Assembly (NCBI GenBank): GCA_903813345.2
Contig: CAIIXF020000012.1
Span: 22,024,184 to 22,088,183 of the forward strand
DNA length: 64,000 nucleotides
From: Owenia fusiformis
Lineage: Eukaryota > Annelida > Polychaeta > Sabellida > Oweniidae
Direction of reading: 5' to 3'
In this document: one piece after another, positions 1 to 64,000 of the stretch
Layout: each line of letters opens with the position of its first letter
Position numbering within the stretch: the stretch's first letter is position 1
The notes under the pieces: model-generated
The model's database searches: none
What the model was told of the DNA's origin: nothing
What the model saw: only the letters and a program-made list of their open reading frames with translations
Made by a program: the position numbers and the translations under genes

Positions 1-1111
1 TTCAAGGGTCCACGAACTTGCGTCTAGCGGTGCCAAACTTTGACTGGGCGTTGGTGGAGCGGTGATAAACTTTGCCAGGGCGTAAAATTGTCCCTTTTTC
101 AACGCTCGCAATAATTTGAGGATGGCCACTCGAGAAACATCCGCGTTGGCCGAGCGTTTACAGCGTTGCTTTAACGGATGCCAACTTTTGTTAAACGGTG
201 GTGAACGTTTACGAGTGTTGATGATTTTTTTCAACGTTCAAGGAACGCTCCAGCAACGTTTAGGCGGTGTGACCGGGCCTTTGCTTAGTTTGCACAAAGC
301 TTTCTCCTGAGAGACATCTATCTAAAGATGGCTATGTGCAAGTTAGATGACCCATAGTATAAACAAAACTGTCAAAATGAAAATGAGCCAATATCTATTC
401 ATTTTCCTTAGTCCTCAATGTTATCAAAATGACTATCTTGTTAATCACATTTATATGAAAGATGATTGATGCCATGGAACGCTGCCACAATGTCCGACAC
501 CGTTCCAACAACCCCATGTACGCTGATAAAACGCTAACAACCGCTCCACCGACGTTTGTGCACCGTTTAATCGCCGCCCGGGCAACGCTGGCGAAGCAGC
601 AGTGGTCCAGCGTTTAAGATTTCTGCGTTGGTCTAGCGGATTCAAGGGTCCACGAACTTGCGTCTAGCGGTGCCAAACTTTGACTGAGCGTTGGTGGAGC
701 GGTGATAAACTTTGCCAGGGCGTAAAATTGTCCCTTTTTCAACGCTCGCAATAATTTGAGGATGGCCACTCGAGAAACATCCGCGTTGGCCGAGCGTTTA
801 CAGCGTTGCTTTAACGGATGCCAACTTTTGTTAAACGGTGGTGAACGTTTACGAGTGTTGATGATTTTTTTCAACGTTCAAGGAACGCTCCAGCAACGTT
901 TAGGCGGTGTGACTGGGCCTTTGCTTAGTTTGCACAAAGCTTTCTCCTGAGAGACATCTATCTAAAGATGGCTATGTGCAAGTTAGATGACCCATAGTAT
1001 AAACAAAACTGTCAAAATGAAAATGAGCCAATATCTATTCATTTTCCTTAGTCCTCAATGTTATCAAAATGACTATCTTGTTAATCACATTTATATGAAA
1101 GATGATTGATG
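1..1111. repeat. Tandem duplication, 640-bp period, left edge
   Basis: Bases 1-471 recur at 641-1111. I see only two substitutions (positions 47 and 274 of the first copy). The spacer 472-640 is richer in GC than its surroundings and is seen once, because any left-hand copy would lie outside the window. The block holds an identical 64-codon open frame in both copies with no recognisable protein. Near-identity means a recent duplication, or an assembly artefact at a contig edge. Confidence 0.85.
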
Positions 1112-1442
1112 AATTGATACCTTGATTTATTCGATAATAAAATTTATAATTTCGTTTCAGATTTTCCGGTTCTGCATGCAACAGGTGACTGATTTTATAA
1201 GTTTGCAGCTTTTAGATCGGTAAGTACAATACTACTGTAGACTAAATGTATTTTGGAAGGACTTATTAGTATATTATAGTCATATACTAAGGTCAGGGTG
1301 TACAACTCTAAAAGAAGACAATGTACTGATACTTTCCTGAAAAAAGCAAGAAATTGAATTGGAGGTGCATGGGTCCTCAAAGCTAGCATCATAGCCCATG
1401 CTAGCATGAAGACCGTGAAATGAGGCTAATTTTTGCAAGTTT
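1112..1442. other. Intergenic, nothing recognised
   Basis: AT-rich sequence following the tandem duplication. No conserved coding frame, RNA gene or repeat was recognised. Confidence 0.5.
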
Positions 1443-2248
1443 CAAGGAGTATAGCCTTGCAACAGTCAAACATTTGCAAGAATCCAAAATTTCCACAAAT
1501 CATCTTATAAAAATGTGCACTTCTTGCATTGTTAGAGTATGATAAAGCTCAAACCATAGTTTCTTATAAATATTTCATGTCCACCATTTTGTTTGTCGGA
1601 ACTACTTCTAGACTTCCTGATTAATCCTCATACAAGTTTTTGTGACTTCACCAAGTGGCATGGGTTATCACTAGTATGTTTTATCTATAACAGTATAATA
1701 ATCACTGGCGGATCTGGGGGGGCGGAGAAAAAATTGGGCCAAAAAAGGCCTCAAGGCCCCAAAAAGTGGGCCTTTTCGGTTATTACTAGGCCTTTTAAGG
1801 CCTTATTTTTTAATTTCAGGCCAAATTTTTAAGAAAATGGGCCTCAAAATTTCAAAATTTGGGCCCACTTTTGGATTTTATGGGCCCAAAATCGTTTTAC
1901 GCGCAAGCGTGGAATTTTTTTCTCTGACCTGAAATTTGGGCCTCCCCCCTTATGGGTTCCCATTTCCGCCCCTGATAATCATGATAGATACATAATTGAT
2001 GTTTTTTTTAAATAGTAAACAATGGAGTACATGAGTGAGGATTACTTTGGACTATAAAAATAGTCCCAGCAAACAAAATGGTGGACATGAAATATTAAGA
2101 ATTTACAATGATTTGAGCTTTATTATACTCTAACAATGCAAGAAGTACACATTTTCATACTCCTTTGATGTTCCTTGGTATGGTAAGATGTTTTGTGGAA
2201 ATATTGGAGTCTATCAAATGTGTCACCATTGCAATCCTACTCCTTGAA
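1443..2248. mobile_element. Foldback element with ~100-160 bp arms
   Basis: The left arm (about 1445-1595) and right arm (about 2072-2248) are imperfect reverse complements. For example, a stretch ending 'catgtccaccattttgtt' on the left is mirrored by 'aacaaaatggtggacatg' on the right. No transposase frame is present, so this looks like a non-autonomous DNA transposon. A second element (1703-1973) is inserted between the arms. Confidence 0.65.
1703..1973. mobile_element. MITE, 'CACTGGCGGATC' family, copy 1
   Basis: It starts CACTGGCGGATC and ends with the inverted GGGGCGGA motif; the interior is rich in 'gggcc' and 'aaaaatttc' blocks. A second copy lies at 10555-10879. Flanks read AATAAT (left) and GATAAT (right), consistent with a 6-bp target duplication carrying one mismatch. 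It is nested inside the foldback element around it. Confidence 0.7.
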
Positions 2249-3352
2249 ATTTTAAAAAGTTATCCTCACTTCACTCCATTCACCTCCAATTCAAAGTTAT
2301 GAAAAATGTGTGTGTGAAAAATGTTCTTTGACATGTCTCTCTAGTCAGGAAATACATTCACATATAAAGAAAACAGAATACAAAATCTTTTGACTTAATC
2401 AAAAACATATGGCTGCCATTTTTTGTACTTTTGATTAACTTTCCCGTTACCTTAAACCTAGTCTGGGCTTAAGGTGGCAGTAGGGATTTATCCATCATTT
2501 GCAGGTATGAAGCTTTGAATTCATTTATTGTGCTACTTAAAGTGAACGGGAATTATTTTTCTACCGCTTGAGAGATTTTGAGACACACATTTTTAACCAC
2601 TAAAGACTAACATTTTATTCTTTTATGGCATATAGTATTTGAATATGTGTAATATGTGTGTCTGTGTGTAATTTTCTATCAAAACAATTTTGCAAAATTT
2701 TCAAATTCTAGAGATTTTCAAGTATTTTAAAAATGGTCAGGCTAAATCCCGATTGACACAATGTTGAAAAACGTTTAAAGGTTCATTTACTATAAGGATC
2801 ACAATTTTAATGTGAAATCACAATCCACATTTCAATAATATCATATAGTTACGTTTATGTTAAGTTAGAGTTAAGTTGTGTTTGTTAAATTAAGAAATTA
2901 AGTGACTCTTGTTATTGATTTGGCATGTTATATAGCCCTACAAATACCCATGATGCCATTTATTTTTCCATTCATATGGGAAATGGTCAATTAGAATTTT
3001 GAAAATATTGACCCATTTTGAAAATTTTCCCCAAAAGGCCAAGTTATGATCAAAATGGCACATGTTTTAAGGCCTTACAAAATTTTGGGGTGTAACATTT
3101 TTTGGGGCCCTAACATTTTTTTCTTGGCCTATACCAAGGGCCCATGAGCGTGTTCTAATTGAATTTCTCAACCAATTCAATCATCTGGGTGTGGTGTCAC
3201 ACCTACGAATGGCGAAACTAATAGCAAGTTTCCCAAAATCTAAAAAATCAAATAAATAGCACATGGTCATGACATTTCATCAAAGTACACACTGACCTTA
3301 ACTAGATAGCATGACATTTGACCAAGGATACTAGGGTACATTAGGGGCATTC
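2249..3352. other. Intergenic, nothing recognised
   Basis: AT-rich non-coding sequence. No protein frame resembling a known family and no clear repeat unit was seen. Confidence 0.5.
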
Positions 3353-3837
3353 TCAGGGCTGTCAACTTGGGACCACCTAATATGAGTGACTTACAAATGT
3401 TGGACACCTAAGTCCAAATCTGAACACTTTTGTCCAAATTTTGAACACCTTTGGCCAACTTTTAAACACCTTTGGCCAAAGTTTGAGCACCTTTGCCAAA
3501 CTTTGATAACCTCAAATTTTAAGCACTCGCTGCGCTCGCGATGTCTTCAACGGGGGGGGGAAGGTACGAAAATTTCCAATTAACATGCGTGACATATACG
3601 GGATTCGCGTGAGAAATCTGAACAAATTGCGTTCGGTTTTTTTCCGACGTTCGTATTTTTACAGTATCCTAGACATATTTTGCAAAATTTTCTACAGAAA
3701 TATTTTTGCTTGAAATTACCAGGTAAAATTCGTATTTGCGTGACATTATCTGTAACGCAAAAAAAACTGGTGTGACTTCAAATTCTTCAGCAAATGCGTG
3801 ACAAATACGCAAATTGTGGGACAGTTGACAGGCCTGC
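3353..3837. mobile_element. Possible MITE with imperfect terminal repeats
   Basis: The left end 'cagggctgtcaacttggga' is roughly mirrored by the right end 'gggacagttgacaggcctg'. The interior has short repeats ('ttggccaaa', 'tgcgtgaca') and a poly-G run. A non-autonomous element is likely, but the terminal match is imperfect and no target duplication was identified. Confidence 0.4.
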
Positions 3838-4121
3838 ATTCTCAGCCATGGAACATTTAGACTGTATCTTCTCGTCTGATATATTAAAAATCTGGTTTGA
3901 AATATTCAGGCTATATTTGTCTTATTTGTTAAAGGACAATTGAAATAGGTTTTCTCAACTTGCAGCTACAGAAATGTGGTTTTCTACATCGTAAACCATC
4001 TTGTGATAACCATTATAAAAGAAATGTTACATAATATGTAATAACCCGGGGGCACCCAAGGGGAACGACTAATGAGTTGTGTAACAAGCCAGCAAACAAA
4101 CAAGTGTGCTAAATTCAATGC

Positions 4122-4190
4122 CCTCTGTAGGAATCGACCTGGGACCCTTGGATCCAAAGTCTGATGCTCTACCGACTGAGCTATAATGGC
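4122..4190 (-). repeat. tRNA-derived sequence (SINE head or tRNA pseudogene)
   Basis: On the minus strand an A-box-like TAGCTCAGTCGG (plus 4172-4183) and a B-box-like GGTCGATTCC (plus 4131-4140) are spaced as in a tRNA and resemble tRNA-Lys. The anticodon stem is mismatched and the acceptor stem does not close, so it is not a functional tRNA. Most likely it is a tRNA-derived SINE or a pseudogene; body and tail would lie to the left. Confidence 0.5.
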
Positions 4191-5187
4191 TTAACAATCA
4201 GATTGGCCCCAACGTGATAAGTAACGTCATACATAATTTATAGTTTTGATTTATTGGTTCCTTGGTAATCACAACGTCGTGGCAACTGGAGCATTTTTGT
4301 ATATACAAATGATACAAACATCTTGGAATTATGATGTCATGATTCAATGGACCCAAATGGGCTACGTGGGGACCAGTGAAAAGTCACTGGGGGCCAAATA
4401 TGTCGCATGTTGTAAAAAATGAAACAGTTGCCACCTATTAGATGATATGTCCAAATACATTCCAGTGTTCTCCCCAAAAAAAATTTTCAACTGGGTGCAA
4501 GATTTCAAGTCTGAAAAAATCAGCACTCGCTACGCTCTTCACTCATTTTTCAAATCAGAAGTTGAAGTGCAGATCCCAACTGGGTGCCAACTGGGGGGCC
4601 TTTGGTTTCAAGTAGCTTCAAGCCCCCGGTAAAAGTGACATGGGGAGATCACTGCATTCAATAAAATTGATTCCTTTAGGTTTAAATTACTATTTAAGTT
4701 GTCAGCTTCCATGGGTGTGGGGCTATATTTTGAGCTGGTACATCCACTGGATTACAGCAAATACGGTAGCTAATGTCTACCTTATAATGTGCTAATTTTC
4801 TCAGGTTAGATTTATAGTTGGATTCCTTCCCACTCTCATTTTGAGTTTAATTTTATGCAAATGCCATGTTAAAATATACTATTAGTCCCTAGGGTGTTAC
4901 TTTAATCAAGCATTCCTCTGCATTCATTTAATATTCATGTCAGGTATTATATGTAAAACATGTAGTTTCAAATTTCAAACACTCTAGGGCTTCAAAGAAT
5001 TAATCCTATTGTCTCATATATAGTGATTAACATACATGTACATATGCTATCCTCTACGATCACAGGGATCCAACTACTTGGGACGTATCAAAACCAATAC
5101 GTCCCACAAAACTGTTACAGTTGAATTTTAAGTATACCACTTGTTTGAAAATCAAGAATTGTGAGTCTTACACTGCACTGTTTTTTT

Positions 5188-5547
5188 CTTCAAATTTGTT
5201 CCATACAAAGCAAAATGAAAACGCCTTTCTGTCCGTGCATTGCTTTATCATACAGAGTTCCTCGTTTTAGCTGCATTTGGGTCCCCAGCTGTGAGATCTC
5301 GCAAATTTTCTAGTTCCCTCCTTATTTTTCGCCCATACTTTCCGAATGGTAACCTATTTCAACCATCCATCACTGCATCAAAATATTTTGGCATTAAACG
5401 CAGCAGTTTTTATAGTTGGAAGCTATGAAAATTCGTGTGATCTCACAGGTGGGGACCCTAACACCGCTAAAACGAGAAAGTCTATAGAATAATGCAATAC
5501 ACCAACAGATGGCCTTCTTGTTTTGCTTTGTATGGAGTAAGTTTGAA
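5188..5547. mobile_element. Foldback repeat, ~130-bp arms
   Basis: The left arm (about 5188-5310) is an imperfect reverse complement of 5430-5547. Matching pieces include 'tccatacaaagcaaaa' with 'ttttgctttgtatgga', and 'gggtccccagctgtgagat' with 'atctcacaggtggggaccc'. No coding capacity. Probably a non-autonomous DNA element; its outer limits are uncertain. Confidence 0.55.
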
Positions 5548-6354
5548 GAAAAATGGTAGATGTGACAAGCCAAAATGAACATTCGTATCTAGTTGAATAC
5601 AAAGACAAGTCCCCTACTGCACTTTAACAGGTATGACAACACACAACCTTATTGTAAACTTTTTGTTGGGAATAAACACTTTTTAAAGTGTCACCCACTC
5701 ATGCAATGTTTATTTGTGTGTATCTAAAAAAGGAAATGAACATAAACAATCATAAACATATTTTAATAGCCTGACTGCTGAGTTCAGTTCTTTACTAGTC
5801 TTTGAATAGGTTAGGCAATCTTTCAATTAGCAGTTCCATCTCTACTGGCAGGTGGCTGTCACAATTCAAACCCACTAACAAATTCAAGGGGTAAGAATTA
5901 ATTATCTCCCGAGGTTTTCTCAACACTGTGCGAATCATACTTTTAATGACTAATCAATATCTCTGATAATCATATGATGACATGCTAACTTCAATATAAG
6001 GGGAGGCATCACCTATATTGTAGTTGTTTCAATGCTGCAGAGATCATTTTGATTTTGCAGATACTGTTCAGGCTTCCGAGGCCGACCTTAAGATTAGCAT
6101 TTCAATGGTGAAGCCCAATAGAAAATTTGTAGTTTTATGGTAAGAAATAGCCAAAGATATGTTGATTTAACTTGAATTTGATTTTGATCTTATATAGATG
6201 GCTTATTCAAGTTGTTTGAAGACCTGAGAGAGTGCTACAAATATTAACATAGCCTTTGTGAAGCCAAACTTTCTGTCTAGATTCTATTTGCTCATATGTT
6301 AGGCTTCATACACAGGTCTGACCATGCAATTTTCATGATGGACATAGTTGATCA

Positions 6355-9125
6355 TTGAAAGTCCGAATTTAAACCGTTGCACAATCATTGTACAATCATT
6401 GATCCGATCATTTATGCAACCATGCCAACCGTTACGATGCAACCATTACAATTTTGGTTGTAAACTCATTGAAATGTTTCAATCATATGTAACCATTGTA
6501 AACGCTTGACAATTTTGGTTGCATTTCTTGCAACCGTTTCAATCGAATGCAACCCTTTAAAACTATGGCAATTTTATCTCAATACAACATAAAATAATTA
6601 TCTTGCTCTTTAAAAAATATATTTCAAATGTGTGTATTTCATGCATACTGTACATGTCAGAATTAAAATGGTTTGATCAAAAAGATATTTAAAGTATTGA
6701 AATAGTTAAGTAAACTTGTCTTGTGAATGAAAATATATTGAACCAATTTTCATCTAACTTTGAAGGATGGTGATTGTCTAACTCACATGTATATTATCTA
6801 GATAACAGCAATGCTTAGGCATAGCAAATCCCCCTCCCTGTCATGACTATCATTTTTACAAAATCACTTCACTACTTTTTAAGTTATTGCAAAATCATTT
6901 GAAAAAATTTTTGATTGGGTCAAGTCTTGGATTTTACACTTCACCTTGCAATCATCGCAATTATAAAGGAAGGAAGATGTGTCTGGAAGAAAGAAATCCT
7001 TCAATGGGAAAATAATCTGTTTTGATTTGATATTTTTGATTTGATAGAGAAAATGCAATCAGACATTACAGGATGTGTTTTAAATAATTAAGTAGATAAG
7101 CATAACTTAAAAAACTCTGATTACAGTTAGACTCAGTCTATCTAGTTTGATTAGAGTCTGCTTTGAAGGATGTGTCTAAAGAAACTTTATTAATCCATTA
7201 ATCCATAAACAAAACAAAAATAATTCGGCAAGGCAAAACAAACCTTATTATATCAGTTTGATTAGAGTCTGCTATAAAGGAAGCATCCTATGTAATTTAG
7301 ATTATTCCATATACAGAACTTGATAAATAATTTGCCAAAGAAAATCTCCCATATTTTCCTCCAGATTTTTCCAAGTTTAGAGTTTTGAAAAATAAGCCCT
7401 GTTTTTGGTTTTTATTTTTTACCCATCAACACATATCATTTAAACTGAAAACACTTTTCAGTACAAATGCTTTTCCCTAGTGAATAAAGAAAAACCATGG
7501 ACTTTGAAATAAAAAATTCTGAAAATATTATTTGCAGTTTCATATACTTGCTATTTGAGATTTCTCAGCACTTATTGAAGTAATTGAATAAAGAAATAAA
7601 CCCTCAAAAATCTGAAAACACTTTTTAAATTTTAACTCCCCCCCCCCTCTGCATGAAATAGATAATTAAAATAAATATATAGTATAACACAAGATGAAAA
7701 TAGATATAACAGAAACTAGGACTATGAACCCTTTTTCTGGTCAAGCATTTTAATTAGCCGTTCAACCGTTTTAATTAGCTGTTCAACCGTTTTAATTAGC
7801 TGTTCAACCGTTTTAATTGGCTGTTCAAGCATTTTGATTTTCTTAAACCCATGAGAATATCAATATGTAGTAGGTATTGTTGTGTTGAGCATTGTTATAA
7901 AAAATATTTGCCAAGAAAGAACATGGTAATTAAATCTGTTGTGAATATCAATATCAATATCAAAATAGTCCTCTTGTTTGTATTTTTAAATTTTAGTCAG
8001 TCATACTCTTGATATTTGGTGTTAACTACACATGGATACATTTGAAGACCCATTTTGCTGGGAGGGGGGGGGCTGACTACTGGCTTGTTCATTGTATATA
8101 AACTTTTTCGGGGGTCCTGAGCTAAACCCTCCGATATCAATATGTTCCCAAACCAATCTATTTGTATATCATGGGTATGGCAATAATCCATCTTCCTTGA
8201 CAAAATTTTACTGAAATTATTAATTCAGATGTTTTCAATTGAAACTGTGAAAATTAAGTCTTTGGTGCCTGAATGCATTATTACTATAAAAACATTTTCA
8301 CTAAATAAAGCAATCAACTTGTGATTACATGTTTGTATTATTTTGTACATCATACCCTGCTTCTTTTGATCATACATGTATATCAGTCTAATCATGAACA
8401 AAAACAATGGTGCCTCATCTTGTGATTTTGTTAAGTTTAAAGGAAATCTTAAGATTTTCCTTGGTCAATTTCTTAACCAAATTGGAATTTTGCTCAATTC
8501 TTTTCATAATTAACATTAAAAATACATTATTTTGGCAATATCAGATAACGGGAAATAAACACTAGATATGGTACTTTTAATTGTGTAAATAATGTAAATG
8601 ACAGAGAACATAAATTATCATATGCCATTGAGTGGAAAACTAGTCTGGTATCGCATTCCTAAATCCGTACTGGAGAAAGAAACATATGAACATGAATTTA
8701 GTAATTTACTATAATAAACATGCATGTATGCTTGCAGAAAAAATATCCTAATATACTGTTGTTGAATAGAGGTAGATTCAAATCCTTACTTAAAGATAAT
8801 TTTAATTCAAGTAAAATGATTACTTTTTTGGAACGATACCAATTCAGGATGGTTGCAGGGCTTGAACTATGTAATCATTGAACAAAATGTATTGCAACCA
8901 TTTACATTTCAATGTGAAATGGTTGCAGTTTACAATGGTTGCAGATTACAATGATTGTATAGAAATGGTTGCGCAGTCATTGAAAAAGAGTTGACTTTGT
9001 TTGGTTGAACGCAATGGTTGCACAATGATTGCTTATCACTGTACAATGGTTTTTCCTTTGATCTTAGTAGTTGAAACAATCAGTATTCAATGATTGATGG
9101 AAACGGTTTAAATTCGGACTTTCAA
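6355..9125. mobile_element. 2.8-kb element with terminal inverted repeats and subterminal motif arrays
   Basis: The left end (TTGAAAGTCCGAATTTAAAC, from 6355) and right end (ending 9125) are reverse complements over about 23 bases. Just inside each end lies a cluster of 'caaccattg'-like motifs: 6378-6560 on the left, and the inverted 'caatggttg' form at 8850-9100 on the right. The interior also has a 24-bp x 4 repeat (about 7739-7830). No transposase frame is visible. The architecture fits a non-autonomous DNA transposon; the superfamily is not determined. Confidence 0.6.
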
Positions 9126-9555
9126 GGTTGAATTTTTTATAAGGGGAAGTGTTGTGGTGCATCTAGTTCATTCATCATGATTGCTTTAAATATATAATAC
9201 ATTAACCTCATGGGCTGGTTGAATCGCTCCAGTCTTTCTGATTGCTCGTCATTGGTTTAAGTACAAAGTGACACAAAAATGCCACCCACATAATATTGCA
9301 TTTTTTGTATACGTGACTTCTGATTTGTTCTTTGGCATATTTAAACTAGACTCCATGGAGCTTAGTTCCACAAGTTGTCTCTGATGACTAGCTGAACTAA
9401 GTGTACTTTTCTGGGCCCCAAATGTTGTTCCTTCCTTAGCAGTCATACCTGGATCACCCATGCAAAGTCGGCATTTGAGTGCCCATTTTAATGTGCTAAA
9501 ACACAAGTCAGAATTCTTGCAGACAGAAAAGTTATGCAACATTATGTGGGTGACA

Positions 9556-9682
9556 TTAGGGAGTTTAAGCTTGCAATGTTTTTCACAACCTAAATGTGAA
9601 CGGAAAATGATGCATTTGTATGGGCGATTGCTCACATGTATAGGTTGGTGTTTCAATTATATATGCTAGCTTAAACTCCCTA
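9556..9682. mobile_element. Short MITE, 'TTAGGGAGTTTAAGCTTGCA' family
   Basis: About 127 bp. The left end is mirrored at the right by 'tagcttaaactccctat'. Related ends occur at 36157-36249 and at the half-copy near 53930-53976, so this is a dispersed family. Confidence 0.55.
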
Positions 9683-10554
9683 TTGATTTTGTTACCCTGT
9701 ATTTTTTATGCTTTTCTATTTTAAGAATAAAAAATGGGACCAGGGAGGGTTAATTTGACATGGTCCCCGCATGTATAACAATTGACTGTGTAAAAGTTAC
9801 ATGTTTATCAATTCATCATTTAAATGTCAATATATTTATGAAGACAATTTGACGAATATTGTTTACCAAGATACTAGAATAGTACCAAGATGTAGAGAGG
9901 GATGTAAGAAAAGAACATAGGCCTAGAGAAAAGCAAAAATAGCTAAACATCCCATATAACTCAGATCATGGTTAGACCTGTGGCTCTTAGTGCATGATCA
10001 ACAATTTTGATAACACCTCTAAGTTAGAAAAGGTCAGTCACTCATATCCTGGCACAGATACATTCTGATCAACACTTGGATGTGATTCTTCAATTTCATC
10101 TGGATGAGCATTCATGAATACTAAGGAGTTATTATTAAGGAATTATTAAATCATCTTGTTACAACTGTACTGGTTGGTCAAGGGTAAGTGAAGGCATAAC
10201 TAACATATATGGGTTGTAGTTCTTGAAGAAATAAAATGGATTCAAGTTGATGAAAACATTTCTTGTGGCAGCAAGGACTTGAAAACTATAATTTTTATTT
10301 ATTTGAAAATAAATTGAGATATCTGATATCAAATATAAGTTATTAGAGATTTGAAATGTCTAAATCAAGTAAAAAAAACTTATTGATGTTATTTACACAA
10401 CATTATATTATGATTACAATGTTAAACTGGTTGAGTCGGGTTAAAAATTGAATATATCTTGACATCTGTATGATGCCATATAAAACCTAGTTGTTTGTTA
10501 CCAAGAGGTACTTTGAATAAAATTGCAGTGGTGTATATATTAAGTGTTGAATAG
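9683..10554. other. Intergenic, nothing recognised
   Basis: AT-rich non-coding sequence without a recognised gene or repeat. Confidence 0.5.
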
Positions 10555-10879
10555 CACTGGCGGATTAGGGGGGGGGCCTGGGGGCCCGGCCCCCCCCCCT
10601 TGGGTGGGCCCAGAAAAAAAAATTGGGCCCAAAAAAATGTTGGGCCAAAAAAGGCCTTCAGGCCCAAAAAAGTGGGCCTTTTTGGTCATTACTGGGCCTT
10701 TTAATGCCTTATTTGTTAATTTCAGGCCAAATTTTGAAGAAAATGGGCCTCAAAATTTCAAAATTTGGGCCCACTTTTTGGTTTTAGGGGCCCAAAAATT
10801 TTTTTTGCGCAAGCGCGGATGTTTTTTTTCCTGACTTGAAATTTGGGCCCCCCCCTTGTTGATTCCCAGATCCGCCCCT
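10555..10879. mobile_element. MITE, 'CACTGGCGGATC' family, copy 2
   Basis: It begins CACTGGCGGAT and ends ATCCGCCCCT, flanked on both sides by GAATAG (10549-10554 and 10880-10885), a clean 6-bp target duplication. The interior has long G and C runs and 'gggcc' blocks shared with the copy at 1703-1973. Confidence 0.75.
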
Positions 10880-10885
10880 GAATAG

Positions 10886-11644
10886 TATCATCATTATTAT
10901 CATTTACCAATCAATCCCTCTGTTATATTTGAATCATAAATATAAGAATCATGGAGATAGAGAACGAAACTTTTAAAAGAAAATATATATTTACTGACTC
11001 TCTATTGAAGAATAGACCTTTATTAATCTTTAAATTAAATTTGGATATCTTGTATTAACCATGATTCTAGTAAGATAAATCTAAGTAAAAAAAGTTAAAT
11101 TATTTAAAGATAAGGCATTTAACCCTGAGAAAGATTTATCTTTGTCAATGGATTGAAGGGCTTTTAAAGCTTCTTGGAGACAGCTGCTCTTAAAGGGATC
11201 CAACACCTTACAAAACTACTTAACGGAGAGGAAAAAGGGAAAATGCTTGCCGGATTCTGAATCTGTGTATTTTTTAATGATTTTTCACTGTCTTAGAATT
11301 TCAATTTTTTTCCTTTGAAAAAATGAGATTTGCATTGTTTTCCAATTAGAAAAATGAGTAAACATGAATAGCTCAAAATCTAACGGTGAGATTTTGTTTT
11401 AAAAAATCATGGTTATCGAGGCTAAATATAGCTATACAGTAAACATAAAAAAGCAATGCATGGAATCTTCATATTCACACAAAAAATTAATTAGTAAATG
11501 AGGTTTGATATTTGTGAGAACAAGTTGTACGAGGTGCAATGCTCTACAAACACCAGACTACAGGGTGGATTAGGATCAATGACACACATAAAAATAAATT
11601 TAAAAATATTTCATGATAATTATCTCAAACAAAAGCAGTTGGCG
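10886..11644. other. Intergenic, nothing recognised
   Basis: AT-rich non-coding sequence with no gene or repeat that I recognise. Confidence 0.45.
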
Positions 11645-12857
11645 ACCCAGCCCATTGCCAGGTATGGTCAGTATATACTGACAGGTATACTTTCAGTCTA
11701 TACTGACAGGTCAACTTTTAGTCTAGTTTCAGTATACTTTCAGTATATGTCCCATGTTATGATTCCATTGACAGGTATGTTTCAATTATGGTAATTAGAC
11801 CTACCAGTATGGTTTCAGTATACTTTCAGTATAAACCAATGGGTATACATTCAGTATACTTTCAGTATATACATACCAGTATGGTTTCAGTATAATTTCA
11901 GTATATACCAATGGGTATACGTTCAGTATATACGTATATGTATACTTTCAGTATGGTATCAGTATATACCTATAGGTCAACATTTAGTCTATACTGACAG
12001 TCTTAATATGTTAGTCTGTAGACTGATATGGATGAATATGACTCACCAATGAGATACCTTAAATTTTAAATCATTCTGCAGATGAGAAAAATTAGTACAT
12101 GTAATTTGGATAGCAGTCTTATTTTCTAGCATTACATTAACTAATTAATTAGAAGCAGGATTACGAAGACTTCTAAAAGAGATACCACAAATAAATCAAT
12201 ATTCTTATATTAACTATATTCAAGTTTTATTCATGATGTATTTTTGATGCAAAGTTTTAATTTTCAAATTTTAACTGTATTTCTTTTTTAAATTTTACTA
12301 TGACTGTATCTATCATATCTTTCTCTCATTTTTTGTGTTTTCAATGTATTAAACATTCAATGTAATTATGAGCAGGAATGCTCCCCTGTCACCTAGTCTG
12401 GTAGGACAGGTTGTGGAAACAAATGGTCATAAAATAGAACTTACATATGAATAATTGTTAACTTATAGTTTTATCATGAATTTTGCATTTGCCGTTTATA
12501 TTATAAAATGATAAAGTAAAACTGGTATACGTTCAGTCTAATCATTATTTATCAGAGTTTATTTGGTATGCTTTCAGTATACTATTGAAAATCATTAGTA
12601 AAACTGGTATGCTTTCAGTATATTCAGTATTTATCAGAGTTTGTTTGGTATGCTTTCAGTATACTATTGAAAATCATAAGTAAAACAGGTATACTTTCAG
12701 TATATTCAGTATCTTCATACCTATTTACAGATCTATATTCAGTATATATACCTATTAATTGGTATGGTATCAGTCTGGTATCAGTATAGACCTATCAACA
12801 AGGTATACTTTTAGTATACTTTTGGTATAGACTGACTATACCTGGCAATAGGCTGGG
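11645..12857. mobile_element. 1.2-kb element with terminal inverted repeats and 'CTTTCAGTATA' arrays
   Basis: The left end 'cccattgccaggtat' and right end 'atacctggcaatagg' are inverted. Inside each end a 10-12 bp motif (CTTTCAGTATA and variants) is iterated many times: about 11650-12000, and 12520-12850. The centre is unique AT-rich sequence with no transposase frame. Layout parallels the 6355-9125 element: termini plus dense subterminal arrays. Confidence 0.6.
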
Positions 12858-13480
12858 GAAGGATACGTTTCATTACACTCAATAAATAGTTATCACTTTT
12901 GACGATATATACATATCTCATGGGAATGTATTTCCATCTGCTCAAGATATTATATTTTAGCTTCGAAAATCACAATCGTTTGATAATACATTTGTCTCAG
13001 AATGATAGGCCACCCTGTAGCAATGTAGCTTTCACTTGAAGTGTACCCTTGAATATAATGAACTTACTTTCAAATTGGTCTTGCTTTTGTGGTGTATGTG
13101 GCTTTTTAGCAAATCTGCCACGCTCATTTCTTTCCAGAACCATCATCTTGTTCAAATGTATCACAATACGCGCATGTATAGACAGATGACATAGATATAC
13201 ATATAAATTATATATTGCACCTGTATTTACTTACATGGGAATAATTGTTCCCTTTGGAAAAATGCAAATGCATGGACATATATTTTCATCTTATATATGA
13301 CTTCAAGCTAACATATTATTTCATATTTATATTTTCATAGTTAGTTTAACATGAATAATAGATCCATGAGAACAATATTCTTTTTTTTTAAATTGATGGG
13401 TTTACTGTGAATTCAATAAATTACAATTTGCAAGGGGTAAGTATACTGTATGAGCTGGCTAGTGGCTTTGTATTTTATGT

Positions 13481-13897
13481 TAGGCCAGGGTAATTAAATT
13501 AGTTGTTTCTCTTTCTTCTATTTTTCAAAATTGATACGGGAATGACGGTTTTTATATTACCTTTTTTTGTCTATCTAAAATGCTGATGAGGGACGGGATG
13601 ATTTTTTTCTTTAAAATAACTGTAAAAACAAATTACTAATTTTGAAGGAAATAAACTGGGTTTATGTTGAATTTATATGTTAAATTTAGCCTACTTTACT
13701 GGTATATTTGATCATATATCAGTACCACGATATTGTCAATTATCCTGATCCATAAAAAGTAAAAAAAGTGTTTCACACGCCATGGATGCGCGCGAGGTAC
13801 GGTGTTTTTTCTCAGAAATGGCAGAAAAAAGGTGGAGGGGGGATTGGGCCACACGCGGGCAAGAATGAGAAACAACTAATTTAAATACCCTAACCTC
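13481..13897. mobile_element. MITE with ~30-bp terminal inverted repeats
   Basis: The left end contains 'aattagttgtttctc' and the right end 'gagaaacaactaattt'. About 415 bp with no coding capacity. It is a probable non-autonomous DNA transposon. Confidence 0.6.
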
Positions 13898-14610
13898 AGT
13901 TCATCCAGTAGTTCGTTTTTACTGCAAAGTAGTGTTTTTATATGCAGCTTAATAGCATAAAATATGTTGAATGAAGCATATGTTGTGGATAAGTCGTGTG
14001 ACACACAAACTGACCAATACATGAGGGTATTAGCTACTTTTCACATAAACCAAAGGAGGACAGTGCTTTTATTTCAACTGGGAGCTTACCTCCACACGAC
14101 TGATCATGTGACCATGGTGGTGGTCCCCTTTAAGGCAGGTTAAAACAGAGCAACCTTGATTTTTCAGTTGAAAAATGTCACTTATTCATGCCTCTCTCTT
14201 GTACATGTATAGCCTTGTAGAACACTCATTCTTCTCATGACATTCATATGAAGCCTTCAGGTAAACACAAACAAACTTAAAAAGGTATGTTGACTCACAA
14301 CACAAAATATACTTTCAGGACAAACAATAAGAGTCTCTCCAAATATTAGTAGCCTACTGCATTATTGAAAAGTGAATCACTATAATGAATATCATAACAA
14401 AAATCTCTGTAAACATGTCTTAGTGCCCTGGGTTGACAGCATTTGATAAATGTCCTTTATTTGTGATCTTATATTAAATACGTGCCAGGTCAAAAAATAT
14501 CCTGGAATGTTTTGAAAAGGTCATTCCTGGTGAAATTTAAATTTCATAGATTGACATTTTTATTTAAAGATGGCAGCACAATGTATTAAATCTACACATC
14601 ACTTTAAAAT
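13898..14610. other. Intergenic, nothing recognised
   Basis: No gene, RNA or clear repeat seen between the MITE and the LINE tail. Confidence 0.45.
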
Positions 14611-16425
14611 GCAATCATTTCATTTCATTTCATTTATTTATTTTCAAACATCTGGTGAAACATACAGATAAGGCGGATGACACCCTAATGGGCATATTAT
14701 CCGCACAGAGAAGATGAACATGACAAGCAGTGTTGTGTAAATTATGTATCTCCAGCCTCGCACTCCCCACCCCCACCCCCCACCCGTCAGCATGGTCTTA
14801 ACAATATGGAAAGTAAACTGGGTTGCCAGTTACAGTCTCTGAGCAGTATATTCGAATAAGGTTAAGTGCTTTGAAAAATGATAGGCGATGATATATGTTG
14901 GCTTTGCCAATAAGATGATGGAATAAAAACAATGAGCAGAAAAAGAAAGAACGATAACAATAGCTACTAGGTAGACAGCATAAGTGAATAGCTAATTGGA
15001 GATTGTTATCATTGATTGATCAAAAATGACTTGATCTTTTTCTTGAAAAGAGGTATAGAGTTGCACTTAGTAACTTCATCAGGTAATATATTCCATAAAT
15101 CTGGTCCCTGCTTACTGATGGAATATTTGCCAATGTTTGTTCTAAAAGTTGCTGATCTGAGTTTGAATTGTTGTCTAGTCTCATGTCTATGAATAATATT
15201 GTTTGGAGTGAAGTAATAACTGAATTGGTTTTTGGATGTTGGGTCAGTGCCTTTGATACATTTGAAAAGATATGTCAGGATACTGACTTTAAAAATTTGA
15301 AATATATTAAGAATGTTAGCATTTTTGAAGAATGGTGCTGTGTGATCTCTTAATTTACAATTTGTATCATATATTCTTATAAATTGTTTTTGCAAACAGT
15401 GAATTTTATTTAAAGAAGATGGGGGAACGTTCCCCCATACAATAAGGTTATAGTTTAAATATGAATAAATTAAGGAATAATAAATATGTTTTAAACTCTT
15501 TTTGTCTAAAAGGTGTTTGACTCTGTGAATAACTCCCAAAGTCTTTGAGATCTTCGTTTCAACATAGTTAATGTGGGCTTTCCATGATAAATGTTCATCA
15601 ATAAGTGTTCCGAGGAAATTACAAACTGATTTTCTTTCAAGTGGGATGTTATTCATTGTGAGATTGACTTTGCTGTAATCTATTTCTTTTTGAGCAGTTT
15701 TGAAAATAATGAAGTTGGTTTTGTTTGGATTGAGAGCGAGTTTGTTGCATTTAAACCATTCATTTATAATAGATAGCTCTTTATTTGCAGTAGAATTGAT
15801 TTCATCAAGATTATCACCAGAAAAGAGAATATTTGTGTCATCTGCGTAAAGGAACATTTCTGCTTTCTCTGAACATTTGTAGATATCGTTAATGTAAATA
15901 ATAAAAAGTAATGGGCCCAGTATTGTGCCTTGAGGCACTCCACAGGTAAAATTGGCTATATCTGAGGTTGTATCATCAATTTCTACAATTTGAGATCGAT
16001 CTGACAGATAACTTTGGAACCATTTGAGAGCAGTACCTCTTATGCCATAGTGATCTAGTTTTTTCAAAAGAATAGTATGGTTTAAAGTATCAAACGCTTT
16101 TGAAAGGTCACACATAATTCCTAAACAAAGTTTCTTTTTATCAATAGCAAGTCGTATGGTTTCAACAAATTTTAAAAGTGCCATGAAAGTTGAGTGATTT
16201 TTCTTAAATCCGTATTGGTGGGCATAAAATACATTTTGTTTTTCAAGGAAATCAAAAGTTCGAATATATATACATTTCTCAAAGATTTTTGAAAAGACTG
16301 ATAAGAGAGAGATAGGTCTATAATGGTTAAATACATCTGTTCTGTCTTTTTTGTGGATTGGAATTACTTTTGCGAATTTAAGTTTATCTGGAAATACTCC
16401 AGATGAAAATGAAAGGTTAATAACA
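14611..16425 (-). mobile_element. 5'-truncated non-LTR retrotransposon (CR1/Jockey-like)
   Basis: Minus-strand LINE fragment. It has the C-terminal reverse transcriptase frame (15009-16425), then about 370 bp of 3' untranslated sequence. It ends in a (TGAAA)n simple-repeat tail (plus 'tttcatttcatttcattt' near 14617-14640), as CR1/L2/Jockey-type elements do. The 5' truncation near 16425 is typical of incomplete target-primed reverse transcription. Confidence 0.8.
15009..16425 (-). pseudogene. Reverse transcriptase fragment of a LINE
   Basis: Encodes the palm/thumb part of a non-LTR reverse transcriptase. Visible motifs are DLSKAFDT (first catalytic Asp), GVPQGTILGPLLF, and the catalytic YADD box within FLYADDTN; the C-terminal tail ends in LPDEVTK...FKKKIKSFL. 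The first internal Met is at 16184, but the frame stays open upstream to about 16425 (IPIHKKD...RPISLLSVFSK), where a stop and loss of similarity mark the truncation. There is no endonuclease domain. No internal stop or frameshift in about 470 codons suggests a fairly recent insertion. It cannot retrotranspose on its own. Confidence 0.85.
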
Positions 16426-16868
16426 TATCATGGGTTGTTCATGGGTCAACTGTACAATTTTGACCTAAAATGAAAGAATATACAATGGTGAACAAATGGG
16501 GCAAATCTCATGGCTCGAATCCCTGCATGATTTTGTGGCTCACACAATGAGCCTAAGGCTGTCTGTATGTCTGTCCATCATTCTGACAACAGTGGCTGCA
16601 CAAATTAAAAGTGCTATTCTTATTAACTCATATCCACTTTTTTATTTTATTTATTTTACATTTATCATTAAAACTAAATGGTAATACTTTGAAATTACAG
16701 TTAAAAACAACACCAACTTTATATCAGAGCTATATGATCTTGTTAATTAACAGTATTAAAATGTAAAAATAGTTATATGTCCACTTGATGTTAGTTGGTA
16801 AAATTACTTATTCATGCAGCTATCCATGTATAACTGCATTCAATTTTGATGTTCTTGTATGTTTTCAG
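16426..16868. other. 5' flank / 5'-UTR intron of the SLC5 gene
   Basis: Non-coding. It ends in a good acceptor (TATGTTTTCAG at 16858-16868) nine bases before the SLC5 start codon, so at least one untranslated exon and the promoter should lie upstream. I could not locate either. Confidence 0.5.
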
Positions 16869-16877
16869 AATTGAAAG

Positions 16878-16988
16878 ATGGCGTTTGAGGGTTTGAAGTG
16901 TGAGCTGCAGACGGACAAGCAGTTACATTGGGGAGATATCGTTGTTATTGCTGTCTACTTTGTCATTGTCATAATTGTTGGAATTGCA
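16878..16988 (+). CDS. SLC5A9: SLC5 gene coding exon 1
   Basis: Residues 1-37, starting [10 protein letters not shown] and entering the first membrane helix. An acceptor lies just before the exon (AG at 16867-16868), so nine untranslated bases belong to this exon and a 5'-UTR intron precedes it. Donor GTAGGT, phase 0. Confidence 0.88.
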
Positions 16989-19900
16989 GTAGGTTTTTTT
17001 CACGTTTGTCTTACTTTTTAATTTCATTAAGGTGAAGAGCTACAATGAATTTTTGTATGAAGATTAAACTTCATAATATGTTGCTTAACAATGTGCCATT
17101 TCTATATGAGCAGATAATAAATATAATTTGTCATGAATCTAGGAGAAAATTCTCATTCAAATGTATTGATTTGATTTGATTTTAGTCATCCTTTAAAAAC
17201 CCTGGTGGAATAAAGGGCCATTTTCTAGCAGGAAAGTCCATGCATTGGATCTTGGTAAGTCAAATTTGAGTTGAGATTTATAGTACAGAATGTAAGTTCT
17301 ACATTATTCAATCGTTAAATGTTCCTGAGCATCGGTCTAGTCTTGTTAATGAATACAAATTGTGCAAATTATAATATAAGTGAATCTCATGGAATTATAT
17401 TTTTCATGACCCTCTTACTAAGCAAATTAATTAGATGAAGGATAAATTATTTTGTCAGTGTTAATTATACATATTGAGAATTATGATTATTATGTCACCA
17501 CCAAAAAGTGGTGACATTGTTATGGTCTCCCTTTTTTTACGCCAATGGGCCGTTGCGTTGGTGGTTGGCGGTTGGCAATCGTTGGTCGACGTCTGTAACA
17601 AATTCTTACAAGTTCCAATGATTTAATAAATACTGTATAGACTGACTTCAATTGTCTTCAAAATCATCTGCATGTTTTCAGAAGTTCAAATCTGACTTTT
17701 AATTAAGATTTGACCTTCAATGACCTTTTCAAGGTCAAAAAGGTCTTTTTACAACTTGCTTCTAATTAACCAATTTTTTTCAAAATCATCTATAAGTTAC
17801 CGGACATTCAAATCTGATTTGAGATTTGACCTTCACTGACATGCTTAAGTTCCAAAAAGGTCAAAAAGGTATTTGTTCAACTTGCTGCAAATTGTGCAAT
17901 TTTTTTTCAAAATTATCTACAAGTTTTCAATATTTCAAATCTGACTATAGATTTGATCCTTAAATGACATTCTCAAGGTCAAAATAGATTTGACCTTTAA
18001 TGACCTCCTCAAGGTCAAAGGGTCTTTTTATCTTGCTTCAACTAGGTGGTGACATTTTGTCATGTTCATGCCTTGTTTAACATTAGGGCCTCACACAATG
18101 ATTTGTTTGATTTCAAAACTTAGGATTATTAAACATTAAATACTCCTTCTATATTTTTCATGACCCTCTTACTAAGCAAATTAATTAGATGAAGGATAAA
18201 TTATTTTGTCAGTGTTAATAATAATAACAGTAGAGTATATAGAGTTGGAAACAATGATTCCTTTGATTATGTTGCAAAAGCCAATCCTAAAAAATGATGA
18301 AACTACTATTATTACTAGCATAGGCGTAGCCAGGGGTAGTGCAATGGGTGCACCCCCTCCTTACCAATAAAAATAAAACCATGAGAAAGGAGAAGAAGAG
18401 GTTTAAAATGCTTTTTATTTGAAGCTTCTAGCTCAATATTGAAGGAAGTTGCATCAATTTTTGTAGAAGTCAAAATAAAACTTATTTTTTGGCTTATTTA
18501 TGTCGCAATCGCAACCCCCTCCCCGGATGAAAACTGAAATATTTTGGCGATTGCACCCCCCTGACTGAAAGCTGGCTACACCCCTGACTAGTATTATTAT
18601 CATAGCATATGATCATGTATTACTGATTCTAGGTTGGAGCCTCATTGTTTGCGAGTAACATTGGTAGTGGACATTTCATAGGACTAGCTGGAACAGGGGC
18701 TGCAAGTGGAATAGGGATAGCAGCCTTTGAACTCAATGTAAGTAAATCATTGCATTATCACACAAAGCTTAGAAATGTTTTAGAATACTGCTTTGAACTT
18801 AAAATCTAACCAATCTTTTTCAAACATCATCTACAGGTCGTCTTGAGTTCATATCTTACCTTAGATTTGACTTCGATTGACCATCAAAAATGCCTTTGGG
18901 GAGGGCTCCTTAAAATAGTGTGCAATCTTAATATCTAGGTAAATTTTGATATTAAATTTCACACTTGGTTAGTAATTGTTAGACCTCCACATTTGCCAGG
19001 CATCTCAGTGAGACGTGATTGGAGCAGCCATATTGCCGATTTTTTTTCTTTAATCTGTGCCTGTCAATTAAATCTAGGTATTAAAATATGAACAGTGTGG
19101 CAGCAGCTCACCATTATATTGTTGAACCGGCTGTATTCTGAATTTATGACCCTATTAGCAGTACAGATATGTTCGTATTTTGTTGTTCCAGGCAGTCTGG
19201 ATCTTATTGCTCCTTGGATGGGTGTTTGTACCAGTTTATATTGCATGTGGGGTAAGTTCAAATATCTCTAAAGTAACATTCAAAGTCATGAACAATGGTA
19301 AATGAATAATCAAAACATATTTTGCATGGTGCCTAAACAATGTATGTACATGACAAGTAAATTTTACTTGAAATAATGCCTAAGGGGTGTAGTCTAGGGC
19401 TGAAACATTTGTCCAAGGGGTGAAATGTCTAGAAAGCATTTGTACATTTGGGATAAAATATCACATGTGGGTTTAATTGTAATCTTTGTGGAAAATATGA
19501 AAATCTTCATGGTTATCTGTACATATGATATGATAACTCAAATTAATGAGCTGACCTTCTTTGTAGATTTACACACTTCCAGAGTATATTCACAAAAGAT
19601 TTGGTGGCCAGCGTATCCGAGTTTACCTCTCTGTGCTTGGACTCATCCTGAATGTCTTCACTAAGGTTGCTGTAAGTATTTATAATATGTGTAATTTCAC
19701 TTGACTTCACTTGATTGTTACATCTTTGAAGTTGTTGTGTATTTCAGTGTTCTTCCTGTGAATGGGCTCAGAAGGAGGCCATCTTATCATTATTCTCTTG
19801 TAAGAAAAATTCATTGGTAACTTGAACATGTCTGTTCTGCAGTATTTGTCATTTTTTGTAAGCCTACTATCACACCAAACTAGTTCTCACTACGTTCTCG

Positions 19901-22900
19901 GAAACGGGCTTCAACTGTGTACAAATGGACTGGACGTACTTAGAACCATTTGGGGTCTATTTACAAACCTCATCGAACGTACTCGAATGGGTAGGTCCTC
20001 TAGAACTAACATGCTCATAATGTTCTCTTGGTTGTCAAAACTGGTTTAAAACTGTGTGCGAACCGAATGAACGTAGCTAAAACGTTCTACGGTCTGTTTA
20101 CGAACTTCATGGACTTTCCCGGACGGGGAATGTGATTTAGAATTTTGAATCGATTCAAATTCGATGGCGACCATACCGTTCTGTAATCAGGTCATGAATA
20201 CCTTCTAGACTAAGGAACGCGTTATACGACTTTGCACACCGACGTGGTGCGACCTGAACAAACTGCGAATGAGATGGACGTATTGAAGACTGTTTATGAA
20301 TGAAGTAGCTAATTATTTTAGACATATTTCCCGACCACAGCCAGATTGAGCCCGTTTTACGATGTTTTCGTAGGACTGGCAAGAACGGGTAAGAACTAGT
20401 TTGGTGTGATAGGGGGGTAAAAGACCATGTGCAGTATGGCAAGTGATTTTAGACGGTCATATCCTTCACCATGAGTACTTTCTGGGCATAAATACAGTGG
20501 TTTTTATTAAAACAATATGTTTTCTTTCAAGTGAAGTACCTATGATGATAAAAATATCAATCGAACAATTCGAAAAATTATGAACATATTTACTCAAAAG
20601 AGGATCTCCTTTTTCTGATGTTTATTGCATGAAAAGATTATTCAACAAGGGGTCTAAAACATCTTCAAAAATATAATGGTATTGAAAGTCTAGTTTTGAA
20701 GATATCAATTTCCGATGACCAAAATGATGCTGAAAACAATGTATAGCACGAGTTTTTCCCTATGGGAAAATAACATTGGATATGTGGTTTTTAACTTTAA
20801 CGCATTTCAATACGCATCCCCTTTCAGAAATTGTTAATATAGTGTAGAAGAAACTTTCGATATGTTTAAATTGAGAAAAACAAGATCCTCTTTTTAGAAA
20901 ATAAGCCTTACAATTTTTAAAAAGTGCCAAGGTGGGACCCTAATCCATAATTTTTCAGAGAGTTGGATTGATATTTTACTATCATGGGGACTTCACTTGA
21001 AAGAAAACATATTGTTTTAGTAAAAACCATTGTATTTAAGGCCAGAAAGTACTCATGGTGAAAGATATGACTGTCTAAAATCACTTGCCATACTGCACAT
21101 GGACCTTTTGCTTTGTGCAATAATATGTTGTATGTGGTTGTATACTCGGAGGCCTCAGTATAATGTTACTAAATATTTTTATATTAAATGACCATGACAT
21201 AAATATGCTTCGTTATCAAACCCCAGAAATTCATTAAATCCATCAAAATTATTTATAAATTAAAAGAATTTATTTTTCAAAACCGCAAAGTTTACTTTTG
21301 CCAGTCTTCAACTGCTTGAAACAAATATTAATTTGCAATTTTTGAAGCTTCTTTCATATTTTGTGTTGATTTAAGGAAATACGCAGTCTTTTAGTACAGC
21401 ACATTAAATTCAGCTTACCCTGAGTTTTCAGGTAATCAGGGGGTCATTAACAGAACTTTCGCAAACTTACGAATTCGTAATTCGTAACTTTATGAAATTC
21501 GTAAATATTTAAAAAGTTACGAATGACTTACGAATTCGTAAGGTTACGAATCGGCCATTAACAGAACACTTTCGTAAGTCATTCATAAGTTTTATCGTTC
21601 GTAAACGAATTTCAAATTGTGACGTCATCTTATATCATTATTTAGCACAAATAAAAATATGATGTCATTTGATATCATTGCGTGTTGTGATTAAACCTGT
21701 CTCCGCGATGTCAAAGATTCCCAGCTCAGGAACATATTTGCTTATCATGTAAGAATAGGTGGATATTTTAGCTTGAAACTTAGCATGCATATAAAGAACA
21801 ATTTCTTTTTGCCAACCTGTATACCTTACAAAAGAACTGGATGAGAAATATGCCATTCGCAAAGTTATGAAAGGGTCTGAGGTGCTATTAAAGTTACGAA
21901 CGAAAGCATATGTGACGTCATTTTTTCGTAACTTTGCGAATCGTTCGTAACTTTACGAAAGTTCTGTTAATGCACATTTACCAAATTCGTAAAATTAACA
22001 ATTGACTTGCGAATTCGTAACTTTGCGAAAGTTCTGTTAATGACCCCCCGATTAATTTATAAATGAGGGACTTACTCAAAGGCAACCAGACTTTCTGACC
22101 TTTGAATATCTACATATGAAAATATATTTGCAATTTCACATTCCAGGCTGACTTGTATGCCGGGGCATTTTTCATTCGACTAGCACTTGATCTGAATGAG
22201 CCTTGGCAGATGTATATAACAGTGATTGTTTTGCTGGTGATTGCAGCTCTATTTACAATCTCAGGTAAGAACTGTTATCTACAGGGAGAAGTGTGTTATC
22301 AATGTGAGATTTTAACACTCAAATATTACTGATTTCAAAATTTAAATATACAGCATAAGTTTGAAATATAATATTTATTTTGTAAATAACGGATATTGAG
22401 TTCGCTTTTGGCAGGAGTGGGACTGGGATGGATACAGCGTGTATCCACCTTGGCGATAGTTCCCTAGATACACTATATGATCCCACTTGTTATGTACCAA
22501 AAACCTCAGTAGGTATGGAATACACAGAAATGTCTATCCCACTCCCAAGACTTGCATTCTGGCACACATATCAGTATTATGTAATGTGGATGACATTTAA
22601 GGTAAAATATGATTACCTCTCACTCAGAGAGGCCTTGACAATTACTTATAAAGGGTTATGTAAAATTTCCTGTTTAAAAAACAATATTGTGGCTCCTTAG
22701 CTCCTATCATGTCTCACTGAGAGGCCTTGCACAAGTGGAGGTCTAACAATTACTTAACAATCAAGTGTGAAATTTAATATTATAATGTTATGATAACATA
22801 AAGAAAAAATATCACAAAATATTTTTTTAATAATTATATTTTTTATAAATAATTTTCTCTGCATGGTAGAAAACAATTAGATCCCATATTGAGTTCCATA

Positions 22901-25900
22901 GTTCAGCAAACTAGGGTCAAAAGAAGGACACCATTTCTCACAGGATCTACAGACATGTATATATACCATTAACATTAAAAAGGTGAAAATGTCTGGAATA
23001 AGGATTATGTAATATTACTGAAGTCTGCTACTTTCAAATTATTAGTTGATAATTATTATTAGAACTTTAATGAACAGGGGGCAATTTTGACATTTTTAAG
23101 TCCAAAGACACTCAAAAAGTGTATTTGAAAAGAAAGGTTATGTTGAAAATACTCGTATCTTACATACATGTATAGCACGTATAAGGTGGGAATAGAACTT
23201 TTGATTGACAACATTGAGATACATTTTTTACCTTTTATCAAAAAAATAAGCATAGAAAAACACTTGACTTATTTTTTTTAACAATCATACTTTAGGTGAC
23301 ATTTTCTAATTTATAATTTTACATACTGAATTAGTTTGACACTTACTGCATAAATATTTCAATGTCTCAAAAATGTAATTAATTACGTTAGGCAGGGAGA
23401 GGGTGAAAGTGGTGTTTAATTAGGTGACAGACATTGACTTTTAAGTTTCCAAGGATTTGTCTTCTGCAATTCCTGGTTTGACAGGCATGGCATGATCAAT
23501 AAATGTACTCAACAGATATGATGTATAAGAGAGGAATTCATAATGTTTTGTTTATAGCAGTAACATAGTCACAATGTATGCTGTGGGGTTGCACTTGTAG
23601 TCTGCACGCAAATCAACATTTTGACTCATTAATAGAAGAGAGGAGGGGGTTAAGACCTAACTAAATTAATTACATTTTTTCACATACATTGATCGAAGTG
23701 TTGACTAAGCCCCTAAGCTATTTATTTATAGGCACTTTCATTATACTTAAATAACTTAATAAATGGCATCTGAATCCAAGCCTGACTATGAAATCTGAGT
23801 CCCAGCCTGTCTATGGCATCTGAATCTCAGCCTCTCAATACAGGGCGTATCAAAAAAAACGCAACAAGTAGTTATCTCGTAAAATCACAAAACTAGTGAT
23901 GACTACATCAATTTCATTTAATGTACCATAAAGCCATGTCTCTCCTCTTTGCAATGATATGTCATTCATTCACATGTGGTAATGGTTGGGTGAGAAATCC
24001 TTCCATTTGCACAGTGGGTCAAAATCGGCTCTGCACCAAGTTTTAGATATTGAAAAAATCAGTGCAAGGGCTAAGTGCTAATGGAAGTTCCCCTGACTTG
24101 AATTGTTGTGACTTTTTCTTTTGGAGCTTTCTCAGGAGCATCTGTGCTCACAATTCCTCCACCAGATATTGCAAAACCTCGAGAAAGATTTGCCCATGGG
24201 CTGCTTTTCTTTGCTTTAACCCACACATGATTCAGGGCTGAACCATGCATGACGTGGACAGATGAGCGCATCTTTATGTGCAAGGAAGTGGTGGCAATTT
24301 GGAGGGGTATAGATGTTTTCTTGCAAGAGTATGAGTATGAACAACTTACTGTCTATGCCATACCTGTCACACCTTCTTCCAATAGCCCCTATGCCCCTTG
24401 TACTGACTTTTGCAATGTTTTAAACTTGGGGTCCGAGCTGAAATTTGCCCCACTTTGCAAAATTAATGATCATTCGGCCAGAGATGACTCCCTGTGAATG
24501 AATGATATTCCATTACAAAGAGGAGTAATTTGGTTTTTGGTACATTGAATTAAAAGGATGCAGTCAGCATTGGTTTTATGTTTTCGTGTAATATTGCATC
24601 AGGCTCCGTACACTGACTTTTGCAATGTTTATAACTTGGCCCGAAGCTAATTTTGGCCCACTTTGCAAATGGAATGATTACTCACCCAACCATGACCAAA
24701 TATCAATGAATGATATATCATTGTAAAGAGGAGACACATGGCTTTATGGTGCATTGAATGAAATCAATGCTGTTATCACTGGTTTTGTGCTTTTCCAAGA
24801 TAACAATCTGTTGCGTTTTTTTTATACGCACTGTAGTATCTGAATCCCAGACTGTCTGTGGCATCTGAATCCCAGACTGTCTATGGCATCTGAATCCCAG
24901 ACTGTCTATGGCATCTGAATCCCAGCCTGTCTATGGAATCTGAATCCCAGACTGTCTGTGGCATCTGAATCTCAGACTGTCTATGGCATCTGAATCCCAG
25001 ACTGTCTATGGCATCTGAATCCCAGCCTGTGTTTCTATTTTCCAGGTGGTTTAACAGCGGTGTTTCTATTTTCCAGGTGGTTTAACAGCTGTGTTTCTAT
25101 TTTCCAGGTGGTTTAACAGCAGTGTTTCTATTTTCCAGGTGGTTTAACAGCTGTGTTTCTATTTTCCAGGTGGTTTAACAGCTGTGTTTCTATTTTCCAG
25201 GTGGTTTAACAGCAGTGTTTCTATTTTCCAGGTGGTTTAACAGCTATGTTTCTATTTTCCGTGTAGTTCAACAACAGTGTTTCTATTTTCCAGGGGGTTT
25301 AACAGCTGTGATATGGACTGACTTTGCCCAGACTATTATCATGATTATTGGGGCCTTAGTTCTCATGGTACAAGGTACGCAATTTATAATCTTCATTTAA
25401 GTCTTGTCGTCAAAGTGCTTATTGTTTTTAAAGGGTAAGGTTTAATGTTGATGAAGGGTAATGTTTGGTCTTATTGTCAAGGTGTTTATCTGTAAACAAT
25501 GGGAATAAATGGTAAGGTTTAATGTTGATGAAGGGTAATGTTTGGTCTTATTGTCAAGGTGTTTTAATTTATCTGTAAACAATGGGAATAAATGGTAAGG
25601 TTTAATGTTGATGAAGGGTAATGTTTGGTCTTATTGTCAAGGTGTTTATCTGTAAACAATGGGAATAAATGGTAAGGTTTAATGTTGATGAAGGGTAATG
25701 TTTGGTCTTATTTTCAAGGTGTTTTAATTTATCTGTAAACAATGGGAATAAATGGTAAGGTTTAATGTTGATGAAGGGTAATGTTTGGTCTTATTGTCAG
25801 GTGTTTTAATTTATCTGTAAACAATGGGAATAAATGGTAAGGTTTAATGTTGATGAAGGGTAATGTTTGGTCTTATTGTCAAGGTGTTTATTTATCTGTA

Positions 25901-28900
25901 TACAATGGGAATAAATGGTAATAGGTATCATCTTGTTGTTATATATCATGCAATGCACTAGCCTTCGTTCAAAAACGCAGCCTTAGTTACATTTGCTCCG
26001 ATTCATTGACTGGTGTCCAGTTGATTAAGTATTTTGTTCAAAACTGAATACAATTTTGAACAAAAAAACTCAACCGCCTGGCGCCTTGCCAATGAATCAG
26101 AGCAAATGTGACTCAGGCATAAGTTGTGATCTTGTCAATGTGCTTCCTTATCTTACAAGTTGCATGATGTCTAGTTGTTTTTTATTTGAGTTCCTGACAA
26201 GAGGAAAAAACTAGAGACAAAAAATGTTTGAAAAACATTAACAGCCTCAAAACATCTTGCCATGCTGCCAATGAAACTTATGTTAATTTATACATTTTCC
26301 ATTGAATTATTGCTTTAAAAATGTAAGTTACATGCAGGCTTTGAAAGCAGTTTGCACAAAGCATGCATGTGTATTATAATTACATGTACTCTTACACCAA
26401 ATGTTCTTATTTTCAGCCTTTGTTTGTGTGGGTGGTTATGAAAACATTATACGCTACTATTTCAAAGCAGAGCCCAATACTACAATAACAGCTAGGAAGC
26501 TGCACCTAAACTACACTTATGCTACCTGTGGGACGCCCCCCTCTAATGCCATGCATCTTGTACGAGATGCCAGTGACAGTAATCTTCCATGGCCAGGTAT
26601 CTTCTTTGGCTTAACCATATCTGCTACCTGGTACTGGTGCACTGATCAAGTGAGTAGTTACAAGTTCAGGTCATTTTGAAAACATGAATTACTATGTCAA
26701 TTTTAAGAGCTTCATGAAATATCTTGTGAGTGACAAAAATAACTGTGCCAATTTTAAGAGCTTCATGAAATATCTTGCGAGTGACAAGAATAACTGTGTC
26801 AGTTTTAAGAGCTGCAGAAAGTATCTTCTGAACAATGTGAACCATCCCCACTGACATTTGAAGAATCATATTATGTCTCATGCTATCTTATATCTTAAAT
26901 TTACCAATCTGTGGCTTGTATATTGAAGTAAAAGGAATTTCTGACAACATACAGTATATTATTGAGGTGATTGTCCAATCTTTATTAGTTGCTAAGAGGT
27001 TCAAATATGTTCTTGTTCTGATTTTTATATGCCACAGAGCTATCATGTATTCTTCTACCTTACAAAGGTGATTGTTCAAAGGTCTTTAGCAGCTAAGAAC
27101 CTGTCATATGTGAAACTAGGCTGCGTGCTTGCGGGATACTTGAAATTTCTACCTCTTTTTATAATGGTCTTCCCAGGAATGATTGCCAGGATACTTTTTG
27201 CAGGTAATTATAGGTTTACGAACTGTGCACAAAGCAATAAATCTGGAGCTTCAAATCAATAATTAGATTCATGCATACAGTTCTTTTTCAATATAGAATC
27301 TTTGTGTCAGAATTCATTTTTTGGGAGTTTTGTCCATCTTATTAGTCTTGTTTGATTAGATTCTCAACACAATAAATATAGCTACAGTAAATATGACATA
27401 ATTAGTATTAATTTATTTACTGTTTGTTTATTATTATTCGGATATACTCTACTGTGAGTTTTTTGAAAGAAAGAATACAAATGAACATGTTTTACAGCAT
27501 ATGATCTTTTATTTATGTAGATGAAATTGCCTGTGATAACCCAGTGTCGTGCAAGGCGGTATGTGGCAGCAGTACAGGGTGTACAAATGCAGCATATCCC
27601 TTGCTAGTCCTCCGTCTGATGCCTCGAGGGGCCAGGGGTATGATGCTGGCTGTGATGTTGTCTTCATTAATGTCTTCCCTCACATCAGTGTTCAATTCCA
27701 GTGCTACAATGTTCACCATTGACATCTGGAAGAGAATTCGGAACCAAGCAACAGAAGTTGAACAAGTCATAGTAGGCAGGTTAGTAACAATAATCCCAGA
27801 AGTAGACATAGTTGGCATCGAATTAAGTTGGGTGTCACAGACTTTGTTTACCAAAAGCTATATACATTTAGATCTCCCATGTAGATGTAGGACTTTTAAG
27901 GAATTGTGAGAATATTATTATTATCTGCAAAACTAAATGACAGAATTTTTTGATTTTTGCACATAGATAATAATAATTCATTAACTAATACATGTATATG
28001 CAGTATGTAACTGTCTCTTCTAATGCAGGGCTCTCATCTTCTCAAGTTTGAATTAATTCAATCCATTCCAGAATCTTTGTAGTTCTCATGGTTGGTATAG
28101 CAGTTGCTTGGATTCCAATAGTGGAAAACTTTGGTGAATTGTTTCACTACATCCAGAGTGTCACATCCTACCTAGCGCCACCTATATGTGCCATTTATGT
28201 TCTGGCTGTCTTCATGAAGAGGATCAATGAAAAGGTATCATATCATTCATTCCTTTATCAGATATATTTCCAAGATAGGCTTTAATATATGACATTCAAA
28301 TCAATTTGTTGAAATGTAATACAAAGACCACAACACTTTTCAAATGGCTCTTCTAAAAAATATTTTAGAGTGAGAATAATACAATTCTGAAGTTTAGCTA
28401 TACCTTTTCTCTTGATGTGCATATTATCCTTCAAGGGCAATACTTTTCTTTATTTCAAGAATGCATTATGTTGATCCAGAGGGGGAATAACACCAGAGTT
28501 CAAACATGACATTCACTTATAATGTAAACCAGTATTGAGATGACATACATCTCTGATTGGTCAAAAGTTGACAAACAAATGATGTCATCAATGGCGGTTT
28601 CAAATTTTTCGAAATACGCTTCGAATAATATTATGTTCATTTCTGGCGTGTTAACCAATATCATAGCTTCTTATTTCACATCAAGATAAAGAAAGGTGTA
28701 CGGAATATGCCTATATCAATTAAAACATCCCATCAAAGGGTAGTTTTTGATAACTAGCCGATGAAAATTCGAGCGAACGAAGGTGGTAAGCAAGAGATGT
28801 AATTATGTCTGTCATCTTTAAACTCTGGGGTTTTCCTCCTCTTATGTTGATCCTCAACAAAATATTATTACAAATATGAGTTAAAATAAAATAAAACTTT

Positions 28901-31900
28901 TAAAAGAAGAAAAAATAAACTTTGCCAACTGTATCATCTTTATTCTTATGATGCTTGTTGATCTATAGCAAATAATTAACAAAATAAAACCTTTCAAAAA
29001 ATATTTTTCAGGGTGCATTCTGGAGTCTGATGATTGGCTTTGTTGTTGGTTTGATTCGCATGATCTGGCAGTTCAGCTATGGCAATCCTGCATGTGGAGA
29101 GTACAATGGAACACCTGATATTATAGCAAAAGTTCATTACCTCCATTTTGGGATCATATTGTTTGCCATTACTGCAGTTGCTTGTATTGTGATAAGTTTG
29201 GTTACAGACGCACCTGATGACGATCAGGTAAGTTTCATTGTCAATTCCAATAACTGCATTTTATTTTTTCTGATTATTACCTTGAATCATTGACTGATCA
29301 TGCGTGAAGTACTTACAACTGGAGTTAGAATTTTTTGAAAATCAATGCGACATTCTGCAATTTTGAAACATGAGTCAATGATTATGTAACTTGTTACTCG
29401 TGGGCTCGTATTTGGAATGACAATAACTTGCGATTCCAAGAAAACCATTGTCTTCTTTTTGAAGAACAATGACTTATGACTATTAGGACAACTTACGGCA
29501 GTTCCAAAAAAGGACTTCTGAGTCACAATAAATCAGAACAGCCTCAAAACCAATTCACAATGGCTGACAAGATGTAGTTTGTGCCATTTTACTTGAAATT
29601 ATTTTTTTATTGGAAGTATAGTATGTGTCATGCTAAGGAGGACTCAACTTTATACTCTCGGTGTTTTCTTTTAGCTTGCTGGAACTACATTCTGGACCAG
29701 ACATGACGTAGACTGGGGTACATTTGGTCAATCACAAGCCAGCAGTAAAGAACTTGTTTCCCATGGTTCATCACGGACTTCTCTCTATTTTGACAATATT
29801 GGGTTTTCTGCAAACCCAAGTGGAGGATCCATCATTACAAAAAGTGGGAGTGAAAATGGGTTGGATGCAGACTCCAAGTCTTCAGTTCCAAGTTCACAAG
29901 TTGCCAGCGCTCAAGTATCCACCAATGATGTCCGTCCTGAAGGTGAGTGATTACATAGGTTCATATCTGAAGAAGGGCTCTAACGGTTTCTTAATTTCCT
30001 CAGTTCGGTCGGTTCACGTTTTTTATCTTTTCGGATTTTCAGTCCTTATCGAACTTAATTGAAAAAAACAGCATGAGATCATGCAAACCAAATATGAGTT
30101 GATGTTTACCCAGCATGAGTTTGGGTATACACGCACACAGCATGAGATCATGTAAACCAAATATGAGTTGATGTTTACCCAACATGAGTTTTGGTATTCA
30201 CGTACACAGCATGAGATCATGTAAACCAAATATGATTTGATGTTTACCCAACATGAGTTTGGGAATACACGTAAACAGCATGATATCATGCAAACCAAAT
30301 ATCAGTTGATGTTTACCAAACATGAATTTGGGTATACACGTACACAGCATGATATCATGCAAACCAAATATGAGTTGATGTTTACCCAACATGAGTTTGG
30401 GTATACACCCACACAGAGATCATGCAAACCAAATATGAGTTGATGTTTACCCAACATGAGTTTTGGTATACACGTACACAGCATGATATCATGCAAACCA
30501 AATATGAGTTGATGTTTACCCAACATGAGTTTGGGTATACACATACACAGCATGAGATCATGTAAACCAAATATGAGTTGATGTTTACCCAGCATGAGTT
30601 TGGGTATACAAGTACACAGCATGAGATCATGCAAACCAAATATGAGTTGATGTTTACCCAGCATGAGTTTGGGTATACACATACACAGCATGATATCATG
30701 CAAACCAAATCTGAGTTGATGTTTACCCAGCATGAGTTTGGGTATACACGTAAACAGCATGAGATCATGTAAACCAAATATGAGTTGATGTTTACCCAAC
30801 ATGAGTTTTGGTATACAAGTACACAGCATGATATCATGCAAACCAAATATGAGTTGATGTTTACCCAACATGAATTTGGGTATACACATACACAGCATGA
30901 GATCATGTAAACCAAATATGAGTTGATGATTACCCAGCATGAGTTTGGGTATACAAGTACACAGCATGAGATCATGCAAACCAAATATGAGTTGATGTTT
31001 ACCCAGCATGAGTTTGGGTATCCACGTAAACAGCATGAGATCATGTAAACCAAATATGAGTTGATGTTTACCCAGCATGAGTTTTGGTATACACGTACAC
31101 AGCATGATATCATGCAAACCAAATATGAGTTGATGTTTACCCAACATGAGTTTTGGTATACACGTACACAGCATGAGATCATGTAAACCAAATATGAGTT
31201 GATGTTTACCCAGCATGAGTTTGGGTATACAAGTACACAGCATGATATCATGCAAACCAAATATGAGTTGATGTTTACCCAAAATGAGTTTGGGTATACA
31301 CGTACACAGCATGATATCATGCAAACCAAATCTGAGTTGATGTTTACCCAGCATGAGTTTGGGTATACACGTACACAGCATCATGCAACCCAAATATGAG
31401 TTGATGTTTACCCAGCATGAGTTCGGGTATACACGCACACAGCATGAGATCATGTTAACCAAATATGAATTGATGTTTACCCAACATGAGTTTGGGTATA
31501 CACGTACACAGCATGAGATCATGTAAACCAAATATGAGTTGATGTTTACCCAGCATGAGTTTGGGTATACAAGTACACAGCATGAGATCATGCAAACCAA
31601 ATATGAGTTGATGTTTACCCAACATGAGTTTGGGTATACACATACACAGAATGAGATCATGTAAACCAAATATGAGTTGATGTTTACCCAGCCTGAGTTT
31701 GGGCATACACGTAAACAGCATGAGATCATGTAAACCAAATATGAGTTGATGTTTACCCAGCATGAGTTTGGGTATACACGTAAACAGCATGAGATCATGT
31801 AAACCAAATATGAGTTGATGTTTACTCAGCATGAGTTTGGGTATACAGGTAAGCAGCATGAGATCATGTAAACCAAATATGAGTTGATGTTTACCCAGCA

Positions 31901-33655
31901 TGAGTTTGGGTATACAGGTAAACAGCATGAAATCATGTAAACCAAATATGAGTTGATGTTTACCCAGCATGAGTTTGGGTATACACGTAAACAGCATGAG
32001 ATCATGCAAACCAAATATGAGTAAATGTTTACCCAGCATGAGTTTGAGTATACACGTAAACAGAATGAGATCATGTAAACCAAATATGAGTTGATGTTTA
32101 CCCAGCATGAGTTTGGGTATACACGTAAACAGCATGAGATCATGCAAACCAAATATGAGTAAATGTTTACCCAGCATGAGTTTGAGTATACACGTAAACA
32201 GAATGAGATCATGTAAACCAAATATGAGTTGATGTTTACCCAGCATGAGTTTGGGTATACACGTAAACAGCATGATATCATGCAAACCCAATATGAGTTG
32301 ATGTTTGGGTTACACATGTACACAGCATGAGATCATGTAAATCCAAATGATTTCATGGGGTATAGGCAACATGATATTGTATACCCAACATGAGTTCATG
32401 TTTACTCAACATGAGATTATGTAAACCCAATATGAGTTCAAGTATACCAACATGAGTTTATGTATACTCAACATGAGATTATGTAAACCCATATGAGTTC
32501 AAGTATACCGACATGAGTTTATATATATACTCAACATGAGATCATGTAAACCCATATGAGTTCAAGTATACCAACATGAGTTTATGTACACTCAACATGA
32601 GATTATGTAAACCCAATATGAGTTCAAGTATACCAACATGAGTTTATATATACTCAACATGAGATCATGTAAACCCATATGAGTTCAAGTATACCAACAT
32701 GAGTTTATGTACACTCAACATGCATGAGATTATGTAAACCCAATATGAGTTCAAGTAAACCAACATGAGTTTATATATACTCAACATGAGATCATGTAAA
32801 CCCATATGAGTTATAGTACACCAACATGAGTTTATGTACACCCAACATGAGATTATGTAAACCCAATATGAGTTCAAGTATACCAACATGAGTTTATATA
32901 TACTCAACATGAGACTATGTAAACCCAATATGAGTTCAAGTATATATACCAACATGAGTTTATGTATACTCAACATGAGATTATGTAAACCCAATATGAG
33001 TTCAAGTATACAAACATGAGTTTATATATACTCAACATGAGATTATGTAAACCCAATATGAGTTCAAGTATACCAACATGAGTTTATGTACACTCAACAT
33101 GAGATTATGTAAACCCAATATGAGTTCAAGTATACAAACATGAGTTTATATATACTCAACATGAGATTATGTAAAACCATATGAGTTAAAGTATACCAAC
33201 ATGAGTTTATGTATATTCAACATGAGATTATGTAAACCCAATATGAGTTCGAGTATTAACAGAACTTAATAGAGATTGCTACATGTTATTGTCAAGACTG
33301 TATATCGCTATTTTAGCTTTTTGTCTACAAACTGTATTTCAACAGCTGGGTGAATATATCAGATTTTCAACATGATGCAGCACTTACTTGTCATTTTAAA
33401 ATGGAACTCATTTTATGAATCTTATTTTCAGTGAAACTGGAAGAAGTGGAAGAAGACCATTCAACGTTCTACAAACTTCTCTTTAAAGTCTGTGGAGGAA
33501 AACCAAAAGCTGACAACCTCACTGATGAAGAACGTTTCCATCAAGAAAAGCAACGTTGCTCACTGGAAGAGACAAAAAAATCTCGCATCATCACATCTAT
33601 TAATGCAATTCTCATCCTTGCTATATCTATATTTGTATGGGGTTTCTATGGTTAG
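16878..33655 (+). CDS. SLC5A9: SLC5-family Na+/sugar cotransporter, SLC5A9 (SGLT4)-like, 14 coding exons
   Basis: Plasma-membrane sodium/solute symporter (APC/LeuT fold, 14 membrane segments expected) importing a sugar with Na+. Joining 16878-16988, 17186-17254, 18633-18737, 19192-19251, 19567-19671, 22147-22264, 25294-25374, 26417-26649, 27068-27203, 27521-27779, 28072-28234, 29012-29227, 29675-29942 and 33432-33655 gives 715 aa with all phases consistent (family usually 600-720). Family marks: [18 protein letters not shown] (res. 66-83), [12 protein letters not shown] (288-299), [12 protein letters not shown] (388-399), [12 protein letters not shown] (452-463). Counterparts of human SGLT1 sugar ligands N78, H83, E102, W291 and Q457 are present (N69, H74, E93, W290, Q454), as are Na2-site A76, I79, S392 and S393 (A67, I70, S391, S392). 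SGLT1 T287 is Ala and D454 is His. [11 protein letters not shown] and PACGE recall SLC5A9, so substrate may be mannose, fructose or glucose (inference). Confidence 0.93.
17186..17254 (+). CDS. SLC5A9: SLC5 gene coding exon 2
   Basis: Residues 38-60, including GHFLAGKSM, the family's 'FLAGRSM' motif after the first helix. Acceptor TTTTAG, donor GTAAGT, phase 0 at both ends. Confidence 0.93.
17398..18216. repeat. Tandem repeat block flanked by a ~65-bp direct repeat (SLC5 intron 2)
   Basis: Degenerate units of about 120 bp, each with 'aaatctga', 'tttgacctt' and 'caaggtcaaa' blocks, fill about 17640-18050. A hairpin 'caccaccaaaaagtggtg' stands at the left. A direct repeat (17398-17463, again 18151-18216, with 'gaccctcttactaagcaaat') flanks the block, as if insertion or unequal exchange duplicated the flank. 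Confidence 0.6.
18319..18586. mobile_element. MITE 'GGCGTAGCCAGGGG' (SLC5 intron 2)
   Basis: Ends 'gcgtagccagggg' and 'ctggctacacccctg' are inverted, and ACTAG flanks both sides (18314-18318, 18587-18591) as a 5-bp target duplication. Non-autonomous DNA element. Confidence 0.65.
18633..18737 (+). CDS. SLC5A9: SLC5 gene coding exon 3
   Basis: Residues 61-95. It carries [18 protein letters not shown], the broken first helix of the transport core, with N69, H74 and E93 (SGLT1 N78, H83, E102) and Na2-site residues A67 and I70. Acceptor TTCTAG, donor GTAAGT, phase 0. Confidence 0.95.
19192..19251 (+). CDS. SLC5A9: SLC5 gene coding exon 4
   Basis: Residues 96-115, a membrane segment ([16 protein letters not shown]). 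Acceptor TTCCAG, donor GTAAGT, phase 0. Confidence 0.93.
19567..19671 (+). CDS. SLC5A9: SLC5 gene coding exon 5
   Basis: Residues 116-150. Contains [20 protein letters not shown], the 'MPEYLRKRFGG' signature region of SLC5 proteins. Acceptor TTGTAG, donor GTAAGT, phase 0. Confidence 0.95.
19862..20417 (-). mobile_element. PIF/Harbinger-type MITE, copy 1 (SLC5 intron 5)
   Basis: 556 bp. The termini read CTATCACACCAAACTAGTTC and its inverse, with a direct TAA on both sides (19859-19861, 20418-20420), the TWA target duplication typical of PIF/Harbinger elements. A second copy in the opposite orientation lies at 39273-39852. No transposase frame. Confidence 0.75.
20424..21102. mobile_element. 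Foldback MITE, ~150-bp arms (SLC5 intron 5)
   Basis: The left arm from CCATGTGCAGTATGGCAAG and the right arm ending in its inverse (to 21102) match over roughly 150 bases. It abuts the Harbinger-type MITE with only a few bases between. Non-autonomous, no coding frame. Confidence 0.7.
21438..22049. mobile_element. MITE 'GGGGGTCATTAACAGAACTT' (SLC5 intron 5)
   Basis: The left end and right end 'aagttctgttaatgacccccc' are inverted. The interior is rich in 'ttcgtaa/ttacgaa' motifs, which are self-complementary. It is the third consecutive element in this intron. Confidence 0.7.
22147..22264 (+). CDS. SLC5A9: SLC5 gene coding exon 6
   Basis: Residues 151-189 plus one base: [14 protein letters not shown] and the helix [12 protein letters not shown]. 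Acceptor TTCCAG, donor GTAAGA, phase 1. Confidence 0.94.
23760..25030. repeat. 25-bp minisatellite split by a mariner insertion (SLC5 intron 6)
   Basis: Units like 'ctgaatcccagactgtctatggcat' occupy 23760-23838 and resume at 24836-25030; the 993-bp mariner-type element sits between. The array runs directly into the 31-bp acceptor minisatellite at about 25029. Confidence 0.75.
23841..24833 (+). mobile_element. Degenerate mariner/Tc1-type transposon (SLC5 intron 6)
   Basis: 993 bp with inverted ends of about 55-60 bp (CAGGGCGTATCAAAAAAAAC at the left, the inverse of CAGTGCGTATAAAAAAAACG at the right) and a TA on each side. A plus-strand frame (24050-24241) contains [12 protein letters not shown], matching the SPDLNPxDFFLW motif around the third catalytic Asp of mariner transposases. 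The rest of the transposase is missing or broken, so it is a fossil. Confidence 0.75.
25029..25306 (+). repeat. 31-bp x 9 minisatellite carrying the exon 7 splice acceptor
   Basis: Nine units with exact 31-bp spacing. Each contains 'gtttctattttccag' followed by the exon 7 beginning 'gtggtttaacagc'. Potential exon starts fall at 25046, 25077, 25108, 25139, 25170, 25201 and 25232. Copy 8 (25263) has lost its AG, and 25294 is the start used in the gene model. Six of the first seven copies are identical or nearly so. Confidence 0.92.
25294..25374 (+). CDS. SLC5A9: SLC5 gene coding exon 7
   Basis: Residues 190-216: [20 protein letters not shown], the family's 'TGGLxAVxYTDxxQT' motif. The start is the last of nine tandem acceptor copies; it was chosen because it gives family length with no insertion. 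The acceptor at 25201 would add 31 in-frame residues without a stop. Donor GTACGC, phase 1. Confidence 0.9.
25400..25925. repeat. 77/83-bp minisatellite (SLC5 intron 7)
   Basis: About six units, alternately about 77 and 83 bp, of 'ggtaaggtttaatgttgatg' plus 'ggtcttattgtcaaggtg'. The longer form has an extra 'taattt'. The alternation suggests a higher-order dimer. Confidence 0.8.
25985..26114. mobile_element. Short MITE 'ACATTTGCTCCGATTCAT', copy 1 (SLC5 intron 7)
   Basis: Inverted ends (ACATTTGCTCCGATTCATTG and CAATGAATCAGAGCAAATGT). A related copy is at 37245-37391. Confidence 0.6.
26417..26649 (+). CDS. SLC5A9: SLC5 gene coding exon 8
   Basis: Residues 217-294: an extracellular loop with Cys and N-glycosylation-type NTT and NYT sites, then [13 protein letters not shown] and [11 protein letters not shown] with the sugar-stacking Tyr/Trp pair (Y289, W290). 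Acceptor TTTCAG, donor GTGAGT, phase 0 at the end. Confidence 0.95.
26650..26830. repeat. Short tandem repeat beside the exon 8 donor
   Basis: Two clear 51-bp units ('ttttaagagcttcatgaaat' plus 'atcttgtgagtgacaa') and one diverged unit. GTGAGT, the hexamer of the real donor at 26650, recurs at 26726, and a mutated form at 26777. It weakly resembles the other splice-border arrays. Confidence 0.55.
26967..27018 (+). pseudogene. Decayed copy of SLC5 exon 9 head
   Basis: After an AG (26965-26966) the frame reads [15 protein letters not shown], against [15 protein letters not shown] in the true exon 100 bases downstream. The same phase, codon register and several identical codons (VIVQ, L, AK, Y) show homology. 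Similarity stops after about 15 codons and there is no matching donor. It is a relic of a partial exon duplication, or much less likely an alternative exon. Confidence 0.65.
27068..27203 (+). CDS. SLC5A9: SLC5 gene coding exon 9
   Basis: Residues 295-339: [19 protein letters not shown], then a membrane helix with [14 protein letters not shown] ('MPGMISRIL' in vertebrates). Acceptor is ACAAAG with a weak pyrimidine tract. Donor GTAATT, phase 1. Confidence 0.92.
27521..27779 (+). CDS. SLC5A9: SLC5 gene coding exon 10
   Basis: Residues 340-425: a Cys-rich loop ([17 protein letters not shown]) matching the extracellular loop of SGLTs, [13 protein letters not shown], then [20 protein letters not shown] with the Na2-site serines S391 and S392. 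Acceptor ATGTAG, donor GTTAGT, phase 2. Confidence 0.95.
28072..28234 (+). CDS. SLC5A9: SLC5 gene coding exon 11
   Basis: Residues 426-480: a membrane helix, then [17 protein letters not shown] with Q454 (SGLT1 Q457, sugar ligand). Residue 451 is His where SGLT1 has D454. Acceptor TTCCAG, donor GTATCA, phase 0. Confidence 0.95.
28478..28842 (+). mobile_element. Mutator-type MITE, copy 1 (SLC5 intron 11)
   Basis: 365 bp, with inverted ends of about 35 bp beginning AGAGGGGG. It is flanked by a perfect 11-bp direct repeat TATGTTGATCC (28467-28477, 28843-28853). The 365-bp copy at 59764-60128 is closely similar. A target duplication of this length fits Mutator-like elements. No transposase. Confidence 0.8.
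29012..29227 (+). CDS. SLC5A9: SLC5 gene coding exon 12
   Basis: Residues 481-552: [24 protein letters not shown] in the loop, [13 protein letters not shown] and a further helix, ending [10 protein letters not shown] at the cytoplasmic linker. Acceptor TTTCAG, donor GTAAGT, phase 0. Confidence 0.95.
29675..29942 (+). CDS. SLC5A9: SLC5 gene coding exon 13
   Basis: Residues 553-641: the variable, Ser-rich cytoplasmic loop before the last helix, starting [11 protein letters not shown] (vertebrate 'LxRLTWWTR'). It is longer than in vertebrate SGLTs and explains most of the extra protein length. Acceptor TTTTAG, donor GTGAGT, phase 1. Confidence 0.88.
30068..32335. repeat. 69-bp minisatellite, ~33 units (SLC5 intron 13)
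   Basis: Units of about 69 bp built from 'catgagatcatg', 'aaaccaaatatgagttgatg', 'tttacccagcatgagtttgg' and 'gtatacacgtacacag'. Because 69 is a multiple of three, long open frames run through it, one of 501 codons on the minus strand. They are repeat artefacts, not genes. Confidence 0.92.
32336..33255. repeat. 62-bp minisatellite, ~15 units (SLC5 intron 13)
   Basis: Units of about 62 bp with 'ttcaagtataccaacatgag' and 'catgagattatgtaaaccca'. It shares the 'acatgag/tatgag' and 'atgtaaacc' words with the adjoining 69-bp array and is probably derived from it. Confidence 0.88.
33432..33655 (+). CDS. SLC5A9: SLC5 gene coding exon 14 (C-terminus)
   Basis: Residues 642-715: an acidic linker, [11 protein letters not shown] ('FCGL' region), [12 protein letters not shown], and the last membrane helix [17 protein letters not shown], then stop TAG (33653-33655). 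A short hydrophobic C-terminus ending in WG(F/Y) is typical of SLC5A9 and SLC5A11. Acceptor TTTCAG. Confidence 0.94.
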
Positions 33656-34653
33656 AGTCACCTTTTAAAAGATTGTGTGTGGCCCATCATGTGAGAATGA
33701 CTTTGAAGAGAACTCTCTTTAAAACAATTATGCCACACACTTTGGCTCTTTTCGTCTACACTGACACAGGTTTTGTTTACAGTGTGACCTTTTATAATTT
33801 CACATTCTGTAAATTGCTTTAACAAACTCATCAATTTGAATCTCTGCATCAGTTTACAATTTTATTATCAAATTGTATTTCAAGGGACTTTTAAAAAAAA
33901 CTAGCCACATTTACTACAAAGTTTCTGCTAATGTATGAGGTTGACAAACTTATTGAAATAATAATATAAGAACCTTTTTACTGAAACTTTGAAAGTAGTG
34001 TCCAAAACGATTTATCTTAAAGGATTGGTAGTGATATGGCGATTAAAATTCAACATTGTTTTTCTCTCTGTTTTACAATTTGTAAAAAGCACATCCTGTA
34101 TGTAATGGTCACCAATTGACAACAATTAAATGTGAAAATTATTGATAATTATTTTATATAATTATTTTATTATAGCAGATAATTTTCTTTTTTAGTGCAA
34201 TTGTTTTTGAAATGAAATATCTATCTGAACCTTGTTGGAACAAAATGGCATATCCAACATTTTCTTTAATTTAGATCTCTCTATATTATTGTTATACAAT
34301 GGAAAGGTAGTTCATTTAAAAGAGAGTATTATATATTATTATATCTGAAAATATTAAAATAGATAAAATTATTAAAAGTATATCTTTTATTTTATTAATA
34401 AGATACCTTTTTAAAATGAACCTAACTTTTCTTTGTACAATTACACTTTGGAGAGACCTATACACGTTGTGTATATGTCATTTTGTTCCAACAAAGTTCG
34501 GATAGATGTTTCATTTCATTCCAAACATATGGTACCAAGAACAAAAGACAGAGTCTGTTGTGTTTTCTGGCACAAGAACGTTTAGTATTCAGCAGACAAC
34601 ACCTACTCATTTAGGATATACGTCAAGAGATGAAGATGAGTCACATTAATAAA
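33656..34653 (+). other. Probable 3' UTR of the SLC5 gene
   Basis: Non-coding after the stop. The first clear polyadenylation hexamer in the right context is AATAAA at 34648-34653. The interval includes a MITE (34209-34520). The extent is inferred. Confidence 0.45.
34209..34520. mobile_element. MITE with ~45-bp terminal inverted repeats
   Basis: 'gaaatgaaatatctatctga' and 'ttgttggaacaaaatg' at the left are mirrored by 'cattttgttccaacaa' and 'gatagatgtttcatttc' at the right. AT-rich interior, no coding frame. Confidence 0.65.
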
Positions 34654-36156
34654 GATTTATGTGTAGGAATGTTTGACACATCTCAATTAGTATTGTTATA
34701 TTTGTTCAAATTGTGTCTTATTGTTTTTTTTTTAATTACAAAATAAGGTGTTAAATAAGGTAATTTTCTCAGTGATTGAGATTACAGAACATTTATAGTT
34801 TATAATAGAATTCAAAACTCATTTTCTCGAACATTTTAATCTTACATATGATTTATAACTTTTATTTATATATCTTTTATTGACTCTCTGATGTCATTGC
34901 AATGACATATTAGTCACTACAAACTACAATATACAAAATTAAACTAAGACTAAACTAACTACGTCATAGAAAATATAGAAAGTTGTAAGTTGTATTTCCT
35001 ATTATGTTCATGTATGTATATGGTGCTAAGTGGAAATCCATGAAGTTAGACCATTGATACATTACTTACTTTTACAGTTTACATATAATGTTATTGTGTT
35101 AAAAAGAGAGTTGAAAATCTCACTGGTGACCAAACATGGCATGTTTGACAGGTTTGGTTTATGGCCAGGTCTTAAAATAGTTATGCTCAAGATGATTTAA
35201 AAATGAATGACTTACCCAATATAGGATCCTAAGAAGATTTGTAAATAAGCAATAATGTAGATCTGGCTTGATGTACATGCAAATATTATATTCCATATTG
35301 TATACAGTTATTCAAGTAGATTATTCAAGTAGTTTGACTAGAATATTATCTGATGTGCGTGTATGATTGTGGATCAATTCTACAATTAATCCACTTTTTA
35401 ACATGAGTAGAGCGTTTTACATAATAGACGTAATTACCAGAAATGATTCTTTATTCCACAATTCTTTATTCAATTGTTGTAGAGAATTTTTGATTTTATG
35501 AAAGTTTCTGGTAATTTGACCCTTAGTGGGATTAGTTTAAAACATACTATAAGGTTCTGGTTAGTTCTACTAATTCTACTATGCCTTCCTTCCTTCCTTA
35601 AAATGGAAAATATTCATGTACATATACCAGCTGAGTTATTACAAACACCTTTTGTGTACAGATATATTAAGCTTTTGAAACAAATATATTTACATACAAT
35701 ATGTATTTTGATAACTATTATTATTATATTATACTCACTCTTTACAATGCACATTTTATAGGAATTTCGGATTTATGGCATTTATATATTTATGTCAAAG
35801 ATTTTAAAGCATTTGGCACTTTACATGTATACCTTTTAAAATGTGGATTCAATATTGATAAACTATGTTATTGTGCTTTTAAATTCCAAATGATTTTTAT
35901 CTTGTAAAAAGGGGTTTTGACAATATGTTAATGTATATCATATGAAATTATTATTTTAAAATGTGATATAAGTGCTACATAATTACCATTACTTATTTTG
36001 CAAATTGAAAAGCACCATTTAAAAGCAGTTTTGTAAAAAAGAATTGAATTTTGGGAATTCAAACATGTCACTCTAAATTAATTCAAAGACTATTTGTAAA
36101 AGAGGCGAGAGTTTGCACTTATACCCAATTGGTGGTCTTAAGATTTTGCTTTAATA
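34654..36156. other. Intergenic, nothing recognised
   Basis: Very AT-rich. No conserved frame or clear repeat recognised. Confidence 0.45.
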
Positions 36157-36249
36157 CAGAGTTTAAGCTTGTATGTAAAATCAAAATGCTTAGATATTTT
36201 CCGTTCACGTTAAGGTGGTGAGAAGCATTGCAAGCTTTAAACTCCCTGT
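36157..36249. mobile_element. Short MITE related to 9556-9682
   Basis: Ends 'cagagtttaagcttg' and 'caagctttaaactccctgtg' are inverted. About 93 bp. Confidence 0.5.
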
Positions 36250-37244
36250 GTTATTGTGCTTTTAGCTATTCCAATTAATTTTTATGGACATATGACTAAG
36301 CAAAAGCACACCATTCGTGACTTTTTATTATTTTTTATCTATTTTATATGGCATGAATATTTTGACAGTCCCCAGTCATATAATCAACATTCCACATTGT
36401 ATTAACTTTGTATGGATATTCATATTCCATTCCATTTGTACAGATGTACTTAATGTAAATTGTAATTGAAATGAAAGTATTTTGCATATTGATATTCTCT
36501 AAAACGTAATTGACATTCCAAATTGCACATGTAGTTTTGTTTACGCATTTGTGCTGTAATTGTATTTACACGTAAAATCATAGGTGTACACTGTATTATT
36601 ACTGTAATATTTTGTTATTTTGTTGCAGAGGAAAGAAAGGATAAATATTCTGATTTAGAATCGTACATATTATTACTTTACACGAAAGTATATGCCATTG
36701 TGTAACTTCTATCCAAATCTTCTAAATAACACATATTTTTATTGGTCTTGCAATTGCAATTTTTATTCACTTGCATACTTCCTTACAATGTTTATGAGTT
36801 AGGTTAGACTATGCAAATTAATTAGAAAATGGCCCTATTTTCCTTGAGCGCCATCTTCATGGTATGTTTTTATGAAGTAGATATAGTTTTAATAAAGAAA
36901 ACAATTACATTAGCAAAAATAAAATGTTTGTTATATTATTCTATTTGTGTACAACCATAATGTTCAAGCTATTCACTTTTCAGTGCCAGTACCAGTAACC
37001 ATGGTAACCATGGTGTGGTCCATTGTGATACACACCCTCTGTCTCTTTTTCCATAACTCTAACAAAGGCATGTTGCAGTTGGCTCAACAAAATTTTACAA
37101 GAAATATTAATTCAGTCATGGTAGTGTTATTTTACTTTTAATCCAAATTTGCCTCGCCAAACTTCGATCCTCTCTACCCCCTGACAGGGTACATGTACAA
37201 GTATTTTTAACTGATATACATGTAGCGCATAGCCTGGTTATATC
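36250..37244. other. Intergenic, nothing recognised
   Basis: AT-rich, with no recognised gene. An AATAAA occurs near 36891 without an assignable transcript. Confidence 0.4.
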
Positions 37245-37391
37245 TAGGTCACATTTGCTCCGATTCATCGGCCGATTGAGAATTTTGTTAAAATTGTAGG
37301 TCAATTCTCAAAGTTGAGGTCAGATGTGAACTAAAACAAAACACTGCAATCGGCCTGGCGCCGGCCAATGAATCGGGGCAAATGTGACCTA
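37245..37391. mobile_element. Short MITE 'ACATTTGCTCCGATTCAT', copy 2
   Basis: 147 bp with inverted ends TAGGTCACATTTGCTCCGAT and ATCGGGGCAAATGTGACCTA. Related to 25985-26114. Confidence 0.65.
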
Positions 37392-37589
37392 CATACATGT
37401 AGGCATTAATGGGAGATGGGGTGAATTCCGTTTTGCAAAATCGGAAAAGTCTCTTACAATATAAAATAAAACTAATAAAAAGAAATGTTATGCGAGCATG
37501 AAAACATTTTTATTCTTGAAAACAATATACATGTAAACTATACTATTCAACAACAATTAGAACGTTAAGAAACAGAATTTCATTAGACC

Positions 37590-37860
37590 ACTCAAAATTA
37601 CAATTATACAGATAGCCATTCAAAATAACAATGTACAAATAGTTATTCAAAATAACAATATACAAATAAACACTCAAATAACAATGTACAAATAGTTATT
37701 CAAAATAACAAAATACAAATAACCACTCAATATAACAATGTACAAATAGTTATTCAAAATAACAAAATACAAACAGCCACTCAAAATAACAATGTACAGA
37801 TAGTTACTCAAAATAATAATGTACAAGTAGTCACTCAAAATAAATAGCACAATTTTGAAT
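37590..37860. repeat. Degenerate ~30-bp tandem repeat downstream of the syntaxin
   Basis: About nine units of 'aaaataacaatgtacaaata' plus 'gttattc'/'ccactc'. It begins about 130 bp 3' of the syntaxin stop and may lie in its 3' UTR. Confidence 0.7.
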
Positions 37861-37987
37861 ACCTGGTATATCATTTATATTATATAAATAACACAGAATC
37901 AACTAATTTAACAATCATTCGCCTTTTTGTCTTGAGAACTAAGAAATGTAATATTATCATAAACACTATAATTGCAAAGTAGAACAG

Positions 37988-38977
37988 CTACACACATGTT
38001 ACAGCTAATGCAATACCACATGAAACTATACATAAAACAACAAAACCGCCAATCTTCAAAATCTTCAGCAATTTGCTTCTTTTTCGTTTGCATTTTTTAG
38101 CTTGTTTACGTTTTATATTGGCATCCAGAACCTCCACGTGATCAAGTGTTTTTGAAACGTGTCTTTCTATATTGTTCACACAACCTCCTTGTACCTCAAT
38201 GGTATCAGCCATGTTCACAAATAATTCATTCAGTTCAATTATTTTAGCTTCAAGCCCTAAGATTTCGTCACGTCGGCTATTTGATGCGAATTGCTGTTCT
38301 GTTGAAATTCCCGGGGTAAAAACCTGAGAATTCTGCTTCGAGAGTAAATTTGTTACTCGTGCATGTGTTATATTCTGCCCGGTTATGTCCAGTTGTCGAA
38401 CGATTTTTTCTCGGCATTGTTCGTAATATTTTACCTCAGTTATGTTTATTTTCTCGATTATATTCACTAATTCGATACTGAGGCAGTCGCATTGAGTTTC
38501 GCGCATGCGTTTCTCTGAGGAACTCTGGGACGGAGTCTGATCTGTTGCATTACAACCATCGTTTCTGATTACAGAAATGTGTAGCTTGATTCCGGAAATC
38601 ATCGTCATGGCGGCGGACTTTAACGAATTTGCTTTCAGCTGTTGCTGCGTCTGTGGCGTCGGAGATGAAACGATTTCGCTGTATATCTTACTCAGTTCTC
38701 CTTCCATTTCGGCAAGTTTTGCTAGATCTTTTCGAATTGCTGATACTTGAAAGAGGAGTTCTTCCATTGCATTCGAATCTTGCGGCTTTGCTGTTGTATC
38801 ATTGTGCCTAAAATCTTCGTTAGCCTCATTGCCCTTGGCGCACTGGGCCTTAGCCTTCCTAAATGAACAGGCATTAACAGATTTGATTCCTCTACGTAAA
38901 GATCTTTTAAAGCTGGAATCCCGGTTTAATTCTGCTGCCATCATTCTCTGAAACTCTTCGAGACGATCTCGGACCAT
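37988..38977 (-). CDS. Syntaxin-type Qa-SNARE, single exon
   Basis: Target-membrane SNARE that would pair with SNAP-25-type and VAMP proteins to drive vesicle fusion. 329 aa. The start MVRDRLEEF was chosen because neuronal-type syntaxins start with M-x-DR; the frame stays open another 66 codons upstream to an ATG at 39175. Layout: basic N-terminal extension (res. 20-60, not typical); Habc region about 70-200, with CREKIVRQLDITG (196-200) matching the conserved 'CxxxIxRQLEITG'; SNARE motif about 236-296 with the zero-layer Gln at 263 (IEVQGG); a basic stretch (KKCKRKRSK, 294-302); C-terminal membrane anchor 306-328 with three Cys. No intron interrupts it, whereas syntaxin 1-4 genes are multi-exon, so a retrogene origin is possible; vertebrate STX11 and STX19 also have one coding exon but lack such an anchor. 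Orthology within the STX1/2/3/4/11/19 group is unresolved. Confidence 0.85.
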   Translation of the reverse strand: MVRDRLEEFQRMMAAELNRDSSFKRSLRRGIKSVNACSFRKAKAQCAKGNEANEDFRHNDTTAKPQDSNAMEELLFQVSAIRKDLAKLAEMEGELSKIYSEIVSSPTPQTQQQLKANSLKSAAMTMISGIKLHISVIRNDGCNATDQTPSQSSSEKRMRETQCDCLSIELVNIIEKINITEVKYYEQCREKIVRQLDITGQNITHARVTNLLSKQNSQVFTPGISTEQQFASNSRRDEILGLEAKIIELNELFVNMADTIEVQGGCVNNIERHVSKTLDHVEVLDANIKRKQAKKCKRKRSKLLKILKIGGFVVLCIVSCGIALAVTCV

Positions 38978-39272
38978 TTTGGTAATCGTCTGATAAGAAT
39001 ATATTATTTCGCGCAGATCACGTTTGAGGGATACAGTCAACTGAACGACGATCAAGAAGTAAAGCCGTTTCGTTAATATTGTCTCTTTTATACAATTTAG
39101 TCTGCAAATGTGATAATTATTCTTAATAATATTTATGATGAAGAGCGCGTGACTCACAGGAAGTGTTCGTTTCATTTTCTTATATTTATTGCTCTTATAT
39201 CTATAATATTTTTACATACAAACAAATTATTTAATGCTATTCGTTATATACAGCTGTCTGTTTGTCAAGTTA

Positions 39273-39852
39273 CCCCCCTATCACACCAAACTAGTTCTTA
39301 CCCGTTCTTGCCAGTCCTACGAAAATGTCGTAAAACGGGCTCGATCTGGCTGCGGTCGGGATATATGTCTAAAATAATTAGCTACTTCGTTCATAAACAG
39401 TCTTCAATACGTCCATCTGATTCGCAGCTCGTTCAGGTCGCACCACATCGGTGTGCAACGTTGTATAAACCGTCCCTTAGTCTAGAAGGTCATCAAGACC
39501 TGATTACAGAACGGTATGGTCGCCATCGAATTTTGAATCGATTCAAATTTCTAAATCACATACCCCGTCCGGGAAAGTCCATGAAGTTCGTAAACAGACC
39601 GTAGAACGTTGTAGCTACGTTCATTCAGTTCGCACACAGTTTAAAACCGATTCGGCAACGTTTTGATGATCACCAGAAAATGTTGAGCATGCTCTAGGTG
39701 CTGGAGGACCTACTCGTTCTAGTAGTTTCATGAAGTTTGTAAACAGATCCCAAACGGTTCTTAGTGGGTTCTTAGTACGTCAAATCCGTTCGTCCACAGT
39801 TTAAGCCCGTTTTCGAGAACGTAGTGAGAACTAGTTTGGTGTGATAGTAGGG
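39273..39852 (+). mobile_element. PIF/Harbinger-type MITE, copy 2
   Basis: 580 bp. It has the same termini as 19862-20417 in opposite orientation and a direct TTA on both sides (39270-39272, 39853-39855). It lies about 300 bp upstream of the syntaxin start codon, so it could affect that promoter (inference). Confidence 0.78.
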
Positions 39853-41015
39853 TTATTGAAGGTGGACGTTAGGATTGACTTAGAAAAGAGCTTGAAAAAA
39901 TATAGTCGGGAAATGAAAATTTGTGATTTGTATTTTGTGAGTATTTCTAAACATTGTCTACAACAGAAATCCCCCACATAATTAACCCTTAAGCCCACAT
40001 TCTTTGCAATAATTGTACCAGAAATAATAATTCTATCCATTGCAAATAGAAATTAATCTAATCAATTCAATTCCTTTCCTATAAAACAAACCAGATTGGA
40101 ATCGCATGGCAACTTTTGTGCTACCTGAGTTCTAAGAACATCACTATCACCAAAATTATATTAAAATTATATATCGTTATATATAAATGCTGCATGCAAA
40201 ATGCTAAGACACAAAATGCATATAATATATTATTATAGATTTATATGGGGAGTTGTTTTCACCTTAGGATATCAAGATAAATAATCCTACCACACGTATA
40301 TGCCCTATGGTGTCTCTGTGTGAGATATTTAACTAAAATAAAATGAAATTATTAAAGGTATTTTGAATAACCTATTTAAAATTGAAATCACAATGAGAAA
40401 AGCGTCTCTGGTTGCAGAGTTATTGCAAAATATGTGCTGTTTGGACCCCAAAAGTCTTTAGAAGGTGTACAAAAGGTGTTAATTTCAATTCTTAAGTCCA
40501 TACGAGGAAAACATATGTGGAAAATCTTTCCAGGTTTAGTTTATAAATGATGTTTTATTAATATATTTTTAAAATTCTGGTAAAATCATTTTGCTCCGCC
40601 CATTGATAAGAGTTATTTATTATTTTCTGTTATAACTGTCACATTTCTCTTGATGATTGTGTCACTATAGAACAGATGGTATATTTGTACATGTGATGAT
40701 CATATCACTGGCAACGCATGCCAATGTTGAAAGCTGAACACTTTGTCTTAATACGCCATTTCTGCATGGTAAAGACTCCACAGCTCCGTGAAAAATACAC
40801 TTCTGCTGTGTTCCTTTGTATTTCGTTGGTGAATACCTCACACGTGAAAGTGTCATCATTATTACCGAACACTGCACGACTCATTGAATAACTTCTTTAT
40901 GGGTGTCCTGGAATTAGATTCATATTGCATTTTATCAAATCAACTCCAATGTCCTACAAATAACGTTTATGTTGTAGAGGCACCAAACGATAGAAGGTTA
41001 AAAATCACAATGTTT
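39853..41015. other. Between the MITE and the SVOP 3' end, nothing recognised
   Basis: AT-rich. It may include the SVOP 3' UTR or a further small 3' exon; no convincing coding segment was found. Confidence 0.4.
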
Positions 41016-41222
41016 TCAAAAACATGCAAACGTACAGATCTGAGGTATTCTGATCAAATATGGACGTTGCTCTAGATGATGAAGAAATGTTTTACAAAGT
41101 ATTCTCACTTTCATTTGCCGGCCTTTAGTCTCTATTGGAAGAAGCATGGATGCAACAGCGGCGAGAAGGCAAACAACCCCATATATGGAAATGGCAAGAT
41201 GAACAGAATGTTTCAGCATTAC
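41016..41222 (-). CDS. SVOP: SVOP coding exon 15 (C-terminus)
   Basis: From residue 475: [15 protein letters not shown], a membrane helix, then [13 protein letters not shown], the MFS 'PIETKGR' ending. Reading through gives a 30-residue tail and a stop at 41016. A possible donor GTGAGA at 41108 would instead end the exon at 41109. Acceptor TTTCAG. Confidence 0.82.
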   Translation of the reverse strand, partial: VMLKHSVHLAISIYGVVCLLAAVASMLLPIETKGRQMKVRILCKTFLHHLEQRPYLIRIPQICTFACF

Positions 41223-44200
41223 CTGAAAAGCAAGACATAACGCAAGATAAAGGCTGTATTATTATGACCTCAGAAGAGTTGCATTTTGTCTACAGGGGTA
41301 TATAAGATGGAGGATGTCATAAAAAGTATTGAAAGGAACGTTTCATCATGCCTGGCTAATGGAAGGTTTCATCATGGCCAATGGAAGATTTCATCATGGC
41401 TAATGGAAGGTTTTAGGAAGAATTAACATCAACATGACTATCTGAATGTTTCATCATGAATAACAAATGGTGTGACTAAAGTGACAGAGTTTGTGTTTAA
41501 TGTACCTGAGCAACAAAAGGTGTGACTATCGCGCCAATACGGGCCATGCCATTACAGGATCCCAGACCGATTGCTCGCGACGTCGTTGGGTAAACTTCAG
41601 GTGTGTAGACATATGCTGCTTGGAATGCTCCGCTGATGAATGCTCGGGCAGCAAAAAGAAAAGATGTGAGGATTTCTCTGCAAATAATCATAGTCAATTG
41701 AATACTAAGTTCGGTAAAATAAAATATGTGAAGATGACACTGCAAGCAATTTAAATTGAATGGTAAGATCATTTTGAACAAAAGGCCTAAAAACTACTTA
41801 AGCGTCACTAAAATTGTTTAAAATAAAAGCAGAGGTATTCTCGAAATAAGGTAATGGCTACGAGCATTTCTGTGAACACTTCAATAACCGCATGACTGGC
41901 TTGGACTGCATTGCAGATTATACATATGTAAAACTTTAAATCTATTTTGATTTATTGCCATGGTTGGGCGAATAAAGCAGTTATGTTCAATAATCATATG
42001 GCTCGCCATCTGGACCAATGTATCGTCATACGTTTAACGCCGTAAAATCTACTTTTAACGCCGTCAAAAAATTATCTTGTTCGGCGTCAAAAATCATTTT
42101 GAACGGAGTCAAAAGGTGACAAAAGTACCGCCATTTCATTTTTAACGCCGTTCGAAAATGTTTTTGACATCGTTCAGACATTTTTGTGGCCGCCCGAAAT
42201 AATTTTTGACGGCCGCAAAAAGTCGTTGATGACGCCGTTCAAAGATTTTACGGCGTTAAAAGTAAATTTTACGGCGTTAAAGGTATGACGTTACATTGGT
42301 CCAGATGACCAGCCATACACGTGTATTACGTCACTGATGATGCTACGTATGGTGTCGAAGAGGATTTCGTCAAATAACTGGTTTCAACGGTCGGGTTGAT
42401 ATTTTTCTTCTTTCCGTTGTAAAGGTACAATTATATAGGAAAATAATATTTTCATGAATTCGGATGGTAGTCTACATACTATATTTTTGCTAGTTTCCAT
42501 TGCATGACTTTTTCGTGATATTTCTTGAGAGAAAGGGTCAATCATATGCACCATATATTCAATCAAAAATGATGTCTTCAGTAAATCCCATTTCGATTGT
42601 GCGCTTGTTTTTGGATGTGTTCAAATAATGGATTGTATTCCATACTGTGCTTATAATTCTCTGACTGGAAAACAGCTATGGTCATTTGACTTTGTTTCTT
42701 CATAATATAATTAATCATTGGTTTAAATATCGGATCTCATTCCCTTACCATAACCCTAACCCTGACCCTGACGGGCCCTTGGTATACCTTCATCTGACTT
42801 TATTTTCTTACTTTATTCTTTTTATTTCGCCTCAGCCATTGAGCTGCATATGTACAGAGTGGGCCAAAAAATGTAGCCCAAATAAATGTTAGTAATGGCC
42901 TGGTCATTCAGCGTGGGTTTAAGGTTATACTTGGAACAATTAAATCTTGTTTAATGTTCTTTCATTCTGGGGCTCTTATCGGGTGAGTTTGGCATTTGGC
43001 GCACGTTTTATAAGATGCCCATAAAATCTGTATGAAAGAACATGTGCCAGATATGACTTAAAATCTAGGCTGAATGACCGAGTTATTAACATCTGTTTGG
43101 GCTACCTTTTTCTGGCTCACCCTGTATGTTGCAATAATATTCATGATGTGATGACAATCATTCACCAAGAAGTGAGCTTTAAGGTCTCCTCACCTTGAGA
43201 CGCAGATGTTGACTAGAAAGACGAACAGCGAGAAGAGCAGAAAATCAAGCGTCATTGTTTTCTTTCTCCCTACACACTCTATAATAACTACGGTGAATAA
43301 TAAACCTAAAAGGTAAAATGAAAAATATTTTATTCGTGAATAAATCAAACACTTTATATTTGCATTTGTTTCATTTTTAGAGTAGTTTTTGATGCGATTA
43401 TCGGATTTAGCGTTGGTATTCCCCCTCCGCAATAGCGTTGTTATAAATATTGAATCAAATATAAAGAAACGTGGGGATTTTAAATCAAAAATGCTCACTT
43501 GACTAAGCTTGAATCCCAAATAGCTTCCTGTCTGTAATGTCTATAATTAATTTTCATATTAACCTGGTAGCTCTGCCGATGTGGTCCACAACAGATCAGT
43601 ATAGTCCTTTGTTGTCAACTGTTTGCATTCTAAACTACACGAAGCCTCGGGGAGACCATCACCCACTTATGAAATAAAGAAGTTCTTCACATAACAGTTG
43701 CATGTATGGCATAGTTTAAGTAAGTTGGAAATAGCATCATATGAGATACAAGGGAGGTTCATCATCATCATAATACACGATTCAATCATTTACTGATTAC
43801 TACATCGCGGGTAGCATAAGCTAAACGTGTTAAGAGAACGTTCATGATACTCCAATCAATTTTCGAAATGTTTCTTTTGAGGTTCGATATCTAGTTTAAA
43901 TTACCTGTACATGATTCTCCAGATTGGAACAGTTCTGTTGTCATCAGTACAACACCATAGTAAGAGAATGCATTGGCCAACCTTTGAATGGCCGAAAATA
44001 TGGAATGAACAACAGATACGTTAAACAGAAATCAATACGATACCATAATAATAGTAAAAGTAAGAGAATGCATTGCCCAATCTTAGAATGAACGAAAATA
44101 TGGAATGAGCAAAAGATACGCTACACAGAAATCAGAACAATACTATAATAATAGTAAAAGTAAGAGAATGCATTGACCAACCTTTGAATGAAACAAAAAA

Positions 44201-47200
44201 TGGAGTGAGCAAAAAATATACGCTACAAAGAAATCAGTACAATACTATAATAAGAGAAGGCATTGGACAACCTTTGAATGAACAAAAATATGGAATCAGC
44301 AAAAGATACGCTACACAGAAATCTGCCATGTTTGTGCTGAGAATGTTGTGCAGATTCTGCATACAACTCGCGAAATATGGAAGAGAGAAAAATTCTATCT
44401 TCGTGGTTCCGACATTTTAACTAGTTTGAAGAAGGAAATACCAGTGATTGTCATATTGGTTCTTCTGTTGACAGTGTCAAGAACAAGAACACAAACCTCA
44501 TTTAAAATAAGAACATTTGACACTTACCATATCAGCCATAGTAATACTGTTGTAGTTCGAAGTACAGGGGTAAACAAATCGGCAATCCTTCCCCTTTTAA
44601 CCTCCTGGAAATAAATGTAACCACTAAAAAGGTAATACAATCACCTCCCTTGGATTCTCATGGACATATATGTTAACACTTAACTAGCAATACTATCCTT
44701 GGATTCTCATGGACCATCATTCCAAAAATCATCATTCCATAAAATATACATACAAACATGCAATCATAAAGACAAAGTAAAATAAAAAAGAATTACGACC
44801 CCGGCATAGACTTTTTAAAAGTGCTGAAAATACATGATGATCAGATTACATACTAACTTTTATATTTGGTTCGACCAGCTTGCCCAGTGGCATTGGCTTT
44901 CCATTTTCTTTGGCGATTCGTTCCAATGTTTTTAGCGCACTCTCTGGGTTGCCCCTGGCAACATCAAATCTTGCACTTTCTGGAAGCCACTGAAAGTATC
45001 GTAATGTAATCGTAAAACAAGTCACTAAAAGCACAATGACACATTGTTTCAATCCTAGAACAGATTACTAAAATATATTGGCATGTTAATTTAATGGAAG
45101 AATTTGTCACCGAACGTACCATTAACATGTTGATTTCATTGAGGAACCTGTCAATGAAAGTAGCTTTAACATGTTGATTTATCGTAGAACAAGCAACTGA
45201 AAATACTACTGACATGTTGCTTCAATCGTAGAACAAGTCACTAAAAGTACAATGACAAGTTGATTTAATCGGCAAACTAGTCACTAAAAGTATATTTTAT
45301 AGGTTGATTTGGGAGAGGAACAGATCACTGAAAGTACCATTGATCGATATGTTGATTTCATCGAGAAACTAATCCATGAAAGTACCATTGACATGTTGAT
45401 ATAATCATAAAACAAAACGTTATCATAGGACAGGTAATTGAAAGTACATTAGACATGTTGATTTATTAAAAAACAAGCAATTGAAAATACTACTGACACG
45501 CTGCTTCAATCATAGAGCAAGTCACTGGCGACTGAAAATACCACTGACATGTTGATTTCATTGTAGAACAAATCACCACAATAGTACCACTGACATCTAT
45601 TGAATGAATATACAAGGAATAAGATGCAAACACATTTGCAATTTAAGGTATACTTGCCCAAATCATCTTCAAATAAATTAGTGAATGAGGTATGGCGCGT
45701 GGATGGATAATTGAATGGGGTACGACCATAGTGTACAAGATGTAATTATAACGTGTATTTAATTATAACGAAAAAAAATTAAAAAATTAAATAACGAATT
45801 GTCTTTGTCGTTATGTTTTATTCTCGGTATATATTCTGACTTAGCTGGATTAGCTGGATTAATTAATGGGGTATGGGTCGTGGATGGATTAATGCATGGG
45901 GCGTGATCATCGATGAATTAGTGAATGAGGTATGGATCTTGGATGGATTAGTGAATGGGGCGTGATCATAGCTGGATTAATAAATGGGGTATGATCATAG
46001 CTGGGTTAGTAGATGGATGGGGCATGATCATAGGTGGATTCGTGAATGAGGTATGGATCGTGGGTGGATAACTGAATGGGGTATGATCATAGCTGGATTA
46101 GTAAATGGGGCATGATCATAGGTGGATTCGTGAATGAGGTATGGATCGTGGGTGGATAAATGAATGGGGTATGATCATAGCTGGATTAGTAAATGGGGCA
46201 TGATTATAGGTGGATTGGTGAATGAGTTATGGATCGTGGATGGATTAATGAATGGGGCATGATCTTAGCTTGATAAGTGGATGAGGTATGGATCATAGAT
46301 GGAGGAGTGAATGGGGCATGGGTCGTGGATGGATTAATGAATGGGGCGTGATCATAGCTGGATTAGTGGATGAGGTATGGATTATAGCTGGGTTAGTTGA
46401 TATGTACAGATCATGGATGGATTAGTGAATGGGACCTGATCATAGCTATATTAGTGAATAGGTATGAATCCCGGATGGATTAACAAATTGGACATGCTCA
46501 TGTATGAGCTATTTGGAGATGAGGTGTTAATGCTCGTGGATGAATTAATGAATGCGTTATGACTATAGATGAATCAATGAATGCTGTATTATCATGGATT
46601 TATGAATGAGGTATGTATCGTGGATTGATTAGTGAAAGAGGTACATGGACAGCATGGATGGATTAACGAATGAGGTATGTATCGTGGATTGATTAGTGAA
46701 AGAGGTACATGGACAGCATGGATGGATTAATGAATAAAGTATGTACCGTGGATTGATTAGTGAAAGAGGTACACGGACAGCATGGATGGATTAATGAATG
46801 AGGTATGTATCGTGGATTGATTAGTGAAAGAGGTACATGGACAGCATGGATGGATTAATGAATGAGGTATGTACCGTGGATTGATTAGTGAAAGAGGTAC
46901 ATGGACAGCATGCATGGATTGATGAATGAGGTATGTATCGTGGATTGATTAGTGAAAGAGGTACATGGATAGCATGGATTGATTAATGAATGAGGTGTGT
47001 ATCGTGGATTGATTAGTGAAAGAGGTACATGGATAGCATGGATGGATTAATGAATGAGGTATGTATCGTGGATTGATTAGTGAAAGAGGTACATGGATAG
47101 CATGGATGGATTAATGAATGAGGTATGTATCGTGGATTGATTGGTGAAAGAGGTGCATGGGCAGCAAGGATGGATTTATGAATGAGGTATGGTCATAGTT

Positions 47201-50200
47201 TGTTTATGAATGAGGTATGGATCACTGATGGAATAATTTACTTACCACACAACAGACTGTGAATATAGACAGCGGTATTGAGGATAGACCTAGCAACCAG
47301 CGCCAACCAAGATGAGGCATGACGAGTAATGCCAGAACAACTTCAAAGCAAGCTCCCAATGCCCAGAATATCTGAAAAGTGCATAGCAATTGGTTATATT
47401 TGCTCATAAGCAGGCTTGATAATAAACCGTAGTTTGCTTTATTCTTAGTCAAACCAGAAGCCTTGAACTTGTCACTGGTGGAATTCGTTAAACTGGTCAA
47501 AATGGAGCAGCCTTGGAGGAACGATCTTCCATGATATCACGAGAAAAGGTAAGAATATTTATGAAATTTTGGACCAAACGTGTCTCGGCATCATATGCAT
47601 CATAAGAAAATTCAAGCGTTTGAGAACAAATACAATGTAGTTCTCAAAACGCCAAAATAATACTTTTGTAACGTAAACGGAGCATTTAACATGTTCATTC
47701 AATAACAGGGAGGAATTGTTTTGATCATTCGTCTAGTAACTGATCAACAGAAATGTTGATCAACAAGTTATCTAATGTCAGCCGTCTACAGGTTGTCCAA
47801 AAACGATTGTGTTCACGTAGTCAGAGTGAATTGGATAGTCCTATTTATAGTTCGAACTACACGACACTCACGCACTGTCATACACTGACAAATATACCTG
47901 TACGTACTACATGTATATGGTTCCTCATACATGTTAACGTTAAAGACAGAGCCTCCACTATAAAAGCAGCTTGACCAGTAAAAATGGAGTCATTCTCAAT
48001 TTGAAAATATTAGGAATATGAAAAATTCAAATCAAGGGGAATAATTTTGATTTTCTGTTAGTTGTAGCCAACAGATCACCATAAAAATTGTCACAGATGT
48101 TTATGAATACATTCTCCTTGAAATCTTTTAATCAATTATTGCAAATATGCATTACTTTTTTAGAAATCCTTATTTGAAAATTTGTAATTTTTTAAATTGA
48201 GAGGAGTGGCCTAATTCAAATTTCAACCAATGACGTGAGGTATTCAGGGTCACATGATGTAAAGTTTGTTTGTAAATCTTTCAAAAGCACATGTTATAGG
48301 TACCATTTCAATAAAACATAATTCATGCTACTGTTTATCATAAGAAATGTGTCATTTACTTACCTACATATGGTATATTAAAGATATGACTCCAAAGACA
48401 TTATATAATTACAAAATCCAATGCATTTTCTTGATGCAAATGACTTCAAGGTAACTGTATACTGTTCAAAAGACTTGAGATTACTACAGTGTACTTGGCC
48501 ATGGTTCACTTGGCTAACATTGATATAAGAAAGTCATCTATTGCCTTTTCTAGAGTTTGATGATTGTACAAAAGTTTCTTTTTGCTCAAACTTGCTTTTA
48601 CGAGTACTTTCTGCAAGTCAGTGTGAAGAAAGTTCTGTCTTTAATTTATAGTTTCATATTCTGTTAGTTAAATCTTGAACATGACAGCACTCTGATTTTC
48701 TGGTGATTGAGACATGTTCACTGTATTATGACTTTGTAAGAATGAGGTCTACTGAACAACACAAGCACAAATTCACTATTTTGGATGTTCCATTTGTCCA
48801 AAAACCTGTTTACAAAGGGGTTTTACCTTAGAGAAAATGTATAAGAACGGGTCCCATATGGAACACCCCTAGGAAAGGGACAATTCATTATCTCTTACCA
48901 TTTGCATATGGTTACATAAATATAAAAGATCATCAATTTCAAATTTGGAGACACCCTGGTACAACGTGGTAATAGAGGTTGAAAAGTGCAGAATTATTGC
49001 ATAAATGAAGGGCATGACTTAGTGCAACCCTTTGTGGTAGGTAGGGACCAGATGAAAGAACCAATACAATTTTTCAATTTGTACAGAATTTCCCATACAT
49101 TTTAAGCTTTTGTGCTGGTATCTACATTTATTTCTTGAAATGACCCCAAAAGCAATTGCTTTATGATGTTAAATTTAGATGTTACGGATTATAAGAACAT
49201 GAATCAATTTACCTAAAGGAAACCTACATTTACTTTACATAAATTAACTGGAAAATCTATGTAGCAAGCATAACCAAAATGTATGAAGATTCTTGGTTAA
49301 AAAGATGTTGGTCAATTGCTATCATTCAGTTCATGTTCACTGACTGTAAAGTATGAAATTATAACATGTGCTTTTGTTATGTTTATCAACATAAATATTA
49401 TCCCTTAAAGCATCACTATTAGCTGATTGGATAAGGATTTGATTGACAAGCCTAATGGATGTGACTTGCCTTATAAGGTCTAATGAGCAACCAGGTGGTT
49501 CAGAAAGTCTGTCTTTAAGCAATAGAGTATTTGCTAATTAGACGTTTATAAATACATGACAGCGCGTGTGTTGGTTGGAAAACTTAGGGCCAGAATACAT
49601 GAAAACATATTCATTGTATGGCAGAAGAAGGTAAGAATCACTTACTAATTTCTTGATCTATCAAATATCTTAATTTGGATTCATATAAAACACCATTGGA
49701 TTATTGCTAAATGACCTTGTTAATATGTGGATTGTAATTTAACATTCAAATTGTGATCCTTATAAGAGTAATTAAAATGATCTTTCAAATGGTTTCCTTA
49801 ACACCATGTCAATGGGAATTTAACCCGACCGTTTTCAGAAAACTTGAAAATTGAATGAAGGTGGATAAATTCAGAAACCAAAGTTATTTGATAAAAAATT
49901 TGATATAAAGAATTAAAATATGCCCTCAAATAAAAGAAAATATTTAAATGGTTCAAATGCAGATCTCCTTATATCTCATTTAATCGAGAATTCAGCGAGA
50001 TTTCAAAAATATAATTATAAAGCAAACCCTCTATTGTAAGAATATATGGGACACCCTGTGCGGTTTCATAATAACTACTTCCGTCTACATATACCCGAAT
50101 ACTTCAAAACAAAATAATAAGACAACAAATGGACACTGGTTTAAGATGAAGTGATAGCTTATAATGTCCTTGAGATACTTATAACGATAATAATATACAT

Positions 50201-53200
50201 CACAAGCATATAGTTAAAATAACAAATGAGTTGTTAATTGCAAGTACAAGCTACCATTGTCTGTGATAAGTAAGGGATAATAGGACATATTATCATATCA
50301 CCAAAGTCGTGATTCCGGTCGTTATACCACTTATTTACTTTGTCTCTGTTAATGATTAGCAACAATAAACTAAACAAAGAATTGAGTCATATGCATGTAC
50401 AGGATAAATTAATTTTATTATAGCTTCCAACTTACTTTAATCTGAAAAATACATTTAAATCAATCATATATATTTGTCCAATCATTACTATACCCCTTGT
50501 AACATATCGTTTACCTTAACCCTAATGTGGATGAAGTATTTTATAACACTAAAGGATAGGGGGGTCCAAAATTTGATATATTTTGTAAATTACGAGGGGT
50601 GATCCAAAAGTCTTGGACGCCCTGCTCTAATTTTGTTGGTTTTTGATAAAATTACTTCAAACTTTCCAATAATAAAGACCAACAACCTAACTACTTTATG
50701 TATTAATTTCATGGTAAAATTATATATTTTATGTAGTTTTCTAGATAGTTATTAATATAGTGACCCTGCCACCCGGAACGGTATTCGCACATGGCAACTT
50801 TCAGCCTTAAATGTTGCCACTATTTGACTTGTTTTGCAAGTCTTGACTACTATCTATCCTTAAATTTTGAATGTTAAACCACGTTAGTTTACTTCCTTTG
50901 TTACTAGACAACCAATTAATTGTGTTTTAATCATAATGTCACATATGGCAATTGCCGTATATGTCAAGTTCTAAGAAAATGACATCAGATAATCAACCCT
51001 CATTCTGGTGTCAGTTTTGCTCCAAGATGGCTGCTGAAATGCAGAACATGAAAGAAATCAAAGTGGAACAAAGAATACTACAATATATTTTCACTATTAT
51101 TGACATTGAGCAAATTACCATATGCACGATACAGTCTAGATATGGCTCCGTGTGATTTTCTTCCTTTTCTCCAAGTTGAAAGGAGGGCTGAAAGAAAATG
51201 TTTTTTACTCATTGGATGAGGTTTGGATTGGCACTCCAGCAGCATTTGTATCACATAGGCAATGGCCGTTTCATAAATGTCTTTCATTCATTGGTAAAGC
51301 GGTATGAAAAATGTGTTCAAATTCGTGGAAAATATGTTGAAAAGTAGGTCTTAATATGTGAAGATGATGATGGCAGATGACACTCAGACTGAAAATCGGA
51401 AATTCTCTCATATCATGACTGGTGTTAGGTTGTGCACCTGCACCTAAAGTATGTGCCATATTATAACAGTTGTGCCGTGATTTGCTATATTTGAATACCG
51501 TTCCGGGTAGCAGGGACCCGGTATCAAAAAATATTTAGAAAAGTAGCTAAAATATATTAGTTTCTGTTGAAACTTATACACAAAGTTGTTAAGATGTTGA
51601 TCTTTATTATCTGAAAGTTTCATGTAATTATATTAGAAAATAGCAAAGTTAGAGCGGGGCGTCCAAGACTTTTGGATCACCCCTCGTACATACATATTTT
51701 TAATACTTTTCACTTACCTCAATCATCACAATGCACTTGACTCAATCATTACTTTTCACTTACCTCAATCATCACAATGCACTTGACTTAATCATTACTT
51801 TTCACTTACCTCAATCATCACAATGCACTTGACTTAATCATTACTTTTCACTTACCTCAATCATCACAATGCACTTGACTCAATCATTACTTTTCACTTA
51901 CCTCAATCATCACAATGCACTTGACTCAATCATTACTTTTCACTTACCTCAATCATCTCAATGCACTTGACTCAATCATTACTTTTCACTTACCTCAATC
52001 ATCTCAATGCACTTGACTCAATTATTACTTTTCACTTACCTCAATCATCTCAATGCACTTGACTCAATTATTACTTTTCACTTACCTCAATCATCTCAAT
52101 GCACTTGACTCAATTATTACTTTTCACTTACCTCAATCATCTCAATGCACTTGACTCAATCATTACTTTTCACTTACATTAATCATCACAATCCACTTGA
52201 CTCAATCATTACTTTTCACTTACCTCAATCATCACAATGCACTTGACTTAATCATTACCTTTCACTTACCTCAATCATCACAATACACTTGACTTAATCA
52301 TTACTTTTCACTTACCTCAATCATAACAATGCACTTGACTCAATCATTACCTTTCACTTACCTCAATCATAACAATGCACTTGACTTAATCATTACTTTT
52401 CACTTACCTCAATCATAACAATGTACTTGACTTAATCATTACTTTTCACTTACCTCAATCATCACAATGCACTTGACTCAATTATTACTTTTCACTTACC
52501 TCAATCATCACAATGCACTTGACTCAATCATTACTTTTCACTTACCTCAATCATCACAATGCACTTGACTTAATCATTACTTTTCACTTACATCAATCAT
52601 CACAATGCACTTGACTTAATCATAACTTTTCACTTACCTCAATCATCACAATGCACTTGACTTAATCATTACTTTTCACTTACCTCAATCATCACAATGC
52701 ACTTGAATCAATCATTACTTTTCACTTACCTCAATCATCACAATGCACTTGACTTAATCATTACTTTTCACTTACCTCAATCATCACAATGCACTTGACT
52801 CAATCATTACCTTTCACTTACCTCAATCATCACAATACACTTGACTCAATCATTACCTTTCACTTACCTCAATCATCACAATGCACTTGACTTAATCATA
52901 ACTTTTCACTTACCTCAATCATCACAATGCACTTGACGTAATCATTACTTTTCACTTACCTCAATCATCACAATGCACTTGACGTAATCATTACTTTTCA
53001 CTTACCTCAATCATCACAATGCACTTGACGTAATCATTACTTTTCACTTACCTCAATCATCACAATGCACTTGACTTAATCATTACTTTTCACTTACCTC
53101 AATCATCACAATGCACTTGACTTAATCATTACTTTTCACTTACCTCAACCATCACAATGCACTTGACTTAATTATTACTTTTCACTTACCTCAATCATCA

Positions 53201-56200
53201 CAATGCACTTGACTTAATCATTACTTTTCACTTACCTCAATCATAACAATGCATTTTGCTCTAGATGATTGGGGAAGGAATTCCGAGTATAACACTATTC
53301 TGAAAATAGGAAACGAGAACAATATCTTGAGTCATGATCTTTGAGCGGAGAGAAAGGTCCGTCTATGGCTTACTGTTATATCTTACAAAAAACTACAATC
53401 CAATTTGAATGTTATAAGAGACGACAAAAAATAAATTTCAACTAACACTGGTGATTCACTCGATTACGCTGGAACCGTTTCGGTAACAAAATGTCGGAAC
53501 GTCGAAGGGACGATTTTTCTTTTTTCCTTATTTCGTACGTTGTAGGCAGAATTCCCTCGAATTTTTTTTATCACAAACGTGTATCAGTATCATATGTTTA
53601 AGAAAATGCACACATTTGCGAACAAATAGTCCAGAAGACAACGGAATCGTCGATTTAATTCCTCACTTAAGCTACATAAACGGTATTTCGAAAAACAGTT
53701 AAGATCTGCACTTTTAACCCCTACCGTTCATGTAACTTAAGTGAGGCAATAAATCGACGATATCGATTCTGTTGTCTTCTGAGCTATTTTTTCGCTCACA
53801 TGTACATTTTCTAAAATATATGGTATGGATACACGTTTGTGAGAAGAAATGTCGCGGGGATTCTGCCTACGACGCCTGAATTAAAGAAAGAGAAAAATCG
53901 TACCTTCGACGTTTGCGATTTGTCATACGTATAGGTTGGCGTTTCGATTTTATATGCAAGCTCAAACTCCCTATTATTCAAATAACCCATTTGATACATT
54001 ATGTTTTGAATACAGGCATTGCAGTTGAATACAGATATTGTAGTTTTTAGCAGATAATTTATGTATTCAAGTATTATGTCAAGTGACCTAGAACCAGAAA
54101 TAATTGCTGGGAATCATAGATTCACCTACGCTTTAATATGAATGAATAATTTAATATATATATAATGTTGACTAGACTTAAGCTTACGATTGAGGAGCGC
54201 CTCCTATACCAAAGCCAACCAAACAACGAAGTATAAGAAGCCATGGGTAGGTTGGGGAAAAACTGCTCAGAAAACCGAAGTAAAATGTGAATAAGGAACA
54301 GAGTATCAGCTCCTGAAATATACACATGTTACTAAGAATGCATGTCTAATACGATAATGTGTACTAATATAACTGATGTACGGTGATTTATATTTATATT
54401 TTATGCACACCGGAATAGCCTGACAACGGTAAAGTCAGATACCGTTGTCACAAATGGCGAACATAACCGTCGTTCAATTAGATTTTCTTGAACTGTATGT
54501 TTAATAGAGCACCTAGACCCTAATTCCTTTGGAACAACAATCAACCAAAGTGTCTTAATACTCATTATACAGTTAATAATGTTCTACCATCGCGAAATAA
54601 AGTCTTTAACCGATCAAAATGAGATACGGGACAACGGACACTGAACCATATGCCGTGGTATTTTTAAATTACTCAAATTCAGATTCCGTTGTCATTGACG
54701 ATATCGAAGACGCTATATTGTGGCGATTCACGACCCAATTTGATCGAAATTGGGATTTCATATGAAACATCATCACAAGATATTCACAGAATTAGCGACG
54801 ATAAAATCCCATGAAATGAGGACCAAGTGATTAAACAGTGGAAGCGACGGTTATGTCCGCAATTTGTGACAACGGTATCTGACTTTACCGTTGTCAGGCT
54901 ATTCGGGTGTGTTATGGTAATGTATAGATACTTATACAATGTATGGTAAAGTAAGGTAGTGTATACTAACAGTGTACGGCGTTATATACTTATAGTTTAT
55001 CGCAATGTAGTTATGGTAATGTATACGTATAGTTTATGGTAGCGTGTGTGACAAAAAAGTGAATAGTGATTGTCTACCGTACTTACTGCTTTTCTGCCAT
55101 ATTGGTCACACACCTTCCCCCAAACACCAGAGCTAAACATCATTCCACAGAACACTACCTGAAATTGAAGAATTATTGAGAATCGAAAAATTAAAAAAGC
55201 TTTATTTCACGCTTAGGTGATTGCAGTTTATAATTATTGCTAATTGATCCTTATTGGAGGCCCTGTGTAGTTGACTTAGAGTACCACACCGAACAAAACG
55301 TTTCATCAAATCATCCATCACTTTGCGCATTACCTGGACCAGCCAGTAACTTAAATAGCATTGTCTTAATCGTTGAATTATATTTCTTCTAAGAACGGCC
55401 ATTTTGAATTCAGCAGCCACCACAAAAATTCCTTGTGCAGGGTAGTGTATCCCCATCTATTGCCATATGAAAATACCCAATAAAGTTGGACCAAACCCAA
55501 TAAATGGTATTTAAGTTATCACAAATTACGCATTTTTGTGAAAAATGGCAGTCATTTTACATTCAACCGCCATCTTGAATGTTTCTTCTTTAGCAGTGAA
55601 ATGCAACAGTATATAAAAAATCTGTCAACTGGTATCCGAGTCATCAAAGATTAATTAAGCACAGGCTGATTTCATGAAAAACATCTTTCTTTTCTAGAAA
55701 CTTACTGTGGTGATAAGTGCTTGTTGCCATGACGAGAGGCCCCAGGCACAGTGGAGAGCAGGTGAAAGAATACTCAGTATCATCATTTCCATCGAGTCTG
55801 CCATCTATTAAACATTGAAAATATCAATTATCATTTATTTAAACAGATTTATAATGCCCCAGCCATTCGCTACGGCGACCATATGGTCTAATACATTTAC
55901 GACCAATAGCAATTCTACAGCTGCCGTAGAATTTCTACGTTGACACTCTTTAGTAGTCACACTTGTTACCCATTTGGCAGATGTTTGACGTATTTTCAAT
56001 TAGTGGAGACAGAAACGTTATGCTTGCCGTGTGCTCTTTAAAATGTCTCGTCCTAAGGCGTCCGTAACATTTTAACAAATACCAAATCTGACGCCCCGAG
56101 GCGTTGGCCGTAATGCGACCAATCTAACGCTGCACAGCATAGCTGCGGCTTGTCCAATTGCTGGGATACAGGTGCGGCGAGAGTAGATTTTTATGCTAAA

Positions 56201-58674
56201 TCTCGATTGCGGGGAACTACTGTCGCCGTAGAGTAAATGTGACTGAGAAACAAGATGCATGTACATTTCCTCCCTTCCGTTCCTTCTAATTCGTTTAATG
56301 ACCAGATCTACAGAAGTTTCGAAAATGAGTTTAACATACTGCTTTAAAGGGTGACGCATATCGTTTAGCAAATCGAACGCTCGTTTCTGGTGTTGCTCAC
56401 CGTTTAGTATAAAAGGCCCGATCCCGGAATAATACTCAAGGGTTCACAGGTTCGAGGTCGTTGTGTCAACACCTCTAACTGTTATATAGCATAAGTATAT
56501 TATAGATCGTCACACATTTATAAAAGGATGATTTTTATTTTGACAAATCAATTCCACATTTATGGGTGAAGTTTCAGGATCTTCTATTTGTGTATAATAA
56601 GGAAAAAGTGGCATCTAAATTTCCCCATAACGTAATAGCACACGGCTTGGCATATGAAATATCCTACAAATGAAACAAAGCAAGACAAACCGGTTTCTAA
56701 TACAAGGATTGATATTGGCTGTTGTACATGTATTCTTTGAACGCAATCACTCTTTGGATAACGTTTTCAAAATCATTATAAACGGATTACTTTAACTCAA
56801 AGACAATTTCAATAAACTGGATTTTACAGAACTCCCCTTATTTCTTAAAAATGGACTGATCCAGTTGATTCGCCTGGAGCCGCCATATTGTTTTTACACG
56901 GGATGCTAATCGGAACCCTTTAAAGCACTCACCCACGCCAAGCCAGTTAACAAAGAGAGCTTCACCTGGAATGCCCCGAACCCAATGTTGTCGACTGCCT
57001 GTTCCACTGTGAACGTATCTAAAGTAATTCAAGTTATGATATATTAGGTGAAATGGGTAAACTTTGGGACTTTTGATGCATGCTGCGCTAGGCCTCTCAA
57101 TTTCTTTTCAAATAATTTATTTTAGTTATATTACAATTTTCATTTTAATAATTTTGATATAAAATTCAATACTGTGTGTAAAGATGGTTATAAAATAGAA
57201 ATTGTGTGAAAGCTTTAGCTATTATAACCAATAGGAAATACAGAGGCCATCACCTATATAAGTATTTCGGATATTTTGATCAGGATCCCATCGACCCTAC
57301 AGTACACATAAGCAAAAAATTTAAAAGCATAAATATATTATATGGCAACTAAATTGATTTTCTTTTACTTCGAACATTTTTTCAAGTTGCCATTTCAATA
57401 AAAAGTACAATCAGGTTTCTTGCTGAATTTAATACTATTAATTATTAGGTCTAGTGAAATAACGGCGCAAATAAACTCCATCCACACAAAACGTGGAGAA
57501 CGCCAATGGCACTGGTGATCCACTCGATTACGCTGGTTACCGAAATGGTTCGTTTTGGTAACAAAATATCGGAACATCGAAGGTACGATTTTTCATTTTT
57601 CCTTATTTCACACGTTGTAAGCAGAATTCCCTTGACATTTTTAACACAAACGTGTATCAGTATCATATGTTGAAGAAAATGTACATATTTGCGAACAAAT
57701 AGCTCAGAAGACAACAGAATCGTCGTTGTATAAGCTTAAACATTACCATCCACTGGATGCTGCAGAGTTTCTCCAGCTGTTGGCGCTTGTGGAGTAGGAA
57801 AATGTGAGAATTCAAGGGGAGTCTCATGAGGTGTTTGTGCTTCATTTTTAGTAATCCCTTCAATATCTTCATAGGCGTTATTTTTTCTGAATTTAACCAA
57901 CCTGAAATAAAATACACGATTTACTTGCATTTCCATTAATACATGTTTGACTGCGTTCAACCTTTCACACCATAAAGTTACATCACATCGTTACAGTAAC
58001 AATGCATAGTCAGTTTTATCACACAAATACTGTCTATACTGTACTATCTAGTAACGTCCCTCTCGTCCATCATGTGGTCCAATCATACACAGCACAAAGT
58101 CACATCATATTGTCACAGTCACACCACACACACCACAACACATAGTTACAGTATTTTATCACATAATCACAGTCACACCACATATTTATATCAAACCACA
58201 TAGCTACACCCATGCACGAGTCACAGTTACACCATACAGTATCATCACATAACATAGTTACATCACATAGTTACAATTACATAATAATGTCACTTCCAAA
58301 TCACATAATCATTATCACATCACCTTGTTCACATCATCGAATTACAGTCACATCATATACAGTAGTCACAGTTACATCACATAGCTACACCAAATCACAT
58401 CACACATTCATATTTACATCAAATACAGTTAAATTACATAGTAGTTACTGTCACATCGTATGGCCACATCGAAGTGATCAGTCATCAAACCGTCAGTTTC
58501 AAAAATCATGACCATCACATCACATCGCCCCGAAACATCATGTCGTGCAATCAATTTACATGGTTACAATCTCATCATCACATGTACATCACATAAGCAT
58601 TACTTAAATGTCATGTTAAAAATATATCTATAAGTATGTCAATATACGTACGGTATCGATCTAAGTGAAGCCAT
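41016..58674 (-). CDS. SVOP: SVOP, synaptic vesicle 2-related protein (MFS transporter), 15 coding exons
   Basis: Twelve-helix major facilitator protein of the SV2/SVOP group, related to organic ion transporters; in vertebrates it sits in synaptic vesicle membranes and its substrate is unknown. Joining 58674-58652, 57901-57747, 57018-56933, 55804-55706, 55158-55087, 54312-54188, 53299-53236, 47371-47246, 44989-44858, 44604-44528, 43981-43905, 43665-43564, 43305-43194, 41677-41506 and 41222-41016 gives 542 aa (vertebrate SVOP about 548) with every phase consistent. Marks: N-terminal [44 protein letters not shown] motif [11 protein letters not shown] (res. 132-144); [73 protein letters not shown]. 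The C-terminal 30 residues are uncertain: a GTGAGA donor after QMK (41108) could lead to another exon. The N-terminal start and SVOP-type leader favour SVOP over SVOPL. Confidence 0.93.
41506..41677 (-). CDS. SVOP: SVOP coding exon 14
   Basis: [50 protein letters not shown], cited here as separate motifs: [33 protein letters not shown]. This is the most conserved block of the protein. Acceptor TTGCAG, donor GTACAT, phase 0. Confidence 0.95.
42007..42307. mobile_element. Foldback MITE 'CATCTGGACCAATG' (SVOP intron 14)
   Basis: 301 bp. The ends CATCTGGACCAATG and CATTGGTCCAGATG are perfect inverses, followed by inverted 'ttaacgccgtaaaat' blocks. The interior repeats 'gccgtcaaaaa' motifs. Confidence 0.75.
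42855..43124. mobile_element. Mariner-type MITE (SVOP intron 13)
   Basis: 270 bp between two TA dinucleotides. CAGAGTGGGCC at the left and GGCTCACCCTG at the right are inverted, and 'tgtagccca' is mirrored by 'tgggctacc'. Confidence 0.65.
43194..43305 (-). CDS. SVOP: SVOP coding exon 13
   Basis: [20 protein letters not shown], then a hydrophobic helix. The second-half MFS motif reads ECVGRKK where vertebrate SVOP has DRLGRKK. Acceptor TTTTAG, donor GTGAGG, phase 2. Confidence 0.92.
43564..43665 (-). CDS. SVOP: SVOP coding exon 12
   Basis: A luminal loop with paired Cys (CSLECKQL), then [18 protein letters not shown] (vertebrate 'SEEDYMDLLWTTLSEFPG'). Acceptor CATAAG, weak; donor GTTAAT. Phase 1 in, phase 1 out. 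Confidence 0.92.
43905..43981 (-). CDS. SVOP: SVOP coding exon 11
   Basis: [20 protein letters not shown]. Its head and acceptor are also present in three upstream tandem copies (43982-44290). Acceptor CAAAG, donor GTAATT, phase 2 in, phase 1 out. Confidence 0.92.
43942..44290 (-). repeat. Tandem copies of the exon 11 acceptor and head (~90-100 bp x 4)
   Basis: The word 'cattgrccaacctttgaatg', which spans the exon 11 acceptor on the minus strand, recurs with its neighbourhood at 43971, 44071, 44171 and 44261. The copy at 44261 translates in the exon's own phase as [12 protein letters not shown] (exon: [12 protein letters not shown]). The two middle copies have a 12-base in-frame insertion. 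All run to stops and lack a donor, so they are partial exon copies in the intron. Confidence 0.85.
44528..44604 (-). CDS. SVOP: SVOP coding exon 10
   Basis: [20 protein letters not shown], then LLWLIW, matching '[24 protein letters not shown]' of vertebrate SVOP in its RDLFTP-TTLLLW core. Acceptor TTCCAG, donor GTAAGT, phase 2. Confidence 0.92.
44858..44989 (-). CDS. SVOP: SVOP coding exon 9
   Basis: [39 protein letters not shown]. This is the cytoplasmic loop after helix 6 with the conserved 'LPESxR' motif. Acceptor TTTCAG, donor GTTAGT, phase 0. Confidence 0.95.
44985..45600 (-). repeat. Degenerate ~46-bp repeat resembling the exon 9 acceptor
   Basis: About a dozen diverged units containing 'cactgaaagtac' and 'tgacatgttgatttcatc' run from the exon 9 acceptor rightwards. 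On the minus strand the repeated word is TACTTTCAGTG, the same as the real acceptor border (TACTTTCAG|TGG). The array is older and more diverged than the 31-bp and 46-bp arrays elsewhere. Confidence 0.65.
45690..47240. repeat. Degenerate minisatellite array (SVOP intron 8)
   Basis: Two zones of 'ggatta/gaatg' repeats. At 45690-46560 units are irregular, with 'ggggtatgatcatagctgga'. At 46600-47200 units are regular at about 62-64 bp, with 'gtatgtatcgtggattgatt' and 'agtgaaagaggtacatgga'. It ends a few bases before the exon 8 donor (47245), but the donor is not in the unit. Confidence 0.85.
47246..47371 (-). CDS. SVOP: SVOP coding exon 8
   Basis: [34 protein letters not shown]. Helices 5-6 with the conserved GWRWLL. 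Acceptor TTTCAG, donor GTAAGT, phase 0. Confidence 0.95.
47372..50592. other. SVOP intron 7, left part, nothing recognised
   Basis: 3.2 kb of AT-rich intron without a recognised gene or clear repeat. Confidence 0.45.
50593..51686 (+). mobile_element. Degenerate mariner transposon (SVOP intron 7)
   Basis: 1094 bp between TA dinucleotides, with inverted ends CGAGGGGTGATCCAAAAGTC and its inverse. Near 51135-51330 the plus strand reads MAPCDF...PFL and later KRYEKC, resembling the third-Asp region (LAPCDYFLF) and C-terminus of mariner transposases, with several stops. A second inverted pair ('acccggaacggtattc' at 50771, inverse at 51497) lies inside. It is a dead element. Confidence 0.75.
51711..53257 (-). 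repeat. 46-bp x 34 minisatellite carrying the SVOP exon 7 splice donor
   Basis: The word 'cacttacctc' begins at 51711, 51757, 51803 and so on, to 53229: 1518 bp, exactly 33 periods of 46, so 34 units with no net indel. On the minus strand each unit reads GTGCATTGTGATGATTGAG followed by GTAAGTGAAAAGTAATGATT, i.e. the last codons of exon 7 plus its consensus donor. The unit touching the exon is the real donor. Units differ by a few substitutions. Confidence 0.95.
53236..53299 (-). CDS. SVOP: SVOP coding exon 7
   Basis: [22 protein letters not shown], the 'TLYAEFLPxxxRAKCxxxIE' block. Its last 20 or so bases and donor are the founder of the 34-unit array that follows. Using any more distal donor adds GTA AGT GAA AAG and then TAA, an immediate stop. 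Acceptor TTTCAG, phase 2 in, phase 0 out. Confidence 0.93.
53446..53920. mobile_element. Foldback MITE 'CACTGGTGATYCACTCGATT', partial copy (SVOP intron 6)
   Basis: The arms match the complete copy at 62931-63451: the left half is complete and the right arm is cut before its terminus near 53920. A half-copy of the 'gggagtttaagcttg' MITE follows at about 53930-53976. Confidence 0.7.
54188..54312 (-). CDS. SVOP: SVOP coding exon 6
   Basis: [20 protein letters not shown], then [15 protein letters not shown], the helix-4 '[10 protein letters not shown]' motif. Acceptor TTTCAG, donor GTAAGC, phase 2 out. Confidence 0.94.
54406..54911. mobile_element. MITE 'CACACCGGAATAGCC' (SVOP intron 5)
   Basis: 506 bp. 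The ends CACACCSGAATAGCCTGACA are inverted over about 65 bp and flanked by TTATG on both sides (54401-54405, 54912-54916), a probable 5-bp target duplication. Confidence 0.75.
55087..55158 (-). CDS. SVOP: SVOP coding exon 5
   Basis: [20 protein letters not shown], then GRKA: helix 2 and the MFS signature between helices 2 and 3. Acceptor TTTCAG, donor GTAAGT, phase 0. Confidence 0.94.
55706..55804 (-). CDS. SVOP: SVOP coding exon 4
   Basis: [33 protein letters not shown]: helix 1 and the following loop ('[21 protein letters not shown]' in vertebrates). Acceptor AATAG, donor GTAAGT, phase 0. Confidence 0.94.
56933..57018 (-). CDS. SVOP: SVOP coding exon 3
   Basis: (D)[28 protein letters not shown]: the amphipathic 'AVEAIGFGKFQ' segment leading into helix 1. 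Acceptor TTTAG, donor GTGAGT, phase 1 in, phase 0 out. Confidence 0.94.
57510..57726. mobile_element. Half-copy of the 'CACTGGTGATCCACTCGATT' foldback MITE (SVOP intron 2)
   Basis: One arm only, ending about 20 bp from the donor of SVOP exon 2. Confidence 0.7.
57747..57901 (-). CDS. SVOP: SVOP coding exon 2
   Basis: (P)[18 protein letters not shown], then an acidic, Pro/Thr-rich cytoplasmic N-terminus ending HPVDG/D. This region is variable between species. Acceptor TTTCAG, donor GTAATG, phase 2 in, phase 1 out. Confidence 0.9.
57990..58620. repeat. Degenerate 'cacat/agttaca' repeat (SVOP intron 1)
   Basis: Low-complexity tract of 'tcacat', 'agttaca' and 'cacatca' words over about 600 bp, filling most of intron 1. 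Confidence 0.7.
58652..58674 (-). CDS. SVOP: SVOP coding exon 1
   Basis: ATG GCT TCA CTT AGA TCG ATA CC|gtacgt: MASLRSI plus the first two bases of a Pro codon. Joined to exon 2 it reads RSIPLVKFRK, matching RQLPVVKFRR of vertebrate SVOP. Only 23 coding bases, found from that match and the donor. Confidence 0.85.
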
Positions 58675-59763
58675 CCTTTGCTCGCCTTTTGAATATTTTT
58701 CACTTAAAGAAAAGGGTGGCTTCGTACTCTTTCGTCGGATACATATAGCGAAATATATTTCTATTCAATTCAAGGACATACAGTAAATAAGACTATAGTA
58801 CTGTGTATAGCTTATTCATCTATAAAGCAATACAACCGTGCCAAGTTCAAGCTGGTTCCTCCAATAAATGTGTATTTCGATATTTTGGATCAATTAATGT
58901 ATATACATGTAGTGTATACACAGGATAAAAAGCTCATGTATCAGTCTCATTTGCTCTACGGCTATAGGTGAAAACCTTAACAGGATAGCCTTGTATGCTA
59001 CTATGTAGTGAAACCGTAAACTATTGTAATCCTTGTCCATGTTCTTCAATCCTCTCAGAGTCCATGATTGTAATCCTCCGTAGAGTTAATGGACTTAAAT
59101 CGTTTGTAGAGTCCTTGAATCTTGATTCAAATTATCGAAAGAGTTCTTGTTGATCTCAGCTGTCATGCGAGCCTTGATCTTCAAAGATGTATGCCTTTCT
59201 TCGGAGGCAGGAAGTATCATACAGCTCGTCAACGTTTGCCTTTCTTAGAAGGCAGGAAGTATCATACTCCTCAACCTCACCGGATCTTCAAAAACGAGCT
59301 CACTCTGCAACTCAAGCAACTACATGTATGAATATATTTTTTGTATTTCGCACAATAGCAGAGCCAATCCTAAGTGTAGCTTCATTACGCTACCTGCTCT
59401 ATCACGAAGCATTCGTCAATTGACACACGTTCCAGTAGATATGCCATGTCTCCACTCTTTTCCAATGTGGAATTGTGAGCCTGTTGGTGGCCTTACAAGG
59501 CTTTAATAAAGATGCATATTGGGGAAATCCTGGTATTGGAGAATATACCACTATCAGAATGCCGTGTACTCAGCTTAGTAAAAGGCTGATCGATAAATTG
59601 ATCTAAGCGTCAAATCCAATTATTTCCAAGCAATCCTAGATCTAGATCATCCGTATAAGGCCACGATGTTTCCAGATTATACAAGGGCTTATTTAATACC
59701 AGGGGCTAACGCTTAGTTGGTTTTGTGCTTTTCCGAGATAACAATCTTTTTTTTATACGCACC
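58675..59763. other. 5' flank of SVOP; intergenic
   Basis: It should contain the SVOP 5' UTR and promoter, which I cannot pinpoint. A two-unit 46-bp repeat ('aggcaggaagtatcatac', 59207-59270) and, at 59720-59760, the end of a mariner-type element like the one at 24780-24833 are visible. Confidence 0.45.
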
Positions 59764-60128
59764 AGAGGGGGAGAAACACCAGGGTTCAAAGATGACATAC
59801 GCTTATAATGTAAATCTGTATTGAGATGACATCGTCGCTGATTGGTCAAAAGTCGACAAACAAATGACGTCATCAATGGCGGTTTCAAAATTTTCGAAAT
59901 ACGCTTCGAATAATATTATGTTCATTTCTGGCGTGTTAACCAATATCATAGCTTCTCATTTCACATCAAGATAAAGAAAGGTGTATGGAATATGCCTATA
60001 TCAATTATAACATCCCATCGAAGTGTAGTATTTGATAACTAGCCGATGAAAATTCGAACGAACGAAGGTGGTAAGCAAGAGAGGTAATTATGTCTGTCAT
60101 CTTGAAACTCTGGGGCTTTCCCTCCTCT
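59764..60128 (+). mobile_element. Mutator-type MITE, copy 2, nested
   Basis: 365 bp, the same length and orientation as 28478-28842. The 11-bp flanks TTATACGCACC and TTATACGCACT differ at one base. The target is the terminal sequence of a mariner-type repeat ('tttatacgcactgta', as at 24820-24835), so the insertion is nested. Confidence 0.8.
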
Positions 60129-60139
60129 TTATACGCACT

Positions 60140-60684
60140 GTATAATCAAGACGTAGAGATTTTCACCAGAACGCCCTCTTTCTTTCATCATAAACATTTA
60201 TTTCTTATATCATAAAAACATGTTTTACACCCCCCTTAATCCACGCAGAATGAATTCATAATTTAAATTGCAAACCCTCTCTTCTAATCAACAATGAGTT
60301 GAGTGAATGTTACAATAATATAAAGATTAAGAATTGGAGTTTATATTGGGTGCAGGCATTAGACATTTGCAATTGAGTTCCTCATGAAAATTTGTTCTTT
60401 ACCTATCATATTAGGTAGTATTTAGTCTATTGATAGAAATGTATTTTATCTACATTGTATAACCTGGTAATTAATTCTAATATATACATGTTCCTGCCTA
60501 TACCTTCATAGAGAAGACCATGATCATCTATAATCTAATGATATACATTTTCAGAAGGGGGCAACAAGGACTGTACAGAATATTTGAATTTTTTCTGAGT
60601 TATCAGGTCAATATTTGGCTTAACATCTTCTTTGACACACCTATTTTCTTAAAATGTATGGATAAACTCATCTTCGAATTCCAA
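60140..60684. other. Intergenic, nothing recognised
   Basis: AT-rich, no recognised gene or repeat. Confidence 0.4.
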
Positions 60685-61052
60685 GTTACCACGCCTAACC
60701 ATCGCGTAAGCAGGCGTCACCGTACAGCGTCAAAAAATACAGTAGTACGAAAATTAACCGAGTTGAAGCAAAAACTATAATGAGGGTTCTCAAAAAATTA
60801 ATTTGATGAAAACAAATACGATCCAGTCAGAAAAAATCCGAGCAGTGCTCGTAAAACATTTATCATAATTAGAAAGTTAAAACCATTTCTAAGAGAATGC
60901 TGTTTTTATTTCACATGAAATCGTATTTGTTTTCATCAAATTAATTTTAGAGAACCCTTATCATAGTTTTTGCTTCAAAGCAGTCGATTTGCGTCACCGT
61001 ACTAAAAACTGTGCCCCGCTATTTTTTGACGTCGATTGTTAGGCGTGGTTAC
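60685..61052. mobile_element. Foldback MITE 'GTTACCACGCCTAAC'
   Basis: The ends GTTACCACGCCTAAC and GTTAGGCGTGGTTACC are inverted. Internal arms also match ('aaaaattaatttgatgaaaa' and its near-inverse at 60935). About 370 bp. Confidence 0.7.
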
Positions 61053-62343
61053 CAGAAGTTCAAATCTGACATTAGTTTTAGGAATTGACCTTTACTTGAC
61101 CTTCAGTGACCTTCGAAAGGTCAAAAAAGTTGATTTTTCAAAATTGATTTTTGGATGTAAATTTTGGTCAGCTTAATCACAGAAGACCTTACTGAGCTCT
61201 GAATTTTCAAGGTTAAAGGAATCAAACTAGGTCACACAACTGTGCTATCTAAGTTTCTCAAAGTTCGAGACTACAAATCCAAATCAATATTTTTGGTTGA
61301 AAGTCAGGATATACATTCCTCTGAGGGTTCCAAACTGTGTGAGCACAGGACCGTGGGTCCTTCATTTGACATAGTATCACGAATACACATATTTTTGATA
61401 TCTAACGAAGTGGTGTTGCAAAGTGGCCCCATTTGATAATAGCAGGCCTTGAAAATTTTGGACATTTTTCACATTTGAGAGTTGAACCATGATACTTAGC
61501 GAATCAATGTAACTTTGGATAAGCTTAAAAATGATATACGACACATACTATGACGACATATGCATCTCTGCCTAGGGGGGGGGGGGGGGTACTTTCGGGA
61601 CACCCTGTATACATGGTATCACGGCATGGAAATAACAATTGTGCTTATTTGGCAACCCACCAATTCTGCACAAGATAACGACTAGTTCCAATTAATTTTC
61701 ACTTCCGTTTTCTAGACCCCACGTAAATGACTATGAGCGTCATAGATTGGTATTTAACCTGGTTCTCAGTTATAACTTTTCTTCATCCTACGTCTGGCAA
61801 GACATTATCACTTTTACTCCAGAAAAATTAGTTTTGAGAAAATAAAAGTTGCTAGACTTCTTCATTATTTATTATTGCCAACAATCTTATTTTCTAGTAT
61901 CAATTCATTAAGGCATAGAGTAAAAACTTCTTAACCAGTGAGGAGGAGGAATTATCAAGTATTATAGCAGCACATGACAAAGCGCATGGAAATGATAATG
62001 TGACTGAGACATTGGACATCATAGTATGAACAAGGTGATAAATAATCGCCAATAAGCCCACTATTACTTCAGTAAGGAGTCAATAGAAAAAGGATACAGA
62101 TTCAGATCTTCACAAGTTTAATGGTACGTTGAATTGTGTTTTTTATAATGAATTTTATAAAACTAGTCCATTATTGAAATTTTGTCTAATTTATTTATGT
62201 TGAAAAAATAATATTTTTACTTTTGAATACAAATACAATGTCAATAAATCAACTGTGTGCCATCTCTCAGGAGTCAAACTGGCTGTTGTGTGAATATATG
62301 TGAATGTTCAATTTAACAATGTTGTATTTGTACAAAGCTTGTA
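61053..62343. other. Intergenic, repeat fragments only
   Basis: A fragment of the 'gacctt...aaggtcaaa' repeat (61080-61145, cf. intron 2 of the SLC5 gene), a poly-G run (61577-61589) and a mariner-like end 'gggacaccctgta' (61597-61609) are visible. No gene recognised. Confidence 0.45.
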
Positions 62344-62513
62344 TTTGCGAATACAACTAACGTCTGTCGATTCCCGGATTAACCTACTATTTTATGGGCA
62401 ACTCATTTGAATATAAATAAAACCTGCCACTATTCTATTCATATTTAAATGAGTTTGTCATAAAATAGTAGGTTAATCCGGTAGCCGACAGGCGTTAGTT
62501 GCATTCGCGAAAA
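62344..62513. repeat. 170-bp hairpin
   Basis: Arms of about 75 bp. 'gattaacctactatttta' is mirrored by 'taaaatagtaggttaatc', and 'caactaacg' by 'cgttagttg'. A compact palindromic MITE or fragment. Confidence 0.65.
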
Positions 62514-62930
62514 CAAGCTAAGTATTCTGAGCTACCCGATTGGCCTTATTACAAATTAACAACTTGAAGTAATAATAATTTTACTCATCCCCTTGACAAA
62601 ACTTATTTTATCATTTAAATAAATTTAATAAATGAAGACGTACTAGTTTGAGGTAATATATATTTTAATCGGTATTTATACCATGCTGGACAATTATCAA
62701 AAGCCTTAGTTTTTGAACGATATTTCGTGAGAAATAGTGATCAAATATAGATAAAAATGTTTAAAAATCAAAATTAAATATATTATTTTTTTCATAAAAG
62801 AAAGTATGTCATGTTATTCATCAACAGTATTGTATAAAAATCAATACACTCTTATTTTTATCATAAAATGGAAATTTCCAGAGGGTAGGCATTAAAATGG
62901 TAATAAGGTAAATGTAAAATCCTTGTATAT

Positions 62931-63451
62931 CACTGGTGATCCACTCGATTACGCTGGTTTCGGTAACACAATGTCGGAACATCGAAGGTATGATTTTTCT
63001 TTTTTCCTTATTTCACACGTTGTAGGCAGAATTCCCACGACATTTTTAAAGCAAACGTGTATCAGTATAATATGTTTAAGAAAATGTACATAATTGCGAA
63101 TGTAAATAGTCCAGAAGACAACAGAATCGTCGATTTAATTCCTCGCTTAAGTTACGGAAACGGTATTTCGAGAAACACTTAAGATCTGCACTTTTAGCCC
63201 AAACCGTTCATGTAACTTAAGTGACGAATTTAATCGACGATTCTGTTGTCTTCTGAGCTATTTTTTCGCAAACATGTACATTTTCTAAAACATATGATAC
63301 TGATACACGTTTGTGAGAAAAAACGTCGTGGAGAATCTGCCTATAACGCATGAAATAAGGAAAAAAGAAAAATCGTACCTTCGACGTTCCGACATTTTGT
63401 TACCTAAACGAACCATTTCGGTAACCAACGTAATCGAGTGGATCACCAGTG
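62931..63451. mobile_element. Foldback MITE 'CACTGGTGATCCACTCGATT', complete copy
   Basis: 521 bp. Nearly the whole element is self-complementary (arms of about 200 bp or more). The ends CACTGGTGATCC and GGATCACCAGTG are perfect inverses, flanked by TATAT (or a TA duplication inside it). Partial copies lie at 53446-53920 and 57510-57726. Confidence 0.82.
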
Positions 63452-63456
63452 TATAT

Positions 63457-64000
63457 ATTTAAAAATTCCATTAAAATGCTACCTATTTATTTAGAGACAG
63501 TAAATAGTAATCATCTTTGTTCAGAAATAAATGAATTTGCGAAAGTGATTGCTGTGTTTTAATTTTATAACTTGACACAACATTTATCAATAAATAAGAG
63601 GGGGGAATGGAATGGTATTATTGTTAAAGGCTTATACCATCTTAGATGATGAAAATTTCAAAACAAATAAAATTCGCTTTGCTTTTTGTGATGATTTGAT
63701 AAATATAATCACAGGGCAAGTAATATATTTATACGCGAGTTGAAAGCCAAGCATTTATCAACACGCGTAGTGAATTACGAAGACAAAAAATATTCTGTCT
63801 GGTTGCGTTTTACTTTTTTGAAACATTTAGAGAAAATATTGGTGTTTAAATGGACTTTAATTTTGGCGATATACCCAAAAATACTGAGTACAGTAAAACC
63901 TGTTGAAGTGGAACATATTCGGTAGCTTTAAAAAGTGTTTCACTTATACAGATTCATTTAACATTAAGTCAGTTGGTCTTGACACTCTAAAAGTGTTCCA
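63457..64000. other. Right edge, nothing recognised
   Basis: AT-rich, no recognised gene or repeat. A 61-codon frame at 63740-63925 resembles nothing I know. Confidence 0.4.

What the first reader, a model, noticed from the sequence alone, without database searches (positions are those of the whole stretch)
51711..53299. 34-unit minisatellite whose unit is the splice donor of SVOP exon 7
Each 46-bp unit contains about 20 bases of the exon end plus the consensus donor GAG|GTAAGT, and spacing is exactly 46 bp across 33 periods. One real 5' splice site is thus followed by 33 decoys. Any distal donor would add four codons and then a stop, so U1 choice of the exon-proximal site decides between full protein and a truncated or decayed mRNA. 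Unit homogeneity suggests recent expansion or homogenisation.
Basis: partly seen in the sequence, partly recalled or inferred. Interest (0 to 1): 0.88.

Follow-up and report, generated by a model that had tools for sequence, protein, structure and literature searches.

The report
Splice-donor minisatellite after an SVOP-like exon
The end of one exon and its splice signal has been copied 33 times in a row into the next intron, which looks striking but is one of several such exon-edge repeats found in this repeat-rich animal genome, a kind known before from lancelets.

Summary
On the minus strand a 64-nt exon of an SVOP-like transporter gene (53236-53299) ends in GAG|GTAAGT. Thirty-three more donors follow at exact 46-bp steps (first intron bases 53189 to 51717); 31 of 33 match the real donor from -3 to +6. 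The exon's last 21 nt differ from the unit at two sites, both synonymous (KCIVMIE). Each later donor tried (1, 2, 5, 33) adds VSEK and a stop. No acceptor in the array scores like a typical real one, so it probably can only lengthen this exon.

It is not unique. Three of 41 splice sites in the window's two modelled genes carry such arrays, as do 2 of 84 in eight SLC5 paralogue regions; 9 of 19 donor-word arrays sampled elsewhere clearly start at an exon end.

These match the 'mirages' of amphioxus genes, suggested not to disturb splicing (PMC3087553, PMC3902484). A bantam-like hairpin makes this genome probably a protostome. Splice sites lie in arrays less often than intron points: chance hits in a repeat-rich genome, tolerated. 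Donor use was not testable.

The parts
53236..53299 (-). 64-nt coding exon ([21 protein letters not shown]) whose 3' end and donor are copied in the array
   Evidence: in-frame 12-exon model; sequence
53226..53238 (-). authentic donor GAG|GTAAGTGAAA (last exon base 53236)
51704..53253 (-). 46-bp tandem array: exon copy plus 33 intronic copies, 31 of 33 keeping GAG|GTAAGT
47372..53235 (-). host intron, 5,864 nt, the longest of the 11 in the model; array at its 5' end
47246..47371 (-). next exon ([12 protein letters not shown]...)
43959..44323 (-). 100-bp array spanning the acceptor of exon H (43905-43981): 3 further copies of acceptor and exon start at 22/30 or better
25027..25310 (+). 31-bp array spanning the acceptor of exon s3 (25294-25374) of the SLC5/SSF gene: 8 further copies
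45008..45292 (-). about 44-bp degenerate array just upstream of exon F; possible old acceptor array, inconclusive
   Evidence: local score 36 against 32 for the best of 19 other acceptors

Best explanation
A minisatellite spanning an exon-intron boundary (a 'mirage'-type array). A short stretch holding the exon end, its donor and the first bases of the intron was tandemly duplicated; the extra copies lie downstream of the first donor, so they are intronic and free to expand and be homogenised by local slippage or unequal exchange. Exon and unit now differ only at two synonymous sites over the clearly shared 21 nt, as expected if the exonic copy stays under coding constraint. Shown: anatomy, register, reading frames of the donors tried, neighbour similarity, lack of a strong acceptor in the array, recurrence at other exon edges. 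Inferred: the spliceosome mostly uses the first, exon-proximal donor because that one is defined with the upstream acceptor across the 64-nt exon; use of later donors, if any, gives VSEK-stop mRNAs expected to be degraded (stop 829 nt or more upstream of the last modelled junction for the donors tried). The array is therefore mainly a tolerated by-product, not a regulatory device.
For: Exact 46-bp register and 31 of 33 intact decoys. Exon and unit differ at two synonymous sites in 21 nt. Adjacent units differ by 1.61 against 2.31 in shuffles. Same architecture at 3 of 41 window boundaries and 2 multi-copy cases in 84 paralogue boundaries. Of 19 donor-word arrays fetched, 9 begin at the end of an exon-like open frame whose end is in the unit; homology supports 4 of the 9: NCS-1 2e-10, Rab27A 1.5e-8, I-set 1.7e-6, Muted 5.9e-15. 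Splice sites are in arrays no more often than intron points. Of 164 AGs in the array the best scores 1.4 against a median of 10.1 for 20 real acceptors; none reaches the second-weakest real one, 3.65. Passages of PMC3087553 and PMC3902484 describe the same structure in amphioxus with regular splicing.
Against: No RNA evidence; donor use is inferred. The decoys are as strong as the real site (above 90% of 51 other donors of this genome) and folding does not clearly hide them (0.35-0.74 unpaired against 0.74), so why the first should win is not explained by the core sequence. Published human work on competing donors shows both outcomes (SRSF1 favours intron-proximal, hnRNP A1 intron-distal sites: PMC5585400, passages). 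The 13 decoys nearest the exon are all intact, so there is no trace of selection against them. Of the 19 sampled arrays four have only a short or uncertain exon link and six have none. 22 of 164 AGs in the array score above the weakest placed acceptor, -0.15 (exon I).
Confidence: 0.72

Rival explanations
1. Regulated poison switch: the 33 decoys compete for U1, and array length tunes how much mRNA carries the VSEK stop and is destroyed, adjusting transporter level.
For: Later donors are identical to the real one in 31 of 33 units and strong; the four tried give the same early stop. Human IFI6 is said to use downstream repeat units as donors (PMC4526556, passage; original paper not held).
Against: The same arrays occur at unrelated genes and at acceptors, in some with units that add no in-frame stop (L048; L058). 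Invariance of GTAAGT in all units is not significant given overall variation (P 0.12). Amphioxus mirages are said not to disturb splicing.
Confidence: 0.15
2. Recursive splicing: each AG|GTAAGT in the array is a zero-length exon used to remove the 5.9-kb intron stepwise.
For: Most units have AG directly before GTAAGT, and the intron is the longest of the 11 modelled. Three of the 33 intronic units score 1.4 as acceptors, above the weakest of 20 placed acceptors, -0.15.
Against: The other 30 of 33 score -2.9 or less, below every placed acceptor; none of the 164 AGs in the array reaches the second-weakest real one (3.65; median 10.1).
Confidence: 0.02
3. Assembly artefact: fewer units exist and the assembler expanded them.
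For: Tandem arrays can be mis-assembled; PMC3087553 reports one amphioxus array aberrantly assembled in the genome draft.
Against: 19 distinct sequences among 32 full intronic units, with spatially clustered variants; similar arrays at other loci. No reads were seen.
Confidence: 0.03
4. U1 landing pad: the donors recruit U1 snRNP at the start of a long intron to suppress premature polyadenylation (telescripting, recalled).
For: Strong donors in the longest modelled intron.
Against: Acceptor-side arrays of the same kind would not be expected to do this; nothing specific was tested.
Confidence: 0.04

Closest known systems
'Mirages' of amphioxus (Adh3, globins BflGb6 and BflGb9, TnC, PGBD5)
   Same: Tandem minisatellite-like duplications spanning exon-intron boundaries, at 5' and 3' boundaries, many units keeping AG/GT signals, concerted evolution within the cluster (PMC3087553 passages; PMC3902484 passage).
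   Different: Host here has a bantam-like hairpin, so is probably a protostome; 33 intronic copies here against 6 and 3 units in the two BflGb6 haplotypes; regular splicing and length instability were reported there but could not be tested here.
Human 6-16 / G1P3 / IFI6 minisatellite with multiple splice donor sites (Turri et al. 1995)
   Same: A minisatellite supplying extra donors; PMC4526556 states that two downstream repeat units are used as donors.
   Different: Original paper not held; its 12-bp unit is recalled. The unit here is 46 bp and the decoys tried lead to a stop.
Intron gain by tandem duplication of AGGT-containing or boundary sequence
   Same: Tandem duplication across a splice boundary as raw material for new splice sites (PMC4974935, abstract; model in PMC3087553).
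   Different: I see no new intron or exon here; the array has no strong acceptor.

Membership tests
Mirage (boundary-spanning minisatellite) | Tandem units include both exon end and intron start | tested here: met
   21 to 25 exonic nt plus the donor and following intron bases per 46-bp unit
Mirage (boundary-spanning minisatellite) | Units keep AG/GT splice signals | tested here: met
   31 of 33 decoys keep GAG|GTAAGT
Mirage (boundary-spanning minisatellite) | Both 5' and 3' boundaries can be affected | tested here: met
   donor of exon D, acceptors of exon H and of SLC5 s3; two paralogue acceptors
Mirage (boundary-spanning minisatellite) | Concerted evolution within the cluster | tested here: met
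   neighbours more alike than shuffles, 5e-5 (1 of 20,000 shuffles)
Mirage (boundary-spanning minisatellite) | Length instability between haplotypes or somatically | not testable with these tools
   one assembly only
Mirage (boundary-spanning minisatellite) | Regular splicing not disturbed | not testable with these tools
   no RNA data
Mirage (boundary-spanning minisatellite) | Host is a cephalochordate (described range, not a structural feature) | tested here: inconclusive
   Points away from it: bantam model match at E 9.3e-8, 53.2 bits, under the Rfam cut-off of 61, with an exact 23-nt match to a recalled mature sequence; in a direct scan the same strand fits mir-81 of the same clan best, also under its cut-off. 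Protostome restriction of bantam is recalled
IFI6-type donor minisatellite | Downstream repeat donors used in mRNA | not testable with these tools
   no RNA data
Recursive splice site | Acceptor directly followed by donor | tested here: not met
   30 of 33 intronic units score below every one of 20 placed acceptors; the other three (1.4) exceed only the weakest
Intron gain by tandem duplication | New acceptor or new exon formed by the copy | tested here: not met
   no AG in the array reaches the second-weakest real acceptor; no RNA data

The most novel reading that the evidence does not exclude
Splice-boundary minisatellites form a genome-wide class in a protostome, at both donors and acceptors, with one run of 33 extra donors of which 31 equal the authentic site. 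Splicing here would then have to follow a positional rule (commit to the first donor after the exon's acceptor) strong enough to ignore dozens of equally strong identical sites, making this genome a natural saturation experiment on 5' splice-site competition.
Probability: 0.35. Interest if true: 0.72.

Novelty: new member of a known kind. Interest (0 to 1): 0.46.

Why it matters
It extends exon-boundary minisatellites, described in amphioxus genes, to a probable protostome, with more copies than the amphioxus globin cases I could read about. It offers a ready-made test of how the spliceosome chooses among identical donors at fixed 46-nt steps. It also warns gene annotators: boundary-spanning arrays invite false exon ends.

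Tried and rejected
Genome-wide excess of donor words in arrays: rejected. AGGTAAGT triplets with period 20-50 bp gave 143+95 matches against 19,109 single words; the reversed control word gave 191+161 against 33,902, about 1.2 and 1.0 per hundred words.

Preferential birth of arrays at exon edges: not supported. Boundaries with three or more copies are 3 of 41 in the window and 2 of 84 in the paralogue regions. Intron points with three or more copies are 21.1% of 933 in the window (12.9% of 832 without the three boundary-spanning arrays) and 6.2% of 3,475 points in the paralogue regions (exons included). Window alone P 0.03, paralogues alone P 0.18, pooled odds ratio 0.40, P 0.04; the points are not independent. 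Of the 84 paralogue boundaries 4 had hits; I dropped from the count two with a single copy: C12a aa144 (site shifted 24 nt, probably mispredicted) and C2b aa66 (site shifted 12 nt). Several other predicted sites are shifted too. In the window, exon G's acceptor and s5's donor reached 21/30, just under the threshold of 22.

RNA folding as a mask for decoys: nothing peculiar to donor 0. Selection on decoys: GTAAGT invariant in all units, P 0.12; +1 to +10 invariant, P 0.02, window chosen after seeing the data. Recursive splicing and pseudo-exons: not supported. Array after exon E (45851-47232): begins 14 nt after the exon and does not include the donor. Array before exon F: inconclusive.

Host naming: COX1 search empty (it rang in 8 of 14 controls); GFP search empty (it rang in no control, so it shows nothing). 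Hits on contigs C1-C12 (eight lengths seen, 35-62 Mb), 498 Mb in all and 35% GC in 41 fetched loci would fit the annelid Owenia fusiformis, whose 12 chromosomes are mentioned in PMC9539403 (passages); a guess only. A paper search on competing identical donors found nothing; one search gave the DOK7 paper. No protein structure prediction was made.

Full report
CHECK. The array is real. TRF finds period 46, 33.7 copies, 51704-53253. On the minus strand GTAAGTGAAA occurs 34 times at exact 46-bp steps; the first is the donor of a 64-nt exon (53236-53299), and 33 follow in the intron. GAG|GTAAGT is kept in 32 of 34, exon copy included. The exon's last 21 nt and the unit differ at -10 and -19 only, both synonymous (KCIVMIE in each); beyond that the resemblance fades.

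GENE. Twelve exons join in one open frame of 424 codons, MFS_1 at 1.3e-32. The first PDB relatives are SLC22 members; SV2B follows; the SVOP label is recalled. The exon is the fourth that I could place, so 'exon 7' is unverified. In the model, the later donors tried (1, 2, 5 and 33) each give VSEK and a stop, 829 nt or more before the last modelled junction.

ARRAY EVOLUTION. The 32 full intronic units have 19 distinct sequences and differ by 5.0% on average. Neighbours are more alike (1.61 against 2.31 differences; 1 of 20,000 shuffles as low). This is the mark of local duplication or homogenisation. Invariance of GTAAGT across units is not significant (P 0.12).

NOT UNIQUE: WINDOW. A 30-mer across each splice boundary was compared with 3 kb on each side. 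Three of 41 boundaries had further copies: this donor (33), the acceptor of exon H (3), and the acceptor of exon s3 in the SLC5/SSF gene on the other strand (8). The opposite strand gave 0 of 41, and 816 cross-gene comparisons peaked at 20/30 against a threshold of 22; two further boundaries reached 21.

NOT UNIQUE: GENOME. In eight SLC5 paralogue regions on five contigs (C2, C6, C8, C10, C12), 4 of 84 predicted boundaries had copies; two were multi-copy (12 and 9), both acceptors, one at the intron position homologous to s3 but with a different, 46-bp unit; two single-copy hits are doubtful. From the places that one search listed (the first part of 238 matches, contigs C2 to C7) I made out 17 arrays by eye and fetched 16. 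From the forward donor words that one search listed (the first part of 9,797, all in the first 2.7 Mb of C1) I fetched the three arrays that I saw. Of these 19, nine begin exactly at the end of an exon-like frame whose end is repeated in the unit (L046, L048, L051, L052, L055, L056, L057, L058, L060), four have a short or uncertain link (L045, L049, L050, L054), six have none that I saw (L042, L043, L044, L047, L053, L059). Four of the nine exons have homology support: NCS-1 (PDB), Rab27A (PDB), I-set (Pfam), Muted (Pfam). A tetraspanin hit for L058 is weak (E 0.058, under the cut-off). Of eight array-side exon peptides sent to Pfam, six gave nothing (L045, L046, L048, L052, L055, L056), and nothing was found in the PDB for L056 or L058.

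AGAINST A SPECIAL ROLE. Splice sites are in arrays less often than intron points: 3 of 41 against 21.1% of 933 (12.9% of 832 if the three boundary arrays are left out), and 2 of 84 against 6.2% of 3,475; pooled odds ratio 0.40, P 0.04, paralogues alone P 0.18, points not independent; exon interiors with three or more copies 0 of 209. Donor words fall in tandem triplets about as often as the reversed control word (238 matches for 19,109 words against 352 for 33,902). So the genome is rich in minisatellites and some hit exon edges.

MECHANISM. GAGGTAAGT outscores 90% of 51 other donors of this genome, so the decoys are not weak, and folding does not single out donor 0. Of 164 AGs in the array none scores above 1.4 (20 placed acceptors: weakest -0.15, next 3.65, median 10.1); 22 exceed the weakest. 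Of the 33 positions directly before the decoy donors 30 score -2.9 or less as acceptors. This speaks against pseudo-exons and recursive splicing, so later donors probably can only lengthen exon D. I infer that exon definition favours the first donor. Human studies of competing donors show that either site can win depending on SRSF1 or hnRNP A1 (PMC5585400, passages), so this needs RNA data.

KNOWN KIND. [quoted passage not shown] PMC3902484, passage). The original Adh paper was not found under the DOI that I tried from memory. A human case, IFI6, is described in a passage of PMC4526556; the original is not held. The searches listed no protostome case that I recognised; I saw listings and the passages named only. 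An earthworm paper with minisatellites in a first intron (PMC12783039, passages) does not describe boundary-spanning units in what I saw. The host here has a bantam-like hairpin: E 9.3e-8 but under Rfam's cut-off, with an exact match to a recalled 23-nt mature sequence; a direct scan ranks mir-81 of the same clan first on that strand. Bantam's restriction to protostomes is recalled, so the host is probably, not surely, a protostome.

VERDICT. Observation confirmed; a large example of a known kind in a probable new host lineage; function beyond tolerance unproven.

Noticed in passing
25027-25310 and L039:6087-6712: Acceptor arrays at the homologous intron position of two SLC5 paralogues (window s3 and C8) with different units (31 and 46 bp), which suggests independent origins at one site.
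   Followed up: partly
L058 from about position 1048 (G000:C1:442746 onward): 54-bp donor array after a tetraspanin-like exon; the two units read are in frame and without a stop, so later donors would add 18 residues per unit to a probable membrane helix.
   Followed up: partly
L046, L048, L051, L052, L055, L056, L057, L058, L060: In the clear exon-end donor arrays most of the unit is exonic (31-46 of 38-54 nt), with a short intronic part; possible bias in how I recognised them.
   Followed up: partly
L049 and L050 (G000:C6:14303382, 14336195; also 14337766): Near-identical exon-like stretches in duplicated loci carry the same 37-bp donor array, apparently inherited by duplication.
   Followed up: no
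45851-47232: 29/64-bp array beginning 14 nt after the donor-side end of exon E, not including the donor.
   Followed up: partly
37988-39211, minus strand: Uninterrupted 407-aa frame with a syntaxin domain (PF00804, 1.3e-17); perhaps a retrocopy.
   Followed up: no
30068-33258: Long 69-bp and 62-bp arrays (about 33 and 14 copies) just downstream of the last SLC5 exon placed.
   Followed up: no
15009-16427, minus strand: 472-aa reverse-transcriptase-like frame (label by eye).
   Followed up: no
about 41440-41510, minus strand: Exon K's end (TAGTCACACC.TTTGTT) seems to recur once just downstream of its donor; seen by eye.
   Followed up: no
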